The notes under the pieces were generated by a model. It did not search any database, was not told the DNA's origin, and saw only the letters and a list, made by a program, of their open reading frames with translations. A stretch of DNA of 64,000 bases from Fusobacterium ulcerans (GTDB taxonomy: Bacteria > Fusobacteriota > Fusobacteriia > Fusobacteriales > Fusobacteriaceae), in contig NZ_CP028105.1 in NCBI RefSeq assembly GCF_003019675.1, forward strand, positions 2,310,282-2,374,281. The letters are read 5' to 3'. The translations under genes and the position numbers were made by a program. The stretch's first letter is position 1. The number at the start of each line of letters is the position of its first letter. Positions 1-64,000 of this stretch are shown here, piece after piece.

Positions 1-1569
1 AAAAAAGATCTGAATGCTGAAGGAAAAATGATGATAGGATTCAGAAAAATCTATGTGTCAACATTGAAGTGGGCTATAAGACATAGAGGGGCAGTTTTAG
101 GAATACTTGCAGTTCTGTTTGCAGGGTCAATGTTTGTTGCTTCAAAAATAGGAGGAAGATATATTCCGACTGTTGACGAAGGAAGATATGCTGTAGTTGC
201 AAAACTTCCATCAGGGGCAGATGTAAATAAGGCTGACAGAATAGGAAAAATTCTTGAGGAAAAAGCAGTGACGCTTCCATTTGTAAGAGACTATACAGTT
301 TCAGGAAACAGTTCACATGCTATTCTTAATATAAATGCAGGATTGAAAACTTCAAGAGATTTATCTCTTCAGGAAATAATAAGAGAACTTAGAAAAACTT
401 TTGTGGAGTTTCCAGATGTGGAATTAACAATAACTCCAGGATATAAATTTGGAACAAGAGGAATCTATGATTTAGAGTTTGAACTTTATTCAGATAATGA
501 ATCACAGCTTCAAATAATATCTCAGGAACTTAAAGAAAGAGTAAAAGCAATAGATGGAATATATGATGTAACTTCATCATTTGAAGGTGGAAAGCCAGAA
601 GGAAAGTTCTATATAGACAGAGAAAAAGCTGAATATTATGGGCTTGATGCAAAAACTATTGCAACAATGATACAGACACAGATATTAGGTGGAACTCCTA
701 TCAAAATCAACAGTGACAACAGTGAGATAGATGTAACACTTCAATTACAGAAAAAATATAGGGAATCTACAGGTTTAATATTAGATTCCAGAATAACTCT
801 TCCTAATGGGGGAAATATCAGAATATCTGATATAGCTGAATTCAGAGCTGAAGAGGGGCCTTCGAAAATAGAAAAGAAAGATAAGAAAAAGAAAATAGTT
901 ATATATGCCAACTTAAAAGATGAGCTTGATTTGGCAACAGCTCAGAAATATGTAACTGCTACTCTGGAAGAGATGGGATATCCTGATGGACTGACTTATG
1001 GAACTGGAGGAAAAAGTGCTGACATGGCTGAAATGGAAAATCAGCTGAAGGCAACATTTGCCATTGCTGTATTCCTTATTTATTTTATCCTTGTATGGCA
1101 GTTTGAGTCATTTATAATGCCTTTTGTAATTATTTTATCTATACCGCTTTCAACAACAGGTGCATTCTATGCACTGTATGCAGCAGGGCTCAGTATAGAT
1201 GCCATGGTTTCTGTAGGATTTGTAATGCTGGCAGGAATAGTTGTAAATAATGCCATTGTGCTGATTGACTTTATTAATATAAGAAGAGCTGCTGGGGATA
1301 ATATGAATAAGGCACTTATCACAGCAGGGAAGACAAGACTGAGACCTATTATGATGACAACCCTTACTACTGTTCTTGGAATGGTTCCATTGATGTTCAG
1401 TAATGGAGAGGGATCAGAAATATATAAAGGAATGTCTTTTGTTGTAGTATTTGGACTTTCTACAGCTACACTTTTGACATTGGTAGTAATACCTGTATTC
1501 TATTATTTGATAGATGACTTCATAATTATAATGAAAAAGTTTAGAAAAAAATTATCAAAAAAATCGTAG
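1..1569 (+). CDS. RND-family efflux permease, C-terminal half (5' end outside window)
   Basis: This is the inner-membrane pump of an HAE1/AcrB-like tripartite efflux system that exports small molecules using the proton gradient. The frame is open back to base 1, so the first ATG at 28 is internal and the gene begins upstream; 522 residues are visible out of the roughly 1,000-1,050 usual for the family. A membrane segment near visible residues 27-45 should be TM7, followed by the second periplasmic porter loop. A run of hydrophobic segments from about residue 350 to the end matches TM8-TM12, including the typical GIVVNNAIVLIDF stretch. The MerR-family gene starts 13 bp after its stop and is probably co-transcribed. 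Family is secure; the substrate cannot be read from this half. Confidence 0.92.
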   Translation, partial: KKDLNAEGKMMIGFRKIYVSTLKWAIRHRGAVLGILAVLFAGSMFVASKIGGRYIPTVDEGRYAVVAKLPSGADVNKADRIGKILEEKAVTLPFVRDYTVSGNSSHAILNINAGLKTSRDLSLQEIIRELRKTFVEFPDVELTITPGYKFGTRGIYDLEFELYSDNESQLQIISQELKERVKAIDGIYDVTSSFEGGKPEGKFYIDREKAEYYGLDAKTIATMIQTQILGGTPIKINSDNSEIDVTLQLQKKYRESTGLILDSRITLPNGGNIRISDIAEFRAEEGPSKIEKKDKKKKIVIYANLKDELDLATAQKYVTATLEEMGYPDGLTYGTGGKSADMAEMENQLKATFAIAVFLIYFILVWQFESFIMPFVIILSIPLSTTGAFYALYAAGLSIDAMVSVGFVMLAGIVVNNAIVLIDFINIRRAAGDNMNKALITAGKTRLRPIMMTTLTTVLGMVPLMFSNGEGSEIYKGMSFVVVFGLSTATLLTLVVIPVFYYLIDDFIIIMKKFRKKLSKKS

Positions 1570-1582
1570 AAGAGGAGAGGAC

Positions 1583-2443
1583 ATGGAAGATTACTTAACA
1601 ATTGGAGAAATATCAAAACTTACAGCAGTTCCTATCTCTACACTGCGTTATTACGATAGTGAAGGAATATTTTCTCCTGCTCTAAAAGATGAAAAAAATA
1701 ACTATAGATACTATACAGGATTTCAAATACCTGTATTAAAAATAATAGTGCATTTAAAAAAATTAGGTTTTACAAACGATTCTATAAAAAGTCATTTGAA
1801 AAATCTTAACTATTCTCATACTTTGGATTTGATAGCAAAGATAGTGGATGAGACTAAAGCTGAAATAAAGAGGCTTCAAAAAATAGAAAAGGAACTCCTT
1901 CAAAATGCAGGGCAAGTAAAGCATCTCATTGAAATTGAAGAGAAAATAGACACCTTTTTTATAGAAGAGATAGAGGAAATAAAAGCTGTATATACTGATA
2001 TATCTTTAGATACTGATCCTAAGAAAATAATTCAAACAGCATTTAAAAAATTAGATATTTCTTTAAGTGCAAATAATTCATCTGAAATAACAAAGAAGAT
2101 AGATGCGCCTTTGAGTAATACTACTTTGCCAATAGGAATATATGCTTTGATAATTCCTAAGAAAAATATTGAAAATGGAACTTTTAAAGAAGAAAAGGTT
2201 ATTCTTATGCAGGATGTAAAAAACATTGAAAAGAAAATGGTACTTCCTAAGAATAAGTATGCCTGTCTTTACTGTAAAAATAGATTTAAAAACAGAAGAG
2301 AATATATTGAAAGACTTTTGGAATGGATAAAAAATAACAACTTTGAGATTATAGGAGATATGATTATACACTTTCTGGCAGGGCCCGGCTTTGTAAAGGA
2401 TCCTAAAGAATTGCTCTATGCAGTAAAAGTACCAATAAAATAG
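1583..2443 (+). CDS. MerR-family regulator with GyrI-like effector domain
   Basis: A transcription regulator of the BmrR/multidrug-sensing type, 286 residues. Residues 5-70 form the MerR winged helix-turn-helix (LTIGEISKLTAVPISTLRYY is its opening). A helical, charged dimerisation segment follows at about 75-125, and the C-terminal half (about 155-285) resembles the GyrI-like drug-binding fold, starting with PIGIYALIIPKKN. A good ribosome site (GAGGAGAGG) lies just before the ATG. Since it follows the RND pump by 13 bp, the simplest reading is a local, drug-responsive regulator of that pump. The regulatory target and the ligand are inferred, not seen. Confidence 0.85.
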   Translation: MEDYLTIGEISKLTAVPISTLRYYDSEGIFSPALKDEKNNYRYYTGFQIPVLKIIVHLKKLGFTNDSIKSHLKNLNYSHTLDLIAKIVDETKAEIKRLQKIEKELLQNAGQVKHLIEIEEKIDTFFIEEIEEIKAVYTDISLDTDPKKIIQTAFKKLDISLSANNSSEITKKIDAPLSNTTLPIGIYALIIPKKNIENGTFKEEKVILMQDVKNIEKKMVLPKNKYACLYCKNRFKNRREYIERLLEWIKNNNFEIIGDMIIHFLAGPGFVKDPKELLYAVKVPIK

Positions 2444-2446
2444 AGT

Positions 2447-2474
2447 GGACAGGGAATTATCCCTGTCCTTTTTT
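2447..2474 (+). terminator. Intrinsic terminator after the RND-merR unit
   Basis: A 9-bp perfect stem (GGACAGGGA / TCCCTGTCC) with a 4-base loop is followed by TTTTTT. It begins 4 bp after the merR stop codon and ends the first transcription unit. Confidence 0.92.
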
Positions 2475-2501
2475 GATATAAAAAATAAAATATGATAGAA
2501 T
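2473..2501 (+). promoter_or_regulatory. Sigma-70 promoter for the first WYL gene
   Basis: TTGATA at 2473-2478, a 17-bp spacer, and TAGAAT at 2496-2501, with a TGn extended -10 immediately before the -10 box. The -35 box overlaps the T-tract of the preceding terminator. This predicts a start near 2508 and a leader of about 30 nt before the ATG at 2540. Confidence 0.6.
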
Positions 2502-2539
2502 AGAACTAATATAAAATCTCTTAACAGGAAGGATAGATT

Positions 2540-3778
2540 ATGGCTGAATTTAGTGAACTGATAAAAAAATTTGATAAGATAAGGGAATACATGAGAGAAT
2601 TTTATATTTATGGATTTAAAAGCAGAGAAGAGCTAGCTCTAAAAAGTCTCAGGAGTTATGATGATGATAAGAGGCGTATAGAAAGCTATCTGACTGGGTA
2701 TATGTCATTTAATCAAAGAGAAAATGGAAAAAATATATTTCTTTCAGTAGACAGTAGAAAAATAACTGAAAATCCACTATATAAAGTATTTAAAACAAAA
2801 TCTTTTACTAAAAATGATATAACATTACATTTTATAATTTTAGATATTTTATCTAAAAATGAAAAGTTAACTTTAAGAGAGATAACAGATAAAATAAATA
2901 ATGATTATTTTTCAGAATTTAAAGAAAGTAATATTTTAGATACAGCAACAATAAGGCTTAAACTATCAGAATATGTAAAGGAAGGTATACTAAAAAGTGA
3001 GAAAAATGGTAAAGAAATATATTATAATTTTTTTGATGTGGATATAGATATTTTAAGTTATAAAGATATGATATCTTTTTTTAGTGAAGTATCTCCAATT
3101 GGTGTCATAGGCAGTTTTATAATGGATAGATTTGAAATTAGAAATATGGAATTTTCTTTTAAACATAACTATATACTTCATGCTATGGAAAGTGAGATAT
3201 TGTATAAAATATTAGAAGGCTTGAATAAAAAATCAAAAATAGAATTAGAATATTTTATGAAAAAAGATAAAAAATGTATTGTTAAAAAGATAACTCCATT
3301 AAAAGTATTTATAAGTGTACAAACAGGGAGAAGATATATTGTTGGGTATTTAGAATCTGGTTCTGTTTTTATGTATAGGCTGGATAAAATAAAAAATGTA
3401 AAAATTTTAGAAAAAGATGAGAATTTTGATAAATTAAAAAATGAAATAGAGAATAAATTACAATATTCATGGGGTGTTTCTTTCAAAAAATTTGAACTGG
3501 AAACATTGAGAATGGTGCTGTTCATCGGAAAGAAAGAGGAATATATAATAGAGAGACTTAGAAATGAAGGAAGACATGGAGTAATTAATCAATTAACCAA
3601 TGATAAATGGGAATATAAAATAGAAGTATATGATGCCTTGGAGATGCTTCCTTGGATAAGGACTTTCATTGGAAGGATAATTTCTTTAGAATCCAATAAT
3701 GAAAATCTATGTAGAAAATTTCATAGAGATTTTGAATCTGTGTATAGATTTTATAATGGAGGAAAAAATGATATTTAA
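2540..3778 (+). CDS. WYL-domain transcriptional regulator (first of a pair)
   Basis: 412 residues. The region around residues 90-150 is helical and resembles a winged-helix DNA-binding domain (KLTLREITDKIN is helix-turn-helix-like). The WYL-type ligand-sensing domain follows at about 225-300, with the degenerate signature RRYIVGYLESG and a conserved-looking TPLKVFISVQTGRR strand pair, then a WCX-like C-terminal extension. WYL proteins are known nucleic-acid- or nucleotide-responsive regulators. The start has a good site (AGGAAGG). The stop overlaps the start of a second WYL gene by 11 bp, so the two are translationally coupled and may form a heterodimer as PafB/PafC do. Family call is firm; the regulated genes are inferred from context (rtcB next door). 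Confidence 0.78.
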   Translation: MAEFSELIKKFDKIREYMREFYIYGFKSREELALKSLRSYDDDKRRIESYLTGYMSFNQRENGKNIFLSVDSRKITENPLYKVFKTKSFTKNDITLHFIILDILSKNEKLTLREITDKINNDYFSEFKESNILDTATIRLKLSEYVKEGILKSEKNGKEIYYNFFDVDIDILSYKDMISFFSEVSPIGVIGSFIMDRFEIRNMEFSFKHNYILHAMESEILYKILEGLNKKSKIELEYFMKKDKKCIVKKITPLKVFISVQTGRRYIVGYLESGSVFMYRLDKIKNVKILEKDENFDKLKNEIENKLQYSWGVSFKKFELETLRMVLFIGKKEEYIIERLRNEGRHGVINQLTNDKWEYKIEVYDALEMLPWIRTFIGRIISLESNNENLCRKFHRDFESVYRFYNGGKNDI

Positions 3779-4679
3779 TGAAATAAATAATGTCTACTAT
3801 TTGACTGTATCCAGAATTATAAAGGAATTATTGAAAAAACCATTAACAGATAGAGAAATGATAGATATAATTAAAGAAACAGCTTTTTTAGAAAGCTTTA
3901 TACAAATATATCAATCTATAAAAGAAGAGAAATGGCAGCTCATAACAAGAGATATGAAAACAGTAATAAAAAATCCTATAAAACCATATCTTACAGAAGT
4001 GGAAAAAAGATGGCTGAAATCTATTTTTATGGATAGAAAGATTAAGCTTTTTTGTGATGAAATTCCAGAATTAACTGGAATAAAACCTCTTTATCAAGAG
4101 GAAGATTTCTATTACTTTGACAGAAAGAAAAATGGAGATAACTATGATGATGAAAAGTATATAAAAAATTTTAGAAGGATATTAAAGGGAATAAATGAAA
4201 GAAAAAAAATAATAATAAAATCTTTGAATAGAGGGAAAAGGGTAACAGAGATAGAAGTAATTCCAGATAAAATAGAGTATTCATACAAAGATGATAAATT
4301 TCGTTTTTTAGGAATAAAAGATGGAAAAGAAAAAATATTTAACATGTCAAATATAATAGAATGTGAATTAACAGAGAGATATGAAGATATTGAAAAAGAA
4401 ATAATCCCTATGGAGCAGAGGAAAATAATGGTTGATTTAGTAGATTCCAGAGATGCTTTAGAAAGAGCTATGCTGCACTTTTCAGACTTTAAAAAAGTAA
4501 CAGAAAAAATTGATGAAAGAAAATATAAAATGGAAATATATTATGAAGCAATTGATGAAACAGAAGTACTCATAAGGGTATTATCATTTGGTCCAATGCT
4601 GAGAGTTATCTATCCCAAAAGATTCATTTCATTGATAAAAGAAAGATTAAAAAAACAGAAAAAACTGTGGACTTTTTAG
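3768..4679 (+). CDS. WYL-domain protein (second of the pair)
   Basis: 303 residues from the ATG at 3768, chosen because a GGAGG lies 5 bp upstream; an in-frame longer start exists at 3699 but would overlap the upstream gene by 80 bp without a ribosome site. The first 120 residues are helical without an obvious standard helix-turn-helix. Residues about 145-215 look like a WYL domain (IEVIPDKIEYSYKDDKFRFLG type strands), and the C-terminal 85 residues match a WCX-like extension with a DSRDALERAMLHF segment. It overlaps the preceding WYL gene and is followed by rtcB. It may be the sensor partner of the first protein; that is inference. Confidence 0.72.
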   Translation: MIFNEINNVYYLTVSRIIKELLKKPLTDREMIDIIKETAFLESFIQIYQSIKEEKWQLITRDMKTVIKNPIKPYLTEVEKRWLKSIFMDRKIKLFCDEIPELTGIKPLYQEEDFYYFDRKKNGDNYDDEKYIKNFRRILKGINERKKIIIKSLNRGKRVTEIEVIPDKIEYSYKDDKFRFLGIKDGKEKIFNMSNIIECELTERYEDIEKEIIPMEQRKIMVDLVDSRDALERAMLHFSDFKKVTEKIDERKYKMEIYYEAIDETEVLIRVLSFGPMLRVIYPKRFISLIKERLKKQKKLWTF

Positions 4680-4695
4680 TTCGCAGATTTTTTTT
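4665..4695 (+). terminator. Weak possible terminator between WYL pair and rtcB
   Basis: A 5-bp stem (CTGTG / CGCAG, one G-U pair) with a 12-base loop is followed by a long T run. It overlaps the end of the second WYL gene. It may only attenuate, since rtcB also has its own promoter-like sequence just beyond. Confidence 0.35.
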
Positions 4696-4696
4696 A

Positions 4697-4725
4697 ATGA
4701 TAATGGAAAAAATATCATGTATGAT
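4697..4725 (+). promoter_or_regulatory. Possible promoter of rtcB
   Basis: ATGATA at 4697-4702, 17 bp, TATGAT at 4720-4725. Shortly downstream, TATAAAATCGCTT at 4731-4743 closely resembles TATAAAATCTCTT at 2510-2522 in the leader of the first WYL gene, followed in both by CAGG. The shared element could be an operator or a leader signal for common control. Confidence 0.45.
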
Positions 4726-4763
4726 TAAAGTATAAAATCGCTTGCAGGCTAAAAGGAGAAAAT

Positions 4764-5978
4764 ATGAGAACTAAATTTTATGAGATAACTGGAAAATATA
4801 ACACAGCTAAAGTTTTTACAAATGTGATAGAAAATGAAGCTATAGAACAAATAAAAACATTGTGTAACCAGGAATTTATAACTGGAAGTAAAATACGTAT
4901 TATGCCTGATGTACATTCTGGAGCAGGATGCACTATTGGAACTACAATGACTATAACTGATAAAGTAATACCTAATTTAGTAGGGGTAGATATAGGCTGT
5001 GGAATGGAAACAGTTATGATAACAGATAAAGAAATTGATTTAGAAAAATTAGATAAACTTATTTATGAAAAAATACCTTCAGGTCATAATATAAGAAAAA
5101 TTCCTCATGATCTGATAAATGAAATTGATTTGAATCAATTGAAATGTACAGGACACGTGAAAATGGATAGAGCTATAAGAAGTATAGGAACTTTAGGTGG
5201 AGGAAATCATTTTATTGAAGCTGGAAAAGATGAGGAAGGGAATATCTATATAACTGTTCATTCAGGGAGCAGACATTTAGGATTAGAAGTAGCAAATTAT
5301 TATCAAAAGATGGGATATAAAGCCCTTAATAAAGTAAGTGATATAGATATTGAAAAAATCATAGAACAGCTGAAAAGTGAAGGAAGAGAAAAAGAAATAA
5401 ATAAAACAATTAAAGAGATAAAAAAACAGATAATTACAGATATTCCACAAGCTTTGGCGTATGTATCAGAAGAGCTTTTTGATGACTATATACATGATAT
5501 GAAATTGATACAAAAATTTGCTGTACTAAATAGAAAAGCTATGATGGATGAAATAATAAAAGGGCTGGGAACAGAAGTGGCAGAAGAATTTACCACAATT
5601 CATAACTATATTGATACTGATATGATGATATTGAGAAAAGGAGCAGTATCAGCTAAGAAAGGAGAAAAACTTTTAATACCAATAAATATGAGAGATGGAA
5701 GTCTTGTCTGCATAGGAAAGGGGAATGAAGATTGGAACTATTCAGCTCCACATGGTGCTGGAAGATTGATGAGCCGTACAAAAGCGAAAAAGACTTTTGA
5801 ATTGAAGAATTTTAAAAAAGAAATGGAAGGAATATACACTACCTCTGTAAATAAAGATACTTTAGATGAATGTCCTATGGCATACAAAGCTATGGAGGAT
5901 ATTATAAAAAATATAGGAGATACTGTAGATATTATAAAAAGAATTATACCAATATATAATTTTAAAGCTGGAGAATAA
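4764..5978 (+). CDS. rtcB: RtcB-family RNA-splicing / RNA-repair ligase
   Basis: 404 residues. RtcB joins RNA 2',3'-cyclic phosphate or 3'-phosphate ends to 5'-OH ends using GTP and Mn2+. The family signatures are all present: MPDVHSGAG (47-55), VGVDIGCGM (73-81) with the metal-binding Asp76 and Cys79, GGGNH (145-149), HSGSRHLG (166-173), and SAPHGAGR with the His330 that becomes guanylylated. The length matches the shorter bacterial RtcB branch. No archease gene and no RtcR sigma-54 regulator or RtcA cyclase is nearby; instead a coupled WYL pair sits directly upstream. Ribosome site AAAGGAG before the ATG. Confidence 0.93.
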   Translation: MRTKFYEITGKYNTAKVFTNVIENEAIEQIKTLCNQEFITGSKIRIMPDVHSGAGCTIGTTMTITDKVIPNLVGVDIGCGMETVMITDKEIDLEKLDKLIYEKIPSGHNIRKIPHDLINEIDLNQLKCTGHVKMDRAIRSIGTLGGGNHFIEAGKDEEGNIYITVHSGSRHLGLEVANYYQKMGYKALNKVSDIDIEKIIEQLKSEGREKEINKTIKEIKKQIITDIPQALAYVSEELFDDYIHDMKLIQKFAVLNRKAMMDEIIKGLGTEVAEEFTTIHNYIDTDMMILRKGAVSAKKGEKLLIPINMRDGSLVCIGKGNEDWNYSAPHGAGRLMSRTKAKKTFELKNFKKEMEGIYTTSVNKDTLDECPMAYKAMEDIIKNIGDTVDIIKRIIPIYNFKAGE

Positions 5979-5979
5979 A

Positions 5980-6031
5980 AGAGAGAGTACCTAAGAAAGA
6001 TTATAAATCTTACTTATAGGCTACTCTCTTT
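5980..6031. terminator. Bidirectional terminator between convergent genes
   Basis: AGAGAGTA and TACTCTCT form the outer stem and CCTAAG / CTTATAGG the inner stem of a long hairpin between rtcB (+) and the minus-strand gene ending at 6037. An A-rich side and a T-rich side let it serve both strands. Confidence 0.75.
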
Positions 6032-6036
6032 AAATT

Positions 6037-6894
6037 TTACCCAGCTAAACCTCTATTTACAACATTTCCATCTTTATCTATATCAACTATTATACAGTGC
6101 CCTGCAAAATAGTCTGGACAGCAGCATAAAAATAATTCTAAAGATATCTCGCCATTTTCAATAGTTGCAGTTATACTTTCAGCATAGAGACTGTCAGAAA
6201 AATCTTTTTCAGAGATTGGTAAAAATACTTTATCTCCATCTACTATATAGCATTCCTGTTCTTCTTCTGCCTCTTCAGCACTAGAAGTCCATTCTTCAGC
6301 CAGTTCAAGTATTCCATCATCAATAAGAACTTTTTCTATTACTTGTGAATTGTCTTCAATCCATTTTAATCTGTTTTTTATCTGTGGTAGGAAATCACGA
6401 AGTTTAATGTCATCTTCAGTATCAATGTATAGATCAGTAAGATCATTTTTCCATATACTGAATAGAGTTTCAGCAGTGAATACATTTGAAGCTTTAAAAT
6501 CTTCAACTTGAAGATTTTCACAAATTTTTGTACCTTTATATACATTTAACTTTTTATTCAGCACTCTTAAAAGCATTATTGCCCATCTGTCAGTGGGATC
6601 AAATTTTAAAGACTCAGATATATAGCCTTGAGCTTTTTCAAATTCTCCTAATGAATAGTAAGCATAACCTATTCTGTAGTACCATAGAGGATCAGCTGCA
6701 CCTTCTTTTTCTATAGAAAGCAGTACCTTTACTACACTGTCAACTTTTCCTTCTCCACTGAATGCTCTAGCTAAATAGCTGTTGATTTCATAATCTCTAT
6801 CCTCAGTGGGAATAGATTTTATTTTTTTTATTACTTTACTGTATTCCTCTTTTTCTATTAAAGCTTCAAATTCATCTTTTAATCTGTTTTCCAT
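6037..6894 (-). CDS. TPR-like protein with C-terminal DUF2262-like domain
   Basis: 285 residues from the ATG at 6894; a TTG at 6921 would add nine residues and overlap the upstream gene, and neither start has a strong ribosome site. Residues about 5-115 are helical repeats of tetratricopeptide type (the WYYRIGYAYYSLGEFEKAQGYI unit is clear). The C-terminal half ends in a CCCPDYFAGH...VDIDKDGNVVNRGLAG pattern that I recognise as DUF2262-like, and an acidic linker precedes it. It is the last of four minus-strand genes. Function is unknown; proteins of this sort are frequent in immunity-gene clusters, which is the inference drawn from context. Confidence 0.7.
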   Translation of the reverse strand: MENRLKDEFEALIEKEEYSKVIKKIKSIPTEDRDYEINSYLARAFSGEGKVDSVVKVLLSIEKEGAADPLWYYRIGYAYYSLGEFEKAQGYISESLKFDPTDRWAIMLLRVLNKKLNVYKGTKICENLQVEDFKASNVFTAETLFSIWKNDLTDLYIDTEDDIKLRDFLPQIKNRLKWIEDNSQVIEKVLIDDGILELAEEWTSSAEEAEEEQECYIVDGDKVFLPISEKDFSDSLYAESITATIENGEISLELFLCCCPDYFAGHCIIVDIDKDGNVVNRGLAG

Positions 6895-6901
6895 TATTAT
6901 T

Positions 6902-7693
6902 TTACCAGTCCCTTTCTCCAATTGCTTCTTCTGTATCTATTCCTATATCGAACCATTCAAGAATATAGTCAACAGCAGCTCCTATACTTTCTCTTGCTAC
7001 AGTTTCTATTTCGCTGTCATTTTCATCAAATTCTTCTTCAAGGTCATTTATAGCAATAGTCATAATATCAAATCTTTCTTGTATCTCTGCATACGTATGA
7101 GTTCCATCTTCTAAAAAAGAGATAACTTTTTTAATTTCATCTGCTATTTTATCTACTAAGAAATCAGGATAATAATCATCTCTATACATATCCTCTAATA
7201 GTTTAAAATCACTATTAAATTTTTTTACAGCAAAATAGACAGTAGTTCCATCATAGCTGTATTCATATTCATCCTCTGGATCTTCTTCTTCATTATGAGA
7301 GAAAATAGTTCCATCAGGATAAATAATATCTCCATTACCACTTACATCAAAAAACCCAACTTTGTATTTTTCTGAGAGTTCTCTTACTAAATCATAAGCT
7401 TCATCTGCTAAAGACCATGCAAATCCAGCATAAATAATATCTTTTCCAATACTGTAATCAGTAAGATATGATTCATCTTTTATTTCATCATCTTCAGGAG
7501 CAAAGGGTCCATTCATTTGAGGGAAAGTTTGAATCATTTCCATAAACCATTCTCTAAGAGCTGAAGAAGTTATTTCAGGATCTTCATAATCATGATCTTC
7601 TTCCCATTCAGTTTGATTATCATACCATTCTAAAAATTCCTCTTGTGTTTTTGGTGTTTTGGAAACTTCAAATACCATTAAATCATAGCTCAT
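6902..7693 (-). CDS. Uncharacterised acidic protein, MSYDLMVF family
   Basis: 263 residues, starting at the ATG at 7693, which has AAGGAGG 6-7 bp upstream; the longer frame to 7750 lacks one. The opening MSYDLMVF, the TEWEEDHDY segment and ALREWFMEM...PQMNGP are signatures of an uncharacterised bacterial family of soluble acidic proteins that I associate with toxin-immunity neighbourhoods, though I cannot name a Pfam entry with confidence. The whole protein is rich in Asp and Glu, with no signal peptide or membrane segment. It has a conserved-looking YAGFAWSLADEAYDLVREL helix in the middle. The downstream gene starts 7 bp after its stop. Confidence 0.7.
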   Translation of the reverse strand: MSYDLMVFEVSKTPKTQEEFLEWYDNQTEWEEDHDYEDPEITSSALREWFMEMIQTFPQMNGPFAPEDDEIKDESYLTDYSIGKDIIYAGFAWSLADEAYDLVRELSEKYKVGFFDVSGNGDIIYPDGTIFSHNEEEDPEDEYEYSYDGTTVYFAVKKFNSDFKLLEDMYRDDYYPDFLVDKIADEIKKVISFLEDGTHTYAEIQERFDIMTIAINDLEEEFDENDSEIETVARESIGAAVDYILEWFDIGIDTEEAIGERDW

Positions 7694-7796
7694 AATTTCC
7701 TCCTTAAAGTTTTTTAACTTTCCCAAGCAATATTCATTATATACTATCAATAGCAGTCTGTAAAATTAATATTTAAAAGCTTAAAGTTAGTTGTTT

Positions 7797-8879
7797 TTAG
7801 TCATCGTACTCTCCAGCTATAATATTATTAATATACTTTTCAGGATTACTGATAAATTCTTCCCATGTACATACTTTTGCAAATATTTCATGCTCAGAGT
7901 CTATATAGCAGACAGCTTTTTCTGCTGGAGACCAGACTATGAATATTTCATAATTTTCTACTTCTTCTACTAGAGAAAGAAGTTTTTTTCTTTTCCATTT
8001 CATTTCCTGTAAATCCATAAATTTATAGAAACGTATATATTTTGGATAATATTCTTTTTCAGAAAATTTAATTTCTTTAGGGTCTTTTTTCAGATATTCC
8101 AACATATCAGCAGGAAGTTTGTAGCCTTTAAGCAGTCTTAATTTTTCTTGTTCATCATGCCATTCAGAAGGTTCCAGTGATTTCAAATATTCCATTAATT
8201 CAATATTTTTATTTTTAGAAGCAAGAGAGTATGGACGGTCACCATATTTATCAGTAATAGTGATATCACTTCCCTGCTTTATCAGATATTCAGCAATTTC
8301 TGCATGGTCGCTTCTAACAGCTTCTATAACAGGAGTAGAGGCATATGGAAATACCATATCAGGTTCATGATAATTTAAATCAGCTCCCATTTCTACCCAC
8401 ATTTTAGTTTCTTTCATATTACCATCAGAAGCAGCTGATCTTAAAGCACGCCCTCCATATTTCCTTACAGTTATTCCAAGCTTTTCAAACACTGGTATAT
8501 TTTCAAATTTTTTTCCATAAGATATTCTGATAAAAATATCAGGATACTTCTTTTCTGGAAGGAGGTCAAGAGCTCCATGAGTCAGCAGAAGAGATACGAT
8601 TTTCTCATTACAATGCTGAGCAGCTTGTTCTATGATAGTAAAATTTCCTATATCCAGAGAAACGCTATTTTCCAGCAGCCATCTCAGAGGAGCAGTATTA
8701 TTTGTAATCACAGCTATTTCTAAAGGAGTAACATTAGAATATTTTCCAAGGCTTATTTTTTCATTTATATTCCAGCCTCTTTCATACAATTCCTGCATTT
8801 TTTTTAGATTTTTTTCATAGATTGCAGCAGCAGTTTCTGGAATAGTTTCAAAGCTTCCAAGATTTCCTATATTGTACAT
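7797..8879 (-). CDS. Ankyrin-repeat protein
   Basis: 360 residues. Ankyrin-type repeats can be followed at about 48-77 (TPLEIAVITNNTAPLRWLL), 78-105, 139-168 (GGRALRSAASDGNMKE), 178-205 (TPVIEAVRSDHAEIAEYLI) and 208-235. The last 120 residues are non-repeat and lack a recognisable domain. Cytoplasmic, no signal peptide. Start is supported by GCAGGAGGAAAG before the ATG. Ankyrin proteins mediate protein binding; in bacteria many are immunity proteins or partners of toxins. It lies between two probable immunity-type genes, 15 bp after the DUF1877 gene. Confidence 0.85.
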   Translation of the reverse strand: MYNIGNLGSFETIPETAAAIYEKNLKKMQELYERGWNINEKISLGKYSNVTPLEIAVITNNTAPLRWLLENSVSLDIGNFTIIEQAAQHCNEKIVSLLLTHGALDLLPEKKYPDIFIRISYGKKFENIPVFEKLGITVRKYGGRALRSAASDGNMKETKMWVEMGADLNYHEPDMVFPYASTPVIEAVRSDHAEIAEYLIKQGSDITITDKYGDRPYSLASKNKNIELMEYLKSLEPSEWHDEQEKLRLLKGYKLPADMLEYLKKDPKEIKFSEKEYYPKYIRFYKFMDLQEMKWKRKKLLSLVEEVENYEIFIVWSPAEKAVCYIDSEHEIFAKVCTWEEFISNPEKYINNIIAGEYDD

Positions 8880-8894
8880 CTTTCCTCCTGCTTA

Positions 8895-9404
8895 TTAATA
8901 TATGCTTATTACAATATTCATATTTTTTTTGCAGCATTTTTTATAGAAATCAAGCATACCTTCAAAGCAGAAAGTAAGTTCATCATAAATATCTGCTTCA
9001 TCTTCTTTTTTCCAGATATTAGGGTATATTTGTGACTGTTTGAAATCATCCATAGAGTATTTTTTTATCATATCTTTTATTTTAATATTTTCCAAAGCAT
9101 TAACTATAGCAGGAAGTTCATCAGCTTTAATATATGCTAAAAAAACCTCATTTTCATCTTCAGTATCAAAGACAGCTGTTCCAACTACTGCTTCACTTAA
9201 TTTACTGTCTTTTATTACTCTTGCAGCAGACTTTCCAGTTAAAAGGAAATGAAGTCCATCCCACATTTTATCAATATCACAGATATCACATTTTTCATCC
9301 TCTGATAACTCCTCTATTTCATCAATGATTTTCTCATTGTCCATTTCTAACATTTTATTAAGTATTTTGTTGTCTACTGCCATATATTGTGCAAGCATTC
9401 CCAT
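8895..9404 (-). CDS. DUF1877 (YfbM-like) protein
   Basis: 169 residues. The MGMLAQYMAVD opening and the IDKMWDGLHFLLTG motif near residue 45 are typical of the DUF1877/YfbM family, small cytosolic proteins of unknown function that often occur in multi-copy immunity-like clusters. It is the first gene of the four-gene minus-strand group and has an excellent ribosome site (ACAGGAGGAACAAA before ATG). The cysteine-rich patch CDICDID is unusual but short. Family call is good; role unproved. Confidence 0.8.
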   Translation of the reverse strand: MGMLAQYMAVDNKILNKMLEMDNEKIIDEIEELSEDEKCDICDIDKMWDGLHFLLTGKSAARVIKDSKLSEAVVGTAVFDTEDENEVFLAYIKADELPAIVNALENIKIKDMIKKYSMDDFKQSQIYPNIWKKEDEADIYDELTFCFEGMLDFYKKCCKKNMNIVISIY

Positions 9405-9680
9405 TTTGTTCCTCCTGTTTTTTTATAAGTTTTTATTTAATTCTTAAAAATGAAAATATTTTTATTCTAGTACAATTCTACCATATAGATAAATATTTAG
9501 CCATTATTCTATGAGAGAATTAATAAAAAGATTTAATTATATAATGTCAAAGAGAGATTACAGTAGGGAAAAGCACAGAAATTAAGCAATTCTTTTTCAT
9601 ATTTTTATTATATTTTTTCTGCTTTTATGTTAATATGTATTCAGATACTTAAAAACTGTATAACTAAAGGGGGATATATA

Positions 9681-10826
9681 ATGGAACTTAATTTAGATTT
9701 TTTATTAGAAGATATTGTAAAAAATAGAAGAGCATTACATCAGATGCCAGAAACTGCTTTAGAAGAGTTTAAGACAAAAGAGTATCTGAAGAATTATCTG
9801 ATCTCTATTGGGCTTGAGCCAAAGGATATAGTAGAAACAGGACTATATGTATACATTGAAGGAAAGGATAAAGATAACTGCATAGCTTTCCGTAGTGATA
9901 TAGATGCTTTAAATATTGAAGAGGAAACTGGAATAGATTTTGTATCTAAAAATAGCGGAAAAATGCATGCTTGCGGACATGATGGACATATGTCTACTCT
10001 TTTAGCTTTTGCAAAATATCTTACAACTATACAGCCACTTGAAAAAAGTGTATTGTTGATATTCCAACCTGCTGAAGAAGCACCTGGAAGAGCAAAAGAT
10101 ATAGTAGAAACAGGAATTTTCAAAAAATACAATGTAAAAGCTATCTATGGAATGCACCTGTTCCCAGAGCTTCCAGAAGGAGTAGTTGCTTGTAAAGAGG
10201 GACCATTCTTTGCACAGGCTACTGTAATAAGTGTAGGAATAACAGGAAAAAGCGGACATGGAGCTATGCCTCATAAAGCTGTAGACCCGCTTATTGCCTT
10301 TACTAAAGTAATAGATGCTTATCAGACAATAATTTCAAGAAACTTTTCTCCATTTGATCCAGGAGTTATCACAATAGGTAAATTCTCTGGAGGAAGTGCT
10401 CAGAATATAATACCTGAAAAAGTTGAGTTCTGGGGAACAGCAAGAACATTTGCACAGTCTGATTCTGAATTTATAATAAAGAGAATGAAAGAGATACACA
10501 GAGGGATAGAGCTTACTTACAATGTAAAAATAGATGAAGATCTAGTGATTCTTTATCCACCAGTAATAAATGACAAAGAGCTTTATAAAAAATTTACTGA
10601 AACTATGAAAGATATGAACTATAGAGAGCAGGACGCTTTGACAATATCAGAGGACTTTGCTTACTATCAGCAGGAAGTACCAGGAATATTTTTCCTATTG
10701 GGAACTAGAAATGAGGAGAAGGGATATGTTCACCCACTTCATAACTGTCATTTCAATTTTGATGAAAAAGTATTGTTAAAAGGTGTGGAAGCTTTTGCTA
10801 AAATATTAGAAAGTCACAATAAATAA
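9681..10826 (+). CDS. M20-family amidohydrolase / N-acyl-amino-acid hydrolase
   Basis: 381 residues from the ATG at 9681 (AAAGGGGGA upstream); the frame extends to 9627 but that part lies in leader DNA. A metal-dependent peptidase-M20D enzyme that removes an acyl group from an amino acid (hippurate, N-acetyl-amino-acid or N-acetyl-diaminopimelate type). Metal and catalytic signatures are visible: SDIDAL, HACGHDGHMS (di-metal Cys/His), QPAEEAPGRA (catalytic Glu pair), GMHLFPELPEG, and SEDFAYY near the C-terminus. The dimerisation lid domain contains SGHGAMPHKAVDP. Monocistronic by its own terminator. Exact substrate cannot be read. Confidence 0.9.
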   Translation: MELNLDFLLEDIVKNRRALHQMPETALEEFKTKEYLKNYLISIGLEPKDIVETGLYVYIEGKDKDNCIAFRSDIDALNIEEETGIDFVSKNSGKMHACGHDGHMSTLLAFAKYLTTIQPLEKSVLLIFQPAEEAPGRAKDIVETGIFKKYNVKAIYGMHLFPELPEGVVACKEGPFFAQATVISVGITGKSGHGAMPHKAVDPLIAFTKVIDAYQTIISRNFSPFDPGVITIGKFSGGSAQNIIPEKVEFWGTARTFAQSDSEFIIKRMKEIHRGIELTYNVKIDEDLVILYPPVINDKELYKKFTETMKDMNYREQDALTISEDFAYYQQEVPGIFFLLGTRNEEKGYVHPLHNCHFNFDEKVLLKGVEAFAKILESHNK

Positions 10827-10882
10827 AAAAGTGATGAAAATAGAAAGATAATAAAAAATATTTGTAGTTTGAAAGTATAATA

Positions 10883-10934
10883 AAAAAAGATGTGCTGCTG
10901 CCAGAAAAGGCAAAGGCACATCTTTTGTATTTTA
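10883..10934 (+). terminator. Terminator after the M20 amidohydrolase
   Basis: AAAAGATGTGC and GCACATCTTTT form a perfect stem around an inner GCC/GGC pairing, followed by T-rich sequence. It lies about 60 bp beyond the stop codon. Confidence 0.8.
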
Positions 10935-10940
10935 GATGGA

Positions 10941-10976
10941 TAAAATATAAGGTATAGGTAAAATATGAAGTATAGG
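10941..10976. repeat. Two direct 18-bp repeats in a non-coding gap
   Basis: TAAAATATAAGGTATAGG is followed directly by TAAAATATGAAGTATAGG (16 of 18 identical). The remaining spacer to 11083 holds only A/T-rich DNA. No function is evident. Confidence 0.6.
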
Positions 10977-11083
10977 TATAAAAATTATTTGATTTTATTC
11001 ACATTTCCATAGATTTCAAAGTTGTATTTTATTTGAAGTAATCTTTTAAATAATTCTTTAAAAAATCCTTATTTGTAAAAGTT

Positions 11084-12358
11084 TTAGTAAATATTTTTTA
11101 TCTCATGGGCATACGCAATATAGTAATGTCTTCCATTTGCACTTGTCTCTAATTTTGAGATTTCAATTAATGCTTTTGATTTTTGAGCATAGGCCTCTTT
11201 GATCTCCTCTTCTCCATCTATTAATAAGTCGCAAAGTTCCAGACACCATTGATATTCTTTTCTTTTAAAAGCTTCGTTAATTTCTTTTAAAATATTTTCA
11301 GAGCCACCCATCATTTTAATAGTTTTATGAGCATGTTCTTTAGGAGAAAGGGGATGGAGTTTTGTAGGATTTCCATCAAACCATCCTAAATAAGCTGTAT
11401 AAATTGATCTGACAGTCCAGTCAATACTTCCATAATGCTCTTTCAAATAAGGAAGAGAGGCATACTCTTCTGGAAGTTTGAGTTCTGAAGCTAGGGCATC
11501 TATGCTTTTTCCTTTATTCATCCCTTCAAGAGTTTTTTGCAGGACATAATTGATAGCTCCATGGAAATTTGTTAATACCTTTTTCACTTCATCTTTACCA
11601 GAGATTACACGAGTATGTCCAGATAGAAGATGTTCTGCTTGATAAGATAAAATTATCTTGATGCTGTCAAGCCATACTGCTATGTCACGATACTGTCCAC
11701 CACGTATAGCATAGAGATTAGGCCAGCATCCATAATAGTTGTCACCACAGCAAAGGACTTTTTCATCTGGAAGCCAGATCATGATTTGATCTTCTGCTTC
11801 TCCAGGAAGTCTTACCATTTCTATTTTAATTTCATCTATTTCTCTGACAACTTTACTTTCATTATATAATGTAGTAGGGTTCACAAAAGCTCTTCTTTCT
11901 CCATAGGGGATTCCCTCTCTGACTCCGATTCCCTGAGAAATATTTTCTTCATCATTGAGTGAGTATCCAAATTGACGATTTCCACGTAAATTTTGAATAT
12001 CCTGTAAAATTTCTGTCCCTTGTAAAAGTTGAGCAGCTGGAGAAAAGGCAATTATTTCAGGAGAAGTATTCATAAATGCTCCTGCTCCTCCTCTGTGGTC
12101 AGGATGACTGTGGGTGTAGATAATTGTTTTTACTGGCTTTCCAGTTTTTTCTTCTATTATATTTAATAACTTTTCTCCTCTTTCAAAAGTATCAAGAGTA
12201 TCAATTAGAATAACACTTGTATTTCCTTCAATAAATATTGCATTACTGTGCCCATAGCCTAATACATGCCAGACTTTTGAAGTAACCTGTGTAATAGTTT
12301 TTTTATATGAATCTAAAGTGAATTTTTTTAAATCTAGTTCGCCATTTTCTTTCAACAT
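11084..12358 (-). CDS. MBL-fold hydrolase of the alkylsulfatase (SdsA1/YjcS) type, short form
   Basis: 424 residues. The metallo-beta-lactamase metal motif THSHPDH lies near residue 83 and later ligands include CCGDNYYG and LLSGHTRVI. Beyond residue 260 the alkyl-sulfatase dimerisation domain is recognisable (YLGWFDGNPTKLHPLSPKEHA). Full-length alkylsulfatases are about 620-660 residues with a C-terminal SCP2-like domain; that domain is absent here, and the stop is followed by ordinary non-coding DNA, so this is a shorter relative rather than an obvious truncation. There is no signal peptide. Start supported by AAGGGAGG. Substrate and true activity are uncertain. Confidence 0.82.
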   Translation of the reverse strand: MLKENGELDLKKFTLDSYKKTITQVTSKVWHVLGYGHSNAIFIEGNTSVILIDTLDTFERGEKLLNIIEEKTGKPVKTIIYTHSHPDHRGGAGAFMNTSPEIIAFSPAAQLLQGTEILQDIQNLRGNRQFGYSLNDEENISQGIGVREGIPYGERRAFVNPTTLYNESKVVREIDEIKIEMVRLPGEAEDQIMIWLPDEKVLCCGDNYYGCWPNLYAIRGGQYRDIAVWLDSIKIILSYQAEHLLSGHTRVISGKDEVKKVLTNFHGAINYVLQKTLEGMNKGKSIDALASELKLPEEYASLPYLKEHYGSIDWTVRSIYTAYLGWFDGNPTKLHPLSPKEHAHKTIKMMGGSENILKEINEAFKRKEYQWCLELCDLLIDGEEEIKEAYAQKSKALIEISKLETSANGRHYYIAYAHEIKNIY

Positions 12359-12439
12359 TTTTTCCCTCCCTTGGTAATATCTTTTATTATATTTTAAACT
12401 GTAAAAATATATAAATCAAGTCCATGTAAATATATGAGA

Positions 12440-12576
12440 TAAAATTATTTGAGAATACGAAAAAAGGGATAGTTTAAAATTATTTTAGAATGTGAAAGAA
12501 GGGATAAGTTAAAATTGTTTGAAAATAAAAAATGATAGTTTAAAATATTATGAAATTGAAAAGTATATAAAAGGGA
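12440..12576. repeat. Degenerate tandem repeats, about 34-bp unit, in a 324-bp gap
   Basis: Four diverged copies start near 12440, 12474, 12509 and 12539, each opening with TTAAAAT or TAAAAT, followed by an A/G-rich stretch ending GGGATAG or similar. The gap 12359-12682 otherwise contains only a terminator for the next gene and no coding frame I can support. Confidence 0.6.
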
Positions 12577-12604
12577 GAATTAGAAAATATATGTAAATAA
12601 AAAT

Positions 12605-12663
12605 TAAGAATTATAAAAAATTAAACAGCCTCAGCTCTATAAAATATAGGACTTTAGCTGTTT
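12605..12663 (-). terminator. Terminator of the flavodoxin-fold gene
   Basis: On the minus strand AAACAGC and GCTGTTT form the outer stem with further pairing inside, followed by a T-rich run (the complement of 12614-12622). Confidence 0.75.
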
Positions 12664-12682
12664 AAAATTTAAAAACTTTCTA

Positions 12683-13618
12683 TTAGATTTTAGGAGAAGA
12701 GGGCTGAATAAATTCTTTGTATTTATTTAGACGTTCTCTATATGCTTCAGTTTTTTTAGTTTCTATAAGTGCTCCTTCATTGTTTTTAATATCATTCATA
12801 TGGATAAATTTACCTGGCATAGTATTGTGGGCATGTTCTAATTGCTCTTGAGGAAATTCAAATTTCACTTTCCCATCTTTTATTTTTACTTCACCAACTA
12901 TTCCACATAGGCAGCAAACAGCTTTAGTAGAATCATCATTAAGGTAGAAATTTCTGCAGTGGCAGTGAGGACACATTCCCTCATCTCCAAGATATTGAGC
13001 ATTTTCTATATCAGCGGCAGCTTTAGCCAAGTTAATTCCTATCTGATGTATTTTAGCTACTTTTTCATCTTCCATAATCACATTTTTTGACCATGAAAAG
13101 ACTTCGTTATTTATAGTTTTCCACATAGGTATTAAAGAAAGCATTTCAAAATCACATTGTATTCTTGTAGTCCAGTCAGAGCCTCCAAGTCCAATATATG
13201 AGATAACTTTTTCTTTAAAAACTCTCTGGTCAGGAGCTCTACCATTAGTTTGCTTCGCTATCTCAGTTGCTGCCAGATTATTTCCTCTATCCATTCTAGG
13301 TCCAAAACGATCTGTCAGTGAACGGAAAATTGCAGCAGCTCCTTTTTCAAAAATAGGAACAGAAAATATAATTCCATTTGCCTCCATCATTTTATCTCTC
13401 AGCCATTCAAAATCATCTTTTAATACACATTGCCCTCCTTTTCCACTCATGAGGCTTTTAACACAGGCTATACATCCAGTACAATATTTGATATCAAGAT
13501 CAAGAAGTCTGATAAATTCAATCTCAGCTCCCATTTCTTTAGCACCCATCAATGCTTCTTTGCACATAGAGTCGTTATTTCCATTTCTAGTTCCTGCTGA
13601 TATTCCTAATATTTTCAT
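12683..13618 (-). CDS. Flavodoxin-fold NAD(P)H-dependent oxidoreductase with C-terminal zinc-ribbon-like tail
   Basis: 311 residues. Residues 1-180 are a flavodoxin-like FMN reductase domain: the phosphate-binding opening MKILGISAGTRNGNN, then IKYCTGCIACVK (a redox-active or metal-binding cysteine motif common in these reductases) and SVPIFEKGAAAIFRSLTDRFGP. After residue about 215 there is a CPHC...CCLCG pattern resembling a zinc ribbon. This combination suggests an anaerobic quinone or iron-sulfur-flavoprotein-type reductase; the actual electron acceptor is unknown. Good ribosome site (AAGGAGG). Lies in the minus-strand run downstream of the MarR-controlled exported-protein gene. Confidence 0.82.
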   Translation of the reverse strand: MKILGISAGTRNGNNDSMCKEALMGAKEMGAEIEFIRLLDLDIKYCTGCIACVKSLMSGKGGQCVLKDDFEWLRDKMMEANGIIFSVPIFEKGAAAIFRSLTDRFGPRMDRGNNLAATEIAKQTNGRAPDQRVFKEKVISYIGLGGSDWTTRIQCDFEMLSLIPMWKTINNEVFSWSKNVIMEDEKVAKIHQIGINLAKAAADIENAQYLGDEGMCPHCHCRNFYLNDDSTKAVCCLCGIVGEVKIKDGKVKFEFPQEQLEHAHNTMPGKFIHMNDIKNNEGALIETKKTEAYRERLNKYKEFIQPSSPKI

Positions 13619-13741
13619 TTGTTCCTCCTTAAATTACTGTATAAAATTACTATATATTTCTACTTTTTTAAACTATGCATCTCTAATTTTTTAACTAGAA
13701 AAGCAAGGTATCCCTATTGTTATAAGTTATGAGAAGTTTAC

Positions 13742-14644
13742 TTAATTTGTAAAATGATATTCAGTTCCATCTCTCAAAAAATCTCTTTCTGCATGCTCTT
13801 CTAAAAATATACTCACAATATCTTTATATGGCTTCAAATAAGGGAACTGTTGATTTTTTTCAGCCCATTTTGGTTTTTCAATATCTGGGGGATTATCTAC
13901 CCAGTTTTTCTTCCAAGTATTTGAATCTCTATACCAAAATTCTACTACCCTTACAAAGGGAGAAGTTTTAGGGGAAAGAGCCTTATATGAAAAGCATCTC
14001 AGAAGATCATCCTGCTTGATTATAGAAGGGATAAAAGAATTGATAAACCATTCTTCTCCATCTTTTTCTGAAACATTATCAGGATATTTGATAGCTGCTA
14101 CAAATCTAAAAAATGGTCCATCAGCACTTGTGAGCCCATATCCTTTGAAGTCATTGTCTATTCTTCTGTTTACAAAAATAAAGGCAGCAGGGTGAGCATT
14201 TTTATTTTCCTGATCTCCCCAGTCAGCTCTCTTCTCAGAATTTACAGGATTTCCTATCATTTCATTGTATCCTTCTACCCATACTTCACTCATAGCTGTT
14301 CCTTGATTTAATTCATCTTCCATAGAAAAAGGATCTTCTCTCCAGTAGTGTTCAGTCATTCTCCAATTATATGCACCATAGAGATCAGCTCCCTCAGGTA
14401 AAGGAAGAGCTCTATAGGTAGAGTACCCAGCTAAGATAGGTCCATTAATGTTTACTGTGTCAGAGGCATGGTCTTTAAATAGCCATCTGTTAGCTTTAGG
14501 CAGATCATTGAGGTCAGTTAGATTGAGAATAAGATAGCTTCTTTTTAATTGCTGTTCACCTACTGGAGTTTTTCCCATAGCTGAAATTGTAAAAATAAAC
14601 AGAAATATCAGAAGCATAAATTTTAAAGATTTGATTTGTTTCAT
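13742..14644 (-). CDS. Exported protein of unknown function under a MarR-type operator
   Basis: 300 residues from the ATG at 14644, selected because GGGAGGA lies 5-6 bp upstream. Residues 1-25 are a signal peptide (KSLKFMLLIFLFIFTISAMG). The mature part is aromatic and soluble with internally similar halves (RSYLILNLTDL..., PFFRFVAAIKYPD...), which hints at paired ferredoxin-like barrels, but I do not recognise the family. An 18-bp palindrome identical to the one in front of the MarR gene sits 22 bp upstream. Regulated export and possible periplasmic or surface location are therefore supported; the activity is unknown. Confidence 0.7.
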   Translation of the reverse strand: MKQIKSLKFMLLIFLFIFTISAMGKTPVGEQQLKRSYLILNLTDLNDLPKANRWLFKDHASDTVNINGPILAGYSTYRALPLPEGADLYGAYNWRMTEHYWREDPFSMEDELNQGTAMSEVWVEGYNEMIGNPVNSEKRADWGDQENKNAHPAAFIFVNRRIDNDFKGYGLTSADGPFFRFVAAIKYPDNVSEKDGEEWFINSFIPSIIKQDDLLRCFSYKALSPKTSPFVRVVEFWYRDSNTWKKNWVDNPPDIEKPKWAEKNQQFPYLKPYKDIVSIFLEEHAERDFLRDGTEYHFTN

Positions 14645-14665
14645 TATAAATCCTCCCATTTAATT

Positions 14666-14683
14666 TATGTGTTTAACCACATA
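14666..14683. promoter_or_regulatory. Operator copy 1 (upstream of exported-protein gene)
   Basis: TATGTGTTTAACCACATA, an imperfect palindrome with arms TATGTG/CACATA. The identical 18 bases occur at 15163-15180 before the MarR gene, so this is very likely the MarR binding site. Confidence 0.75.
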
Positions 14684-14708
14684 TTTGAATAAAAAATTTA
14701 GAATATCT

Positions 14709-15146
14709 CTACTCCAAATTTTTTATTATTTTATCTAATACTTTTGAAAATATAATTTTTTCCTCATCTGTAACATTAGCAAAAACTTTGTATAAGTTTT
14801 CTTTTACAGTGGGAACGACATTGTTTTGTATTTTTTTTCCCTCTTCAGTGAGATATATGAGGTTGATTCTTTTATCATCTGCATCAGGGATTTTTTTTAC
14901 AATATTTTTTTTGATAAGATTTTCTATAAGCCTCGATACACAAGTGTGATCTTTTCCAACTAATTTTGATATCTGATTTTGAGTAAGTCCATCTTCATGG
15001 AGAAGAAAATTAATAACTCCCCATTGTTCAGGAGTGATAGGAAATTTATCTTCTTTTAATTTTTTGCTGAAATTACCAGTAGTAAGACGAGAGGCAAGTT
15101 CCAGTTTAAATCCCAGTGATTTTTGTAAATTATAGTCTTCCATATA
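14709..15146 (-). CDS. MarR-family transcriptional regulator
   Basis: 145 residues from the ATG at 15146 with AAAGGAGG upstream; the longer frame to 15179 would run through the operator. Winged helix-turn-helix spans about 35-100: LTQNQISKLVGKDHTCVSRLIENL is the recognition region and DADDKRINLIYLTEEG the wing. Helices at both ends make the dimer. The identical palindrome in front of this gene and in front of the next gene predicts autorepression and control of the exported protein, possibly extending to the flavodoxin-fold and MBL genes downstream. The inducer is unknown. Confidence 0.9.
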   Translation of the reverse strand, partial: YMEDYNLQKSLGFKLELASRLTTGNFSKKLKEDKFPITPEQWGVINFLLHEDGLTQNQISKLVGKDHTCVSRLIENLIKKNIVKKIPDADDKRINLIYLTEEGKKIQNNVVPTVKENLYKVFANVTDEEKIIFSKVLDKIIKNLE

Positions 15147-15162
15147 TCCTCCTTTTAAAAAA

Positions 15163-15180
15163 TATGTGTTTAACCACATA
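15163..15180. promoter_or_regulatory. Operator copy 2 (upstream of marR-type gene)
   Basis: Same 18-base sequence as at 14666-14683, in the same orientation including its asymmetric centre TTTAAC, 16 bp before the MarR start codon and overlapping the expected promoter. Confidence 0.75.
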
Positions 15181-15230
15181 AAATTAATATAACATCTTTT
15201 TAAAATTTATGCAACAAGTTTTTTGTAAAA

Positions 15231-15262
15231 AAAAGATGGATGAGTTTTTATCATCCATCTTA
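15231..15262 (-). terminator. Terminator of the DUF4438 gene
   Basis: A GATGGATGA / TCATCCATC stem is followed on the minus strand by a run of eight T. It isolates the DUF4438 gene from the MarR unit. Confidence 0.85.
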
Positions 15263-15283
15263 ATATTTAATTTATTTGTAATT

Positions 15284-15380
15284 TTTAAATATTTTAAATT
15301 TAATTACAACTTGTATAGCTCTGAATTTACTTATAACTTTTAGATATTTTCAAATTTAATTATAGCTCTAAATATCTCAA
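15284..15380. repeat. Two degenerate direct repeats of about 50 bp
   Basis: Two A/T-rich blocks each contain an AAATTTAATTA motif followed by TAGCTCT(G/A)AAT. They lie directly downstream of the DUF4438 stop. No function is evident. Confidence 0.45.
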
Positions 15381-15382
15381 AT

Positions 15383-16249
15383 TTATTTTGTAATTCCTAA
15401 GTAATATGCTATGTTAGCATTTTTATCTTTTCTTCCTCTGATTTTTGAAACAGGACAACTCATGATAGCAGTAACTCCTGGTCCATGTCCAGCTTTTATG
15501 CAGTCACTGTGAACAACTACCCCAATAGTAACTGATCCTTTTAAGTAATCTCTTCCAAAGCAGTTATTGCAGTCTTGAAGAAGAACGATATCTCCAAATC
15601 TTAATTCGTTGATACCATATTTTTCATTTGCTTCCTTGTCTCCAGTCATGATATCATAGTCTCCAGAAAAAGCAGTAGCACTTCCTACTCCTGATCCCAT
15701 TAAGTAAGGAGGGATTTCAGTAGCTACAGGAACTTCCAGACATCCATCTTCTGTTATTTTTATTTCCATTTTTTCTAAAAGAGCAGGATCGATATTCATG
15801 CAAACAATATCATCAAATCCCTCTATTTTTAGTCCTTGTCCAAAAGCTTTTACAAGTATTTTATCATCAATATTTAATTTTTCTAAAGTTTCTTCATCAA
15901 AATATACAAGAGTATGTTCAATTCCACCATGTCCACCAGTTACAAAACCAGTAGCTCCCTTAGCATCTCCTGTCATTATTTTTGCTGTATTTCCGATACA
16001 CCCAAAAACCATAAGAGCATTGTTTTCATTTACATTATCATTTTTTACACTTACTCCCGGCTCAACGTGATCTCCTACCCATGTCATGCAAGAATCTCCA
16101 ACTTTTACATTGTAAGAGATACCTCCAGTAGCAGGTAATATCATAGGTTCTCCATCTCTTGAAATTCTGTAAGGAGAAGCTATAGTAGGGCTGTGTACTT
16201 TTCCTCCCACTGACTGCATAACTAAAAATTCTTTGTTTGTTTTAATCAT
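15383..16249 (-). CDS. DUF4438-family protein
   Basis: 288 residues of the DUF4438 family, soluble proteins of unknown function common in anaerobic fermenters. The sequence is glycine-rich in blocks (TGFVTGGHGGIEH, PPYLMGSGVGSATAF) and ends with HSDCIKAGHGPGVTAIMSCP, a cysteine/histidine-containing segment. No signal peptide or membrane segment. Ribosome site AGGAGGAAAGAA supports the ATG at 16249. An unexplained strong hairpin lies upstream in the expected leader (16326-16360). Family assignment is from memory of conserved blocks; function cannot be stated. Confidence 0.75.
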   Translation of the reverse strand: MIKTNKEFLVMQSVGGKVHSPTIASPYRISRDGEPMILPATGGISYNVKVGDSCMTWVGDHVEPGVSVKNDNVNENNALMVFGCIGNTAKIMTGDAKGATGFVTGGHGGIEHTLVYFDEETLEKLNIDDKILVKAFGQGLKIEGFDDIVCMNIDPALLEKMEIKITEDGCLEVPVATEIPPYLMGSGVGSATAFSGDYDIMTGDKEANEKYGINELRFGDIVLLQDCNNCFGRDYLKGSVTIGVVVHSDCIKAGHGPGVTAIMSCPVSKIRGRKDKNANIAYYLGITK

Positions 16250-16325
16250 TTCTTTCCTCCTGAATATTTTAATGATTACTGACTATTGATATTTTAATAC
16301 ATTTTTCGATTTTAGTAAAGAAAAA

Positions 16326-16360
16326 CAGGATAATTTGAACTCATTTTTCAAATTATCCTG
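16326..16360 (-). promoter_or_regulatory. Hairpin in the leader or operator region of the DUF4438 gene
   Basis: A 14-bp perfect stem (CAGGATAATTTGAA and its complement) with a 7-base loop. On the minus strand it is followed by TTTTTCTTT, like an intrinsic terminator, yet no minus-strand gene lies upstream. A TATAAT box on the minus strand (16376-16381) lies just ahead. It may be an attenuator for DUF4438 or an operator between the divergent genes. Confidence 0.5.
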
Positions 16361-16459
16361 TCTTCACAAATCTATATTATAAAACATCTTGGGGAAAGAT
16401 TTTATATTATTAATATACCAATATATTGTGACAGTTGTGTTACAGTTAGGTTGAAAAAA

Positions 16460-16488
16460 TTGACAAAAAAGTTTTTCTGGACTACTAT
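16460..16488 (+). promoter_or_regulatory. Sigma-70 promoter of the CGGC gene
   Basis: TTGACA at 16460-16465, 17-bp spacer, TACTAT at 16483-16488, predicting a start near 16495. Just upstream an imperfect palindrome TGTGACA-GTTG-TGTTACA (about 16427-16444) could bind a regulator. Confidence 0.7.
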
Positions 16489-16523
16489 TCTAATAAGGAA
16501 ATTAAATGTATGAGGAGGAGAAA

Positions 16524-16943
16524 ATGGAAAATACAAAACTTATAGTGATAATTCAATGTGAGATAGCTAAAAGGAGATGCAGCGGTTTTTATTGTATGGA
16601 TTCTTTTTATAAGAGAGACAGGGCATTCAGTATTTATTCTAAAGAGCAGAATATCCAGTATATGATGTTTGAATGTGGAGGATGTTGTGGGAAGGAGACA
16701 TCGAGTCTTTTAGGGCATCTATCCAGAAAATTAAAAGAAGATGATCTTATAAAAAAAGATGAAGTAGTTATCCATTTAGCTTCTTGTATGGTCACAGATA
16801 ATCATCATTATGACAGATGTCCTCATATAGATTATATAAAAAATATTATAGAAAAACATGGATATAAGAATGTAGTTGAAGGAACTTTACTGGCAAAAGT
16901 TTCTGAGAAAAAACGTGAGCTTGGAACATACAAAAAATATTAA
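16524..16943 (+). CDS. CGGC-domain protein
   Basis: 139 residues from the ATG at 16524, preceded by GAGGAGG; an earlier in-frame ATG at 16506 contains that ribosome site. The protein is a small cysteine/histidine-rich redox or metal-binding protein of the CGGC family: ECGGCCGKE near residue 50, LASCMVTDNHHYDRCPH near 90-107, and RRCSGFYC near 15-22. No membrane segment. Its own promoter faces away from the DUF4438 gene. A metal-binding role is known only as a prediction for the family. Confidence 0.82.
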   Translation: MENTKLIVIIQCEIAKRRCSGFYCMDSFYKRDRAFSIYSKEQNIQYMMFECGGCCGKETSSLLGHLSRKLKEDDLIKKDEVVIHLASCMVTDNHHYDRCPHIDYIKNIIEKHGYKNVVEGTLLAKVSEKKRELGTYKKY

Positions 16944-17005
16944 TAAGTTAGTTTAAAAAATATTTTTTAAAAAAACATATAAACGAATAAATTTTTCTTT
17001 TATGA

Positions 17006-17034
17006 TTGTAAAAAGGTGGAATTTTTGATATAAT
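17006..17034 (+). promoter_or_regulatory. Promoter of the ACT-PFL operon
   Basis: TTGTAA at 17006-17011, 17-bp spacer, TATAAT at 17029-17034, with a TGn extended -10. The leader to the ATG at 17108 is about 65 nt. Confidence 0.65.
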
Positions 17035-17107
17035 AATAAAATATTTTAGGATAGTTTTAAGTGATTAAAAAATTTATATAAATAAAAAAAATTCAGGAGG
17101 TAAAGAA

Positions 17108-17377
17108 ATGAAATGTATTATTACTGTCTTAGGAACAGACAAAGTTGGTATCATAGCTAAAGTGTGTACTTACTTATCAGATGCCAATGTAAACATCCTT
17201 GACATTTCACAAACAATAGTTGACGGTTATTTTAATATGATGATGATAGTTGATATCACTACTCCGTCAAAGCCTATGGAAGTTATAGGGGAAGAGCTTA
17301 GACAAATAGGAAAAGTTCTAGGAGTTATAATATCAATGCAGCATGAAGATATCTTCAACTGTATGCACCGTATTTAA
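17108..17377 (+). CDS. ACT-domain protein (UPF0237)
   Basis: 89 residues consisting of one ACT-like regulatory domain (MKCIITVLGTDKVGIIAKV opens the first strand and helix). ACT domains bind small ligands, usually amino acids. It is 31 bp upstream of the PFL-family (UPF0210) gene, an arrangement found in many Firmicutes and Fusobacteria, suggesting that the small protein regulates or partners the larger one. Ribosome site CAGGAGG. The ligand is unknown. Confidence 0.9.
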   Translation: MKCIITVLGTDKVGIIAKVCTYLSDANVNILDISQTIVDGYFNMMMIVDITTPSKPMEVIGEELRQIGKVLGVIISMQHEDIFNCMHRI

Positions 17378-17408
17378 TCAACCAGATGAAATTTAGAGGA
17401 GGAATGTC

Positions 17409-18767
17409 ATGATTTCCAGAGTAGAGATACAGGAAACAAATAGAATGATAGCGGAAGCTAATCTTGATGTCCGTACTATCACTATGGGTATCAGTCTAAT
17501 AGACTGTGCTGATCCAGATGTAAATAAATTTAATGAAAATATATATAAGAAAATTACTTCATATGCAAAAGATCTGGTAAAAGTTGGAGACGAAATTGCT
17601 AAACAATTTGGAGTACCAGTAGTTAACAAAAGAATATCAGTTACACCTATTGCGATTGCAGCAGCAGGATGTAAAACTGATTCATATGTAAGTATTGCTA
17701 AAACTCTTGACAGAGCTGCACAAGAGTGTGGAGTAAACTTTATAGGAGGATTCTCTGCTCTTGTACAAAAAGGTTGTACACCTTCAGACAGAATTCTAAT
17801 AGATTCTATTCCTGAAGCTTTGGCTGTTACTGAGAGAGTGTGTTCATCTGTAAATATTGGAACTTCAAGAAATGGTTTAAATATGAATGCTGTTAAAAAA
17901 ATGGGAGAAGTTATACTGGAAACTGCTGAACTTACAAAAGACAGAGACAGTATAGGATGTGCTAAGCTTGTTGTTTTCTGTAATGCAGTGGAAGATAATC
18001 CGTTTATGGCAGGGGCATTCCACGGTGTGGGAGAAGCTGACTGCGTTATCAATGTAGGAGTAAGCGGACCTGGAGTTGTAAAAAGAGCATTGATGGAAGT
18101 AAGAGATGCTGACTTTGAAACACTTTGTGAAGTAGTAAAGAAAACTGCGTTTAAAATAACAAGAGTTGGACAGATTGTTGCTCAGGAAGCTTCAAGAAGA
18201 TTGAATGTTCCTTTTGGAATAATAGACCTTTCATTAGCTCCTACACCAGCTGTTGGAGACAGTATTGCAGAGATATTCCAAGAGATGGGACTTGAGCATG
18301 CAGGAGCTCCTGGAACTACAGCAGCACTTGCTATATTAAATGATAATGTAAAAAAAGGTGGAGTAATGGCTTCTTCATATGTTGGAGGACTAAGCGGAGC
18401 TTTCATTCCTGTAAGTGAAGACCATGCAATGATCGAAGCTGCAAAAGTTGGAGCTTTAACTCTTGAGAAATTAGAAGCTATGACTTGTGTATGTTCTGTT
18501 GGATTAGATATGGTAGCTATTCCTGGAAGTACTACAGCTGCAACTATTTCTGGTATCATAGCTGATGAGGCTGCTATTGGTATGATAAACAATAAAACTA
18601 CAGCTGCTAGACTTATTCCTGTAATAGGTAAAGAAGTTGGAGATATGGTAGAATTTGGAGGACTTTTAGGTTATGCACCTATAATGGCTGTAAATAAATT
18701 CAGCTGTGAGAACTTTATCAAAAGAGGAGGAAGAATTCCTGCTCCTATCCATAGCTTTAAAAACTAA
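17409..18767 (+). CDS. PFL-family (UPF0210, DUF711) protein
   Basis: 452 residues, full length for UPF0210. These proteins have a fold related to glycyl-radical enzymes but lack the glycyl-radical signature, and no reaction is established. Conserved blocks include [55 protein letters not shown] and [14 protein letters not shown]. Cytoplasmic. It follows the ACT gene with GAGGAGG before its ATG. Codon use resembles highly expressed genes of this window (fewer AT-rich synonymous runs), but that is an impression only. Confidence 0.92.
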
Positions 18768-18783
18768 CTGAATTTTAATAAGA

Positions 18784-18813
18784 AAAGGGAGTGGGTGACC
18801 ATTCTCTTTTTTT
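18784..18813 (+). terminator. Terminator of the ACT-PFL operon
   Basis: An 8-bp stem GGGAGTGG / CCATTCTC with two G-U pairs and a GTGA-type loop, followed by seven T. Confidence 0.85.
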
Positions 18814-18912
18814 ATTCCAAATATCTAATTTCTTTATGAATAAATACTTTTATTTGGAAAAAAAGTAGTGTAAAATAGAAAGGATACGATAATTATTTCA
18901 AGGGGAGAGCAG

Positions 18913-20265
18913 ATGAAAAAATTTGAAAATGACCTTTCAAAAGGAAATGTTGTGAAGCAGTTGATAAAATTTTCTATACCATTTCTCATATCTAATTTGA
19001 TACAGACACTGTACAGTGTTGCTGATATGGTAATAGTAGGAAGATATGCAGCTACTACAAGTATGTCAGGAGTTGCTAACGGTTCACAGGTACAATTTAT
19101 GATAACTAATATGGTAATGGGATTTACTGTAGGAGGAACAGTTCTTGTAGCTCAATACTTAGGTATAGGAAATAGAAAAGCTATGAAAGAAACTATAAGT
19201 ACTCTATTTACAACTTTATTAGTTGTGGCAGTTATAATAACTACTTTGATGATATTTACTATGGATCCTTTATTAAGATTGATTCAGACTCCAGCAGAAG
19301 CTTTTTCTGAAACAAGAGCTTACTTCTTTGTAACTACATTAGGGACAATATTTATATTTGGATATAATGCTCTCAGTGCTGTTATGAGAGGAATGGGAGA
19401 TAGTAAAAATCCACTATATTTTGTTGCCATTGCCTGTGTAATAAATATTGGACTGGACTTATTGCTTGTAGCTAAATATGGAATGGGAGCAGGGGGAGCA
19501 GCAATAGCCACTGTTATTTCTCAGGCTGTGAGTATGATATTGTGTGTTATTTATTTGAAGAAAAATGGCTTTATATTTGATTTTAAACCAAGCTCTTTTA
19601 AATTCTATAAAGATAGATTTGATCTTTTACTAAAAATAGGAATACCTACATCAGCTCAAAATGCTATTGTAAGTGTGTCGTTTCTATTTCTAACAGCTTT
19701 AGCTAATACTTTTGGAGTATCTGCTTCTGCTGCTGTTGGAGCAGTAAGTAAGTTGAATAGTTTTGCAATTCTTCCCACTGTTGCTGTAAGTGCTTCGGTT
19801 TCAGCTATGAGTGCACAGAATATTGGAGCGAGACAGATAAGAAGAGCTGTACAGACTTTAAAAACAGGAATAGTTTTTTCTTTAGGAATTTCATTTGTAA
19901 TATTTTTAGTTATGAGAATTTTTCCAGAAGAGTGTTTGAGTATGTTTGGAGAAGATAAAGAAATGATAGAGCGTGGAGTAGAATATCTCAGTGCAATAAG
20001 TTATGACTATATTCTAGTACCATTTGTATTCTGTATGAATGGGTTATTTATAGGAGCAGGGCATACAAAGTTTTCTTTTATAAATAGTGCTTCAGCTTCA
20101 TTATTTATAAGGATACCAGCATGTTACTTCCTGGGAATATTTTTAGATAAAGGGCTGTATGGACTGGGGTTAGGTGCTCCACTGGCTTCTATGTTTGGAG
20201 TATTGATGGGAGCAATATTCTTCTTTTCTAAAAAATGGATGAGAGCCGTAATTGTAAAAGAGTAG
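18913..20265 (+). CDS. MATE-family multidrug/sodium antiporter
   Basis: 450 residues, twelve predicted membrane segments in two homologous halves. The opening KQLIKFSIPFLISNLIQTLYSVADMVIVGRY and the second-half repeat LLLKIGIPTSAQNAIVSVSFLFLTALANTFG are classic MATE signatures (DinF/NorM-like branch). MATE pumps expel cationic or organic drugs with Na+ or H+. Strong ribosome site (AAGGGGAG). Single gene between two terminators. Substrate unknown. Confidence 0.93.
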   Translation: MKKFENDLSKGNVVKQLIKFSIPFLISNLIQTLYSVADMVIVGRYAATTSMSGVANGSQVQFMITNMVMGFTVGGTVLVAQYLGIGNRKAMKETISTLFTTLLVVAVIITTLMIFTMDPLLRLIQTPAEAFSETRAYFFVTTLGTIFIFGYNALSAVMRGMGDSKNPLYFVAIACVINIGLDLLLVAKYGMGAGGAAIATVISQAVSMILCVIYLKKNGFIFDFKPSSFKFYKDRFDLLLKIGIPTSAQNAIVSVSFLFLTALANTFGVSASAAVGAVSKLNSFAILPTVAVSASVSAMSAQNIGARQIRRAVQTLKTGIVFSLGISFVIFLVMRIFPEECLSMFGEDKEMIERGVEYLSAISYDYILVPFVFCMNGLFIGAGHTKFSFINSASASLFIRIPACYFLGIFLDKGLYGLGLGAPLASMFGVLMGAIFFFSKKWMRAVIVKE

Positions 20266-20273
20266 AATAAAAA

Positions 20274-20301
20274 AGAGAGTGGATGACCACTCTCTTTTTT
20301 T
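20274..20301. terminator. Bidirectional terminator, MATE / rubrerythrin
   Basis: Nine-bp perfect stem AGAGAGTGG / CCACTCTCT, loop ATGA, with A-rich and T-rich flanks, between convergent stops at 20265 and 20305. Confidence 0.93.
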
Positions 20302-20304
20302 ATA

Positions 20305-20880
20305 TTAATAGTTAGTTTCTTTTATTTCAAAGAATGCTTTTGGATTTAAGCAAACTGGACATTTAGCAGGAGCTTCAGGTCCTTCATGAACATATCCGCA
20401 TAGGATACATTTCCATCTGTTAGTTCCATCTTTTTTAAATACATGATCTGTTTCTACATTTTCTAAAAGTTTTAAGTATCTTTTTTCATGTTCGATTTCA
20501 ACTTTAGAAATAAGTCTATATACTCCAGCTATAACTTTGAATCCTTCTTTTTCAGCAACTTCTGCAAAATGAGGATAAAGTTCTGAATGTTCTTCATGTT
20601 CTCCAGCAGCAGCCATTTTTAAATTTTCTAAAGTAGTTCCCACATATCCAGCAGGATAAGCAGCTTGTATTTCAAGTCCTTCTCCACCTTCTAGGAAGCT
20701 AAAGAATCTTCTAGCATGTTCTTTTTCATTTTCAGCAGTTTCAATAAAAATATTAGCAATTTGTTCATATCCTTCTTCTCTAGCTTTTTCAGCGAAATAA
20801 GTATATCTCATTCTAGCTTGAGACTCTCCAGCGAAAGATTTTAATAGATTTTTTTCAGTTTCTGTACCTTTAATAGACAT
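20305..20880 (-). CDS. rbr: Rubrerythrin
   Basis: 191 residues from the ATG at 20880 (GGAGGTG upstream). The N-terminal ferritin-like four-helix domain carries the di-iron ligands (ESQARMRYTYFAEKA, ENEKEHARRFF, EHEEHSELYPHFAEVAEKEG, KVEIEHEKRYLKLL). The C-terminal rubredoxin domain has two CxxC pairs (CILCG and CPVC). Rubrerythrin is a cytosolic peroxidase protecting anaerobes from hydrogen peroxide. Full length with all ligands. A promoter lies upstream at 20926-20954. The reductase partner is not in the window. Confidence 0.97.
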   Translation of the reverse strand: MSIKGTETEKNLLKSFAGESQARMRYTYFAEKAREEGYEQIANIFIETAENEKEHARRFFSFLEGGEGLEIQAAYPAGYVGTTLENLKMAAAGEHEEHSELYPHFAEVAEKEGFKVIAGVYRLISKVEIEHEKRYLKLLENVETDHVFKKDGTNRWKCILCGYVHEGPEAPAKCPVCLNPKAFFEIKETNY

Positions 20881-20925
20881 AATAAAAACACCTCCATAAT
20901 AAATTACAAACAAACTCTTTTAATT

Positions 20926-20954
20926 TCTATAATATATTTATTCAAATTAAACAA
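20926..20954 (-). promoter_or_regulatory. Possible rubrerythrin promoter
   Basis: On the minus strand TTGTTT, a 17-bp spacer and TATAGA. The leader to the ATG is about 40 nt. Confidence 0.5.
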
Positions 20955-21051
20955 GGTGAATCCTTTTTAAATAAAAAAAGAAAATTTAACTAAAAAGAGA
21001 AGCTTAGATAAAGAAAAAAATCAGAATAAAAAAGAAAGTTATAATAAAAAA

Positions 21052-21104
21052 AGAAAGCGATTCATAAGCAGGAATTATATTTCCGCCTATAGATCAGCTT
21101 TCTT
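21052..21104 (-). terminator. Terminator at the end of the gat operon
   Basis: On the minus strand an outer AAGAAAGC / GCTTTCTT stem encloses a second helix (ATAGGCGG pairing with CCTGCTTAT) and is followed by a T run. It lies about 45 bp beyond the gatB stop. The flanking 20955-21050 stretch is A-rich with short AATAAAAAAGAAAG repeats. Confidence 0.75.
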
Positions 21105-21150
21105 ATGATTATAATTTGTTTGTATTTAACTTGGTTGTGCTTAGCTATGC

Positions 21151-22596
21151 CTAACCTAGTTTTTTGGTCATTAATTCTGTAACCATATTAGGGTTGGCTT
21201 TTCCTTTAGAAAGCTTCATTACTTGACCGATAAGTCCTTTAAGAACTCTTGGTTTTCTTCCTTCATCAGAATTTTTGTAGTCCTCTACCATTTTAGGGTT
21301 AGCATTGATAACTTCATCTATCATAGCTTCAATAGCATCAGTGTCAGCTACCTGTACCATTCCTTTTTCTTTTACAATAACTTCAGGAGCTCTGTCATCA
21401 GTAAGTTTAATTTCAAAAAGTTCCTTAGCTATTTTTGTAGAGATAACATTTTTTTCTATAAGAGTAATTATTTCTCCTAAATGCTCAGCTGATATAGTAA
21501 ACATATCGATAGTTATATTTTTCTCTTTTAGATTTCTCATTACTTCAGTCATTATCCAGTTAGAACTTAACTTAGGATTGTTTGAAGTTTTTACAACTGA
21601 TTCAAAATAGTCAGCCAGTTCAATATCTTCACAAAGAATATTAGCATCATATTCAGGAATACCGTAATCAGAGATAAATCTTGCTAATTTATCAGCTTTA
21701 GATTCAGGCATTATTTTCTTTATATCTTCTATCTCTTCATCAGTGATTACAAGTTTTAAAAGATCTGGTTCAGGGAAGTATCTATAGTCCATAGCCTCTT
21801 CCTTGCTTCTCATTACTCTTGTAGTTTGAGCTTCTTCATCCCACAGTCTAGTCTCTTGATCTATTTTTCCACCATTTTCTATTGTTTCTATCTGTCTTCC
21901 AATTTCATAATCTATTGCTCTGGCAACAGCTTTAAATGAGTTAAGGTTTTTAACCTCTACTCTAGTTCCAAATACTTTAGAGCCTTTTTCCATAACTGAG
22001 ATATTAGCGTCGCATCTTAAAGAACCAAGTTCCATAGATACATCACTGATACCAGTATATTTAATAATACTTTTCAAAGTATTAAGATATTCGTATGCTT
22101 CTTCTGAAGTTCTCATATCAGGGTCAGAAATTATTTCTATCAATGGGATAGAAGCTCTATTGAAGTTGATAAGAGATTCATGCTCAGCATGGATAGATTT
22201 TGCAGCATCTTCTTCTATTTGAATTTTAGTGATACCAACTTTTACCATTCTTCCAGAATTAAGTTTAAATTCTAATGAACCTTTTTCAGCATATGATTTA
22301 TCAAATTGAGTTATTTGATAGTTTTTTGGAGTGTCAGGGTAGAAATAGTTCTTTCTATCAAAACCACTCTCATTATTTATCTTGCAGTTAAGTGCAAGTC
22401 CAGCTTTTACAGCATATTCCACAACTTTTTTATTAAGTTTAGGAAGAGCTCCAGGATGTCCTAAACAGATAGGACAAGTATGTGTATTAGAGTCAGCGTT
22501 GTCATAGTCAGCACTACAACCACACCAGACCTTTGTTCCAGTTTTTAATTGAAGGTGAACCTCCAACCCTATTACTGATTCCCATTCTTTCAACAT
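21151..22596 (-). CDS. gatB: Aspartyl/glutamyl-tRNA(Asn/Gln) amidotransferase subunit B
   Basis: 481 residues from the ATG at 22596 (AAGGAGAG upstream); the frame opens earlier but inside gatA. GatB binds misacylated Glu-tRNA(Gln) or Asp-tRNA(Asn) and phosphorylates the acyl group so that ammonia from GatA converts it to Gln or Asn. The opening EWESVIGLEVHLQLKT, the cysteine pairs CGCSAD and CPICLGHPG (zinc site), and the C-terminal YqeY-like tail domain (GLIGQVMKLSKGKANP) are all present. Last gene of the gatCAB set. Confidence 0.97.
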   Translation of the reverse strand: MLKEWESVIGLEVHLQLKTGTKVWCGCSADYDNADSNTHTCPICLGHPGALPKLNKKVVEYAVKAGLALNCKINNESGFDRKNYFYPDTPKNYQITQFDKSYAEKGSLEFKLNSGRMVKVGITKIQIEEDAAKSIHAEHESLINFNRASIPLIEIISDPDMRTSEEAYEYLNTLKSIIKYTGISDVSMELGSLRCDANISVMEKGSKVFGTRVEVKNLNSFKAVARAIDYEIGRQIETIENGGKIDQETRLWDEEAQTTRVMRSKEEAMDYRYFPEPDLLKLVITDEEIEDIKKIMPESKADKLARFISDYGIPEYDANILCEDIELADYFESVVKTSNNPKLSSNWIMTEVMRNLKEKNITIDMFTISAEHLGEIITLIEKNVISTKIAKELFEIKLTDDRAPEVIVKEKGMVQVADTDAIEAMIDEVINANPKMVEDYKNSDEGRKPRVLKGLIGQVMKLSKGKANPNMVTELMTKKLG

Positions 22597-22625
22597 ATCT
22601 ATCTCTCCTTCTAAACAGATTCTTC

Positions 22626-24083
22626 CTAGTCGATTACAGGAAGTTTCCATTCTCCTCTAATTTTTTCAAATGCATTTCCAGCTTGTATAAGTTCTCCTTC
22701 ACAGAAAGGTTTTCCAAGAAGCTGTATACCAACAGGCAGTCCTTCAGCAAGTCCAGCTGGAATAGAAATACCAGGGATACCTGCTAAGTTAGCAGAAATT
22801 GTGAATATATCTTCAAGATATAATTCAATAGGAGTTTTTACATCATCTAATTTAAAAGCTGTACTTGGAGATACAGGAGTAAAGATGATATCTACATTTT
22901 CAAAAGCTTTATCAAAATCATCTTTAATAAGCTTTCTTACTTTTTGAGCTTTTTTGAAGTAAGCGTCATAGAAACCAGCACTTAGTACATAAGTTCCAAT
23001 CATTATTCTTCTTTTTACTTCGTCTCCAAATCCCTCTGTTCTTGAATTAATATATAGATCATCTATATTTTTAATATCTTTGCTTCTGTATCCATATCTC
23101 ACTCCGTCAAATCTTGCAAGGTTTGAACTAGCTTCAGCTGGAGCCAATACGTAATAAGTAGGAACAGCATATTTAGTATGAGGAAGAGATATTTCAACTA
23201 TCTCAGCACCAAGTTCTCTAAATTTTTCAAGAGATTCATTCATTACTTTTTTTACATCTTCTTTTATTCCATCAATAAAATATTCCTTAGGAACTCCTAT
23301 CTTCATTCCTTTGATATCTTTTCCTAAAAACTCTGTATAATCAGGGACTTCTTTTTTAGATACAGTTGCATCATAGTCATCTTCACCAGCAATGACATTC
23401 ATGCAAAGAGCGATATCTGCTACATTTTTAGCTACAGGCCCTATTTGGTCTAATGATGAAGCAAAAGCCATAAGACCATATCTTGAAACTCTTCCATAAG
23501 TAGGCTTCAGTCCCACTACACCACAGAAAGAAGCTGGCTGTCTGATACTTCCACCAGTATCTGATCCTAGAGAGATAAAAGCTTCCTGAGCAGCTATTGA
23601 AGCAACAGCTCCTCCACTACTTCCTCCAGGAACTCTTTCAGTGTCCCAAGGGTTTTTAGTTTTTTTGTAGCAAGAAGTTTTTGTAGTACTTCCCATTGCA
23701 AATTCGTCCATGTTAGTTATACCAATAATTACAGCATCTGCTTCTTTTAATTTTTTTACAGCAGTAGCATCATATACCCCAGTATACCCTTCAAGTATCT
23801 TAGAACAAGAAGTAGTTACGTCTCCTTCAGATACCATATTGTCTTTTATAGTAACAGGAATTCCAGCTAGAGCTCCAAGCTTTTCACCGTTTTTTACTTT
23901 CTCATCAACTCTTCTAGCTTCTCCCAAAGCTTTTTCTTTTCTAAGATGAACAAAGCTTCCTATCTTTCCATCTATTTTCTCTATTCTTTCAAATATTTCT
24001 TTTACAACATCTTCAGATTTTATCTCACCTTTTGAGATTTTCTCTTTTATCTCAACAGCAGATAATTTATAAAAATTTTCCAT
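22626..24083 (-). CDS. gatA: Glutamyl-tRNA(Gln) amidotransferase subunit A
   Basis: 485 residues, normal length. GatA is the glutaminase that releases ammonia for tRNA-dependent amidation. The amidase Ser-cisSer-Lys catalytic triad is visible in GIPVTIKDN (Lys) and GGSSGGAVASIAAQ / GSDTGGSIRQPASFCG (the two serines). Start supported by AAGGAGG. It begins 24 bp after gatC and is followed by gatB. Confidence 0.97.
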   Translation of the reverse strand: MENFYKLSAVEIKEKISKGEIKSEDVVKEIFERIEKIDGKIGSFVHLRKEKALGEARRVDEKVKNGEKLGALAGIPVTIKDNMVSEGDVTTSCSKILEGYTGVYDATAVKKLKEADAVIIGITNMDEFAMGSTTKTSCYKKTKNPWDTERVPGGSSGGAVASIAAQEAFISLGSDTGGSIRQPASFCGVVGLKPTYGRVSRYGLMAFASSLDQIGPVAKNVADIALCMNVIAGEDDYDATVSKKEVPDYTEFLGKDIKGMKIGVPKEYFIDGIKEDVKKVMNESLEKFRELGAEIVEISLPHTKYAVPTYYVLAPAEASSNLARFDGVRYGYRSKDIKNIDDLYINSRTEGFGDEVKRRIMIGTYVLSAGFYDAYFKKAQKVRKLIKDDFDKAFENVDIIFTPVSPSTAFKLDDVKTPIELYLEDIFTISANLAGIPGISIPAGLAEGLPVGIQLLGKPFCEGELIQAGNAFEKIRGEWKLPVID

Positions 24084-24107
24084 TTAGGGAATCCTCCTTA
24101 TATTTTA

Positions 24108-24398
24108 TTATTCACCAACAACTTTTGGAACTATTACAGCTCCGTCTCCAGAATCAGGAGCATTAGAAAGAGCTTTTTCCACTGATAGTGATTCTCTCAC
24201 TTTATCTTCTCTTAAATTATTTACTGTGTTGTTGAGCTGTATAAGAGGTTTTACCTCATCAGTATTTATTTCATCCAGCATATCAATATATCCTAGAATA
24301 TCATTCAGCTCTACCTGGAATTTTTCTATTTCCTCAGGGGCGAATTTAAGTCTAGCAAGCTTAGCTACATTTAAAACTTCTTCTCTAGTTAAAGCCAT
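24108..24398 (-). CDS. gatC: Glutamyl-tRNA(Gln) amidotransferase subunit C
   Basis: 96 residues. GatC wraps around GatA and stabilises the complex. The N-terminal helix pair (LTREEVLNVAKLARLKFAPEEIEKF) and the DEVKPLIQLNN turn are characteristic. GAGGAGGAAAAG precedes the ATG. First of the three gat genes. Confidence 0.95.
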   Translation of the reverse strand: MALTREEVLNVAKLARLKFAPEEIEKFQVELNDILGYIDMLDEINTDEVKPLIQLNNTVNNLREDKVRESLSVEKALSNAPDSGDGAVIVPKVVGE

Positions 24399-24422
24399 CT
24401 TTTCCTCCTCAAAATTTAAATT

Positions 24423-25133
24423 TTATAATGAATATAAATAATTTACTTCTTCATTTGTAAGTTCTCTGTATTCTCCTAATTTTAGATTACCAAGAGAAAG
24501 ATCACCTATTTTTTCTCTTCTCAGAGTAATTACAGGATGATTTATTTTATCCAGCATTCTTCTTACCTGCCGATTTCTTCCTTCTCTTATAGCCACTAGA
24601 AGCTCGGTTTTTCCTCTTTCTCTTCTGAGTATTTTTACATTAGCAGGAAGAGTCATTCCATCATCCAGCTCAACACCTTTTCTAAGAAGCTCAGCATTCT
24701 CTTCTTTTATTTCTCCAAAAACTTTAGCATAATATTCTTTGAATATCTCTGCTTTAGGATGGATTATTCTATTGAAAAGCTCACCATCATTAGTGAGAAT
24801 AATAAGACCTGAAGTATTATAGTCTAATCTTCCAATAGGAAATATTCTTTCCTTGCATTTAATAAGATCAACTACAGTTTTTCTCCCTCTATCATCTTTA
24901 GATGAACTCAATACTTCAAGAGGTTTATTAAGAATATAATAAACTTTTTTCTCTGTATTCTTTTCTATTTTTTTTCCTTTGATGTATATTTCATCTTCAT
25001 CACTTACTTTGATTCCAGGAGCAGCCTTTTCTCCGTTTACTTTTATAGCTCCCTCTTCTATCATCTTATCTACTTCTCTTCTTGAAGCAATTCCAAGAGA
25101 AGCAAGATACTTATTGATTCTCATTTCCTCCAT
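24423..25133 (-). CDS. rRNA pseudouridine synthase, RluB/RsuA family
   Basis: 236 residues. An S4 RNA-binding domain at 4-60 (RINKYLASLGIASRREVDKMI) is followed by the catalytic domain with the signature GRLDYNTSGL, whose Asp104 is the nucleophile. The enzyme converts one uridine in rRNA to pseudouridine, most likely in the large-subunit rRNA (RluB type). The start at 25133 overlaps the scpB end by 23 bp and has an AAGGGAG site; an ATG three codons later is less well spaced. Confidence 0.92.
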   Translation of the reverse strand: MEEMRINKYLASLGIASRREVDKMIEEGAIKVNGEKAAPGIKVSDEDEIYIKGKKIEKNTEKKVYYILNKPLEVLSSSKDDRGRKTVVDLIKCKERIFPIGRLDYNTSGLIILTNDGELFNRIIHPKAEIFKEYYAKVFGEIKEENAELLRKGVELDDGMTLPANVKILRRERGKTELLVAIREGRNRQVRRMLDKINHPVITLRREKIGDLSLGNLKLGEYRELTNEEVNYLYSL

Positions 25134-25647
25134 CTTCTGGTCTCCCTTTTACTTCTAAGTAGTTAGGAAGTTCAGCTATTGAATTTATTCCAATATACCC
25201 TAAAAACTTATCTGTTATTTCGTATAAATTAGCTCTTCCTATACCCTCTTTTTTTCCACAAACTCTGACAAATTTTTTCTCTTCAAGGTTCTGGATTATT
25301 CTGTCTACAGAAACTCCCCTTATAGATTCTACCTCACTTTTAGTAATAGGTTGTCTGTATGCTATTATAGAAAGAGTCTCAAGAGCAGCTCCTGAAAGTT
25401 TCTTAGGTTTTGCTTCATGTTCAAAATATTGATTTATAGATTCACCATATAAGGGGTTAGTTACTAAATAGACAAACTCACCACTGAATTCTATATTGAT
25501 TCCACTATTTTTTCTTTCTATTTTTAAATCTTCTAATATTTTCATCAATTCATCAATAGGAAGAGAGAAAAATTTACAAAGATCTTTTATTTTTACCTCG
25601 TCTCCCCCTAAAAGAAGAATAGCTTCTATTTTATTTTGTATGCTCAT
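25111..25647 (-). CDS. scpB: Segregation and condensation protein B
   Basis: 178 residues. ScpB is a winged-helix dimer that joins ScpA and SMC in chromosome condensation. Two winged-helix domains are seen, with the diagnostic LSGAALETLSIIAYRQPITKSEVESIRG block at about 85-110. ScpA is not in the window. The gene overlaps its neighbours at both ends (17 bp with the exported-protein gene upstream). Confidence 0.93.
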   Translation of the reverse strand: MSIQNKIEAILLLGGDEVKIKDLCKFFSLPIDELMKILEDLKIERKNSGINIEFSGEFVYLVTNPLYGESINQYFEHEAKPKKLSGAALETLSIIAYRQPITKSEVESIRGVSVDRIIQNLEEKKFVRVCGKKEGIGRANLYEITDKFLGYIGINSIAELPNYLEVKGRPEDGGNENQ

Positions 25648-27253
25648 TGTTATTCTCCCTATATTGTACAGCTGTTAAATACAGATAAAGAAGATTTCCA
25701 TATATTCCAGCAGAATTATCCTTGTTCAGATATATTTTAGGAACTATATATGAATTATTTTCAGTTATTATCTCTTCAAGATTAGCTAAAAGCTTATCTG
25801 CTGTTTCTTTAAATCCATTTTCATATAGCTTTATAATAAAGTTTAAATTATATTCCATATCAACTGTATTTTTATCTTCATCAGTTAAAACTCCTGATTT
25901 TTCATTATAATATTTTTTATAGTCAGATAAAAGTATTTTTTTCTGAATATTTTTTGGAAGTATATCCAAATAAGCTATATTTTTATGGTTGCTCTTTTCA
26001 TCTGCTCTTCTTGTTTTTATTCCATCTTCAAAAGTATAATTTTTTATTATAAATTGATGAAGAAGATTTTTTCTTTCTTCAATCCATTTTATATCTTCAC
26101 CAAACTCACTGACTTGTGATATTGTTTCTAAAAGTTTATACTCTGTATAATAATTGTAGATATTATCTCTTTCATCAAATATTTCCCCGTTGTCTTCAAT
26201 AGAGTCAACCATGGAAAGAACTTCAGGCTTGATTTTCCAGTTAAAGAAATTACTGTCAAACATTTTATTTTTATCAGATAAATATTTAAAGAGATAAGTA
26301 TAATATGCAGCACTTTCTGTTTCACTTTTTCTTATATTAATATCAACAAACATCTTTCTTGCATCAAAATTTTCTTTGAATAAGCTGGAAATATAGTAAA
26401 GTTTTATCTTGTTAGTGAGATCTTCTTTACTATTATTATATGAAATAGAATCAGGGATAACAGCTCTTGAAGTTATGATATCCAGCATTCTTAATTGTGT
26501 ATCTACAGCTTCCTGATTTTTAAAAGTTCTTTGATTTGATTTAAGACCCAGCCAGTAATTAAATTCATCAGCTATGACGTTGCTGCTTTTTACAAGATTA
26601 TTATTTCTAAAATTATCAAAGAATTTAAATGTAAAAAGAATAGGCTCATCTTTATTTATATTGCTTATAAGATAATATAAATTATCATCTTGATATTTTT
26701 TAGTTTTAGTTGTAACTTCTTCCAGAACAAAATTTTCAATTACATTATCTCTTACAATAAATACCTGTCCGCCATAATTTTCAGACTTAAAGAATATATT
26801 TTTTCCATAAACAAATGAATTTGCAGCTCTTATAAATTCTATATTTCCATTATCTTGCTGAGGAAATATATGAAACACAAAATCAATTTTTTTATCAGTT
26901 TTTAGATTTTTCAAATCTACTATTACATACAGCTTTTCTCTTTCTATCATAGATGGAATAATAGTTACATCTATATTTTGACCATTGATAGAATAATAAA
27001 GTTTTAAAATATTAGTCCCAGGAACCATTTCAGTTCTATCAAAAAAATGATTGATAGAGATTATTTCACTTCCATCAATAATCAGTTTTCCTTCTATTTT
27101 AGAGATGTCTATAGGATTAAAAACATCTCCCTTTATGAAGTGGACACTGTTAAAATTTTTATCATAAAAAAGAACTATCTCACTATTACTAATGAGATAG
27201 TTACTATATGAAAAGGTATGTATCATAAGAAAAATCAAAATAAATCTTTTCAT
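25631..27253 (-). CDS. Exported protein of unknown function between mreB and scpB
   Basis: 540 residues from the ATG at 27253 (AAAGGGG upstream). Signal peptide at residues 1-17 (MKRFILIFLMIHTFSYS). The first 200 residues are beta-rich and the last 330 are helical, with repeated Trp/Tyr and acidic positions as in alpha-barrel glycoside hydrolases of the GH15 type. I would not go further than a weak structural resemblance. It is embedded in an operon of cell-shape, chromosome-segregation and translation genes, starting 24 bp after the mreB stop, so a periplasmic role tied to growth is possible. Confidence 0.7.
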   Translation of the reverse strand: MKRFILIFLMIHTFSYSNYLISNSEIVLFYDKNFNSVHFIKGDVFNPIDISKIEGKLIIDGSEIISINHFFDRTEMVPGTNILKLYYSINGQNIDVTIIPSMIEREKLYVIVDLKNLKTDKKIDFVFHIFPQQDNGNIEFIRAANSFVYGKNIFFKSENYGGQVFIVRDNVIENFVLEEVTTKTKKYQDDNLYYLISNINKDEPILFTFKFFDNFRNNNLVKSSNVIADEFNYWLGLKSNQRTFKNQEAVDTQLRMLDIITSRAVIPDSISYNNSKEDLTNKIKLYYISSLFKENFDARKMFVDINIRKSETESAAYYTYLFKYLSDKNKMFDSNFFNWKIKPEVLSMVDSIEDNGEIFDERDNIYNYYTEYKLLETISQVSEFGEDIKWIEERKNLLHQFIIKNYTFEDGIKTRRADEKSNHKNIAYLDILPKNIQKKILLSDYKKYYNEKSGVLTDEDKNTVDMEYNLNFIIKLYENGFKETADKLLANLEEIITENNSYIVPKIYLNKDNSAGIYGNLLYLYLTAVQYRENNNEHTK

Positions 27254-27276
27254 ATAACCCCTTTCTTTCTCTGCAA

Positions 27277-28323
27277 TCAATAGTCAGTTTCTGGAGAAAT
27301 TAAAACTTTATTATAAACATGGAAATTCTTCAGAAGTATTTGAATACCATTTATAACTGCATTTAATGGATCTTCAGAAATAGTTACATTTAGGTTAAGG
27401 CTTTCAGAAATCTTTTTATCAATACCTCTAAGAAGTGCTCCACCACCAGTGATATATATTCCTCTTCTCTTTATATCAGAAGATAATTCAGGAGGAGTTT
27501 TTTCAAGGATAACTTTTATTTCTTCTATTATTTGCTGTAATAATTCTCCTAGAGCTTCCACTATTTCAGAAGAGTATATTTTTATATCTTTAGGAAGTCC
27601 GTTAAGAGCATTTCTACCACTGATATCAATTGAGATATCTTCTTCAAGCTCTACAACAGCACCAATTTGTTTTTTAATATCTTCAGCAGTTTTTTCTCCA
27701 ATTAAAAGATTGTGTTTTTGTCTGATATATTCTATTATTGTAGTATCAAATCTATCTCCAGCTACTCTGAAAGATGAAGTTTTAACAACCCCTCCTAGAG
27801 AGATAACAGCAAGTTCAGATGTACCTCCACCAATATCTACAATCATATTTCCTTCAGGTTCAAAAATATTTAACCCTATACCAATTGCAGCAGCCATAGG
27901 TTCTTCAACGAGATAAGCTTCTCTAGCTCCAGCTTCTCTAGTTACTTCTATAACAGCTCTTTTTTCAACTTGAGTAACTCCAGCAGGTACACAGATAATA
28001 ACTCTTGGACTTGAAAAAAATCTATTGTGGCTTACTCTTTTATAAAAAGAACTAAGCATTTTTTCTGTAATTTCATAATCAGCAATAACACCATTTTTTA
28101 AAGGTCTTATTGTATCAAGGTTATTTGGAGTTCTACCTATCATAAGTTTAGCTCTTTCACCAACCTCAAATATATCTTTTGTTCTTGTATTTATAGCAAC
28201 TACTGAAGGTTCATTTAAAATAATCCCCTTATCTTTTACACATATTAATGTATTAGATGTTCCTAAGTCAATTCCTAAATCCTCAGAAAAAAAACCTAAA
28301 AATTTGTTAAAATATCTCTTCAT
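27277..28323 (-). CDS. mreB: Rod-shape-determining protein MreB
   Basis: 348 residues, an actin-fold ATPase that forms membrane-bound filaments and directs lateral wall synthesis. Actin-family motifs are visible: DLGIDLGTSNTLI (phosphate 1), VIADYEITEKML, VPAGVTQVEKRAV, VEEPMAAAIG, IVDIGGGTSELAVI (phosphate 2) and ITGGGALLRG (adenosine). No mreC or mreD follows. AGAGGTG before the ATG. Lies 31 bp downstream of maf. Confidence 0.96.
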   Translation of the reverse strand: MKRYFNKFLGFFSEDLGIDLGTSNTLICVKDKGIILNEPSVVAINTRTKDIFEVGERAKLMIGRTPNNLDTIRPLKNGVIADYEITEKMLSSFYKRVSHNRFFSSPRVIICVPAGVTQVEKRAVIEVTREAGAREAYLVEEPMAAAIGIGLNIFEPEGNMIVDIGGGTSELAVISLGGVVKTSSFRVAGDRFDTTIIEYIRQKHNLLIGEKTAEDIKKQIGAVVELEEDISIDISGRNALNGLPKDIKIYSSEIVEALGELLQQIIEEIKVILEKTPPELSSDIKRRGIYITGGGALLRGIDKKISESLNLNVTISEDPLNAVINGIQILLKNFHVYNKVLISPETDY

Positions 28324-28354
28324 TCTTCACCTCTAAATGTATTTATGTTTTTTA

Positions 28355-28933
28355 TTATATGTTTTCTATTTCTTTTAATTCTATACCTAACTGCGAAATC
28401 TTTTCAACAAATTTACCAATGGGGAATCCCATTACACTGAAAAAATCTCCATTTATACCATTGACAAACACTGCTCCCTTTCCTTGGATTCCGTAGGAAC
28501 CTGCCTTATCCATTGGCTCATTAGTAGATATATACCATTTTATCATATTATCAGATAATTCCCTAAAAGAAACTTTAGTAATATCATAATCTGTAATATC
28601 TATTTTTTTAGATAAGTTAATCAGGCTATATGCAGTGATAACATTGTGTTCTCTCCCTGATAATATTTTCAATGTATTGAAGGCATCAGCTTCATTTTTT
28701 GGTTTTCCTATTATTTTTCCATCCACTTCTACTATTGTATCTGCTCCTACAACAAACTCATCAGGGTACATTTTTGCAACAGCCATAGTTTTTTTTCTTG
28801 CAATATCCATAATTTTATCAGTAATTGAATCTTTGCTGCTTGTTTCTTCTACTTGGGCACTTATGATCTGTATTTTAAATCCAGTGTCTTCAAGGATCTC
28901 CTTCCTTCTGGGAGATTTAGAAGCTAGAATCAT
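28355..28933 (-). CDS. maf: Maf-family nucleoside-triphosphate pyrophosphatase
   Basis: 192 residues. Maf proteins hydrolyse non-canonical or methylated nucleotides and affect septum formation. The diagnostic MILASKSPRRKEIL and VVGADTIVEVDGKIIGKP blocks are intact, and DKAGSYGIQGKGAVFV near the C-terminus completes the family pattern. Its start overlaps the end of the upstream membrane-protein gene by 17 bp, with GGAGG 7-8 bp before the ATG. Confidence 0.95.
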   Translation of the reverse strand: MILASKSPRRKEILEDTGFKIQIISAQVEETSSKDSITDKIMDIARKKTMAVAKMYPDEFVVGADTIVEVDGKIIGKPKNEADAFNTLKILSGREHNVITAYSLINLSKKIDITDYDITKVSFRELSDNMIKWYISTNEPMDKAGSYGIQGKGAVFVNGINGDFFSVMGFPIGKFVEKISQLGIELKEIENI

Positions 28934-30056
28934 CTTTTTTTCCTCCAGGTGTTCTTATTGTTAAAAGTTCTCTTTCTTTTTTAGGCTTTTTTACTGGCTT
29001 TTCAGGAATGATTTCTGTTACTTTTTCTGTATCATCAACTGAAGCCACTTCTTCAGGCAGAGATTCAACTGTTTCTTCAACAATTTCTTTTTTAGGTGAA
29101 GAATCTGTTATAGTAAACAGTGGAAAATCAACAGTACTTTCATAAGCCATATCAGAAGCAGGATTTTCTATTTTCTCTTCTTCTTTTTCTTCTTCCAACT
29201 CTTGTTTTGCTGCTTCTTTTTTATTTTTTTCTTCTTTAGGTTTGCTGACAAAATCAGGATCAATTATTTTTAAAAACTCTTCATCCTCTTCTTCTGCCAT
29301 TTCATTTTCTTCTATATTTTTTATTATATCATTATTCTTGTTTTCATCAATAGAGTAGCTTTCTAAAACTAATTCTTTATTAGAAATAACTTCTTCAACT
29401 CTCTCTTTTATCCTTATTTCTTTTTCTAATTCCATTTTTAATTTTTTATCAGCTTCCCTTTTCTCCAAGGCTTCTTTTATTGCTATCTGTTCTCTTAAAA
29501 GCTGTTCTTCTCTCTGGATTCTCTTCTTCTCTTTGTGTTCATGGTAAATTCTGCATATTGTCGTCTTGATAAACTTTATAGTTATAAGGAAGAATGTACA
29601 GAATATTAAGAATCCAAGTCCAGCATAAATATAGCAGTACATGATATTTGTGAGAATGAGATAGAATAAATAGGCAGCTATAAATCCTATTTTGTATTTA
29701 TATATAGAAAGATTTAGAAATTTTTCTATAACAGTATCATCTGCAAATTCTTTAGCAAATGGAAGTTCTAATTTATACATCATAAAAAGATAAAGACAGC
29801 TTATTATTAAAATGAAAAAAGCATGTGATTTTACATTAAGTACCATTTTTTTCTTTCGTTCTTTAATAAAGAAAAAAATTGAAGAAAGTATTAACATAAG
29901 TAAAACAGGAAAAATTATAATACCAAGATAATTTTCCATGACTGAATATATGTGACTACTTTTTAACTTGCTGTTAAAGAAATAATTTGCTATGAAACAA
30001 ATAATAAAATAAAGATATAGATATTTCAAGTGTAGAAATCTTAATATTTTTTTCAT
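28917..30056 (-). CDS. Membrane protein with long acidic, coiled-coil cytoplasmic tail
   Basis: 379 residues from the ATG at 30056 (GAGGGA five bases upstream; another ATG at 30068 overlaps that site). Four or five hydrophobic segments occupy residues about 10-165, followed by a charged coiled coil (about 170-230) and a low-complexity Glu/Lys/Pro tail ending in RELLTIRTPGGKKDDSSF. The family is not recognised. As the first gene of a run leading through maf, mreB, scpB and gatCAB, with a strong promoter in front, it may be an envelope or division-linked scaffold; that is inference. Confidence 0.75.
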   Translation of the reverse strand: MKKILRFLHLKYLYLYFIICFIANYFFNSKLKSSHIYSVMENYLGIIIFPVLLMLILSSIFFFIKERKKKMVLNVKSHAFFILIISCLYLFMMYKLELPFAKEFADDTVIEKFLNLSIYKYKIGFIAAYLFYLILTNIMYCYIYAGLGFLIFCTFFLITIKFIKTTICRIYHEHKEKKRIQREEQLLREQIAIKEALEKREADKKLKMELEKEIRIKERVEEVISNKELVLESYSIDENKNNDIIKNIEENEMAEEEDEEFLKIIDPDFVSKPKEEKNKKEAAKQELEEEKEEEKIENPASDMAYESTVDFPLFTITDSSPKKEIVEETVESLPEEVASVDDTEKVTEIIPEKPVKKPKKERELLTIRTPGGKKDDSSF

Positions 30057-30095
30057 ACTATCCCTCATCCTTAATTTACTATTAAACTATTCTAT

Positions 30096-30124
30096 ATTGT
30101 ATCATAGAGAAAAATAGTTTTCAA
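30096..30124 (-). promoter_or_regulatory. Main promoter of the maf-mreB-gat operon
   Basis: On the minus strand TTGAAA (30119-30124), 17-bp spacer, TACAAT (30096-30101) with a TGn extended -10. Genes from 30056 down to 21151 follow with gaps of at most about 30 bp. Confidence 0.7.
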
Positions 30125-30160
30125 GAAATATACCTTTAGCTTTTTTAAAGTTTTTTTTTG

Positions 30161-30169
30161 TGCTATAAT
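30161..30169 (+). promoter_or_regulatory. Extended -10 promoter of the RseC-like gene
   Basis: TGCTATAAT, an ideal extended -10 element, 39 bp before the ATG at 30208. No good -35 box is seen. Confidence 0.5.
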
Positions 30170-30207
30170 TTGAAGTGGAGAAAGATAAAAATGGAAAGGT
30201 GGTAGCT

Positions 30208-30660
30208 ATGTTAAACAAAGGTGTAATTAAAGAAATAAATGGAGATAAAATAGTAGTAAAATTATATAAAGATACTTCTTGTTCGCATTGCAGTGGATGC
30301 AGCGGAGATGGGAAATATGGAAAAGATTTTGAATTTACAACAGATAGGAAAGCTGAAATAGGAGATACAGTTACATTTGAAATATCAGCTGGTAAAGTCA
30401 TAAAGGCAGCTTCTATTGCATATGTATTTCCAGCTGTGGCAATGATACTGGGATATTTCATAGCAAGTAAGCTTGGGTTTTCTGAAAATCAATCTATAGC
30501 TTCAAGCTTCATAGCATTGGGAATCTCTTTTGTATGTCTATTCCTTTATGATAAATTTGTAGTTAAAAAACAGAAAAATTCTGAGATAGATATAATCTCT
30601 ATTGAAAAAGAAGATACAAGTGAAATGATAGATAATTGTAATAATAAAAATATGTTTTAA
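30208..30660 (+). CDS. RseC/MucC-family protein (SoxR-reducing-system type)
   Basis: 150 residues from the ATG at 30208 (AAAGGTGG upstream); a GTG at 30175 would add 11 residues. The N-terminal domain has the cysteine cluster CSHCSGCSG at about 26-34, typical of RseC/MucC, followed by two membrane helices (about 70-90 and 98-115). RseC proteins act in electron-transfer or redox sensing at the membrane and are often linked to Rnf complexes, though no rnf genes are here. Family call is good; role uncertain. Confidence 0.82.
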   Translation: MLNKGVIKEINGDKIVVKLYKDTSCSHCSGCSGDGKYGKDFEFTTDRKAEIGDTVTFEISAGKVIKAASIAYVFPAVAMILGYFIASKLGFSENQSIASSFIALGISFVCLFLYDKFVVKKQKNSEIDIISIEKEDTSEMIDNCNNKNMF

Positions 30661-30713
30661 TTTTAAAAGTTATGGGATATAGAGCAGTTAAAAAAGTAAA
30701 TAAATGATTGTAG

Positions 30714-30742
30714 GGCAGGAAAATCTTTTTCTGCCTTTTTGT
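30714..30742 (+). terminator. Terminator after the RseC-like gene
   Basis: GGCAGGAAA pairs with TTTTCTGCC, followed by TTTTTG. Confidence 0.75.
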
Positions 30743-30751
30743 TTTATAAAT

Positions 30752-30790
30752 ATAAAAATCCCCAGTAAATTTATACTGAGGACTTTTTTT
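30752..30790 (-). terminator. Terminator of the yihY-like gene
   Basis: CAGTA / TACTG core stem extended by TCC / GGA across one mismatch, with T-rich sequence on both sides, so it may work in both directions. Confidence 0.75.
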
Positions 30791-30808
30791 ATTTTATTAT
30801 TTTCTCTT

Positions 30809-32068
30809 TTATTTACTATTTTCTAAAAGATCTTTAATCAAAAAATCAAAGTCCTTATTTTTTATTATCTTGTAAAATGCCCTGTTATCATCATTGACCT
30901 GTAATCTGATGTCTTCTCCAGAACTTTCCAAAACATTAAATACCTTCTTAAAATTTATCTGATCTATATTTTGAAGGATAGTAAAACTTGCCTCATCTTC
31001 ATTTTTTACATTGATAACCTTTGCTGCCAGTCCATTTTTTTCAAATACAGTGAGAACATATAGAATGAGATCATAAGGGATATCATTTTTTTCAGCAAGT
31101 TCTTTCACTGTAACTGGAGAAAGATTATTTGAATATCTTCTGATAAGTTCTCTTATTACTATCATTCCGGCATATTCTTTAGATTTGAAGCTTATACTAT
31201 TTACATCGTTAGAATGAGATTTTAAATCTTTATTCTGTAAAAAGTACGATAAATGAGCTCCAAGAATAATAAAGAACCACATTATTTTCAACCATAAGAA
31301 GAAGATGAAAATAACAGAGAAACTTCCATATATCTTATTATATGTAATAATCATAACCTGAAGGTGTATGAAAAAATATTGAAGCCCTGAAAAAAGTACA
31401 GATGTAAAAACTGCTGAGAAAAAAGCAGGGATCAATTTTACCTTTGTATTTGGTATGAGCATGTACAAAGCTGTAAAAAACAGAAATATACTGAGAGAAG
31501 GAATTACTTGTAAAAGATATGGTGAAATATCATAAATTCCCTCTAACTTTTTCCCTATTATAACCATACCACCATTTATTGTAAGGATAAGCAATGGGAA
31601 TAAAAGAAAGAAAGCTATATAATCAGTTATTTTCCTCAGTATCATTCTTGATTTTTCCACCTGCCAGATATCATTAAATGATTTCTCAACAATGGAAAAC
31701 ATAGTAATTAAAGTCCATCCCAATGATAAAAATCCTATTCCAGCCAGAACTCCGCTTCGTGCATTTTCTAAAAGATTTTCAGAAAACTGCACAAGGAAGG
31801 TAATCATCTCTTCATTCAAAGGAGAATATTTACTCAGATGAATGATAATGCTTTCTGCTACTCCAAGCCAGCTTCCCAAACTGAATAGGATTGCAAATAC
31901 AGGAACAAGAGAAAGAAGAGTATAAAAACAAAGAGATGTAACCCAGAGGGCAGAGTTAGCTCTTTTGTAGTTTTCTAATGCTCTCTGAATACCCGAAATT
32001 ATATTGGATATCTTACCCTGACTGGCTACTTCTTTAAAAAAGTAAATTAATTTTCTCTTTATATTCAT
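30809..32068 (-). CDS. YihY/BrkB-family membrane protein with C-terminal winged-helix extension
   Basis: 419 residues. Six membrane segments at about 45-275 carry the YihY signatures (ALWVTSLCFYTLLSLVPVFAILFS; GIGFLSLGWTLITMFSIVEKSFNDIWQVE; YGSFSVIFIFFLWLKIMWFFIILGAHLSYF). The family was once mislabelled ribonuclease BN; its true function is unknown, perhaps envelope transport. Residues 290-415 add a soluble winged-helix-like domain (VTVKELAEKNDIPYDLILYVLTVFEKNGL), a common but not universal extension. GAGGGG site 11 bp upstream. Confidence 0.9.
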   Translation of the reverse strand: MNIKRKLIYFFKEVASQGKISNIISGIQRALENYKRANSALWVTSLCFYTLLSLVPVFAILFSLGSWLGVAESIIIHLSKYSPLNEEMITFLVQFSENLLENARSGVLAGIGFLSLGWTLITMFSIVEKSFNDIWQVEKSRMILRKITDYIAFFLLFPLLILTINGGMVIIGKKLEGIYDISPYLLQVIPSLSIFLFFTALYMLIPNTKVKLIPAFFSAVFTSVLFSGLQYFFIHLQVMIITYNKIYGSFSVIFIFFLWLKIMWFFIILGAHLSYFLQNKDLKSHSNDVNSISFKSKEYAGMIVIRELIRRYSNNLSPVTVKELAEKNDIPYDLILYVLTVFEKNGLAAKVINVKNEDEASFTILQNIDQINFKKVFNVLESSGEDIRLQVNDDNRAFYKIIKNKDFDFLIKDLLENSK

Positions 32069-32107
32069 AAATACTATTCCCCTCTTTTCCTTTTAAAATC
32101 TTATGTA

Positions 32108-32575
32108 TTATTCTTCAGATGCTTCTATTTTATTATTTACTTCATCTATTTCATCAGTTCTTATTTTTTCTCCAATAGTAGTAACATCAGCTGTTACAAG
32201 AGAAACATCAGGTGCATTCAGATCTCTGTAGTTTAATTCAAAATCATTTTTTCTTATAGAATAAACTGTAGAAAGTGTCATCGGAGATACGATATAGTCT
32301 CCCACTCTTACAGCAACAGTTTTCCCATCAGAATCATTCATATAGAATGGATTTTCATGTGTAACAAGGTTTTGTAAAACTTTATTATCTACTTGAATAG
32401 CTTTTATTTCTTTAAAGTCATCAATCTTCTTTTCTCCAATGTATGAGAAAACTGGAGAAGCACTGATTGGAATAAGAAGTTTTTCCATTATATAGTATTC
32501 TGGAATTATCTCTTTTGATAGTGTAACAGAAGCAGTTAAAGAAAAAACTGCAAGTATAGCTAAGATTTTTTTCAT
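32108..32575 (-). CDS. Small exported protein of unknown function
   Basis: 155 residues with a signal peptide at 1-20 (MKKILAILAVFSLTASVTLS). The mature part is beta-rich and acidic at the end, with no recognisable motif. AGGAGGAAAA before the ATG makes the start secure. It sits between htpX and the yihY-like gene on the same strand, 42 bp after htpX and 39 bp before yihY, so the three may form an envelope-stress operon. Confidence 0.75.
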   Translation of the reverse strand: MKKILAILAVFSLTASVTLSKEIIPEYYIMEKLLIPISASPVFSYIGEKKIDDFKEIKAIQVDNKVLQNLVTHENPFYMNDSDGKTVAVRVGDYIVSPMTLSTVYSIRKNDFELNYRDLNAPDVSLVTADVTTIGEKIRTDEIDEVNNKIEASEE

Positions 32576-32617
32576 TTTTCCTCCTGAAATATTTTTAATT
32601 GTATTTTTTATTTAGTA

Positions 32618-33463
32618 TTAATAAGCCATTTCCTGAAGTCTTCTTATTCTGTCTTCAGTAGCAGGGTGTGTACTGAAAAGAGAAGCCATTTTGCTTCCTG
32701 TAAGAGGACTTACTATAAACATATTTTCTGTAGATGGAGCAGCATTTCTCATAGGAATTCTTCTGCTGTAGTCATCAAGTTTTCTCAATGCTCTGGCAAG
32801 ATATAGAGGATTTCCGCTGACTTTTGCTCCAAATTCATCAGCTTTATATTCTCTTGTTCTAGAGATAGCCATTTGTACAAGCATGGCAGCAATAGGTGCA
32901 AAAATAGCTACTGCAATCATTGCTAATGGACTTCCACCATCTCTGTCATCATTTCTTCTTCCTCTTCCACCAAAGATAGCAGCCCATTTTGCCATATTAG
33001 CAAGGAAAGTGATAGCTCCTGCCATGGTAGCAGCAACAGTTCCTATTAATATATCTCTATTATGTACATGACCTAATTCATGTCCAATGACTCCAGAAAG
33101 TTCATCTTCATCAACTATGTCCATAAGTCCTCTTGTTACTGCAACAGCAGCATGACTCGGATTTCTTCCAGTAGCAAAAGCATTAGGTTGAGCTTCGTTT
33201 AATATATATACCTTAGGCATAGGTATGTCAGCTTCTATAGCTAGTTTTTTTACTAATTGATATAAACGGCTATTTTCATCTACAGGCTGAGCACCATACA
33301 TAGATAAAACTATTTTATCACTGAACCAGTATGAGATAAAATTCATTACTCCTGCCATTATTAAAGCAAAAATGAGTCCTTCTCTTCCAGCCACTGCATT
33401 TCCTATGAGCATAAAGATAAATGTCATAACAGCCATTAATATAAAAGTTTTTAAAGTTTTCAC
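32618..33463 (-). CDS. htpX: HtpX-type membrane zinc metalloprotease
   Basis: 281 residues from the GTG at 33463, chosen because AGAGGTG lies six bases upstream; another GTG at 33472 would overlap that site. HtpX degrades damaged membrane proteins. Membrane segments occur at about 5-45 and 145-205; the zinc motif HELGH is at 128-132 with a downstream EYKADEFGA glutamate ligand. The AQPVDE and NAFATGRNPSHAAVAVTRG blocks are family hallmarks. A TGn-TATAAT promoter is just upstream. Confidence 0.94.
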   Translation of the reverse strand: MKTLKTFILMAVMTFIFMLIGNAVAGREGLIFALIMAGVMNFISYWFSDKIVLSMYGAQPVDENSRLYQLVKKLAIEADIPMPKVYILNEAQPNAFATGRNPSHAAVAVTRGLMDIVDEDELSGVIGHELGHVHNRDILIGTVAATMAGAITFLANMAKWAAIFGGRGRRNDDRDGGSPLAMIAVAIFAPIAAMLVQMAISRTREYKADEFGAKVSGNPLYLARALRKLDDYSRRIPMRNAAPSTENMFIVSPLTGSKMASLFSTHPATEDRIRRLQEMAY

Positions 33464-33503
33464 TTTATTCACCTCTTTTTCTTTTTTGATTTTAGTTTAG
33501 TAT

Positions 33504-33512
33504 ATTATATCA
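33504..33512 (-). promoter_or_regulatory. Extended -10 promoter of htpX
   Basis: On the minus strand TGATATAAT, about 40 bp before the htpX start. Confidence 0.5.
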
Positions 33513-33576
33513 CTATCTAGCTCTAAAATAACAGATTATTTTTTTTATGTCAAATTTTAGAAATTTTATCTAGCTG

Positions 33577-33605
33577 TTGAATAAAAAGAAAAATTTGAGT
33601 ATAAT
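33577..33605 (+). promoter_or_regulatory. Promoter of the ppx/gppA gene
   Basis: TTGAAT at 33577-33582, 17-bp spacer, perfect TATAAT at 33600-33605. Confidence 0.65.
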
Positions 33606-33663
33606 CTATAATAGGAAGAATTAGGTAATATCTTTAAAATCTTATAAAATGAGAGGCAGGAAA

Positions 33664-34854
33664 ATGACAGATAAAAATGGCAGGTACACAAAGGGAATAA
33701 TTGATATAGGTACAAATTCATGCAGATTATTTATAGCTGAAGTTTTAAAAAATGAAAAAGGGATAAATATTTTAAATGAATTAGTAAAAGAAGTGGAAAT
33801 TGTAAAACTTGGAGAAGGGGTGAATCAAAACCACTATCTCAAAGAGGAAGCAATTGAAAGAACTATTCAATGCTTGAAAAGATATAAGGAAACAGCAGAT
33901 AAATATGAAGTGAAAGAATTGAAAGCTTTTGCTACCTCAGCAACAAGAGATGCAGAAAATAAAGATATATTCCTAAAAAAAGTAAGAGATTTGGGAATTG
34001 AGATAAAATGTATTTCAGGAGAAGAGGAAGCAGGATTAAATTTTCTTGGAAACTCATTGGTATTTGATGAGAGGATATTAGTTATAGATATAGGTGGTGG
34101 AAGTACTGAGTTCACCCTTGGAAAGAATGATAAAATTGATTTTATAAAAAGTATAGATATCGGTGCAGTGAGAGCTACAGAAAAATTTTTCTCACAAGAA
34201 GATTATTCTGATGAAAATATAGAGAAATGTATAGAGTGGGTAAAAGAAAATATTAAAAAGATAAAAGAGATTAAAGATGAAGAATTCAGAGCAGTGGGAG
34301 TGGCAGGGACAGCCACTACACAGATATCAGTAAAAAAGAAAATGGAAATATATGACAGCAGAGAAGTGCACATGTCTGAAATATCTGTAGAGGAATTAGA
34401 AGAAAATTTAAAGCTTTTTGTTTCAAAAAATCTGGAAGAAAGAAAAGAGATAATTGGACTTGAACCTAAGAGGGCAGATGTAATAATAGCAGGAACCATT
34501 ATTTTAATAACTATTTTAAAAGAATTAAATAAAGAGAGGATAATTGTTTCTGAATCAGATAATCTGACAGGAGCCATGATAAAGGAGGAGAAAATGAGTG
34601 AGAGGCTTGAGTGGATACTTGAAGCTTATGAAAGTTTTAGAAGGTCTTCTGAAAGAAGATTAGTAGCAGGGAACATTTTTGATTACTTCATGCAGGACTT
34701 TAGAGGGGAAATAAGCGACGCATACGACCCAGCAACAAAAGAGGAGATAAAAGAGGATATCAAAGAGATGGCTGATATCATATATAATGAAGAGGATAAA
34801 CATAAAAGAGAATTTTTAGTAAAGATTCTGGTAAATATAGTAAAAATGCTTTAG
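33664..34854 (+). CDS. Ppx/GppA-family phosphatase
   Basis: 396 residues from the ATG at 33664 (GGCAGGAAA upstream; an earlier ATG at 33649 is less well placed). Exopolyphosphatase or guanosine-pentaphosphate phosphohydrolase of the ASKHA fold: GIIDIGTNSCRLFIAE (phosphate 1), AFATSATRDAEN, SGEEEAGLNFLG, VIDIGGGSTEFTL (phosphate 2), GVAGTATT. It may lower polyphosphate or (p)ppGpp. The C-terminal 90 residues are helical and lack a clear HD domain. Ppx versus GppA cannot be separated by eye. Confidence 0.9.
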   Translation: MTDKNGRYTKGIIDIGTNSCRLFIAEVLKNEKGINILNELVKEVEIVKLGEGVNQNHYLKEEAIERTIQCLKRYKETADKYEVKELKAFATSATRDAENKDIFLKKVRDLGIEIKCISGEEEAGLNFLGNSLVFDERILVIDIGGGSTEFTLGKNDKIDFIKSIDIGAVRATEKFFSQEDYSDENIEKCIEWVKENIKKIKEIKDEEFRAVGVAGTATTQISVKKKMEIYDSREVHMSEISVEELEENLKLFVSKNLEERKEIIGLEPKRADVIIAGTIILITILKELNKERIIVSESDNLTGAMIKEEKMSERLEWILEAYESFRRSSERRLVAGNIFDYFMQDFRGEISDAYDPATKEEIKEDIKEMADIIYNEEDKHKREFLVKILVNIVKML

Positions 34855-34943
34855 TAAATATAGATTAAGATATTTTAGTAAATATAAATGAAATATTTTG
34901 AGAATTGTAGATTATGATATTTTAGTAAATACAGTAAATTTTT
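34850..34943. repeat. Imperfect tandem repeats of about 23 bp
   Basis: Units begin at 34850, 34873, 34896 and 34920, each opening TTTTAGTAAATA or a variant. The first overlaps the ppx stop codon. This fills most of the spacer before selD. Confidence 0.6.
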
Positions 34944-34998
34944 TTAACCAATATAAATAAAATATTTTAATTTCATATAAAATGCAGGAGGTGAAAAA

Positions 34999-36027
34999 AT
35001 GAAAAAACTGCAATTAGATAGATGTTCTATAGGTGGTTGAGCCAGCAAAATAGGACCAGAGGTCTTGAGTGATGTACTTTCAAAACTTCCAAGTGTGGAA
35101 GATAAAAATTTAATAGTAGGGTTTGACAAATCAGACGATGCAGCAGTATACAAGCTTACTGATGAGATAGCTATGATACAGACTTTGGATTTTTTTACCC
35201 CTATGGTAGATGATCCTTATGTCTTCGGACAAATAGCAGCAGCAAATTCATTGAGTGATGTATATGCCATGGGAGGGATTCCCAAGACAGCAATGAATAT
35301 AGTATGTTTTCCTGAAAAAATGGATATAAACATCCTTGGAGAAATATTAAGAGGTGGAGCTGAAAAAGTTGCAGAAGCAGGAGCTGTCCTAAGTGGTGGG
35401 CACTCTATACACGACCCTGAAATAAAATACGGGCTGTCAGTTACTGGGATTGCTCATCCGGATAAAATATTAAAAAATCATGGATGTGAAACAGGAGATA
35501 TTCTTATATGTACAAAATCTCTTGGGACAGGAATAGTGACAACAGCTTCAAAAGTAGGCCTTGCCAGTGAGAGAGCCTTAAAAGAATCAATAGAAAATAT
35601 GACTGCTTTAAATAAATATGCTGGTGAGATAATAGTAAAGTATCCTGTTACTGCCTGCACTGATATAACTGGCTTTGGGTTTTTAGGTCATTCTTTTGAA
35701 ATGGCTGAAAACTCTGAAAAAACATTAATTTTTGAATCAGAGTTTATCCCATATATAAATGAAGCAAAAGGTTATGCACAGGATTTCCTTATAACAAGCG
35801 GCGGTCAGAAAAATAGAAATTATGTACAGGAACATGTAGATTTTCAAAATATTCCTCTATGGATGCAGGAAATACTTCTTGACCCTCAAACTTCAGGAGG
35901 GCTATTGTTTTCTGTAAAAAAAGAGTGTGTAAAAGAAATGATGGAAGAATTTGAATCTAAAAATATAAAAGCACATATAGTTGGAAGCGTTGCTGATAAG
36001 AAGGACAAATTTATTATTGTGAGGTAA
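34999..36027 (+). CDS. selD: Selenide, water dikinase; a selenoprotein with Sec14 encoded by UGA
   Basis: 342 residues when the in-frame TGA at 35038-35040 is read as selenocysteine. SelD makes selenophosphate from selenide and ATP for Sec and selenouridine synthesis. The start ATG at 34999 has GCAGGAGGTG upstream, and the opening LDRCSIGGU-ASKIGPEVL aligns with the family's catalytic Cys/Sec plus Lys loop. The frame continues without break to TAA/TAG at 36027, with ATP-binding AIRS features (SDDAAVYKL, FTPMVDDPYVFGQIAAANSLSDVYAMGG, GGHSI, CTDITGFGFLGH, LDPQTSGGLL). Without UGA decoding, the frame would appear to start at a TTG at 35065 and lose the active site. Confidence 0.95.
35052..35066 (+). 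promoter_or_regulatory. Candidate bacterial SECIS hairpin in selD
   Basis: AGGACC and GGTCTT pair around a 3-base AGA loop starting 12 nt after the UGA codon. Bacterial SECIS elements lie within about 40 nt downstream of UGA and are bound by SelB. The small loop is not typical and only folding would show whether a larger hairpin is preferred. Confidence 0.4.
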
Positions 36028-36032
36028 GGATT

Positions 36033-37403
36033 ATGGAAAAGAATCTGTTTCAAAAACTTCCTAAAGTAGATATTCTTATGAAAAGTGAAAAACTGGAAGA
36101 GATAAGTAAAAAAATGAGTTATCATAATTACTACCAAGCTGTAAAAGATGGAATAGAGTTTTTTAGAAATAAGATAAAAAACAGAGAGATAACTGATTTT
36201 ACAGAGGATGAGGTAATTTCAAAGATAAAAGAGATATCAGGAATTAAGAGCAGACCTAATTTAAGAAGGGTTATAAATGGAACTGGGACTATAATTCATA
36301 CTAACTTAGGGCGTTCTATTTTAAATGAAAAAATAACTGAAGATTTGGGAGAAATACTTTTAAATTACAGTAATTTGGAATATGATCTGGAAACTGGGAG
36401 CAGGGGAAGCAGATATTCTCATATAGAAAAACTGATATGTGACATAACTGGGGCAGAGGGAGCATTAATAGTAAATAATAATGCTGCTGCTGTTATTTTG
36501 TGCCTCAATGAATTTGCCAATGGAAAAAATACTATTGTATCAAGAGGAGAGCTGGTAGAAATAGGTGGCTCTTTCAGAATACCTGAAATAATGAAACTGG
36601 CTGGAACAACATTGAAAGAGGTAGGGACAACAAATAAAACTCATGTTTTTGATTATGAAGACAATATAGATGAAGAAACTGCCGTTTTGTTGAAAGTACA
36701 TACTTCTAATTTTAAGATAATAGGATTTACAGAGGAAGCAGATAAAAAAGATATAGCTGAACTTGGGAAAAAATATGAGATACTTACAATGGAGGATCTC
36801 GGAAGTGGAGTCTTAGTGGACTTTTCAAAATATGGACTTCCCAAAGAGCCAACTATACAGGAGAGCATTAAATCAGGAATTGACATAGTCACTGTAAGTG
36901 GAGACAAACTTCTAGGGGGACCTCAATGTGGGATAATTCTAGGGAAGAAACCATTGATAGAAAGATTGAAAAAAAATCAATACCTGAGAGCTTTTCGTGT
37001 GAATAAAATAACTATTTCTATACTGGAAAATATCTTTCAATACTATAAAGATGAGAGAGAAGCTATAAAAGAGATTCCTATTTTAAATATGATAATAGAG
37101 GAAAAAGGAAAAGTATTAGAAAGAGCAGAAAAATTGTCTGCTATACTTAAAGAAAGAAATATAGAGAACAGTATAATTGAAACAGAATCTAAAATAGGTG
37201 GAGGATCAATGCCAGAAGAAACAGTGGCAAGCTATGCCATCTGTTTTACTGGAGATGCTGTTTTGCTGGAGAAAAGATTCAGAGGAAATGATATTCCAGT
37301 AATCGGAAGAATAAAGAATGATCACTTTATTTTAGATGCAAAGACATTAAGAGAAAAAGATTTTGAAGAGATAACAGGAGCGGCTGAAAGGATATTTCTA
37401 TGA
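36033..37403 (+). CDS. selA: L-seryl-tRNA(Sec) selenium transferase
   Basis: 456 residues. SelA is a PLP enzyme that converts Ser-tRNA(Sec) to Sec-tRNA(Sec) using selenophosphate. The PLP lysine is Lys292 in TVSGDKLLGGPQCGII; further signatures are RRVINGTGTIIHTNLGRS, LEYDLETGSRGSR and GTTNKTH. Full length. It starts 5 bp after selD and overlaps selB by 4 bp (ATGA). Confidence 0.97.
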   Translation: MEKNLFQKLPKVDILMKSEKLEEISKKMSYHNYYQAVKDGIEFFRNKIKNREITDFTEDEVISKIKEISGIKSRPNLRRVINGTGTIIHTNLGRSILNEKITEDLGEILLNYSNLEYDLETGSRGSRYSHIEKLICDITGAEGALIVNNNAAAVILCLNEFANGKNTIVSRGELVEIGGSFRIPEIMKLAGTTLKEVGTTNKTHVFDYEDNIDEETAVLLKVHTSNFKIIGFTEEADKKDIAELGKKYEILTMEDLGSGVLVDFSKYGLPKEPTIQESIKSGIDIVTVSGDKLLGGPQCGIILGKKPLIERLKKNQYLRAFRVNKITISILENIFQYYKDEREAIKEIPILNMIIEEKGKVLERAEKLSAILKERNIENSIIETESKIGGGSMPEETVASYAICFTGDAVLLEKRFRGNDIPVIGRIKNDHFILDAKTLREKDFEEITGAAERIFL

Positions 37404-39277
37404 GAAATATAATAATAGGCACAGCAGGTCATATTGACCACGGAAAGACAACTATTGTAAAAGGTCTCACTGGAAAAGATACAGATACTCTGCCAGAAGA
37501 GAAAGCAAGAGGGATGACAATAGATTTAGGCTTTACATTTTTTACCCTGAGCAATGGAAGAAAAGTTGGAATAGTAGATGTTCCTGGTCATGAGAAGTTT
37601 ATAAAAAACATGGCAGCAGGAGTTACAGGGATAGACTTGATACTTTTTGTTATAGCCTGTGATGATGGAATTAAACCTCAAACTTTGGAACACGCTGATA
37701 TTATAAAAATATTAGGTGTAAAAAAAGGACTGATACTTCTTACTAAAAGAGATCTGGCAGATGAAGAGAGAGCAGCTCAGTTGAAAGAAGATGTGAGAGA
37801 GCTTTTTAAAAACTCATATTTAGAAAATAGTAAAATACTGGAAATCTCCACTAAGGATGCCCAAAGCTTTGAAAAACTAAAAGAGGTATTGGAAAAGGAA
37901 ATATTGGAGATAGAAGAAAATAGAGATGAAATTAAAGATTTTCGGTTGGATATAGATAAAGTTTTTTCCATAAAAGGTTTTGGAACAGTAGTAACAGGAA
38001 CTTCCAAGAACAGTAAAATCTCTATTGGAGATACTGTTATGATTTATCCTCAGCAAAAAGAGGTAAAAATAAAAGGAATAGAGAATCATGGAAATAAAGT
38101 GGAGACTCTGGAAGCTGGAAACAGATGTGCCTTGAATATTAATATGGATTCTAAAGAGATAAAAAGAGGCAATATTATATCTAAAAAAGATTCTCTCATT
38201 ATATCCAATAGATTAGACTGTGTTTTTACCCTTTTAAAGAGAAGCAGTAATTTTAAAAATAACCAAAGGGTAAGGATAAATATTGGCACAGAAGAACTCA
38301 TAGGAAGAGTAAAAATATTTCTTGAAGATGAAATACTTTCTGGAGATAAAAAGTATGTCCAGATAGATCTGGAAAAAGAATCAGCTTTTTCTGTAGGAGA
38401 CATAGGGATAGTGAGAAGCTTTTCCCCAGTAGAGACTATTGGGGGAGTAGAGATAATAAATATTCCTAAAGAAAGAGTCAAAAGAAAAGATTTAAAATAT
38501 CTGGAGAGACTGGAAATTCTCTCATCTAAAAATAAGTATAAAAAAATAGAAAGTATTGTATTGAACAACGAGAATATTTTTACAGATAAAGAGAGTATAT
38601 CACTTCTTTTAGGAGAAAAGATATCAGAGAAAGAAATGGAAAACTCTCAAAATATAGAGAAAATATCTGACAATATTTATGTCAATACAGAGAGGCTGGA
38701 AAATTTTAAAAATAAAATTCTAGAATATATAGAGCAGTATCATGAAAAATATCCACTGTCTGTTGGAATAAAAAGATCAGAATTAAAAAATAGATTTTTT
38801 GAAAATTTTTCAATAAAGGTGTATAATATAGCTCTAGAGTATTTTATAGAAAAAAATACCATTGAAGTATTGGGAGAATATATTTCTAAAAAAGATTTTA
38901 AAATAAAGTTAAATAAAGAACAGAAAAAAATAAAAGAGGATATATTTTCTTACTATAAGAAAAATGGATTTACTCCACAAAAAATAGAGGATACAGTAAA
39001 GATATTTAAAGATGAAACTCTTTTTGCAGAAATTCATTCATATATGCTGTATAATTCTTTTCTTGCAGAATTAGCAGAGGGAAATTTTATGTTAAAAGGT
39101 TTTTTTCTGGAAAGTGAAAAAAAGATAAAGGAATACCTTGAAAAAAACAGAAGAATAACTTTAGCAGAGGCTAGAGACTTACTTCAGATTAATCGAAAAT
39201 CGATTCTTTTAATATTGGAAAAATTAGATGAAAATGGAATAACTAAAAGAGTTGGTGAATATAGAGAATTAAAATGA
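37400..39277 (+). CDS. selB: Selenocysteine-specific elongation factor
   Basis: 625 residues. SelB delivers Sec-tRNA(Sec) to the ribosome at UGA codons flagged by SECIS. The N-terminal EF-Tu-like GTPase has GHIDHGKTT (10-18, P-loop), DVPGHEKF (switch 2) and LLTKRDL (the usual NKxD is TKRD, an acceptable variant). Domains II-III and four C-terminal winged-helix repeats follow, the last ending RVGEYRELK. It overlaps selA by 4 bp and is followed after 20 bp by yedF. Confidence 0.97.
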   Translation: MRNIIIGTAGHIDHGKTTIVKGLTGKDTDTLPEEKARGMTIDLGFTFFTLSNGRKVGIVDVPGHEKFIKNMAAGVTGIDLILFVIACDDGIKPQTLEHADIIKILGVKKGLILLTKRDLADEERAAQLKEDVRELFKNSYLENSKILEISTKDAQSFEKLKEVLEKEILEIEENRDEIKDFRLDIDKVFSIKGFGTVVTGTSKNSKISIGDTVMIYPQQKEVKIKGIENHGNKVETLEAGNRCALNINMDSKEIKRGNIISKKDSLIISNRLDCVFTLLKRSSNFKNNQRVRINIGTEELIGRVKIFLEDEILSGDKKYVQIDLEKESAFSVGDIGIVRSFSPVETIGGVEIINIPKERVKRKDLKYLERLEILSSKNKYKKIESIVLNNENIFTDKESISLLLGEKISEKEMENSQNIEKISDNIYVNTERLENFKNKILEYIEQYHEKYPLSVGIKRSELKNRFFENFSIKVYNIALEYFIEKNTIEVLGEYISKKDFKIKLNKEQKKIKEDIFSYYKKNGFTPQKIEDTVKIFKDETLFAEIHSYMLYNSFLAELAEGNFMLKGFFLESEKKIKEYLEKNRRITLAEARDLLQINRKSILLILEKLDENGITKRVGEYRELK

Positions 39278-39297
39278 ATATATCAGGAGGTAGTATC

Positions 39298-39873
39298 ATG
39301 ATAAAAGTTAATGCAGTAGGACAAACTTGCCCAATTCCTATAATAATGACAAAGAATGCTTTGAAAGATATAGAAGAAGGAGAAGTGGAAGTATTAGTTG
39401 ATAATAAAATATCTCTTGAAAATCTTCAGAAAATGTCAAAAGAAATGGGATATGACTATAGTATTGCTGAAACTGGTGAAGTTTTCAGAATAGTTATCAA
39501 CAAGATAAAAGAAGAAGTAGAAGAGTTTGACGATGAAGACAATACAGTTGTTGTAATAGATTCTATGTACATGGGAAAAGGAGATCCTGAGCTTGGAAGA
39601 ATACTTATGAAAGGATTTATCTACACTCTTACAGAAGTGGAAGTTCTTCCTAAAACTATAATTTTCTACAACGAAGGGGTAAAACTAGCTGTAGAAAATT
39701 CTGAAAGCTTAAAAGATTTAAAAAATCTTGAAGAAAGAGGAGTAGAAATACTTTGCTGCGGAACATGTGTTAATTTTTATGGGTTGACAGATGAAATAAA
39801 AATTGGTAGTATAACTAATATGTATAATATAGTGAACAAACAGATGTATGCAAGAAGGGTAATAAAACCATGA
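39298..39873 (+). CDS. yedF: Selenium-metabolism protein YedF (TusA-like plus DsrE-like)
   Basis: 191 residues from the ATG at 39298, preceded by CAGGAGG; the frame also opens at 39274 without a site. Residues 1-70 are a TusA/SirA-like domain with GQTCPIPIIMTKNAL (Cys11 in the sulfur- or selenium-carrying CPxP motif); residues about 85-190 are DsrE-like with CCGTCVNFYGL. The family is consistently linked to Sec loci and is thought to handle selenium or sulfur transfer. It overlaps the DUF3343 gene by 4 bp. Confidence 0.92.
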   Translation: MIKVNAVGQTCPIPIIMTKNALKDIEEGEVEVLVDNKISLENLQKMSKEMGYDYSIAETGEVFRIVINKIKEEVEEFDDEDNTVVVIDSMYMGKGDPELGRILMKGFIYTLTEVEVLPKTIIFYNEGVKLAVENSESLKDLKNLEERGVEILCCGTCVNFYGLTDEIKIGSITNMYNIVNKQMYARRVIKP

Positions 39874-40136
39874 TAAAAGAGGAAACATTTCTTTTGCTTG
39901 CTACTGATTCTACACATCTCATAATCAAAAGTGAAAAACTTCTCAAAGAAAATGGGATAGAATGCAGAATAATTCCTCTTCCTTCAGAGGTAAAGGCTAC
40001 CTGTGGACTTTCAATAAGATTGGAGCTTGAATATAAAGAGAGAGCTGATGAAATTCTTAAATCTGATGGGATAGAGTTAGAAAAATATTCTGTAATAAAA
40101 AAAGGTTTGAAAAAGCATATAGAAAAAATAAATTAA
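39870..40136 (+). CDS. DUF3343 putative Se/S carrier-like protein
   Basis: 88 residues. A small ferredoxin-fold-like protein with the pattern LLLATDSTHLIIKSEKLLKENGIECRIIPLPSEVKATCGLSIRL, including one conserved Cys near residue 49. DUF3343 genes occur beside yedF and sel genes and are presumed to carry selenium or sulfur. Starts in an ATGA overlap with yedF. The reaction is unproved. Confidence 0.88.
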   Translation: MIKEETFLLLATDSTHLIIKSEKLLKENGIECRIIPLPSEVKATCGLSIRLELEYKERADEILKSDGIELEKYSVIKKGLKKHIEKIN

Positions 40137-40208
40137 CAAGAAAAAGTTAAATTAATTTAATAGAGAATAATTAATTTAGCAGAAAAAATTAAGCTGACAA
40201 AGGAAAAT

Positions 40209-40303
40209 GGTGGCGGAGGAGAACTGGTGTTTTCAGCAGTCTTCAAAACTGTCGTGGTGGCTGTAAAGTCATTGGTAGGTTCGATTCCTACACGCTACCG
40301 CCA
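40209..40303 (+). tRNA. selC: tRNA-Sec (anticodon UCA)
   Basis: 95 nt ending with encoded GCCA. It shows the hallmarks of bacterial tRNA(Sec): a 6-bp D stem (GAGAAC / GTTTTC) with a tiny TGGT loop, anticodon loop CTTCAAA with anticodon TCA, a long variable arm, a T arm GTAGG-TTCGATT-CCTAC, and an acceptor stem GGTGGCG / CGCTACC (the eighth acceptor position is a G-A mismatch). It ends the selenium cassette and decodes the UGA in selD. Confidence 0.95.
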
Positions 40304-40318
40304 TAAGAAAATATATCA

Positions 40319-40359
40319 AAGCTGGGTGAAAAGAAAATAATTTCCCCAGCTTGTTTTTT
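40319..40359 (+). terminator. Terminator of the selenium operon
   Basis: AAGCTGGG / CCCAGCTT stem followed by a T run, 15 bp after tRNA-Sec. Confidence 0.85.
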
Positions 40360-40453
40360 ATTTAAACTAATGTTATACTTATAAATGAATATAGTTGAAA
40401 GAGGAGTGTTAATTTGGTTTTGTAACCCTATGTAATTTCTAAAAAAATAACAG

Positions 40454-40482
40454 TTTAAAAAATTTAGAAAATGGGTTATAAT
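40454..40482 (+). promoter_or_regulatory. Possible uvrA promoter
   Basis: TTTAAA, 17-bp spacer and a perfect TATAAT at 40477-40482, about 48 bp before the uvrA start. No LexA-type box is obvious. Confidence 0.5.
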
Positions 40483-40530
40483 ATTTGTAACGAATATAAA
40501 TTGATAACGTTTTTAAATTAAGAGGTGTAT

Positions 40531-43500
40531 ATGTTAGATAAAATAGTAATAAGAGGTGCCAGAGAACATAATCTAAAAAATATAGATATTGAAATTCCAA
40601 AGAATAAATTTGTGGTTATCACTGGGGTGAGCGGAAGTGGAAAATCTTCTCTTGCTTTTGATACTATTTATTCTGAAGGTCAAAGAAGATATGTAGAAAG
40701 TCTTTCTGCTTATGCCAGACAATTTATTGGTCAGATGAATAAGCCGGAAGTAGATAGTATAGAGGGATTGGCTCCTGCTATATCTATTGAACAGAAAACT
40801 ACTAACAGAAACCCTCGTTCTACAGTAGGAACTATTACAGAAGTTTATGACTATATGAGACTTCTTTTTGCACATATAGGAACAGCTCACTGCCCTATCT
40901 GTGGAAGAAAAGTTGAGAAGCAGAGTACAGAAGAGATAACTGAGGGAGCAATAGAGAGATTTCAGGAGGGAGATAAAATAATAGTTTTAGCTCCTGTGGT
41001 GAAGGATAAAAAAGGTACACATAAAAATCTTTTCCTTAATCTTTTGAAAAAAGGGTATGTAAGAGCGAGAGTAAATGGAACAATCCTTTATTTAGAAGAT
41101 GAGATTAATCTTGATAAAAACCTTAAACACAATATAGAAGTAGTTGTTGACAGACTTGTTTTAAAGAAAAATGACAAAGAGTTTCAAAGTAGATTGACAC
41201 AATCAATTGAAACTACTACAGAACTTTCAAATGGTAAAGTTATTTTAAATGTAAATAATCAAGACTACGCATATAGTGAAAACTTTGCCTGTCCTGAGCA
41301 TGATGAGGTAAGCATACCTGATTTGAATCCAAGACTTTTTTCATTCAATGCACCATTTGGAGCTTGTCCTGAATGCAAAGGGATAGGAAAAAATCTGGAA
41401 GTAGATGAAAATAAGCTTATAGATAATGATGAGCTCTCTATTGTAGAGGGAGGAATGTACATCCCAGGAGCCATGGCTAGAAAAGGGTATAGCTGGGAAA
41501 TATTTAAAGCAATGGCAAAACATCTGAAAATAGATATTAATAAGCCTATAAAAGATCTCTCAAAAAGAGATATGGAAATAATATTTCATGGAAGTGATGT
41601 AAAATTTAAATTCGATTATGAAGGGGACGACTTCCAGTTTCATGGGTATAAGCAGTATGAAGGAGCAGTAAAAAATCTTGAAAGAAGATATCATGAGACT
41701 TTTTCAGATGCCATGAAAGAAGAGATTGAAAATAAATATATGGTTGAAAGAGTATGTAAAGTCTGCAATGGAAAGAGATTGAAGCCAGAAGTTTTATCTG
41801 TAACTGTTGGAGATAAAAATATTATGGAGATATGTGAGTTAAGTATAAAGGATTCACTTAAATTTTTCCTTGATCTGAAACTGACAAACAAACAGGAGCT
41901 TATAGCTAAAGAGATACTGAAAGAGATAAGAGAAAGACTTTCATTTATGATAAATGTTGGGCTTGATTATCTAAATTTAGCTCGTGAGACAAAGACTCTT
42001 TCAGGAGGAGAAGCTCAAAGAATAAGACTTGCAACTCAGATAGGGTCAGGTCTTACAGGGGTGCTTTATGTGCTGGATGAACCAAGTATTGGTCTTCACC
42101 AAAAGGATAATGACAAGCTTCTTGCAACTTTAGGAAGACTTAAAGATTTGGGAAATACTCTAATAGTAGTGGAACATGATGAAGATACTATGCTGCAAGC
42201 TGACGAGATATTGGACTTGGGACCAGGAGCAGGGGATTTTGGTGGAGAAATAGTTGCCTATGGAACTCCTAAGGAAATAATGGAAAATAAAGAATCTATC
42301 ACTGGAAAATATTTAAAAGGTGATTTGAAAATAGAGATTCCTGAAAAAAGAAGAAAATGGAAAAAATCTATAAAAGTAATAGGAGCAAAGGGAAATAATC
42401 TGAAAAATATAGATGTTGAAATTCCTTTAGGAGTAATGACAGTAGTTACAGGGGTAAGTGGAAGTGGAAAATCTACACTTATCAATCATACTCTGTTTCC
42501 CGCACTTTTTAACAAGCTGAATAAAGGAAAGCTGTATCCTTTGGAGTATAAAGAGATAAAAGGAATAGAGGAACTTGAAAAAGTCATAAATATTGACCAG
42601 AGCCCAATAGGGAGAACTCCAAGATCTAACCCAGCTACTTATACTAAACTTTTTGATGATATAAGGACTATCTTTGCTGAAACAAAAGATGCTAAATTAC
42701 ATGGATTTACAAAGGGAAGATTTTCTTTTAATGTAAAAGGTGGAAGATGTGAAGCATGTCAGGGAGCAGGAATAATCAAAATAGAAATGAACTTCCTTCC
42801 AGATGTATATGTAGAGTGTGAAGTATGTAAAGGTAAAAGATACAATAAGGAAACACTAGATGTATACTACAAAGGGAAAAATATTTCTGATGTACTGAAC
42901 ATGAGTGTAAGAGAAGCTTATGAGTTTTTTAAAGCTGTTCCATCTCTTGAGAGAAAATTAAAAGTACTTATGGATGTAGGACTTGACTATATAAAACTTG
43001 GACAGCCTGCAACTACTCTTTCAGGAGGAGAGGCACAAAGGATAAAACTTGCAACTGAACTTTCTAAAATGACAAAAGGTAAGACTATATATATTTTAGA
43101 CGAACCTACAACAGGACTGCATTTTGAAGATATAAGAAAACTTCTGGAAGTATTAGACAGACTGGTAGAAAAAGGAAATACAGTGGTTATCATAGAGCAC
43201 AATCTAGATGTTATCAAAACAGCTGACCATATAATAGATATAGGTCCTGATGGAGGGGACAGAGGTGGAACAGTAGTAGCATCTGGAACTCCAGAGGAAA
43301 TATCTGATGCAGAAAAAAGCTATACTGCTGTATATATAGACAGAATGCTGAAAGGTGCAGGAAGAAAAGAAAATAAGAAAACTCAAAAGAAAGCAGCTGA
43401 AGTAATTACAGTATCTGATGAAACTATGCTGAAAGGTACAGGAAAAAAAGAAAATAAAAAAACTCAAAAGAAAACAGCTAAAGTAGTTCCAGTATTTGAT

Positions 43501-43599
43501 GAAACTATGTTGGAAGCTGCTGAAGAAGTGCCTGTAATAGATTATGAAGAGAAGCCTAAAAAAAGAGGAAGAAAAAAGAAAGAGGAGCTGGGGAAATAG
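40531..43599 (+). CDS. uvrA: Excinuclease ABC subunit A with a repetitive lysine-rich C-terminal tail
   Basis: 1,022 residues from the ATG at 40531 (AGAGG five bases upstream; a GTG two codons earlier lies inside that site). UvrA scans DNA for bulky lesions and loads UvrB. Two ABC ATPase modules are complete: GVSGSGKSSLAFDTIYSEGQ and GVSGSGKSTLINHTLF Walker A motifs, two LSGGEAQRI signatures, and zinc-finger cysteine pairs (CPECKG, CEACQG...CEVCKG). Typical UvrA is about 940 residues. Here about 85 extra residues form two tandem 27-residue repeats plus a partial third, ending in KPKKRGRKKKEELGK, which looks like an AT-hook-like basic tail. ruvA begins on the next base. Confidence 0.97.
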   Translation: MLDKIVIRGAREHNLKNIDIEIPKNKFVVITGVSGSGKSSLAFDTIYSEGQRRYVESLSAYARQFIGQMNKPEVDSIEGLAPAISIEQKTTNRNPRSTVGTITEVYDYMRLLFAHIGTAHCPICGRKVEKQSTEEITEGAIERFQEGDKIIVLAPVVKDKKGTHKNLFLNLLKKGYVRARVNGTILYLEDEINLDKNLKHNIEVVVDRLVLKKNDKEFQSRLTQSIETTTELSNGKVILNVNNQDYAYSENFACPEHDEVSIPDLNPRLFSFNAPFGACPECKGIGKNLEVDENKLIDNDELSIVEGGMYIPGAMARKGYSWEIFKAMAKHLKIDINKPIKDLSKRDMEIIFHGSDVKFKFDYEGDDFQFHGYKQYEGAVKNLERRYHETFSDAMKEEIENKYMVERVCKVCNGKRLKPEVLSVTVGDKNIMEICELSIKDSLKFFLDLKLTNKQELIAKEILKEIRERLSFMINVGLDYLNLARETKTLSGGEAQRIRLATQIGSGLTGVLYVLDEPSIGLHQKDNDKLLATLGRLKDLGNTLIVVEHDEDTMLQADEILDLGPGAGDFGGEIVAYGTPKEIMENKESITGKYLKGDLKIEIPEKRRKWKKSIKVIGAKGNNLKNIDVEIPLGVMTVVTGVSGSGKSTLINHTLFPALFNKLNKGKLYPLEYKEIKGIEELEKVINIDQSPIGRTPRSNPATYTKLFDDIRTIFAETKDAKLHGFTKGRFSFNVKGGRCEACQGAGIIKIEMNFLPDVYVECEVCKGKRYNKETLDVYYKGKNISDVLNMSVREAYEFFKAVPSLERKLKVLMDVGLDYIKLGQPATTLSGGEAQRIKLATELSKMTKGKTIYILDEPTTGLHFEDIRKLLEVLDRLVEKGNTVVIIEHNLDVIKTADHIIDIGPDGGDRGGTVVASGTPEEISDAEKSYTAVYIDRMLKGAGRKENKKTQKKAAEVITVSDETMLKGTGKKENKKTQKKTAKVVPVFDETMLEAAEEVPVIDYEEKPKKRGRKKKEELGK
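43345..43506 (+). repeat. Two tandem 81-bp in-frame repeats in the uvrA 3' end
   Basis: 43345-43425 and 43426-43506 encode MLKGAGRKENKKTQKK... and MLKGTGKKENKKTQKK..., each ending in SDET or FDET. A third, truncated copy begins ATGTTGGAAGCT at 43507. Confidence 0.9.
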
Positions 43600-44196
43600 A
43601 TGTATGAATATTTGAGAGGAAAAGTTGAATATAAGAAGCCAGATTATCTGGCACTAGATGTAAATGGTGTTGGGTATAAAGTAAATATATCTTTAAGAAC
43701 ATATGATTTTATCAGTGCTGGAGAAGAGGTAAAGCTCTATATCTATAACTATATCAAAGAGGATGCTTTTAAGCTCATAGGATTCCTTGAAGAAAGAGAG
43801 AGAAATCTTTTTGAAATGCTTCTTGGAGTAAAGGGAATAGGAGTATCTTTAGCCCTTTCAGTAATGTCTACTTTTGATATAGATACAATCAGAGATCTGG
43901 TAGCAACAGATGACTATACTAATCTCAAAAGAGTTCCTAAATTGGGAGAAAAGAAATCTCAGCAATTAATTTTAGATTTGAAAAGTAAATTAAAAACTTT
44001 AGATGCTCTTTCTATAGATACAAGAAATGATGATGCAGCAAAACATCTCATGATAGAAGAGGAACTTATTTCTGCTCTGGAAGGATTGGGGTACAGTAAA
44101 AAAGAGATAAATACCCTTATCACTAGAGATGAACTTAGAAGTTTCAAAACTATTGAGGAGGCTATAAAAGGAGTGCTGAAGAAAGTTAATTACTAA
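43600..44196 (+). CDS. ruvA: Holliday junction branch-migration protein RuvA
   Basis: 198 residues. RuvA tetramers bind Holliday junctions and target the RuvB motor. OB domain at 1-62 (MYEYLRGKVEYKKPDYLALDVNGVGYKV), double helix-hairpin-helix at 65-135 (LLGVKGIGVSLALSVMS, KRVPKLGEKKSQQLILDLK), and the C-terminal RuvB-binding domain (ISALEGLGYSKKEI). Directly follows the uvrA stop, so the two repair genes are co-transcribed. No ruvB is in the window. Confidence 0.97.
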   Translation: MYEYLRGKVEYKKPDYLALDVNGVGYKVNISLRTYDFISAGEEVKLYIYNYIKEDAFKLIGFLEERERNLFEMLLGVKGIGVSLALSVMSTFDIDTIRDLVATDDYTNLKRVPKLGEKKSQQLILDLKSKLKTLDALSIDTRNDDAAKHLMIEEELISALEGLGYSKKEINTLITRDELRSFKTIEEAIKGVLKKVNY

Positions 44197-44214
44197 TTTT
44201 AGGAGGTACAGATT

Positions 44215-44706
44215 ATGGAATATAAAGAACTATTTGAAACAGGGATGTCATTTGATACATTTTTTAGTATAGCAAGTGCATCTGAAAAAGAAAAAATTAA
44301 AGAAATAGCTTCAGTAGTAAAAATAAAAGATGAGTATATTGAAAGAATCAAAAAAATAGATAAAAAATATAATTTTCTGTTAAGTGCTGAATCATGGTGT
44401 CCATATGTTCGTGCAACAGTACCAGTACTTATGAAAATGATAGAATTGAATCCTAACATAAAACTAAGTATAATAACTGAGGGAAGAGGATTTAAATTCC
44501 TGAGAGAGAAGTTGGGAATACCAGAGGAAAAATATGTGGTGCCTACTTTAGCTATACTTGATGAAAACTTTAATTTTGCAGCAAGATATATAGGAAGACC
44601 AAGTAAATACAGAAATATAGGCTTTGAAAATGTAAGTGGTGAATACTTTAAAGGACATCGTTCTGATGATATTGTAGAAGAAATATTGGAAAGAATGGGA
44701 TACTAA
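44215..44706 (+). CDS. Thioredoxin-fold protein with a single active-site cysteine
   Basis: 163 residues of the Thioredoxin_9-like family. The active-site region reads SWCPYVRATVP, where relatives have WCPDCR; the resolving cysteine is replaced by valine. A cis-Pro VPTLAIL and IGRPSKY follow as expected. Cytoplasmic. A monothiol form could act in deglutathionylation or have lost redox function. Starts 18 bp after ruvA with AGGAGG upstream. Confidence 0.82.
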   Translation: MEYKELFETGMSFDTFFSIASASEKEKIKEIASVVKIKDEYIERIKKIDKKYNFLLSAESWCPYVRATVPVLMKMIELNPNIKLSIITEGRGFKFLREKLGIPEEKYVVPTLAILDENFNFAARYIGRPSKYRNIGFENVSGEYFKGHRSDDIVEEILERMGY

Positions 44707-44729
44707 AAATTAAATATTGAAAATAGATG

Positions 44730-44761
44730 AGGAACCTTAAATACTTAGGGTTCCTTTTTTT
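44730..44761 (+). terminator. Terminator of the uvrA-ruvA operon
   Basis: An 11-bp stem AGGAACCTTAA / TTAGGGTTCCT (one G-U) with an ATAC loop, followed by TTTTTTT. Confidence 0.95.
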
Positions 44762-45194
44762 GTACCTAAAAATAAATTTAAAATGTATATAAAAATTAAA
44801 AAGCAAGATAATTTTTAAAAAATAAATAAAACTAAGTTATGAAATATACTATACTTTTTTAATAAGAGATACTAAAGAGGGAAATATGGTGTAAATACAG
44901 AAATTTTAATCAATATACTAAAAAATAAAAAACAGCAAAAGAAAAGAAATTATATAAAAAATAGCAGGTTCAATTAAAAACTATTTTACAAAGAAAAAAT
45001 AAAAATATGGAAGAAAAAATGAGAGAAGGGAAATATAGAAAAACAAATAAAGTATGATGAAATATATAAAAAATTAATAATTGACATGTAGAAAAAGAAA
45101 AAAATTACACAAGAGAAGAGAAAAGGAAAGATGCCTAAAAGAGAGAGGTAAAAAAATGACTCCTTAAAAAATGGGGAGTTAGGAGGTGTAAATA

Positions 45195-45411
45195 TTCGCA
45201 TTATTACAAAAAGGCGTCCTGTAGAAATCTTTTTCAAAAAAATAATCCGTGAAGCTTTTTAGAATTATAGATCAGTATAGGAAAATAATACTACTAAAAT
45301 AGAATATTGTCAATACTAAAAAAACCTATAATTTGACATTTTTAAGAAATGTTAGAACGATTTTATTGAGTTTTGGAAGAGAAAAAGTTCTCATTATTGT
45401 AATAATGCGAA
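45195..45411. other. Putative invertible promoter module 1
   Basis: TTCGCATTATTACAA at 45195-45209 is repeated in perfect inverse form at 45397-45411 (15 bp). The enclosed DNA contains a near-consensus minus-strand promoter. The right-hand repeat is itself part of a long hairpin (45382-45417). The module lies 288 bp upstream of the first gene of the polysaccharide operon. Its promoter faces away from that operon as sequenced. Function as an inverton is inferred from this architecture. Confidence 0.6.
45285..45313 (-). promoter_or_regulatory. Strong sigma-70 promoter inside inverted-repeat module 1
   Basis: On the minus strand TTGACA (complement of 45308-45313), exactly 17 bp, then TATTAT (complement of 45285-45290). 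It reads leftward, where there is no gene, so in this orientation it has no evident coding target. Confidence 0.75.
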
Positions 45412-45418
45412 CTTTTTT
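45382..45418. terminator. Long hairpin with A and T tracts at the right end of module 1
   Basis: AAAAAGTTC-T-CATTATT pairs with AATAATG-C-GAACTTTTT (16 pairs, one T/C mismatch). It resembles a bidirectional terminator but also contains the right inverted repeat. Confidence 0.6.
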
Positions 45419-45502
45419 AAATTATTTGGAAGTAACAATTTTTACAAAAATTAAAAATAGATATTAAATTTTAAAAATTGGAAAAAATATGAAATTCAAA
45501 CT

Positions 45503-45530
45503 TTGAAAAATGTTGGGAATAAAATAGATA
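45503..45530 (+). promoter_or_regulatory. Possible constitutive promoter of the polysaccharide operon
   Basis: TTGAAA, 16-bp spacer, TAGATA, about 165 bp before the first gene. Weaker than the promoter in the inverted-repeat module. Confidence 0.35.
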
Positions 45531-45698
45531 AAGGTTAAAGAATATGAGTAAAAATACATACATTTCAAATAAAACTATTAATTGAATATTTTAGATAAAA
45601 AATATTACAAAATATATAAAAAGAAATAAAATTAAAATATAGAATTAATATTTTTTAAATAAAAGCGAAAAAGAAACATTTGAAAATGGGGATGGGCT

Positions 45699-47009
45699 AT
45701 GAGACACAGCAGAAATGCAAAAATAAGAATAATATATTTTCTAATGCTCTTCTTTATGTATAGAAGTATATTTGTATATTTAGGATTAAGTATAAATACA
45801 GCAGTATATGGAATTTTTATTTTAATTTCTTTTTTTTACTATTTGTTAGATCTACTTAATTTCAATAATTATAAATATAAAACGAAAGATTTTATATATT
45901 CTAGTATTATAAATTTTTGTGGATTTTGTGTATTCTATTTTTTTTATAAAAAAATAGAATTTATTAATGCTTTTCTTTTTTATGACTTATTTCAAAATAC
46001 CCTAAGATATTTCCTTCTTATTTGCAATAAGAAAGTAATGAATGTAGCAATAATTGACAGTGGCGATTACACAAATAAAATAGCTGATATTTTGAAAAAA
46101 AACAAACAATATAATTATGTAGGATATTTAAATGATGAAGAAAGAAATAAAGAAAAATATCTTGGAAAAATAACAGATATAGAAAAAATAGTAAAAGAAA
46201 AAAATATAGAAAGTATAATTTTCACTAGCAGAAAGCAGATAATAAATTATTCAAATATAATAACTAATCTTAAATTACAGGGAATAAAAATAATAGATTA
46301 TATAAGCTTTTTAGAAAAATGTGAAGGAAAGATAGATACAGAAAAAATAGATGAGCTTTGGATAGTGATGTCAGATGGATTTTTAGTTTTAAATAATACA
46401 CTGCAAAAAAGAATAAAAAGGTTTTTTGATATAGTAGTATCAATATCGATGCTTACAGCAACTTTGCCTATTATAGTCCTTACTTACATATTAGTAAAAC
46501 TGGATATAGGGATTAAAAGCCCAATGAAAATAATTAGAAATCCAGCATTTTTTAAGCAGAAAAGAATAGGGATAAAGGGAAATGAATTTGAAATAATTAA
46601 ATTTAGAAGTATGAAGATACATGATCCAGCGAAATTTTCAAAATATGCTTCAGAAGATGACAATAGAATCACTTCAGTGGGAAAGTTTATAAGAAAAACA
46701 AGATTAGATGAACTACCACAATTAATAAATGTACTAAGAGGAGAGATGTCCTTTGTGGGACCTAGACCAGAATGGAATGAATTGGGAAGAGAATATGAGA
46801 AGAAAATAAAAAACTATAAGTTGCGATATGCAGTACAGCCAGGACTTACAGGTTGGGCACAAGTAATGTATTCATATGGAGCTTCATTGGAGGATGCAGA
46901 GATAAAACTGGAATATGATTTGTACTATATAAAACATCAAGATTTTGTAATGGATATGATTATATTTTTTAAAACATGTAAAACAGTAATATTTGGGAAG
47001 GGAAGATAA
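45699..47009 (+). CDS. Initiating sugar-phosphate transferase (undecaprenyl-phosphate hexose phosphotransferase)
   Basis: 436 residues. It transfers a sugar-1-phosphate to undecaprenyl phosphate, the first step of repeat-unit assembly, at the inner membrane. Four membrane segments at about 8-110, a Rossmann-like CoA-binding-type domain (about 115-215) and the catalytic Bac_transf domain from about 235: KRFFDIVVSISML (membrane anchor), KFRSMKIHD, RKTRLDELPQLINVLRGEMSFVGPRPE and VQPGLTGWAQV are classic. Sugar specificity (galactose, glucose or fucosamine) cannot be read. Confidence 0.93.
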   Translation: MRHSRNAKIRIIYFLMLFFMYRSIFVYLGLSINTAVYGIFILISFFYYLLDLLNFNNYKYKTKDFIYSSIINFCGFCVFYFFYKKIEFINAFLFYDLFQNTLRYFLLICNKKVMNVAIIDSGDYTNKIADILKKNKQYNYVGYLNDEERNKEKYLGKITDIEKIVKEKNIESIIFTSRKQIINYSNIITNLKLQGIKIIDYISFLEKCEGKIDTEKIDELWIVMSDGFLVLNNTLQKRIKRFFDIVVSISMLTATLPIIVLTYILVKLDIGIKSPMKIIRNPAFFKQKRIGIKGNEFEIIKFRSMKIHDPAKFSKYASEDDNRITSVGKFIRKTRLDELPQLINVLRGEMSFVGPRPEWNELGREYEKKIKNYKLRYAVQPGLTGWAQVMYSYGASLEDAEIKLEYDLYYIKHQDFVMDMIIFFKTCKTVIFGKGR

Positions 47010-47010
47010 A

Positions 47011-48207
47011 ATGGAAGTGACTTTATTGATTGATAATTTTATTCCAGATCTAGGAGCAGCATCTTTTAGATTTGAAAGTGTAGTAAAAGAGTTAGCAGAC
47101 AGAGGATATAAAGTTAAAATAATAGCTTCATATCCCAATAGAATAGAATTAAAAAATTTTAAAGAGTTTGAATATAAAGATATTGAAATATATAGAATAT
47201 GTAAAACAAAGCTAGCAGAAAATATATTAAGAAGAGCATTTAGATATTTTAAATTTTTCTATGAAGCTATAAAAATTGGGAAAAAAATAGCAAAAAAATC
47301 TGATATTGTAATAGCTACTAGTCCACAACTATTAGTAGGAGTAGCAGGGGCAATAATATCAAGGCTAAACAAGAAAGTTTTTTTAATAGATATAAGAGAC
47401 TTATGGCCAGATATAGTCTTAGATATGGGAGTGATGAAGAAATATAATCCTATATATTTATTTTTAAAAGTACTGGAGAAATATATGTATAGACAAAGTA
47501 AATTTTTAGTATACAATTCACCAGGATTCTATAACTACTTGATATCTAAGTATGATGAAGAAAAGATGAAATTGATAACTAACGGAATAGATGACTATAT
47601 TTTAAACTATTTTAAAAATAAAGAAATAAAAATAGAGGAAAAGGACAAATATAAAATTTTATATGCTGGAAATATCGGAATAGCTCAAGATATAAGAATT
47701 CTAATAGATTTAGCAGAAAAATATAGAACTAAAATAGAAATTATCATTATTGGAAAAGGCAGCCAGGAATCAATAATAAGAGATTTAATTAAAGAAAAAC
47801 AAATAACAAATGTCTATTTAATACCGTCAGTTCCAAGAAATAAATTATTAGAAAAATATGAGGAAGCTGACATATTATTTTTACAATTAAAAGATATTAA
47901 AATGTTCGAGAAAACGATTCCATCAAAAATATTTGAATACTTAGCTTCACAAAAACCTATTATTTATGGAGTAGAAGGTGTTGCTAAAACAATACTTAAA
48001 GAAGAATTTAATAGAAAATATTATTTTAAAGCTAACAATATTGAAGATTTAATAGGAACTTTTGAAAATTTAATAAAAGATATTGCAAAAAATAATTATG
48101 TAAAACCTGACTTAGAAGTATTAACTAATAATTATTCAAGAAAAATGCTAAGTAAAAAATATGTAGATAAAATTGAAAAAATCTATGAAAAAAATAAGTT
48201 TGAGTAA
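47011..48207 (+). CDS. Glycosyltransferase family 4 (WbuB/WcaI-like)
   Basis: 398 residues from the ATG at 47011 (GGGAAGGGAAG upstream). A GT-B retaining glycosyltransferase: N-terminal acceptor domain opening MEVTLLIDNFIPDLGAASFRFES, IDIRDLWPDIVLDMG as in L-fucosamine transferases of the WbuB kind, and a C-terminal donor domain with YAGNIGIAQDI and a PSKIFEYLASQKPIIYG motif carrying the usual phosphate-binding Glu nearby. Cytoplasmic face. The sugar donor is unknown. Confidence 0.88.
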   Translation: MEVTLLIDNFIPDLGAASFRFESVVKELADRGYKVKIIASYPNRIELKNFKEFEYKDIEIYRICKTKLAENILRRAFRYFKFFYEAIKIGKKIAKKSDIVIATSPQLLVGVAGAIISRLNKKVFLIDIRDLWPDIVLDMGVMKKYNPIYLFLKVLEKYMYRQSKFLVYNSPGFYNYLISKYDEEKMKLITNGIDDYILNYFKNKEIKIEEKDKYKILYAGNIGIAQDIRILIDLAEKYRTKIEIIIIGKGSQESIIRDLIKEKQITNVYLIPSVPRNKLLEKYEEADILFLQLKDIKMFEKTIPSKIFEYLASQKPIIYGVEGVAKTILKEEFNRKYYFKANNIEDLIGTFENLIKDIAKNNYVKPDLEVLTNNYSRKMLSKKYVDKIEKIYEKNKFE

Positions 48208-48231
48208 AAAATATTTATTAGGGAGTTTAAA

Positions 48232-49029
48232 ATGCTAGAAATTTCTATAATAATTCCAACATGCAAACCAGATTATTATATTTGGGAATGTTTAGATTCA
48301 ATAAAAAATCAATCTCTAGACAGAGTTTTTTTTGAAGTATTAATAATATTAAACGGAGATAAAGAACCATATTTTACAGAAATTAAAAATTATATAAAAA
48401 AAAATGAGTTAAATAATTTTAAATTAATTTATTCTAAAGAAAAAGGTGTTTCTAATGCGAGAAATATAGGTATTGAAATGTCTCAAGGAGATTATATTGC
48501 ATTTATTGATGATGATGATTATATAAGTAAAAATTATTTATTAAACTTCGAGAAAATTAAATCTGAAGATTCTTTATGTATTGCTAATTTTATTAACTTT
48601 AAGAAAAAATATGTAGTTTTGAAAGAAATAAAATATAAAATTAATGATTCAACAAGTTCATTAAATAAATATAGAAAAATATTTTCATATATTGGTGGAA
48701 AAATTATTTCAAAGAAAATTATTGAAAATATATTTTTTGATACGAATTTAAAAAATGGGGAAGATTCTTTATTTATGGTAGAAATAAGTAAAAATATAAA
48801 ATATATTAAAACAGGAGATCAAGATACTATTTATTATAGAAGAGTAAGAAATAATTCAGCAAACTTTAAAAAAAGAAAAAAAATGGAAATTATAAAAAAT
48901 AGTTATGGACAAATAAAAAAATATATTTCTTTTTATCATAACAATCAATATGATAAAATGTTTATTTTTATTAAAATAATGGCTGTTATAAAGGGAATGT
49001 TTGTAAGTATTTTTAGGAGAAAAATATGA
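48232..49029 (+). CDS. Glycosyltransferase family 2
   Basis: 265 residues, GT-A fold. ISIIIPTCKPDYYIWECLDSI opens the nucleotide-binding domain, GVSNARNIGIEMSQGDYIAFIDDDDYIS contains the DDD metal/donor site, and NGEDSLFMVEIS is the typical acceptor-region acidic motif. Inverting enzyme adding one residue to the lipid-linked repeat. Very A/T-rich, like its next two neighbours. Overlaps the following gene by 4 bp. Confidence 0.88.
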   Translation: MLEISIIIPTCKPDYYIWECLDSIKNQSLDRVFFEVLIILNGDKEPYFTEIKNYIKKNELNNFKLIYSKEKGVSNARNIGIEMSQGDYIAFIDDDDYISKNYLLNFEKIKSEDSLCIANFINFKKKYVVLKEIKYKINDSTSSLNKYRKIFSYIGGKIISKKIIENIFFDTNLKNGEDSLFMVEISKNIKYIKTGDQDTIYYRRVRNNSANFKKRKKMEIIKNSYGQIKKYISFYHNNQYDKMFIFIKIMAVIKGMFVSIFRRKI

Positions 49030-50096
49030 TTTATTTTATTAATTTTTTATTAAGTGTTTTATATTTCTATTCACTAAAACGATATAAAGATTTAACTTTT
49101 TTTATGTATTTTCCTATATTAATATTATGGACAATGATTATAGGATTGCAATTTGGAGTAGGAACAGATTACTTTAACTATTTAAGAATTTATAATAATC
49201 CTAATTATTTAGAGTTATATTTTAGAAAAAAAGAATATATATTTTATTTTTATATAAAATTTATAAAATTTTTTTTCATAGAAGGGCAATCATTTTTCAT
49301 TATAACATCCTTTTTAGAGAATTTAATATTTTATATTTATTTAAAAACTTTATTAAAAAACAAAATAATCAATTTAAAAAAATTATGGATATTTATTTTT
49401 TTGTTTTTATGCTTTGGAACAACATTTTATAATCAAACAAATGGGATAAGACAATATTTTAATATATATTTATTGATAATAATGAGTGTTTTTATAATAA
49501 ATAAAAATTTTCTATATTATAATATCATATTTTTTATTGGATTAAATATACATAGGAGTTTTCTTTTTTTATATCCTCTTTATTTTATAAATTTTATAAT
49601 AAAAAAGATTAATAAAAAAACTTTTATAATTTTTATAATTTTAGTTTTAATACTAAATTTCTTACCTATCGTTAAAGTTATAAAAGAGATTATAAAATTT
49701 GTTCCAAGATATAAGCATTATGTATATTATGATTATTTTTCAGAAATAACTTTGAAAAATAAAATAACAAAAATGATTTTTGTTCCATTTTATTTAGAAA
49801 GTGCAAAATTAATTGATAATATAAAAAATGAAAAAAAAGCTTTAATACTTAGATGGGGAATATTTGGATTTATAATAAGAATATTTTGTTTGAAAATAAC
49901 TGTATTAAATAGAATAGGAGAATATTTTGTTCTTTTGAGTTTATTTCCAATATATTTTTTAATAGAAAATTACATAGAAAAAAATAGCAAATTTAAATTA
50001 TTTATATTATTTTTTATGATACTAGGACTTTTTGTAACAAAAACTATTATTTTTCCTAAAGGAGAATATTTATATAATTCTTATTTATTTAATTAA
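49026..50096 (+). CDS. EpsG-like polysaccharide polymerase (Wzy candidate)
   Basis: 356 residues with about ten membrane segments. The FGVGTDYFNYLRIY loop and TNGIRQYFNIYLLI helix are hallmarks of the EpsG family, which polymerises repeat units at the outer face of the inner membrane. Such polymerases diverge rapidly and this one is extremely A/T-rich, consistent with horizontal exchange. Starts in an ATGA overlap with the GT2 gene. Wzy role is inferred from fold type and operon position with a flippase downstream. Confidence 0.8.
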   Translation: MIYFINFLLSVLYFYSLKRYKDLTFFMYFPILILWTMIIGLQFGVGTDYFNYLRIYNNPNYLELYFRKKEYIFYFYIKFIKFFFIEGQSFFIITSFLENLIFYIYLKTLLKNKIINLKKLWIFIFLFLCFGTTFYNQTNGIRQYFNIYLLIIMSVFIINKNFLYYNIIFFIGLNIHRSFLFLYPLYFINFIIKKINKKTFIIFIILVLILNFLPIVKVIKEIIKFVPRYKHYVYYDYFSEITLKNKITKMIFVPFYLESAKLIDNIKNEKKALILRWGIFGFIIRIFCLKITVLNRIGEYFVLLSLFPIYFLIENYIEKNSKFKLFILFFMILGLFVTKTIIFPKGEYLYNSYLFN

Positions 50097-50116
50097 TTTT
50101 AATTTGAAGGAGAAAG

Positions 50117-51313
50117 ATGAGAAAAAAAGTATTGTATATATCATCGCTTATAGTAAAAAAATCTAGTTCAGCTTCAATACGAAATACTGGTTTGGTAACA
50201 GGGTTAATAAAAAATAAAATTAATATAGAAATTTTAACTGTGAAGTATTTAGATGAACTGGAAGATGAATATTTAAAAAGCAAATTAGCAAATATTAAGA
50301 TTCATAATGTTGATTTAAAAATATTAAATAAATATTTAAATAAAAGATTTAAAGCAAAAAATGTAGAAAATAACATTTTTAAAAATATATTTAAAATAAT
50401 AAAAAATTTAATAAAAGAAATTTATTTTTTTCCTGATGTTGATAAAGAATGGATAACAGAATTTAATAAATTAAATATAGACTTTGAAGAATATGATCTA
50501 ATAGTTTCCTCTTCAGATACTAAAACTTCACATTATATAGGAGAAAAAATAAAAAAATTATATCCAAATATAATTTGGTTTCAAATTTGGGGAGATCCTT
50601 GGAGTAGTGATATAGGATTAAGCAAATTAAAAAAAATTAGAGCCAAATTTAAGGAAAAAGAGTTACTAAAAAAAGCAGATAGAATATTTTATGTATCTCC
50701 TTTTACACTAAACGATTTGAAAAATAAGTATCCAAAATTTAGTAATAAAATGAAATACATTCCAAGAGGTTATTTAGAAGAAGTTAAAGATAGTTCTAAG
50801 AGCGAAAGAGATAAAATTATTATAACATATACAGGAGTTTTGAATAAAAATAGAAATATATTGCATTTTTTAAAATTATTAAAAGAGTATAATGATAAAA
50901 ATTTAAAGAATATAGAATTTAATATATATGGAAATATAGATGATAGTCTTTTAAAGAATATAACAGTTTTTTCTTTTGTTTATTATAAAGGAAATGTTTC
51001 ATTTGAAGAAATAAAAGAAGTTTATAAAAAATCAGATTATTTATTGTTTATTGATAATGGAAATAATACTACTCAAATACCTGGGAAAATATATGATTAC
51101 TTAGGTACAAATAAAAAAATAATTTGTTTATTTAAAAATAAAAATGAGATATATAACTATTTTAAAAGTGAACTTCGGCTATTAACTTATCAAGAGAATG
51201 AAATTGATTTATTAGAAATTTTAAATTCTCCAGAAAGAGTAGTGGATAAAAGATTTTCAAATGATATTATTGCTAAAAAATTAATTGAGTATTATATGGA
51301 GATGAAAAAATGA
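50117..51313 (+). CDS. Glycosyltransferase, GT4-like
   Basis: 398 residues. MRKKVLYISSLIVKKSSSASIRNTGLVTG opens a GT-B N-domain; IIWFQIWGDPWSSDIG and FYVSPFTLNDLKNKYP mark the interdomain region, and the C-domain has ITYTGVLNKNRNI, and a QIPGKIYDYLGTNKKIICLF donor-binding segment. AAGGAG before ATG. The end overlaps wecB by 4 bp. Donor unknown. Confidence 0.82.
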   Translation: MRKKVLYISSLIVKKSSSASIRNTGLVTGLIKNKINIEILTVKYLDELEDEYLKSKLANIKIHNVDLKILNKYLNKRFKAKNVENNIFKNIFKIIKNLIKEIYFFPDVDKEWITEFNKLNIDFEEYDLIVSSSDTKTSHYIGEKIKKLYPNIIWFQIWGDPWSSDIGLSKLKKIRAKFKEKELLKKADRIFYVSPFTLNDLKNKYPKFSNKMKYIPRGYLEEVKDSSKSERDKIIITYTGVLNKNRNILHFLKLLKEYNDKNLKNIEFNIYGNIDDSLLKNITVFSFVYYKGNVSFEEIKEVYKKSDYLLFIDNGNNTTQIPGKIYDYLGTNKKIICLFKNKNEIYNYFKSELRLLTYQENEIDLLEILNSPERVVDKRFSNDIIAKKLIEYYMEMKK

Positions 51314-52404
51314 AAGTAGGATTAATATTTGGAACAAGACCTGAAGCAATAAAAATGTCTCCAGTGTATCATGAACTTAAAGGAAATGGAATAGATGTAA
51401 AAGTTGTAGTGACAGGTCAACATAAAGAAATGCTATATCAGGTATTAGATCTATTTGAAATAAAACCTGATTATGATTTAGAGATAATGAAGCAGGGACA
51501 GGGACTTTCAGAACTTACAGGAAGATTGATGTTGGAACTGGATAAAATAGTGAAAAAAGAAAAGTTTGACTATATCTTAGTTCAAGGAGATACAACATCA
51601 GTTCTCACAGGAGCATTAACAGCTTTCTATAATCAAATACCAGTGGGGCATATAGAAGCTGGACTTAGAACAGGAGATATATACTCTCCATTTCCAGAGG
51701 AAGCAAATAGAAAACTAGTTGGAAATATAGCTGATATCCACTTTGCACCTACAGATGTAAATGTAGATAACTTGCTGAGAGAAAATTATCCAAAAGAGAA
51801 GATAATAAAATGTGGGAACACAGTTATAGATGCTCTTTACTGGGTAAAGAAAAATAAGAATAAAGATATAGAAGAGATAAAGAAAAAGTATGGAGTAAAT
51901 GATAAAAAATATATTCTCATAACAATGCACAGAAGAGAAAACTGGGGTAAACCAATGGAAGAAACTCTAAGAGCAGTCAGAGATTATCTGGAGAAACATG
52001 AAAATATTTACTTAGTCTTTCCAATGCATTTAAATCCTTTAGTTAGAGATACAGCGCATAGAGTGTTAGATGGATTTGAAAGGAAAATTTTAATAGAACC
52101 TTTGGAGTATCTAGAATTTATAGCAATAATGGATGGAGCTCATTATATAATGACAGATTCGGGAGGAGTACAAGAAGAAGCACCAAGCTTAGGAAAGCCA
52201 ACACTTGTACTAAGAGATACAACAGAGAGGCCAGAAGCAATAGATGCAGGAACAGCAAAACTTACAGGAACAAAGTATGAAGATGTAATAAAAGATATGG
52301 AGCTATTAGAAGAAGAAACATATGAAAAGATGTCCAAAGCTAATAATCCATATGGAGATGGAAAAACATCAGAAAGAATAAGAAAATATTTAGAAACTAT
52401 CTAG
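51310..52404 (+). CDS. wecB: UDP-N-acetylglucosamine 2-epimerase
   Basis: 364 residues, full length. Converts UDP-GlcNAc to UDP-ManNAc in the cytoplasm. GTRPEAIKMSPVYHEL, GQHKEML, VQGDTTSVLTGALTAFY, HIEAGLRTGDIYSPFPEEANRK, THRRENWG-type (MHRRENWG) and DSGGVQEEAPSLGKPTLVLRDTTERPEA signatures are all intact. With the adjacent dehydrogenase it supplies UDP-ManNAcA. Higher GC than the glycosyltransferases before it. Confidence 0.96.
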   Translation: MKVGLIFGTRPEAIKMSPVYHELKGNGIDVKVVVTGQHKEMLYQVLDLFEIKPDYDLEIMKQGQGLSELTGRLMLELDKIVKKEKFDYILVQGDTTSVLTGALTAFYNQIPVGHIEAGLRTGDIYSPFPEEANRKLVGNIADIHFAPTDVNVDNLLRENYPKEKIIKCGNTVIDALYWVKKNKNKDIEEIKKKYGVNDKKYILITMHRRENWGKPMEETLRAVRDYLEKHENIYLVFPMHLNPLVRDTAHRVLDGFERKILIEPLEYLEFIAIMDGAHYIMTDSGGVQEEAPSLGKPTLVLRDTTERPEAIDAGTAKLTGTKYEDVIKDMELLEEETYEKMSKANNPYGDGKTSERIRKYLETI

Positions 52405-52424
52405 TTGACTTGGAGGAAGAAAAA

Positions 52425-53669
52425 ATGAACACACTTTTAAAGAAAGCAGAAGAAAAAGATTTAAAAATTACAATATTGGGAATGGGATATATAGGCCTTC
52501 CAACAGCAATAGCATTTGCAAGAGCTGGATTTACAGTAAATGGATTTGATGTAAATAAAAAAGTTATAGAAACTTTAAAAAATGGACATATCCATATAGT
52601 AGAACCAGATCTTCAGGAAGCTTTTGAAGAAGCTTTGGGAAGTGGGAGATTACTTCCTACGGATAAACTAGAAAAATCAGATGTATTTATAATAGCAGTA
52701 CCAACACCATTTAAAAAAGAACATGAAGAAAAAATAGCAGATCTATCATATGTAGGAAGCGGAGCAAAAGAAGTAGCTGAGGTATTGGAAGAGAATAATC
52801 TGGTTATACTGGAATCAACAGTTCCTCCAATGACAACAAAACTAATGACAGATATATTAGAAAGAGAATCAGGAATATCAAGAGATAAATTTATGACAGT
52901 TCATTGTCCAGAGAGAGTATTACCAGGAAAGATACTATATGAACTTGAGCATAATGACAGGATAATAGGAGCTGAAAGAAAAGAAGCAGCTGAATATACT
53001 AAGGTAATATATGAAGCAATGGTAAAAGAGGGAACATGCTATATAACAGATGATATAACAGCAGAAATGTGTAAATTAGTAGAGAATACTTTCAGAGATG
53101 TAAATATAGCTTTTGCAAATGAACTGTCAGTAATATGTGACAAGCTTAATATAAATGTTTTTGAACTTATAAAACTGGCAAATAAGCATCCAAGGGTAAA
53201 TATACTGACACCAGGAGCTGGAGTAGGAGGACATTGTCTTGCAGTAGATCCATGGTTTATAGTAGAGAAATTCCCTAAAGAAGCAAATGTAATAAGAGAA
53301 GCAAGATTAATTAATGATTTTAAACCAAGATTTATAGTAAATAAAGTAGATGAAATACTTAATGGGAATAAAGAATTGACAGTTGGAGTATTAGGATTAG
53401 CATATAAACCAGATATAGATGATCTTAGAGAGTCACCAGCAATGGAGATAGCAGAAATATTGAGGGATAAAGGATATGAAGTAATAGCTTGTGAACCAAA
53501 TGTAAATAAAGAAGAAGTGGATGGATTCAAGCTTTATTCTTTAGAAGAAATTCTAAAAAAAGCTGATTATTTAGTATTAGCACAGGGGCATAAAGAGTTT
53601 AAAGAAAATATACAACTATTAAAAACTAAAAAAATATACGACTGTTTAGGAATAATAAATCTAATTTAG
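52425..53669 (+). CDS. wecC: UDP-N-acetyl-D-mannosamine dehydrogenase
   Basis: 414 residues from the ATG at 52425 (TTGGAGGAAG upstream; the TTG at 52410 is in that site). Oxidises UDP-ManNAc to UDP-ManNAcA with two NAD+. NAD-binding ITILGMGYIGLPTAIAFARAGF, VPTPFKKE, STVPPMTT, CPERVLPGKILYELEHNDRIIG and the catalytic GAGVGGHCLAVDPWF (with the active Cys) are present, then VGVLGLAYKPDIDDLRESPA. Follows wecB directly, so the polymer probably contains ManNAcA. Confidence 0.95.
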   Translation: MNTLLKKAEEKDLKITILGMGYIGLPTAIAFARAGFTVNGFDVNKKVIETLKNGHIHIVEPDLQEAFEEALGSGRLLPTDKLEKSDVFIIAVPTPFKKEHEEKIADLSYVGSGAKEVAEVLEENNLVILESTVPPMTTKLMTDILERESGISRDKFMTVHCPERVLPGKILYELEHNDRIIGAERKEAAEYTKVIYEAMVKEGTCYITDDITAEMCKLVENTFRDVNIAFANELSVICDKLNINVFELIKLANKHPRVNILTPGAGVGGHCLAVDPWFIVEKFPKEANVIREARLINDFKPRFIVNKVDEILNGNKELTVGVLGLAYKPDIDDLRESPAMEIAEILRDKGYEVIACEPNVNKEEVDGFKLYSLEEILKKADYLVLAQGHKEFKENIQLLKTKKIYDCLGIINLI

Positions 53670-53767
53670 TTAATTTTTTTATTACATCTAAGATTCTTTA
53701 CAGAAAAGAAAGAAATATGCACATAAAGCTTCTAATATATTGCATCTATAAAGATAATGATAAATTT

Positions 53768-53855
53768 ATGAAGGAGTACAGGAAGAAATACCAAGAGCGG
53801 GCATTTGTATTAATAACTTGTATAAATATGGAAGACTTCTAAAAAATATCTAAGT
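53768..53855 (+). pseudogene. Possible small wecB-like relic in an intergenic gap
   Basis: In the 243-bp gap 53670-53912, bases around 53773-53794 read GGAGTACAGGAAGAAATACC, nearly the same as the GVQEEAP-coding segment of wecB (about 52167-52188), and translate as EGVQEEIPRAG before decaying. A 25-codon alternative frame starts at the ATG at 53768. No other content is recognised in the gap. Confidence 0.3.
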
Positions 53856-53912
53856 ATCTAATAATTTAGAGAAAAATTATAATAAAAAAGTATTAGAAAA
53901 AGGAGAAAAAAA

Positions 53913-54947
53913 ATGCGAATTATTTTATGTGACAATAGAATGGAAGGACATCATAAGCCATATTTTTCTACACTTTTAAAGTTAAATTATACCAAATTAA
54001 AGTATGTAGAATTAGATTTAGCTCCTTCACTAAAAAAGAATTTTTTTAAATATTTCCTCTCTAGAAGGAAACTAATTAAAGAGTTTTTAAAAAATAATGA
54101 AGAGAATGATGATGTTATAGTACATTTTTTAACTTTAGATTTTATTTATTCATATATGTTTTTAAAAAAAAGTATAAATGCAATTGGAACTTTACATCAA
54201 GTTCCTAAAAGTTTATTAAAAAAGATATTTTTAAAGATTTTTTCTAAAAAAATAAGATTAATAATCGTACATTCAGAATTTCTAAAAGAAAATTTAAAAA
54301 GAATGGGAATAGAAAATGTAAGAGTAGTAAATTATCCTAGTTTTTATAACTATTCAAAAATTGGGAATAAAAATGAATTAAGAATAAAAAATAAAATAGA
54401 TAGTGAAAAAATAGTATTGAGTTGTTTAGGAGGAACAAGGAAGGATAAAGGATTAAATATTTTGTTAGAAAGTCTGAAATATATAAATATAAATTTTAAA
54501 AAAAATCTTTTAATAAATATAGTTGGAAAAGAAGAAGAATTTAAAAAAGAGTATATAGAGAAAGAATTAAAAGATATACCAAATAGAATAATACTAGAAA
54601 AAGTAAGTGATGATGAGTTTATGGAAAATATTCTAATAACTGATTTAATGATTATGCCATATTTAAAATCTTTTGGTGGGGTAAGTGGTCCAATGACAGA
54701 AGCAATTGTTAATAAAATACCATGTATAGCTCCAAAAGAATTAGAAATTGGAAAAATTATAATAGAAAAAAATATAGGAGAAGTATTTAATTGTGAAGAC
54801 CCTATTGATTTAGCAAGAGTAATAGAAGAAACAATAAAAAAAATAAATAGTTATTACAATACAAATTATCATACTAAATTAACTAAAGAAAATTTTTTAA
54901 AAAAATATGATGAAATATATAAAAATATCTGTGAAAATAAAAATTAG
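53913..54947 (+). CDS. Glycosyltransferase, GT4-like
   Basis: 344 residues. The opening IILCDNRMEGHHKPYFSTLL resembles GT-B acceptor domains, and the donor domain shows LSCLGGTRKDKGLNILLESL and FGGVSGPMTEAIVNKIPCIAPKE. Very A/T-rich. AAAAGGAG before the ATG. It follows the gap after wecC, so it may be a later insertion into the operon; sugar donor unknown. Confidence 0.82.
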   Translation: MRIILCDNRMEGHHKPYFSTLLKLNYTKLKYVELDLAPSLKKNFFKYFLSRRKLIKEFLKNNEENDDVIVHFLTLDFIYSYMFLKKSINAIGTLHQVPKSLLKKIFLKIFSKKIRLIIVHSEFLKENLKRMGIENVRVVNYPSFYNYSKIGNKNELRIKNKIDSEKIVLSCLGGTRKDKGLNILLESLKYININFKKNLLINIVGKEEEFKKEYIEKELKDIPNRIILEKVSDDEFMENILITDLMIMPYLKSFGGVSGPMTEAIVNKIPCIAPKELEIGKIIIEKNIGEVFNCEDPIDLARVIEETIKKINSYYNTNYHTKLTKENFLKKYDEIYKNICENKN

Positions 54948-54990
54948 AAAATTATTTGAAAAAATAATTAAATTTTAAGGAGAGATTTTA

Positions 54991-56070
54991 ATGAAAAAGA
55001 TAGCATTAATAACAGGAATAACAGGACAAGATGGCTCATATCTTGCAGAATTTCTTTTAGATAAAGAATATGAAGTACATGGAATAATAAGAAGAGCTTC
55101 AACTTTTAATACAGGAAGAATAGAACATCTATATATAGATGATTTAATTGAAGATATGCATAAAGAAAGAAAAATATACCTTCATTATGGAGATATGACA
55201 GATTCTATGAGTATAACAAGATTAATAAGAGAAATAAAACCAACAGAAATATATAACCTTGCAGCACAATCTCATGTACAGGTATCTTTTGAAGTACCAG
55301 AGTATACAGCTGATTCAAATGCAGTAGGAGTATTAAGAATACTTGAAGCAGTAAGATTTTTAGGAATGGAAAAAACTTGCAGGATATATCAAGCTTCCAC
55401 TTCAGAATTGTTTGGAAGAGTACAGGAAGTACCACAAAAAGAAACAACACCATTTTATCCAACATCACCATATGCAGTAGCAAAGCAGTATGGATATTGG
55501 ATAGTAAAAAACTATAGAGATGCCTATGATATGTATGCAGTAAATGGAATACTATTCAATCATGAAAGTGAAAGAAGAGGAGAAACATTTGTAACAAGGA
55601 AAATAACATTAGCAGCAGCAAGAATATCAAAAGGATATCAGAAAAAACTATACTTAGGAAATCTGAATGCGCTTAGAGACTGGGGATATGCAAAAGACTA
55701 TATTGAATGTATGTGGCTTATGATGCAGCAAGATAAACCAGAAGATTTTGTAATAGCAACAGGAGAACAATACTCCGTGAGAGATTTTTGTAATATAGCA
55801 TTTAAAGAAGTAGGAATAGAAATAGAATGGTGTGGAGAAGGTATAAACGAAAAAGGAATAAATAAAGTAACAGGAGAAACGGTAATAGAAGTAGATCCAA
55901 AATACTTTAGACCTTCAGATGTAGAAACATTACTAGGAGACCCAACAAAAGCAAGAACAGTACTAGGATGGAATCCAAGAAAAACATCATTTAAGAATTT
56001 AGTAAAAATAATGGTAGAACATGATTTAGGATTTGTGGAAAAAGATCATTTTTTAAAAGTAAGGGGATAA
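54991..56070 (+). CDS. gmd: GDP-mannose 4,6-dehydratase
   Basis: 359 residues, full length. Converts GDP-D-mannose to GDP-4-dehydro-6-deoxy-D-mannose. SDR Rossmann motif [66 protein letters not shown], the YxxxK pair in [12 protein letters not shown], and [12 protein letters not shown] are diagnostic. AAGGAGAG before ATG. Feeds the next gene's reductase or epimerase-reductase. Confidence 0.97.
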
Positions 56071-56073
56071 GTC

Positions 56074-57012
56074 ATGATAAATTTAAAAGAAAAGCAAATA
56101 ATAGTAACAGGTGGAGCAGGTTTTTTAGGATCTCATGTCATTCAAAAATTATTGGAAAGAGGTTGTAAGAAAGAAAATATTTTTATTCCAAGAAGTAAAA
56201 ATTATAATTTAACTAAAGAAAGAGATGTAAAAAAATTATATGAAGATTTTAAAGCAGATATAGTTATTCATATTGCAGCAGATATAGGAGGAATAGGATA
56301 TAGTAAAACACACCCAGCATCTCAATTTTATAATAATTTAATGATGAATACTTTAATACAAGATTTAGCATATAAAAATAGAGTGGAAAAATTTGTAGGA
56401 ATAGGAACTGTATGCTCTTATCCTAAGTTTGCTCCAGTTCCATTTAAAGAAGAAGATTTATGGAATGGATATCCTGAAGAAACAAATGCAGCTTATGGAT
56501 TAAGCAAAAAGATGATGTTAGTGCAGTCACAAGCCTATAGAGAACAATATAATTTTAATGCAATTCATTTGTTGATGATCAATTTATATGGACCAAAAGA
56601 TAACTTTTCTTTGGAATCATCACATGTAATTCCAGCATTAATAAGAAAAATGTTAAAAGCAAATGAAGAAAATTCAGATATTGAAGTATGGGGAGATGGA
56701 AGTGCATCAAGAGAATTTATTTTTGTTGAGGATGCAGCAGAGGCAATAATACTTGCAACAGAAATGTATGATGGAAAAGAACCTGTAAACATAGGAAATG
56801 GTCAAGAAATTTCAATAAAAGAATTAATAGGAATTTTAGCAAATTTATTAAAATTTCAAGGTAAAATTATTTGGGATAAAACAAAACCAAATGGACAACC
56901 TAAAAGAAGATTGGATGTTTCAAAGGCTAAAAAATATTTTGATTTTAAAGCAAAGATGGAATTAAAAGAAGGGTTAAATGAAACGATAAAATGGTATTTG
57001 GAGAATAATTGA
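56074..57012 (+). CDS. GDP-L-fucose-synthase-like NAD(P)-dependent epimerase/reductase
   Basis: 312 residues, extended SDR. VTGGAGFLGSHVIQKLLERG binds cofactor, HIAADIGGIGYSKTHPASQFYNNLMMN and GIGTVCSYPKFAPVPFKEEDLWNGYPEETNAAYGLSKKMMLVQ match GDP-fucose synthase (Fcl), with the Tyr-Lys pair in AAYGLSKK, and DNFSLESSHVIPALIRK follows. Next to gmd it most likely makes GDP-L-fucose, but related enzymes make GDP-colitose or other 6-deoxyhexoses. Four bases after gmd; its TGA overlaps the flippase ATG. Confidence 0.9.
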   Translation: MINLKEKQIIVTGGAGFLGSHVIQKLLERGCKKENIFIPRSKNYNLTKERDVKKLYEDFKADIVIHIAADIGGIGYSKTHPASQFYNNLMMNTLIQDLAYKNRVEKFVGIGTVCSYPKFAPVPFKEEDLWNGYPEETNAAYGLSKKMMLVQSQAYREQYNFNAIHLLMINLYGPKDNFSLESSHVIPALIRKMLKANEENSDIEVWGDGSASREFIFVEDAAEAIILATEMYDGKEPVNIGNGQEISIKELIGILANLLKFQGKIIWDKTKPNGQPKRRLDVSKAKKYFDFKAKMELKEGLNETIKWYLENN

Positions 57013-58310
57013 TGAATAGATTTGACATTTTAAAAAAACAAGTGTCGTTTGGAATGATATATAAAATATTAAGTATGGGATTAAGTTATTTTTCAATTCC
57101 TTTATTTTTAAAATATTTAGGTCAGCAGGATTATGGGTTATGGATGACAATTTTTTCAATTGTAAGTTGGATATATACATTTGATTTAGGAATAGGAAAT
57201 GGACTTAAAAATAAGCTTACAGAAAGCTTAACTAAAAAAAATTATAATGAGGCTAGAGAATATATAACTACTGGATATATTGTTTTAGGAATAATAGCCA
57301 TATGTATTCTTACTTTAGGATTAATTGGAATTAAAGTAATAGATATTGGAAAATTTTTAAATATAGATTTTTATAGTGAAAATTATATAAAATTAATATT
57401 TGAGATAGTATTTGCAATGACTATTTTAAATTTTATAGTTTTTTTATATAAAACTTTTTATCTTTCTATTCATAATAGTTCTATTATGAATCTGGGTAAT
57501 TTTTTATTTCAATTACTCTTTATTATTTCACTATATATCCTTAATTATTATAATAAAGTTTCATTAATAACAGTATCAATAATTTATCCTGGAATAAATT
57601 TAATATTAGGATTATTTTTTACAAAAAAGTTTTTTAATAAATATAAAGAATTGACTCCCAGTATTAAGAGTTTTAGTAAAAAAAAAATAAAAGGGATAGG
57701 AAGTATAGGAATAAGTTTTTTTATAATACAAATATCAGTGCTCTTCATACTTACTGTTGACAATTTATTGATAACAAAATATGTAGGAACAGATGCTGTA
57801 GCAAGTTATAGTATAGTTTCTAAATTGTTTCAGAGCTTTATAGTATTGGAGTCAATAATTTCAGTTCCTATGTGGACTTTATTTCTTGATTCATATATAA
57901 AAAAAGATAAAAAATGGATACTAAATATATTTAAAAAAATTAATATATTATTTCTATTTTTAATAATAGTAATAATAGTAGTTATATTTTTAGCACCTTA
58001 TATAATTAAAATATGGATAGGGCGAGAAATATTTATTCCTAAATATCTTATTTTATTATGGGGAATATTTGTATTAAATAGAGTATATGGAGATATACAT
58101 ATGATTTTTATAAATGGAACAGGAAAAATTCATTTACAAATGTGGCTATATGTTTTAGGAGGTATCATTAATATCCCTCTTTCTATATATTTTATAAGGG
58201 ATTTAGACATGGGAAGTAGTGGAGCGATTCTTGGAACGAATATATGCATGTTACCATTGGCAGTAATAATGCCCATACAAGCACACTTTATCATAAAGAA
58301 AATGAAATAA
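57012..58310 (+). CDS. Polysaccharide flippase (Wzx-like, MOP superfamily)
   Basis: 432 residues with about 12-14 membrane segments. Opens with FDILKKQVSFGMIYKILSMGLSYFSIPLFLKYLG and DYGLWMTIFSIVSWIYTFDLGIGNGLKNKLTE, typical of the RfbX/Wzx group. Flips the undecaprenyl-linked repeat to the periplasmic face. Coupled to the preceding gene by TGATG overlap. Together with the EpsG-like protein, it supports a Wzx/Wzy-dependent pathway. Confidence 0.9.
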   Translation: MNRFDILKKQVSFGMIYKILSMGLSYFSIPLFLKYLGQQDYGLWMTIFSIVSWIYTFDLGIGNGLKNKLTESLTKKNYNEAREYITTGYIVLGIIAICILTLGLIGIKVIDIGKFLNIDFYSENYIKLIFEIVFAMTILNFIVFLYKTFYLSIHNSSIMNLGNFLFQLLFIISLYILNYYNKVSLITVSIIYPGINLILGLFFTKKFFNKYKELTPSIKSFSKKKIKGIGSIGISFFIIQISVLFILTVDNLLITKYVGTDAVASYSIVSKLFQSFIVLESIISVPMWTLFLDSYIKKDKKWILNIFKKINILFLFLIIVIIVVIFLAPYIIKIWIGREIFIPKYLILLWGIFVLNRVYGDIHMIFINGTGKIHLQMWLYVLGGIINIPLSIYFIRDLDMGSSGAILGTNICMLPLAVIMPIQAHFIIKKMK

Positions 58311-58326
58311 TGAGGTAAATAAAGAA

Positions 58327-60054
58327 ATGGTAGAAAATATATTACAAAAATATAATAAATGGGCAAAAATAGAATTTATTACTATAAATGAAAAACTAGA
58401 AGTAAAAGAATTAAAAGATGAAGAAATAAAAGATAGTTTTTATAAATACCTTGAGTTTGGAACAGGTGGAATGAGAGGAATAATGGGGATGGGAACTAAT
58501 CGTATGAATATATATATGATTAGAAAAGCTACTCAAGGATTTTCAAATTATTTAATCAATTCAAGTGGTGAATTCGGAAAGAATAAAGGTGTTGTAATTG
58601 CATATGACTGCCGGATTAATTCATATGAATTTGCTTTGAATTCAGCATTAGTACTGTGTGCCAATGGAATAAAAACATATCTGTTTTCTTCATTAAGAAG
58701 TACTCCAGAACTTTCATTTGCTGTAAGAGAACTTGAATGTCAGGCTGGAATAATGATAACAGCTTCACATAATCCTAAAGAATACAACGGATATAAAGTA
58801 TATTGGAAAGATGGAGGACAATTAGTAGAGCCTCAAGCTTCTGGGATAATAGAAGAAGTAAATAAAACAGATGAATTTGAAGATGTAAAGATTGTAGCTC
58901 AAGAGGAAGCAGAAAAGTCAGGGTTATTAAATATTTTAAATGATGAATTAGACAGTAAATATTTAGAAAAGGTAAAGAAAGAATCTATTTTAAAAGATTT
59001 ATCTAATAAAGAGAATTTTAAATTAGCATATTCTCCTCTTCATGGAACAGGTGGAAGACCAGTAAAAAGACTGTTAAATGAATTAGGATATAAAAATGTA
59101 TATATAGTTGAAGCGCAGAAGAAGCCAGATGGAGAATTTCCAACTTGTTCATATGCCAATCCAGAAGAAAAAAATGTATTTGATCTTTCAATAAAGTTAG
59201 CAGATGAAATAGGAGCTAAAGTATGTTTAGCAAATGACCCTGATGCTGACAGAACAGGAATGATGGTAAAAGAAAAAAATGAATGGATATATCTTAATGG
59301 AAATCAGATAGGAATGCTTCTTTTAAAATATATTTTAGACAATAAAAAAGATATACCTAAAAATGGAGCAGTAGTTACAACAATAGTTTCTACACCAATA
59401 TTAGATAAGATAACAGGAGAAAGAAATTTAAAAGTATTTAGAACTCTTACAGGATTTAAATATATAGGAGAAAAGATAAGAGAATTTGAAGAAGGAAAAT
59501 ATGATAATTCTTTTGTATTTGGAATGGAAGAATCTATTGGATATCTAAAAGGAACCTATGTAAGAGATAAAGATGGAATACTTGGAGTAATGCTTTTAAC
59601 TGAAATGGTAGCATACTTTGAAAGCATAGGAACATCTTCAGTGAAAGAACTAAGAAAACTCTATGATAAATATGGTTGGTATAGTGAAATAACATATCCT
59701 GTAACAAGAGAAGGAATACAAGGAACAGAAGAAATAAAAAAGATGATGGAAGAACTTAGAAAAAGAGATTTAAAAGTTCTTTTAGATAAAAAGATAAATA
59801 TTGTAAGAGACTATAAGTTGAAAAAAGAAAAGAACTATTTAGATAATTCAGAATCAGAATTACTTCTTCCAAAGTCAGATGTTATTCAATATATTTTAGA
59901 AGATGAAACATACATAACAGTAAGACCATCAGGAACAGAACCAAAGATAAAATATTACATCTATACTAAAGGAAAAAATAAGAAAGAAGCAGATGAAAAA
60001 CTAGAGAATGTATTAAATGATTTTAAAGGATATATGGAATCACTTTTGAACTAG
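58327..60054 (+). CDS. Phosphohexomutase (phosphoglucomutase/phosphomannomutase)
   Basis: 575 residues. Interconverts hexose-6-phosphate and hexose-1-phosphate. Catalytic Ser147 lies in MITASHNPKEYNGYKVYW, the metal loop is NDPDADRTG, and the sugar loop EESIGYLKG; TVRPSGTEPKIKYY is the phosphate-binding domain. The length fits the alpha-PGM type, but placement directly before a mannose-1-phosphate guanylyltransferase suggests mannose-1-phosphate supply in vivo. Confidence 0.92.
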   Translation: MVENILQKYNKWAKIEFITINEKLEVKELKDEEIKDSFYKYLEFGTGGMRGIMGMGTNRMNIYMIRKATQGFSNYLINSSGEFGKNKGVVIAYDCRINSYEFALNSALVLCANGIKTYLFSSLRSTPELSFAVRELECQAGIMITASHNPKEYNGYKVYWKDGGQLVEPQASGIIEEVNKTDEFEDVKIVAQEEAEKSGLLNILNDELDSKYLEKVKKESILKDLSNKENFKLAYSPLHGTGGRPVKRLLNELGYKNVYIVEAQKKPDGEFPTCSYANPEEKNVFDLSIKLADEIGAKVCLANDPDADRTGMMVKEKNEWIYLNGNQIGMLLLKYILDNKKDIPKNGAVVTTIVSTPILDKITGERNLKVFRTLTGFKYIGEKIREFEEGKYDNSFVFGMEESIGYLKGTYVRDKDGILGVMLLTEMVAYFESIGTSSVKELRKLYDKYGWYSEITYPVTREGIQGTEEIKKMMEELRKRDLKVLLDKKINIVRDYKLKKEKNYLDNSESELLLPKSDVIQYILEDETYITVRPSGTEPKIKYYIYTKGKNKKEADEKLENVLNDFKGYMESLLN

Positions 60055-60067
60055 GAGGAAAAGGAAG

Positions 60068-61141
60068 ATGTTAACAGCAATTATTATGGCAGGAGGAAGT
60101 GGAGAGAGGTTCTGGCCATTATCAACACCAGAAAGGCCAAAGCAACTTCTAAAAATATTTTCAGATAAAACTATGATAAGAGAAACTGTTGACAGGATAC
60201 TTCCTATAATAGAAGCAGAAAATATATTTATAGCGACGAATATCATACAAGCAAAAGAGATAGAAAAAGAATTAAGCGATATTCCTAAAGAAAATATAAT
60301 AATAGAACCAGCTTTTAAAGATACAGCAGCAGCAATAGGATATTCTTCTTTGATAATAGAAAATAGATTTAAAAATAGATTAAAAGATGGAGAAAAGCTA
60401 GAAGTAGTAGTACTAGCTTCAGATCATCTAATTAAAGAGGAAGAAGAATTTAGAAAAGTCATACTAATTGCAGCAAAAGAAGCAAAAGAAAATGGAATGA
60501 TAGTTACTTTAGGAATAAAACCAGACAAACCAGAAACAGGATATGGATATATAGAAGTAAAATATGATGAAATAGAACTTAATTCTATATATAAAGTAAA
60601 AAGATTTAGAGAAAAACCAAGTCAGGAATTAGCTGAAAGTTATCTTTCAAGTGGAAAATATCTTTGGAATAGTGGAATGTTTATATTTACGATAGATACT
60701 ATATTTAAAAATTTTGAAGTATTGATGGAAGAACATTCAACAATATTTAAAGAAATAGAAAAAGAATTTAAAGAAAATTTAACAGGAGAAGAACTTAGCA
60801 ACAAAGTAAAGAGATACTTTGATAAATTTGAAAAAATATCAATAGATTTTGGAATAATGGAATATTCAAAAAATATCCGAGTAATACCAGTAGATATAGG
60901 TTGGAATGATATAGGAAGCTTTAATGCATTTGATGAGATATTTGAAAAAGATGAAAATGGAAATGTAGTGAGAGGAAAAGAGATAAGAGAATTAGATTCA
61001 AAAAACAATATAGTAATATCAGATGATTTGAATATTTCATTATTAGGAATAGAAAATTTAGTAATAGTAAAAAAAGATAAAGAACTTTTAATATCAAAGA
61101 AAAATAAGACACAGGAAATAAAAAAAATTTTAAATAGATAA
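60068..61141 (+). CDS. manC: Mannose-1-phosphate guanylyltransferase
   Basis: 357 residues. Makes GDP-mannose from Man-1-P and GTP. TAIIMAGGSGERFWPLSTPERPKQ is the nucleotide-binding signature; ASDHLI, TGYGYIEV, FREKPS, LWNSGMFIF and VDIGWNDIGSF follow. The C-terminal cupin isomerase domain of long ManC proteins is absent, so phosphomannose isomerase must come from elsewhere. GGAGGAAAAGG before ATG. Confidence 0.94.
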   Translation: MLTAIIMAGGSGERFWPLSTPERPKQLLKIFSDKTMIRETVDRILPIIEAENIFIATNIIQAKEIEKELSDIPKENIIIEPAFKDTAAAIGYSSLIIENRFKNRLKDGEKLEVVVLASDHLIKEEEEFRKVILIAAKEAKENGMIVTLGIKPDKPETGYGYIEVKYDEIELNSIYKVKRFREKPSQELAESYLSSGKYLWNSGMFIFTIDTIFKNFEVLMEEHSTIFKEIEKEFKENLTGEELSNKVKRYFDKFEKISIDFGIMEYSKNIRVIPVDIGWNDIGSFNAFDEIFEKDENGNVVRGKEIRELDSKNNIVISDDLNISLLGIENLVIVKKDKELLISKKNKTQEIKKILNR

Positions 61142-61159
61142 AAAAATAGAGGTAAATAG

Positions 61160-61471
61160 ATGACAGAAAAAGAGTTTTTAACCTTATATAAGGAAAGAAG
61201 GAATCTAAAAAGCATAAGAGAAGCAAAAGAAAGATTAGATTCTTTCTGGAAAGCTCTTTTTGATGTTTTAGAAGAAGAAGAAAAAGTAATAATAAAAGAC
61301 TGGGGAATATTTGAAAAGAAAGAAGTAAAACCAAGAAAGATATTAAATCTAGCTACTAGAGAAATGATGATAACAGAAGAAAAGAAAGTTATCAAATTTA
61401 AACCTAGAATGAAAATGATAGATAAAGTAAATGAACTCAATACTCTAATGGAGGAAGAATATGAACACTAG
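61160..61471 (+). CDS. HU/IHF-family DNA-binding-like protein
   Basis: 103 residues. Two N-terminal helices (REAKERLDSFWKALFDVL) followed by VIIKDWGIFEKKEVKPRKILNLATREMM and VIKFKPRMKMIDKVN, which match the GFGTFEVRERAARKGRNP...FKPGKALKDAVN frame of HU. The intercalating Pro is displaced in the arm (loss of RNP). It ends 11 bp inside the next HU-like gene. Such proteins bend DNA; here one sits at the end of a polysaccharide operon beside an inverted-repeat module. Role unknown. Confidence 0.8.
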   Translation: MTEKEFLTLYKERRNLKSIREAKERLDSFWKALFDVLEEEEKVIIKDWGIFEKKEVKPRKILNLATREMMITEEKKVIKFKPRMKMIDKVNELNTLMEEEYEH

Positions 61472-61742
61472 AGAATTTGTATCATATTACAAAAAATTGA
61501 GAAAAGAGCAGGATGAAACAATAGAATATGAAGAAGCAAGAGAAGAGATAGAAGAGATATTTAATCTTATAGCAGAAGTAATAGCTATGGATGAAGAGGT
61601 AAAATTTAAAAATAAAGGAACTTTCTCTCTTTTAAAAAGAAAAAAGAGAAGAATAGGCAGTCCAACTTCAAAAGAAGTGAGAGAAATAATTCCTAAAAAA
61701 ACAATAAAATTTGTACAATCAAAAATATTAGAAATAAGTTGA
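61461..61742 (+). CDS. Second, divergent HU/IHF-family protein
   Basis: 93 residues, overlapping the first HU-like gene by 11 bp with GGAGG before its ATG. EEAREEIEEIFNLIAEVIAM forms the helical part, and VKFKNKGTFSLLKRKKRRIGSPTSKEVREI with KTIKFVQSKILEIS the beta-arm and C-terminal helix. Translational coupling with its partner suggests a heterodimer like IHF. Stop codon lies 8 bp before the left inverted repeat of module 2. Confidence 0.75.
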   Translation: MNTREFVSYYKKLRKEQDETIEYEEAREEIEEIFNLIAEVIAMDEEVKFKNKGTFSLLKRKKRRIGSPTSKEVREIIPKKTIKFVQSKILEIS

Positions 61743-61751
61743 GAAAAAGAG

Positions 61752-61780
61752 TTCGCTTTTATGTATAAAGGCGAAGTTTT
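61752..61780 (+). terminator. Hairpin at the end of the polysaccharide operon
   Basis: 11-bp stem TTCGCTTTTAT / ATAAAGGCGAA, loop GT, followed by GTTTT. It is 9 bp after the last HU-like stop, so it could terminate the operon as well as form the left repeat. Confidence 0.5.
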
Positions 61781-61787
61781 AAAACCT

Positions 61788-61816
61788 TTGAAGGTAGATA
61801 AGTTAAAAACTTTAAT
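61788..61816 (+). promoter_or_regulatory. Weak possible promoter inside module 2
   Basis: TTGAAG, 17-bp spacer, TTTAAT, reading toward the MBOAT gene. A comparable minus-strand candidate (TTGTAA, 18 bp, TTTAAT) also exists, so direction cannot be decided by eye. Confidence 0.3.
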
Positions 61817-61938
61817 AAATAAAGTTAAAAAAATAATTCTAATAATATTTTTATTAAATTCTTAAATAAAGAACATTTACAAAAAATAAAGAGTTCTCTT
61901 TTATACATAAAAGCGAACACTTAAATCTTGGAGGAGTA

Positions 61939-63357
61939 ATGTTATTTAATTCATATGAGTTTATTTTCCTGTTTTTACCAATTACATTAATAATATATTT
62001 TACTTTAAATAGATATGGTAAAAATAATGTAGCTAAAGGATGGCTGGTAATAGCTTCCTTGTATTTTTATTCATATTTTCACCTTTCATATTTATATTTA
62101 ATTTTAACTTCAATAATAATAAATTATTTTATTGGAAATAAATTAAATCATAAAAGTTTGACTGGAAAAGAAAGAAAAATATGGATGATAGTAGGAGTAA
62201 TATTTAATTTAGGGTTATTAGGATATTTTAAATATTATGATTTCTTTGTAGAAAATATAAATACAGTATTTAGAACAAATTTTACCTTATTACATATACT
62301 GCTGCCATTAGGAATATCATTTTTTACATTTCAACAGCTTTCATTTATAATAGACAGTTACAATGAAAAAAGTATGAAATATGATTTTTTAAGTTATTGT
62401 CTATTTGTAACATTTTTTCCACAGTTAATAGCAGGACCAATAGTACTGCCAAATGAAATGCTTCCACAATTTGAAGATAAAAGAAATAAGGTGATAAATT
62501 ATGAAAATATGAATAGAGGACTATATATGTTTTCTATAGGACTAGCTAAAAAAGTAATATTAGCAGATACAATAGCAAATTTTGCAAATGCAGGATTTGA
62601 TCAAATGGAAACATTAAATATTATAGAAGCATGGATGACTTCAATATCATATACATTACAGCTATATTTTGATTTTAGTGGGTATTGTGATATGGCAATG
62701 GGAATAGCGCTGATGTTTAACATAATATTACCATTAAATTTCAATTCACCATATAAATCAGCAAATATACAGGAATTCTGGAAAAAATGGCATATGACAT
62801 TGGGAAGATTTATGACAAATTATTTATATATTCCACTTGGAGGAAATAGATTAGGAGAAAGAAAAACCCTAAGAAATCTATTTATAGTATTCATGGCAAG
62901 TGGAATATGGCATGGAGCAGGCTGGAACTTTGTTATATGGGGAGGCTTACATGGAATATGCATTCTAGTACATAGAATATGGAAAAATAGTGGAAGAAAG
63001 ATGAATAAATTACTAGGATGGTTTATAACAATAAATTTAGTAAATATATTTTGGGTATTTTTTAGAGCAGAAACATTAAGCGGAGCACTAAAAGTATTAA
63101 AAGGAATGTTAAAAATAAGAAGTTTAAAAGAAATGTTGAGTATCGAATATAAAACATTTCTTTATAATGATTTAGGAAATAAACTTTCTTTTTTCATTTT
63201 AGTTTTATCTGGAATAATAGTGTTATTTGGAAAAAATACAAAAGAAGAAGAGAAATTAAATAAAAAAATATTTTATTTTTTTAAAAGTATATTTTGTATA
63301 ACTTTAGGAATATTATTTTTGAATAGAATTTCAACATTTTTATATTTTAATTTTTAG
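61939..63357 (+). CDS. MBOAT-family O-acyltransferase (DltB/AlgI-like)
   Basis: 472 residues with about 11 membrane segments. FNSYEFIFLFLPITLIIYF opens the AlgI type; LPLGISFFTFQQLSFIIDSYN, FPQLIAGPIV, DFSGYCDMAMGIALMFNI, FWKKWHMTLG and SGIWHGAGWNFVIWGGLHG with the catalytic His325 are diagnostic. It transfers acyl (usually acetyl) groups across the membrane to an envelope polysaccharide. GGAGGAGTA before the ATG. The DltD/AlgX-like gene follows after 8 bp. Confidence 0.94.
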   Translation: MLFNSYEFIFLFLPITLIIYFTLNRYGKNNVAKGWLVIASLYFYSYFHLSYLYLILTSIIINYFIGNKLNHKSLTGKERKIWMIVGVIFNLGLLGYFKYYDFFVENINTVFRTNFTLLHILLPLGISFFTFQQLSFIIDSYNEKSMKYDFLSYCLFVTFFPQLIAGPIVLPNEMLPQFEDKRNKVINYENMNRGLYMFSIGLAKKVILADTIANFANAGFDQMETLNIIEAWMTSISYTLQLYFDFSGYCDMAMGIALMFNIILPLNFNSPYKSANIQEFWKKWHMTLGRFMTNYLYIPLGGNRLGERKTLRNLFIVFMASGIWHGAGWNFVIWGGLHGICILVHRIWKNSGRKMNKLLGWFITINLVNIFWVFFRAETLSGALKVLKGMLKIRSLKEMLSIEYKTFLYNDLGNKLSFFILVLSGIIVLFGKNTKEEEKLNKKIFYFFKSIFCITLGILFLNRISTFLYFNF

Positions 63358-63365
63358 GAGAAGAA

Positions 63366-64000
63366 ATGAAAAATAATGAGAAAAATATATTTATTATTAG
63401 GATATTTTTAATATTTATAGCAATTGGAATTTTAATAATTTTTAATTATTTAATTGATCCATTTCAACAATATAGAGTTCCTAAATTTTATACTCTTGCA
63501 AATTATCGTGAGAATGAAAGAGCTTTAAATTCAGGATTGATAAAAAACAGTGATTACGACTCCGTAATTATAGGGAGTTCAATGACTAGAAATTTTGATA
63601 CTAATTATTTAAATGAATTATTAGGATGGAAAAGTTTAAAATTAACAATGAGTTCAGCTTCACAAAAAGATATAGAAAAAACTTTAGGTTTTGTTAATAA
63701 AAATAGAAAGATAAATAATATTTTATTAGGGATAGATATTATAACTTTTTTTCAAAATGCCAATTCTGAAAGAGTAGCATTTCCAGAGTATATGTATGAT
63801 AAAAATTCTTTAAAAAACAATATTAAATATCTTTGGAATTTGACAGTATTAAAAGAAAGTATGAAAATAATAAAAATGAATTTTTTAGATAAAAAAAGTA
63901 TTGAAAAAACATTCCCATTAGGATACAGATATATATATTCAAAAGAAGAAGTTTTAAAAAATCAAAAAGGAGAGATATTAAATCATAATTACTCTTTGAA
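63366..64000 (+). CDS. DltD/AlgX-like SGNH-type protein, 3' end outside window
   Basis: 211 codons are visible from the ATG at 63366 (TTAGGAGAAG upstream), open to the last base. A single N-terminal membrane anchor (residues about 9-30, IFIIRIFLIFIAIGILIIF) is followed by a periplasmic domain with VIIGSSMTRNFDTNYLN, where the GSSM segment at 70-73 supplies the catalytic Ser in SGNH-like acyl-transfer partners. Next to an MBOAT gene, it most likely receives the acyl group and modifies polysaccharide. Full domain cannot be judged from the fragment. Confidence 0.82.
   Translation, partial: MKNNEKNIFIIRIFLIFIAIGILIIFNYLIDPFQQYRVPKFYTLANYRENERALNSGLIKNSDYDSVIIGSSMTRNFDTNYLNELLGWKSLKLTMSSASQKDIEKTLGFVNKNRKINNILLGIDIITFFQNANSERVAFPEYMYDKNSLKNNIKYLWNLTVLKESMKIIKMNFLDKKSIEKTFPLGYRYIYSKEEVLKNQKGEILNHNYSL

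Follow-up and report, generated by a model that had tools for sequence, protein, structure and literature searches.

The polysaccharide operon in the analysed window (the whole stretch of 64,000 nucleotides) very probably stands behind a phase-variable inverton, which switches the downstream genes on and off through the action of a tyrosine recombinase, most likely the one designated clade B below. Phase variation by inversion is strongly supported for the family of elements to which this switch belongs. In the proposed mechanism, the recombinase, encoded at an unlinked locus, would pair two 26-bp palindromic sites, whose arms recur in every inverton of the window genome (G000; 3,537,675 bases in one contig) and whose central bases match within the pair, and would invert the 193 bp between them. 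In the OFF state the promoter would fire leftward into a terminator, and a second terminator, with the right-hand site as its stem, would shield the operon. In the ON state the promoter would face the operon and half of the terminator stem would be replaced by the inversion, so that the terminator is gone and the transcript has about 370 nt of leader. The operon closes with two genes for an IHF-like pair, which may bend DNA at the sites and exert feedback on switching. The parts that we infer are the inversion of the window copy itself, judged from sequence comparison, the enzyme and the role of the HU pair.

The preliminary description had reported a perfect 15-bp inverted repeat, TTCGCATTATTACAA, and we recovered it at 45195-45209 (plus strand) and 45397-45411 (minus strand) with 187 bp inside. 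Counted as 15-mers with a spacing of 100-300 and at least 4 G+C, the window has five such inverted repeats, whereas second-order Markov windows average 0.017. The arms are the common halves of two 26-bp imperfect palindromes of the form GTTC[G/T]CnTT-N8-AAnG[A/C]GAAC, the right one of which doubles as the stem of an intrinsic terminator (Table 1). The promoter proposed between the arms is likewise present and aimed away from the operon, which begins 288 bp to the right of the right arm, so the orientation as sequenced is OFF. Reflection about the site centres places the flipped -35 and -10 elements at 45293-45321 on the plus strand, as predicted. Sequence, place and leftward direction of the promoter thus stand; the motif match alone does not exceed chance, since the sigma-70 scan, which on its own has no statistical weight, found 24 matches with 22 expected. 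Across 11 copies of the element in four species the -35 does not vary and the -10 reads TAT[T/C]AT. With a promoter set between inverted repeats ahead of a surface gene, the element has the layout of an invertible-promoter switch.

Table 1. Features of the switch, its operon and related elements. Positions refer to the window unless a locus is named.
Feature	Position	Strand	Basis and remarks
Left recombination site, imperfect palindrome ATTCGCATTATTACAAAAAGGCGTCC	45194..45219	+	Contains the left arm
Right recombination site, palindrome GTTCTCATTATTGTAATAATGCGAAC on +	45387..45412	-	Contains the right arm
Invertible segment, 193 bp, centre to centre of sites	45207..45399	.	Deduced from the reversed paralogue G000:912838 (L034); exact crossover points predicted
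Promoter TTGACA-17-TATTAT	45285..45313	-	Motif scan
Intrinsic terminator, OFF state, stem GAAAAAGTTC.CATTAT / ATAATG.GAACTTTTTT	45381..45418	+	Fold -13.8 kcal/mol; 5' half within the invertible segment; putative function
Terminator-like hairpin and T-run CTCCCCATTTTTTAAGGAGTCATTTTTTT	45150..45178	-	Sequence, fold -4.6 kcal/mol; would halt the OFF-orientation transcript, putative function
Conserved switch region: upstream flank, inverton and leader	44721..45698	+	Common to other polysaccharide-locus copies
Polysaccharide operon	45699..61141	+	Initiating sugar transferase, glycosyltransferases, EpsG-type polymerase, UDP-GlcNAc 2-epimerase, UDP-sugar dehydrogenase, GDP-mannose dehydratase, flippase, PMM, ManC-like
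HU/IHF-like gene, first subfamily, 103 aa, penultimate in operon	61160..61471	+	PF00216 1.7e-14; subfamily tree
HU/IHF-like gene, second subfamily, 93 aa, last in operon	61461..61742	+	PF00216 2.3e-9; subfamily tree
Second inverton, same site type	61751..61918	.	19-bp perfect arms GTTCGCTTTTATGTATAAA; before MBOAT gene 61939-63357; paralogue G000:271343
Clade A recombinase segments, FadA adhesin locus	L097:4683-5475, L100:4981-5773, L105:5088-5881		21-bp repeats AAATATCTTATATTAACCATT

Genome-wide, the site is abundant in the window genome and three congeners (G008, G009 and G010), with 45, 57, 50 and 58 occurrences, respectively, at up to two mismatches and 0-4 in eight other congeners. At up to one mismatch the counts are 31, 41, 37 and 44, and none of the 57 remaining genomes in the family has more than 1; a reversed-pattern control gave 0-1 matches. 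The sites pair mostly 140-235 bp apart. In 32 of 42 pairs the eight central bases are identical, compared with 5.4 expected on shuffling (maximum 14), so each site has two arms flanking a short central stretch that is the same in both partners, as in invertons of the tyrosine-recombinase type. Common arms with matching crossover regions therefore fit the requirement of a tyrosine recombinase. The 45 sites of G000 form about 24 invertons, in a catalogue built from pattern matches and retrieved stretches that misses more degenerate sites. Their targets are the three polysaccharide operons, together with genes for at least ten autotransporters, two MBOAT acyltransferases, one outer-membrane barrel protein and one heptosyltransferase-like protein, and also HU-like genes. 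A scan of wider genome contigs, from which close relatives were probably left out, gave no match to the site or the recombinase, and viral contigs scanned for two site types contained neither.

Small serine invertases were not found in G000, where the only serine recombinase is a large one of 504 aa. The genome encodes two 198-aa tyrosine recombinases that are 75% identical, clade A (G000:3280800) and clade B (G000:2057860), and 198-aa enzymes of this kind (PF00589), at 73-98% identity, are confined to the four inverton species. This co-occurrence of recombinase and sites counts as a single phylogenetic event, because the four species are closely related. The clade B gene is intact in exactly these four species, has no repeats of its own and is unlinked to the window switch. 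Clade A was our first assumption for the invertase and was dropped: it lies inside its own invertible segment in the FadA-adhesin locus, and in G009 it has decayed. The segment is bounded by 21-bp repeats that differ from the switch sites and is found in the opposite orientation in G008; the G009 pseudogene retains the repeats (L043:548-1319). Clade B is the better candidate because G009 keeps its 50 sites without an intact clade A, and it is likely the enzyme that flips the switches. That clade A, or else a genus-wide 189-aa recombinase, performs the inversion is conceivable for small tyrosine recombinases both encoded in G000, but we regard it as less likely than inversion by clade B, given the clade A features above and the presence of 189-aa-type enzymes (173-191 aa) also in most congeners that lack the sites.

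Searching with a 251-bp query, we found three matches in G000 (at 288 kb, at 912.8 kb and in the window), four in G008, two in G009 and two in G010. Apart from the window copy, nine of the ten homologous copies precede polysaccharide operons; the exception, L038, precedes an HU-like gene. The polysaccharide loci open with a sugar transferase of 436 or 453 aa, as assigned by Pfam for four loci and by 81-99% protein identity for the remainder. The copies occupy three conserved slots: that of the window with L036, L039 and L041; that of L033, L035, L040 and L042; and that of L034 and L037. DNA identity of the window's switch region is 73-89% to L033, L035, L040 and L042, with shorter matches to L034, L037 and L038. 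When every copy was turned so that its operon stands to the right, the inner segment of L034 (G000:912838) matched that of the window at 95% in reverse and at 81%, over a shorter alignment, unreversed, while its flanks matched unreversed at 97% and 85%. The L034 segment is thus flipped relative to the window and the eight other copies compared, and faces its operon. Its orthologue in G008, L037, is not reversed, with neighbouring genes 92-98% identical. L044, an inverton of a different type that precedes genes for an HU-like protein and an autotransporter of 1,429 aa, is reversed with respect to L148, L043 and L157, and in an all-against-all comparison of the retrieved invertons with homologous flanks exactly these two, L034 and L044, were reversed. 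Homologous copies in both orientations between conserved flanks support the inverton reading of the preliminary description.

The uniform OFF state of the window slot, shared by the window copy with L036, L039 and L041 from three species, would also be expected of a former inverton now locked OFF, with the operon expressed by read-through or from another promoter. The left site of the window deviates from the consensus, with A for G at the outer base and three mismatches, and a single-site autotransporter locus described below indicates that locking does occur. Nevertheless, the 15-bp core, the promoter and the terminator are intact, and the inner-arm sequence GGACGCC occurs in the reversed copy L034 as well. 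Moreover, OFF is the usual state: of the 18 invertons in which promoter and target are both clear, 15 stand OFF and three ON, and only one of the three polysaccharide operons of G000 is ON. A locked switch in the window is therefore improbable. The element might, in addition, be taken for a dispersed repeat (MITE or REP-like), which is multi-copy and has terminal inverted repeats, without any switching; we rejected this reading as having hardly any probability, because homology extends hundreds of bases into both flanks (in L033 for 2,300 bp, including the first gene) and the inner segments of L034 and L044 are reversed relative to their flanks, and the copies also occupy orthologous promoter positions.

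According to the preliminary description, an ON transcript would have to pass the terminator embedded in the right repeat. This difficulty disappears: the right-hand recombination site itself forms the stem and is halved by the crossover, and with half of the stem inside the invertible segment inversion breaks the hairpin. In silico inversion weakened the window hairpin from -13.8 to -3.6 kcal/mol, and the naturally flipped L034 likewise carries only the broken form by folding. A single inversion would hence, as far as folding predicts, both aim the promoter at the operon and remove the terminator. Among the polysaccharide-type copies, to which the folding was applied, the swap is clear in G000, G008, L039 and slot 1 of G010, weak in L040 and G009, absent in L041, and weak to absent in L042. 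That the repeats form merely an RNA hairpin, a static bidirectional terminator or attenuator in front of the operon, agrees with the very good intrinsic terminator into which the right palindrome folds, but it does not account for the remote left repeat, for centres that match within pairs or for the reversed copies, an Rfam search returned nothing beyond a chance match, and we give it next to no credence.

The first gene of the window operon encodes a PF02397 sugar transferase. Genes neighbouring the slots are mostly 90-98% identical between species, whereas behind the switches the operons vary; the first genes of the L034 operon are 97-100% identical to those in slot 1 of G008. Operons have been swapped among the three slots and among species with the switch region retained (L033-L037, L039-L042), and on these sequence relationships the polysaccharide operons resemble cassettes that can be exchanged while the switch is conserved.

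The window operon ends with two overlapping HU-like genes (61160-61742). Such genes (PF00216) number 55, 55, 48 and 58 in G000, G008, G009 and G010, compared with mostly four in other congeners, two of which hold 7 and 15; the HU/IHF-like family has grown about tenfold only in the inverton species. Most of the genes stand in tandem at the ends of switched operons, paired so that each of two distinct subfamilies contributes one member. Of the HU genes of G000, 51 are non-core, and 40 of these are found no more than 20 kb downstream of an inverton and on its target strand (random mean 3.5, maximum 11), and in all three polysaccharide operons the pair follows 12-16 kb downstream of the inverton. 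In the tree, first and second pair members separate into one clade each (a single change; 100/95 support; 0/500 shuffles), as expected for an IHF-like alpha/beta heterodimer. The pair may bend the switch DNA or feed back on switching; alternatively, the genes may serve the nucleoid in general or hitch-hike in the cassettes. As a tentative extension, which we hold with less than even confidence, most phase-variable operons would encode their own IHF-like heterodimer, of two subfamilies in fixed order, feeding back on inversion as a combinatorial switchboard. If so, operons in the ON state would stabilise, reset or exclude other switches, and about 50 HU paralogues and two dozen invertons would act as one network. 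To our knowledge, co-expansion of paired HU/IHF-like genes with DNA switches has not been described; it makes the coordination of invertons a directly testable question.

Several known systems share parts of this design. In the fim switch of E. coli an invertible promoter is also flipped by tyrosine integrases, and the candidate enzyme here resembles FimB, which has about 200 aa, in size. IHF takes part in fim switching, a parallel to the linked IHF-like pair here, although we know of no fim counterpart to a dedicated HU pair per operon. The fim recombinases lie adjacent to a single switch, whereas here the enzyme is unlinked and the switches are many. The fimS segment inverted by FimB measures 314 bp (PMC9993118). 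In Bacteroides fragilis, Mpi inverts 13 regions (PMC4747536), and the PSA-PSH loci resemble the present ones in having several polysaccharide operons per genome with invertible promoters, a shared site and a trans-acting master enzyme. However, Mpi is a serine recombinase, of which G000 has no small invertase type; the first gene here encodes a sugar transferase instead of upxY, the upxY/upxZ arrangement being absent; and a terminator built from the site and an HU pair at the operon end set the present loci apart. The RecV-controlled cwpV switch of C. difficile, with a 195-bp segment, has an OFF-state intrinsic terminator at the repeat junction that is lost on inversion (PMC2784873, PMC8844915). 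RecV is similarly unlinked and serves several switches, and the OFF-only terminator is shared, here as judged by folding; in contrast, the promoter lies outside the inverted DNA at cwpV but itself flips here, and the number of switches is about 24. In the switch described here, an inverting promoter would thus be united with a terminator whose stem, as predicted by folding, is the recombination site itself. In another phylum, an inverton precedes the capsule locus cps1 of Akkermansia (PMC13343947), with a different repeat motif, CGGATT..AATCCG.

We found no description of invertons or DNA-inversion phase variation in Fusobacterium in the open-access literature searched, with a listing in Jiang et al. 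2019 possible, and the genome paper of F. varium Fv113-g1, which reports a 3.96-Mb genome, two plasmids and 44 autotransporters, makes no mention of inversion (PMC5720691). If our reading is correct, DNA flipping lets gut fusobacteria associated with ulcerative colitis and colorectal cancer vary both their polysaccharides and many of their autotransporter adhesins, and a single reference genome captures one mostly-OFF state.

Two further loci of G000 depart from the regular pattern. Between its usual flanks the autotransporter-type locus L152 (G000:2753750) has only one recombination site; its invertible segment seems, from the sequence, to have been lost and the gene locked. The inverton at G000:2934129-2935030 (L153) is interrupted by an insertion resembling an IS200-type transposase gene. 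The window itself contains a second inverton between the HU-like pair and the MBOAT acyltransferase gene. No strong sigma-70 promoter was found inside it, and its paralogue has the same orientation.

Follow-up and report, generated by a model that had tools for sequence, protein, structure and literature searches.

The window analysed here is a stretch of 64 kb from the genome of Fusobacterium ulcerans. It contains a short inverted-repeat element of 168 bp (61751-61918) between a surface polysaccharide operon and a gene for an O-acyltransferase, and this position raises the question of whether, and in what manner, the element switches the acylation of the polysaccharide. As the initial annotation of the locus had described, a perfect inverted pair of 19 bp (61751-61769 and 61900-61918) encloses 130 bp. 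It was the sole perfect inverted pair of at least 19 bp at a distance of at most 300 bp in the window, and no inverted pair of that length and spacing was obtained in 40 first-order Markov simulations. The 19-bp arms are located inside two 26-bp imperfect palindromes, and each arm is therefore also a hairpin, or inverted repeat, in itself. The left palindrome, GTTCGCTTTTATGTATAAAGGCGAAG (61751-61776, GTTCGC-N14-GCGAAG), was matched at G000:C1:2372027-2372062 by the model of a site family described below. The right palindrome, GTTCTCTTTTATACATAAAAGCGAAC (61893-61918, GTTCTC-N14-GCGAAC), carries the core of the left site in inverted orientation. No RNA family was assigned to the element by Rfam, and an exact search with the 19-bp arm gave no match in genome and viral contig collections, from both of which close relatives may be absent.

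The element starts 8 bp downstream of a TGA codon (61740-61742) and ends 20 bp upstream of an ATG codon (61939). These distances agree with those reported previously, but the stop codon is that of the second of two HU/IHF-like genes rather than of a polysaccharide gene. The two genes (61160-61471, PF00216 with E=1.7e-14 and weak similarity to IHF-alpha; 61461-61742, PF00216 with E=2.3e-9) are on the forward strand and follow the polysaccharide operon (45699-61141, forward strand), which encodes proteins from a sugar transferase to one of the mannose-1-P guanylyltransferase type. Downstream of the element, the putative controlled gene (61939-63357, forward strand) encodes an MBOAT O-acyltransferase of 472 aa (PF03062, E=4e-37) that is DltB-like, with a score below the NCBIfam cut-off. 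Its GGAGG ribosome-binding site (61930-61934, forward strand) is outside the element. It is followed by a gene for a partner protein of 350 aa in full length without a Pfam match (forward strand; 63366-64000 in the window, extending to 64418 beyond it). In another genome of the genus (G004), a relative of the MBOAT gene lies directly behind a flippase-like gene and is accompanied by neither the HU pair nor the inversion sites. The element is therefore not intrinsic to the MBOAT gene. Elsewhere in the window, a selenocysteine tRNA gene was found at 40209-40303, on which ARAGORN and Rfam agree.

When the genome was searched with a 199-bp query, a second copy of the module was detected at 271323-271520 on the reverse strand with 96% identity, together with many short matches to the arms. 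A site model of 38 bp, built from 32 sites, gave 113 matches in this genome (both strands of the palindrome counted), corresponding to 24 pairs and a few singles. The family consensus is a 26-bp palindrome, GTTCKC-N14-GMGAAC, and in the genome-wide list the two sites of the 61751-61918 element score 34.2 and 37.7 bits. Across four Fusobacterium genomes (this one and three relatives), 85 site pairs with spacings of 141-231 bp were identified, about 25 per genome; many of them are copies of one another, and counts over them are not independent events. The central 6 bp are the same in inverted orientation between partner sites in 84 of the 85 pairs, the 61751-61918 element included, and the core sequences vary from pair to pair. 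The mean identity of the 6-bp core was 5.98/6 within pairs, compared with 3.8/6 when partners were aligned as direct repeats and 4.3/6 between different pairs. Among 73 non-redundant pairs it was 5.97, against at most 4.71 of 6 in 20,000 permutations. Tyrosine recombinases need such matching inverted cores for strand exchange, and fixed hairpins would not yield them. These results support the assignment of the 61751-61918 element, by its sequence, to a genome-wide family of inversion elements. In the literature searched, outside subscription papers and preprints, we found no report of invertons or inversion-based phase variation in Fusobacterium; the inverton-survey papers examined do not mention the genus, and the family is apparently undescribed so far.

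Inversion was observed among sister elements. The first module of the window (45188, equivalent to G000:2355469), compared with the element at G000:912831, has flanks of 91% and 88% identity, and its interior is 95% identical only if flipped; the element at G000:287989 is oriented like the first module. Likewise, the interior at G000:2099436 is flipped relative to those at G000:2279885 and G001:1145038 (90-91% identity when flipped), a case of inversion in promoterless elements like 61751-61918. Identities in the wrong orientation were 73-83%, values inflated by AT-rich sequence and the free end gaps of the aligner; BLAST bit scores separated the orientations clearly (304-317 versus 35 or none, and 243 versus 34). 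Inversion is thus well supported for the family by sequence comparison. Three copies of the 61751-61918 element are known, namely those in the window, at 271 kb of the same genome, and at 1096378 of F. varium Fv113-g1. Because all three copies, from two species, share one orientation, we infer the inversion of this copy from that of its family. Reversed copies, asked for in the initial annotation, were found for sister elements and not for 61751-61918.

Interiors of the elements were scanned for sigma70 promoters, with the best score tested against shuffles. In 66 of the 85 elements, the best interior promoter had p<=0.05, mostly with the sequence TTGACW-17-TATAAT. Among elements with a promoter score of at least 8.5 and an assigned target (n=66), the promoter faces its target in 9 and is directed away in 57. 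The targets are mostly large autotransporter-like proteins, and also polysaccharide operons and HU-like genes. In the Pfam analysis of autotransporter-like targets, one was confirmed with PF03797 and two others had no Pfam match. Dozens of autotransporter-like genes are located behind invertible promoters, nearly all of which point away. The first module of the window (45194-45412), at the start of the polysaccharide operon, has paired sites at 45194-45219 and 45387-45412 and is inverted relative to the paralogous G000:912831. Its promoter, TTGACA-17-TATTAT (45285-45313), is on the reverse strand and points away from the operon. To judge from these sequence features, the first module is an invertible promoter of the same family that would at present be OFF for the polysaccharide operon. 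By promoter orientation, the operon at 287989 is also OFF and that at 912831 is ON. In F. varium, the operon containing the MBOAT module also begins with a promoter element, in which TTGACA-17-TATCAT points away by sequence.

By contrast with these promoter-bearing relatives, the 61751-61918 element has an interior (61777-61892, the part expected to flip) in which neither strand gave a sigma70-like promoter better than chance (best score 6.2, p=0.41). The other two copies are likewise promoterless (271-kb copy, p=0.57; F. varium, p=0.56). A scan of 61700-61938 gave nothing scoring at least 7.5, and hence no promoter between the end of the HU gene and the MBOAT start. The weak promoter-like elements noted on both strands in the initial annotation did not rise above chance in this analysis. 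An invertible promoter, in one orientation of which the MBOAT gene is transcribed from a weak interior promoter such as TTGAAG-17-TTTAAT (forward strand), would match both the majority of the family, with its TTGACT/A-17-TATAAT promoters, and the fimS-like geometry of the locus. However, the chance-level scores in all three copies and the loss of the TTGAAG-17-TTTAAT match in F. varium make this explanation unlikely. Since no promoter above chance is present inside, the most likely role of the switch is to gate transcription that reads through from the sugar operon. The earlier proposal of a switch for O-acylation is supported in part, by the inversion family with its matching cores, flipped sisters and recombinase pattern, but support is lacking for promoter-based control of acylation independently of synthesis.

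We consider it probable that the 61751-61918 element is an invertible terminator that at present permits read-through (ON), and that it is nested behind an invertible promoter currently in the OFF position; the state call, with the element read through and the operon promoter pointing away, is made tentatively. The promoterless element would act on transcription that enters it from the upstream polysaccharide/HU operon. As the element now lies, RNA polymerase would continue into the MBOAT and partner genes (ON, if the operon is transcribed). In the flipped orientation, the left site together with the AAAAAATAAAGAGTTC block (61881-61896, reverse strand), which has the same sequence in all three copies and would contribute both the U-tract and the 3' half of the hairpin, is predicted to form an intrinsic terminator right behind the HU genes and to silence the acylation genes. 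Control may thus be exerted in two tiers, the invertible promoter at 45194-45412 governing the whole operon and the invertible terminator governing its acylation tail. As the operon promoter element is OFF, the second switch would act only once the first is turned ON.

Predicted terminators were compared between the two orientations. With the element flipped, the left site gives AAAAGAGTTCGCTTTTATGTATAAAAGAGAACTCTTTA followed by TTTTTTG with a dG of -15.1 (-13.3 in F. varium), and no hairpin with a U-tract was detected by the same test in the present orientation. The hairpin and U-tail scores, which are predictions from a home-made scoring scheme, were -20.2 flipped versus -14.5 present in the window, -19.9 versus -14.5 in the 271-kb copy, and -18.4 versus -4.2 in F. 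varium. Eight other terminator-like sites chosen in the window scored -17 to -28. The present orientation in this genome retains a moderate hairpin (dG -13.4) followed by only four U; the contrast is therefore graded here and sharp in F. varium, and ON and OFF may be incomplete. The third polysaccharide operon of this genome, whose promoter element is that at 912831, likewise terminates in the HU pair and lacks a downstream MBOAT gene; where the other loci have the element, it has a fixed terminator scoring -20.0. Among 14 promoterless elements, 13 had a site-1 terminator with dG <= -4.4 in one orientation only. In the 14th (-2.3 versus -6.5) the threshold was likewise reached in one orientation only, so the pattern holds in all 14, although several contrasts are weak and palindromic sites produce one-sided terminators fairly easily by chance.

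The same hairpins could instead belong to an element that once inverted and has since become locked, or to a fixed pair that trims the operon transcript. The single orientation of all three copies in two species and the ability of the left site to fold as a hairpin at present as well are in keeping with this explanation. On the other hand, both sites score highly and have identical cores, whereas decay would erode core identity, and fixed hairpins leave the inverted matching of the cores unexplained. Fixed bidirectional terminators also fit poorly with a predicted strength that varies with orientation, as given above for the window and F. varium. We regard a locked or fixed element as rather improbable. 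The pair of simple hairpin terminators considered in the initial annotation is half right: the hairpins look real, but their predicted strength as terminators varies with orientation. A MITE with terminal inverted repeats, suggested by dispersed units of about 140-230 bp with inverted ends, was rejected as highly improbable because the interior is not conserved across copies: interiors are unrelated between groups while the ends remain core-paired, the pairs lie at gene starts or operon ends with flanks conserved together with the element, and no transposase with such ends was seen.

No recombinase gene adjoins the 61751-61918 element. Two single-domain tyrosine recombinases of 198 aa are encoded in the genome (G000:3280800 and G000:2057860), and R44, K68, H146-x-x-R149, H172, and Y181 are invariant across nine relatives. 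Among 61 genomes searched, members of this family scoring above 320 bits were found only in the four genomes with sites, and seven other Fusobacteriaceae genomes contain divergent relatives (163-293 bits) without sites. The four site-bearing genomes are probably one clade, and the pattern is therefore consistent with the recombinase assignment without proving it. From this phyletic pattern, the FimB-size 198-aa proteins are candidate invertases of the family, and such an enzyme, encoded elsewhere in the genome, may recombine the two 26-bp palindromic sites. Relatives with about 55% identity are present on F. varium plasmids. A 189-aa tyrosine recombinase beside hup was also considered as the driver and was rejected, as it is genus-wide and also occurs where the sites are absent.

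The four site-bearing genomes (G000, G001, G002, and G007) contain 55, 48, 58, and 56 PF00216 genes, compared with 15 in G003 and 4-7 elsewhere in the genus. Among the best-scoring matches listed for this genome, 16 of 26 non-canonical HU-like genes are within 8 kb of an element, against a rotation expectation of 3.1 (p=0.0004). HU/IHF-like genes are clustered near inversion elements and recombinases. As guesses, the proteins might be accessory bending proteins or feedback regulators. Speculatively, the whole family might form one coordinated phase-variation network in the F. varium/ulcerans group. Each genome would then possess some 25 or more invertible promoters and terminators, by which autotransporters and polysaccharide operons are controlled and, with few exceptions, kept OFF. 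The 48-58 HU/IHF-like paralogues, which lie beside recombinases and where switched operons end, might signal which operon is ON and bias recombination at the remaining ones, resulting in near-exclusive surface expression.

If the nested arrangement is true, two DNA flips would decide in a gut Fusobacterium first whether a surface sugar is made and then whether it is acylated, a matter relevant to the recognition of the cell by phages and by the host immune system. It would also expose a network of at least 20 invertons per genome, with candidate recombinases at hand, in a genus for which the literature searched describes no inversion-based phase variation. According to the F. varium genome paper, which does not mention inversion, 44 autotransporters are present and few of them are highly expressed; the family could explain the poor expression of most of them in culture. 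An orientation assay is feasible from existing long reads alone.

Known systems resemble the locus in part. In the fimS/FimB-FimE system of Escherichia coli, single-domain tyrosine recombinases of about 200 aa invert DNA between short repeats. The fimS element carries a promoter and adjoins its recombinases, and neither is the case for 61751-61918. Promoter-type invertons of the Fusobacterium family share the 26-bp sites and the genomes but carry TTGACW-17-TATAAT, which this element does not have. Mpi of Bacteroides fragilis is a single recombinase that acts on many scattered invertible regions, surface polysaccharide loci among them (PMC5903667). The first module (45194-45412) fits this capsule-promoter logic; however, Mpi is a serine recombinase, and 61751-61918 would be a terminator, not a promoter. 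The cwpV switch of Clostridioides difficile has an inversion region without a promoter, its tyrosine recombinase RecV is encoded far away, and an intrinsic terminator has been proposed where the left repeat meets the inverted region in the OFF form (PMC2784873, in which fimS is also summarised). Both cwpV and 61751-61918 are promoterless, lie a short distance upstream of a gene, and have a terminator predicted in one orientation at the upstream repeat, a likeness in working mode. The Fusobacterium element belongs to another phylum, has another repeat sequence and uses 26-bp palindromic sites common to about 25 elements. It further differs from cwpV in that its input would be read-through from an operon with its own invertible promoter and its target an O-acyltransferase.
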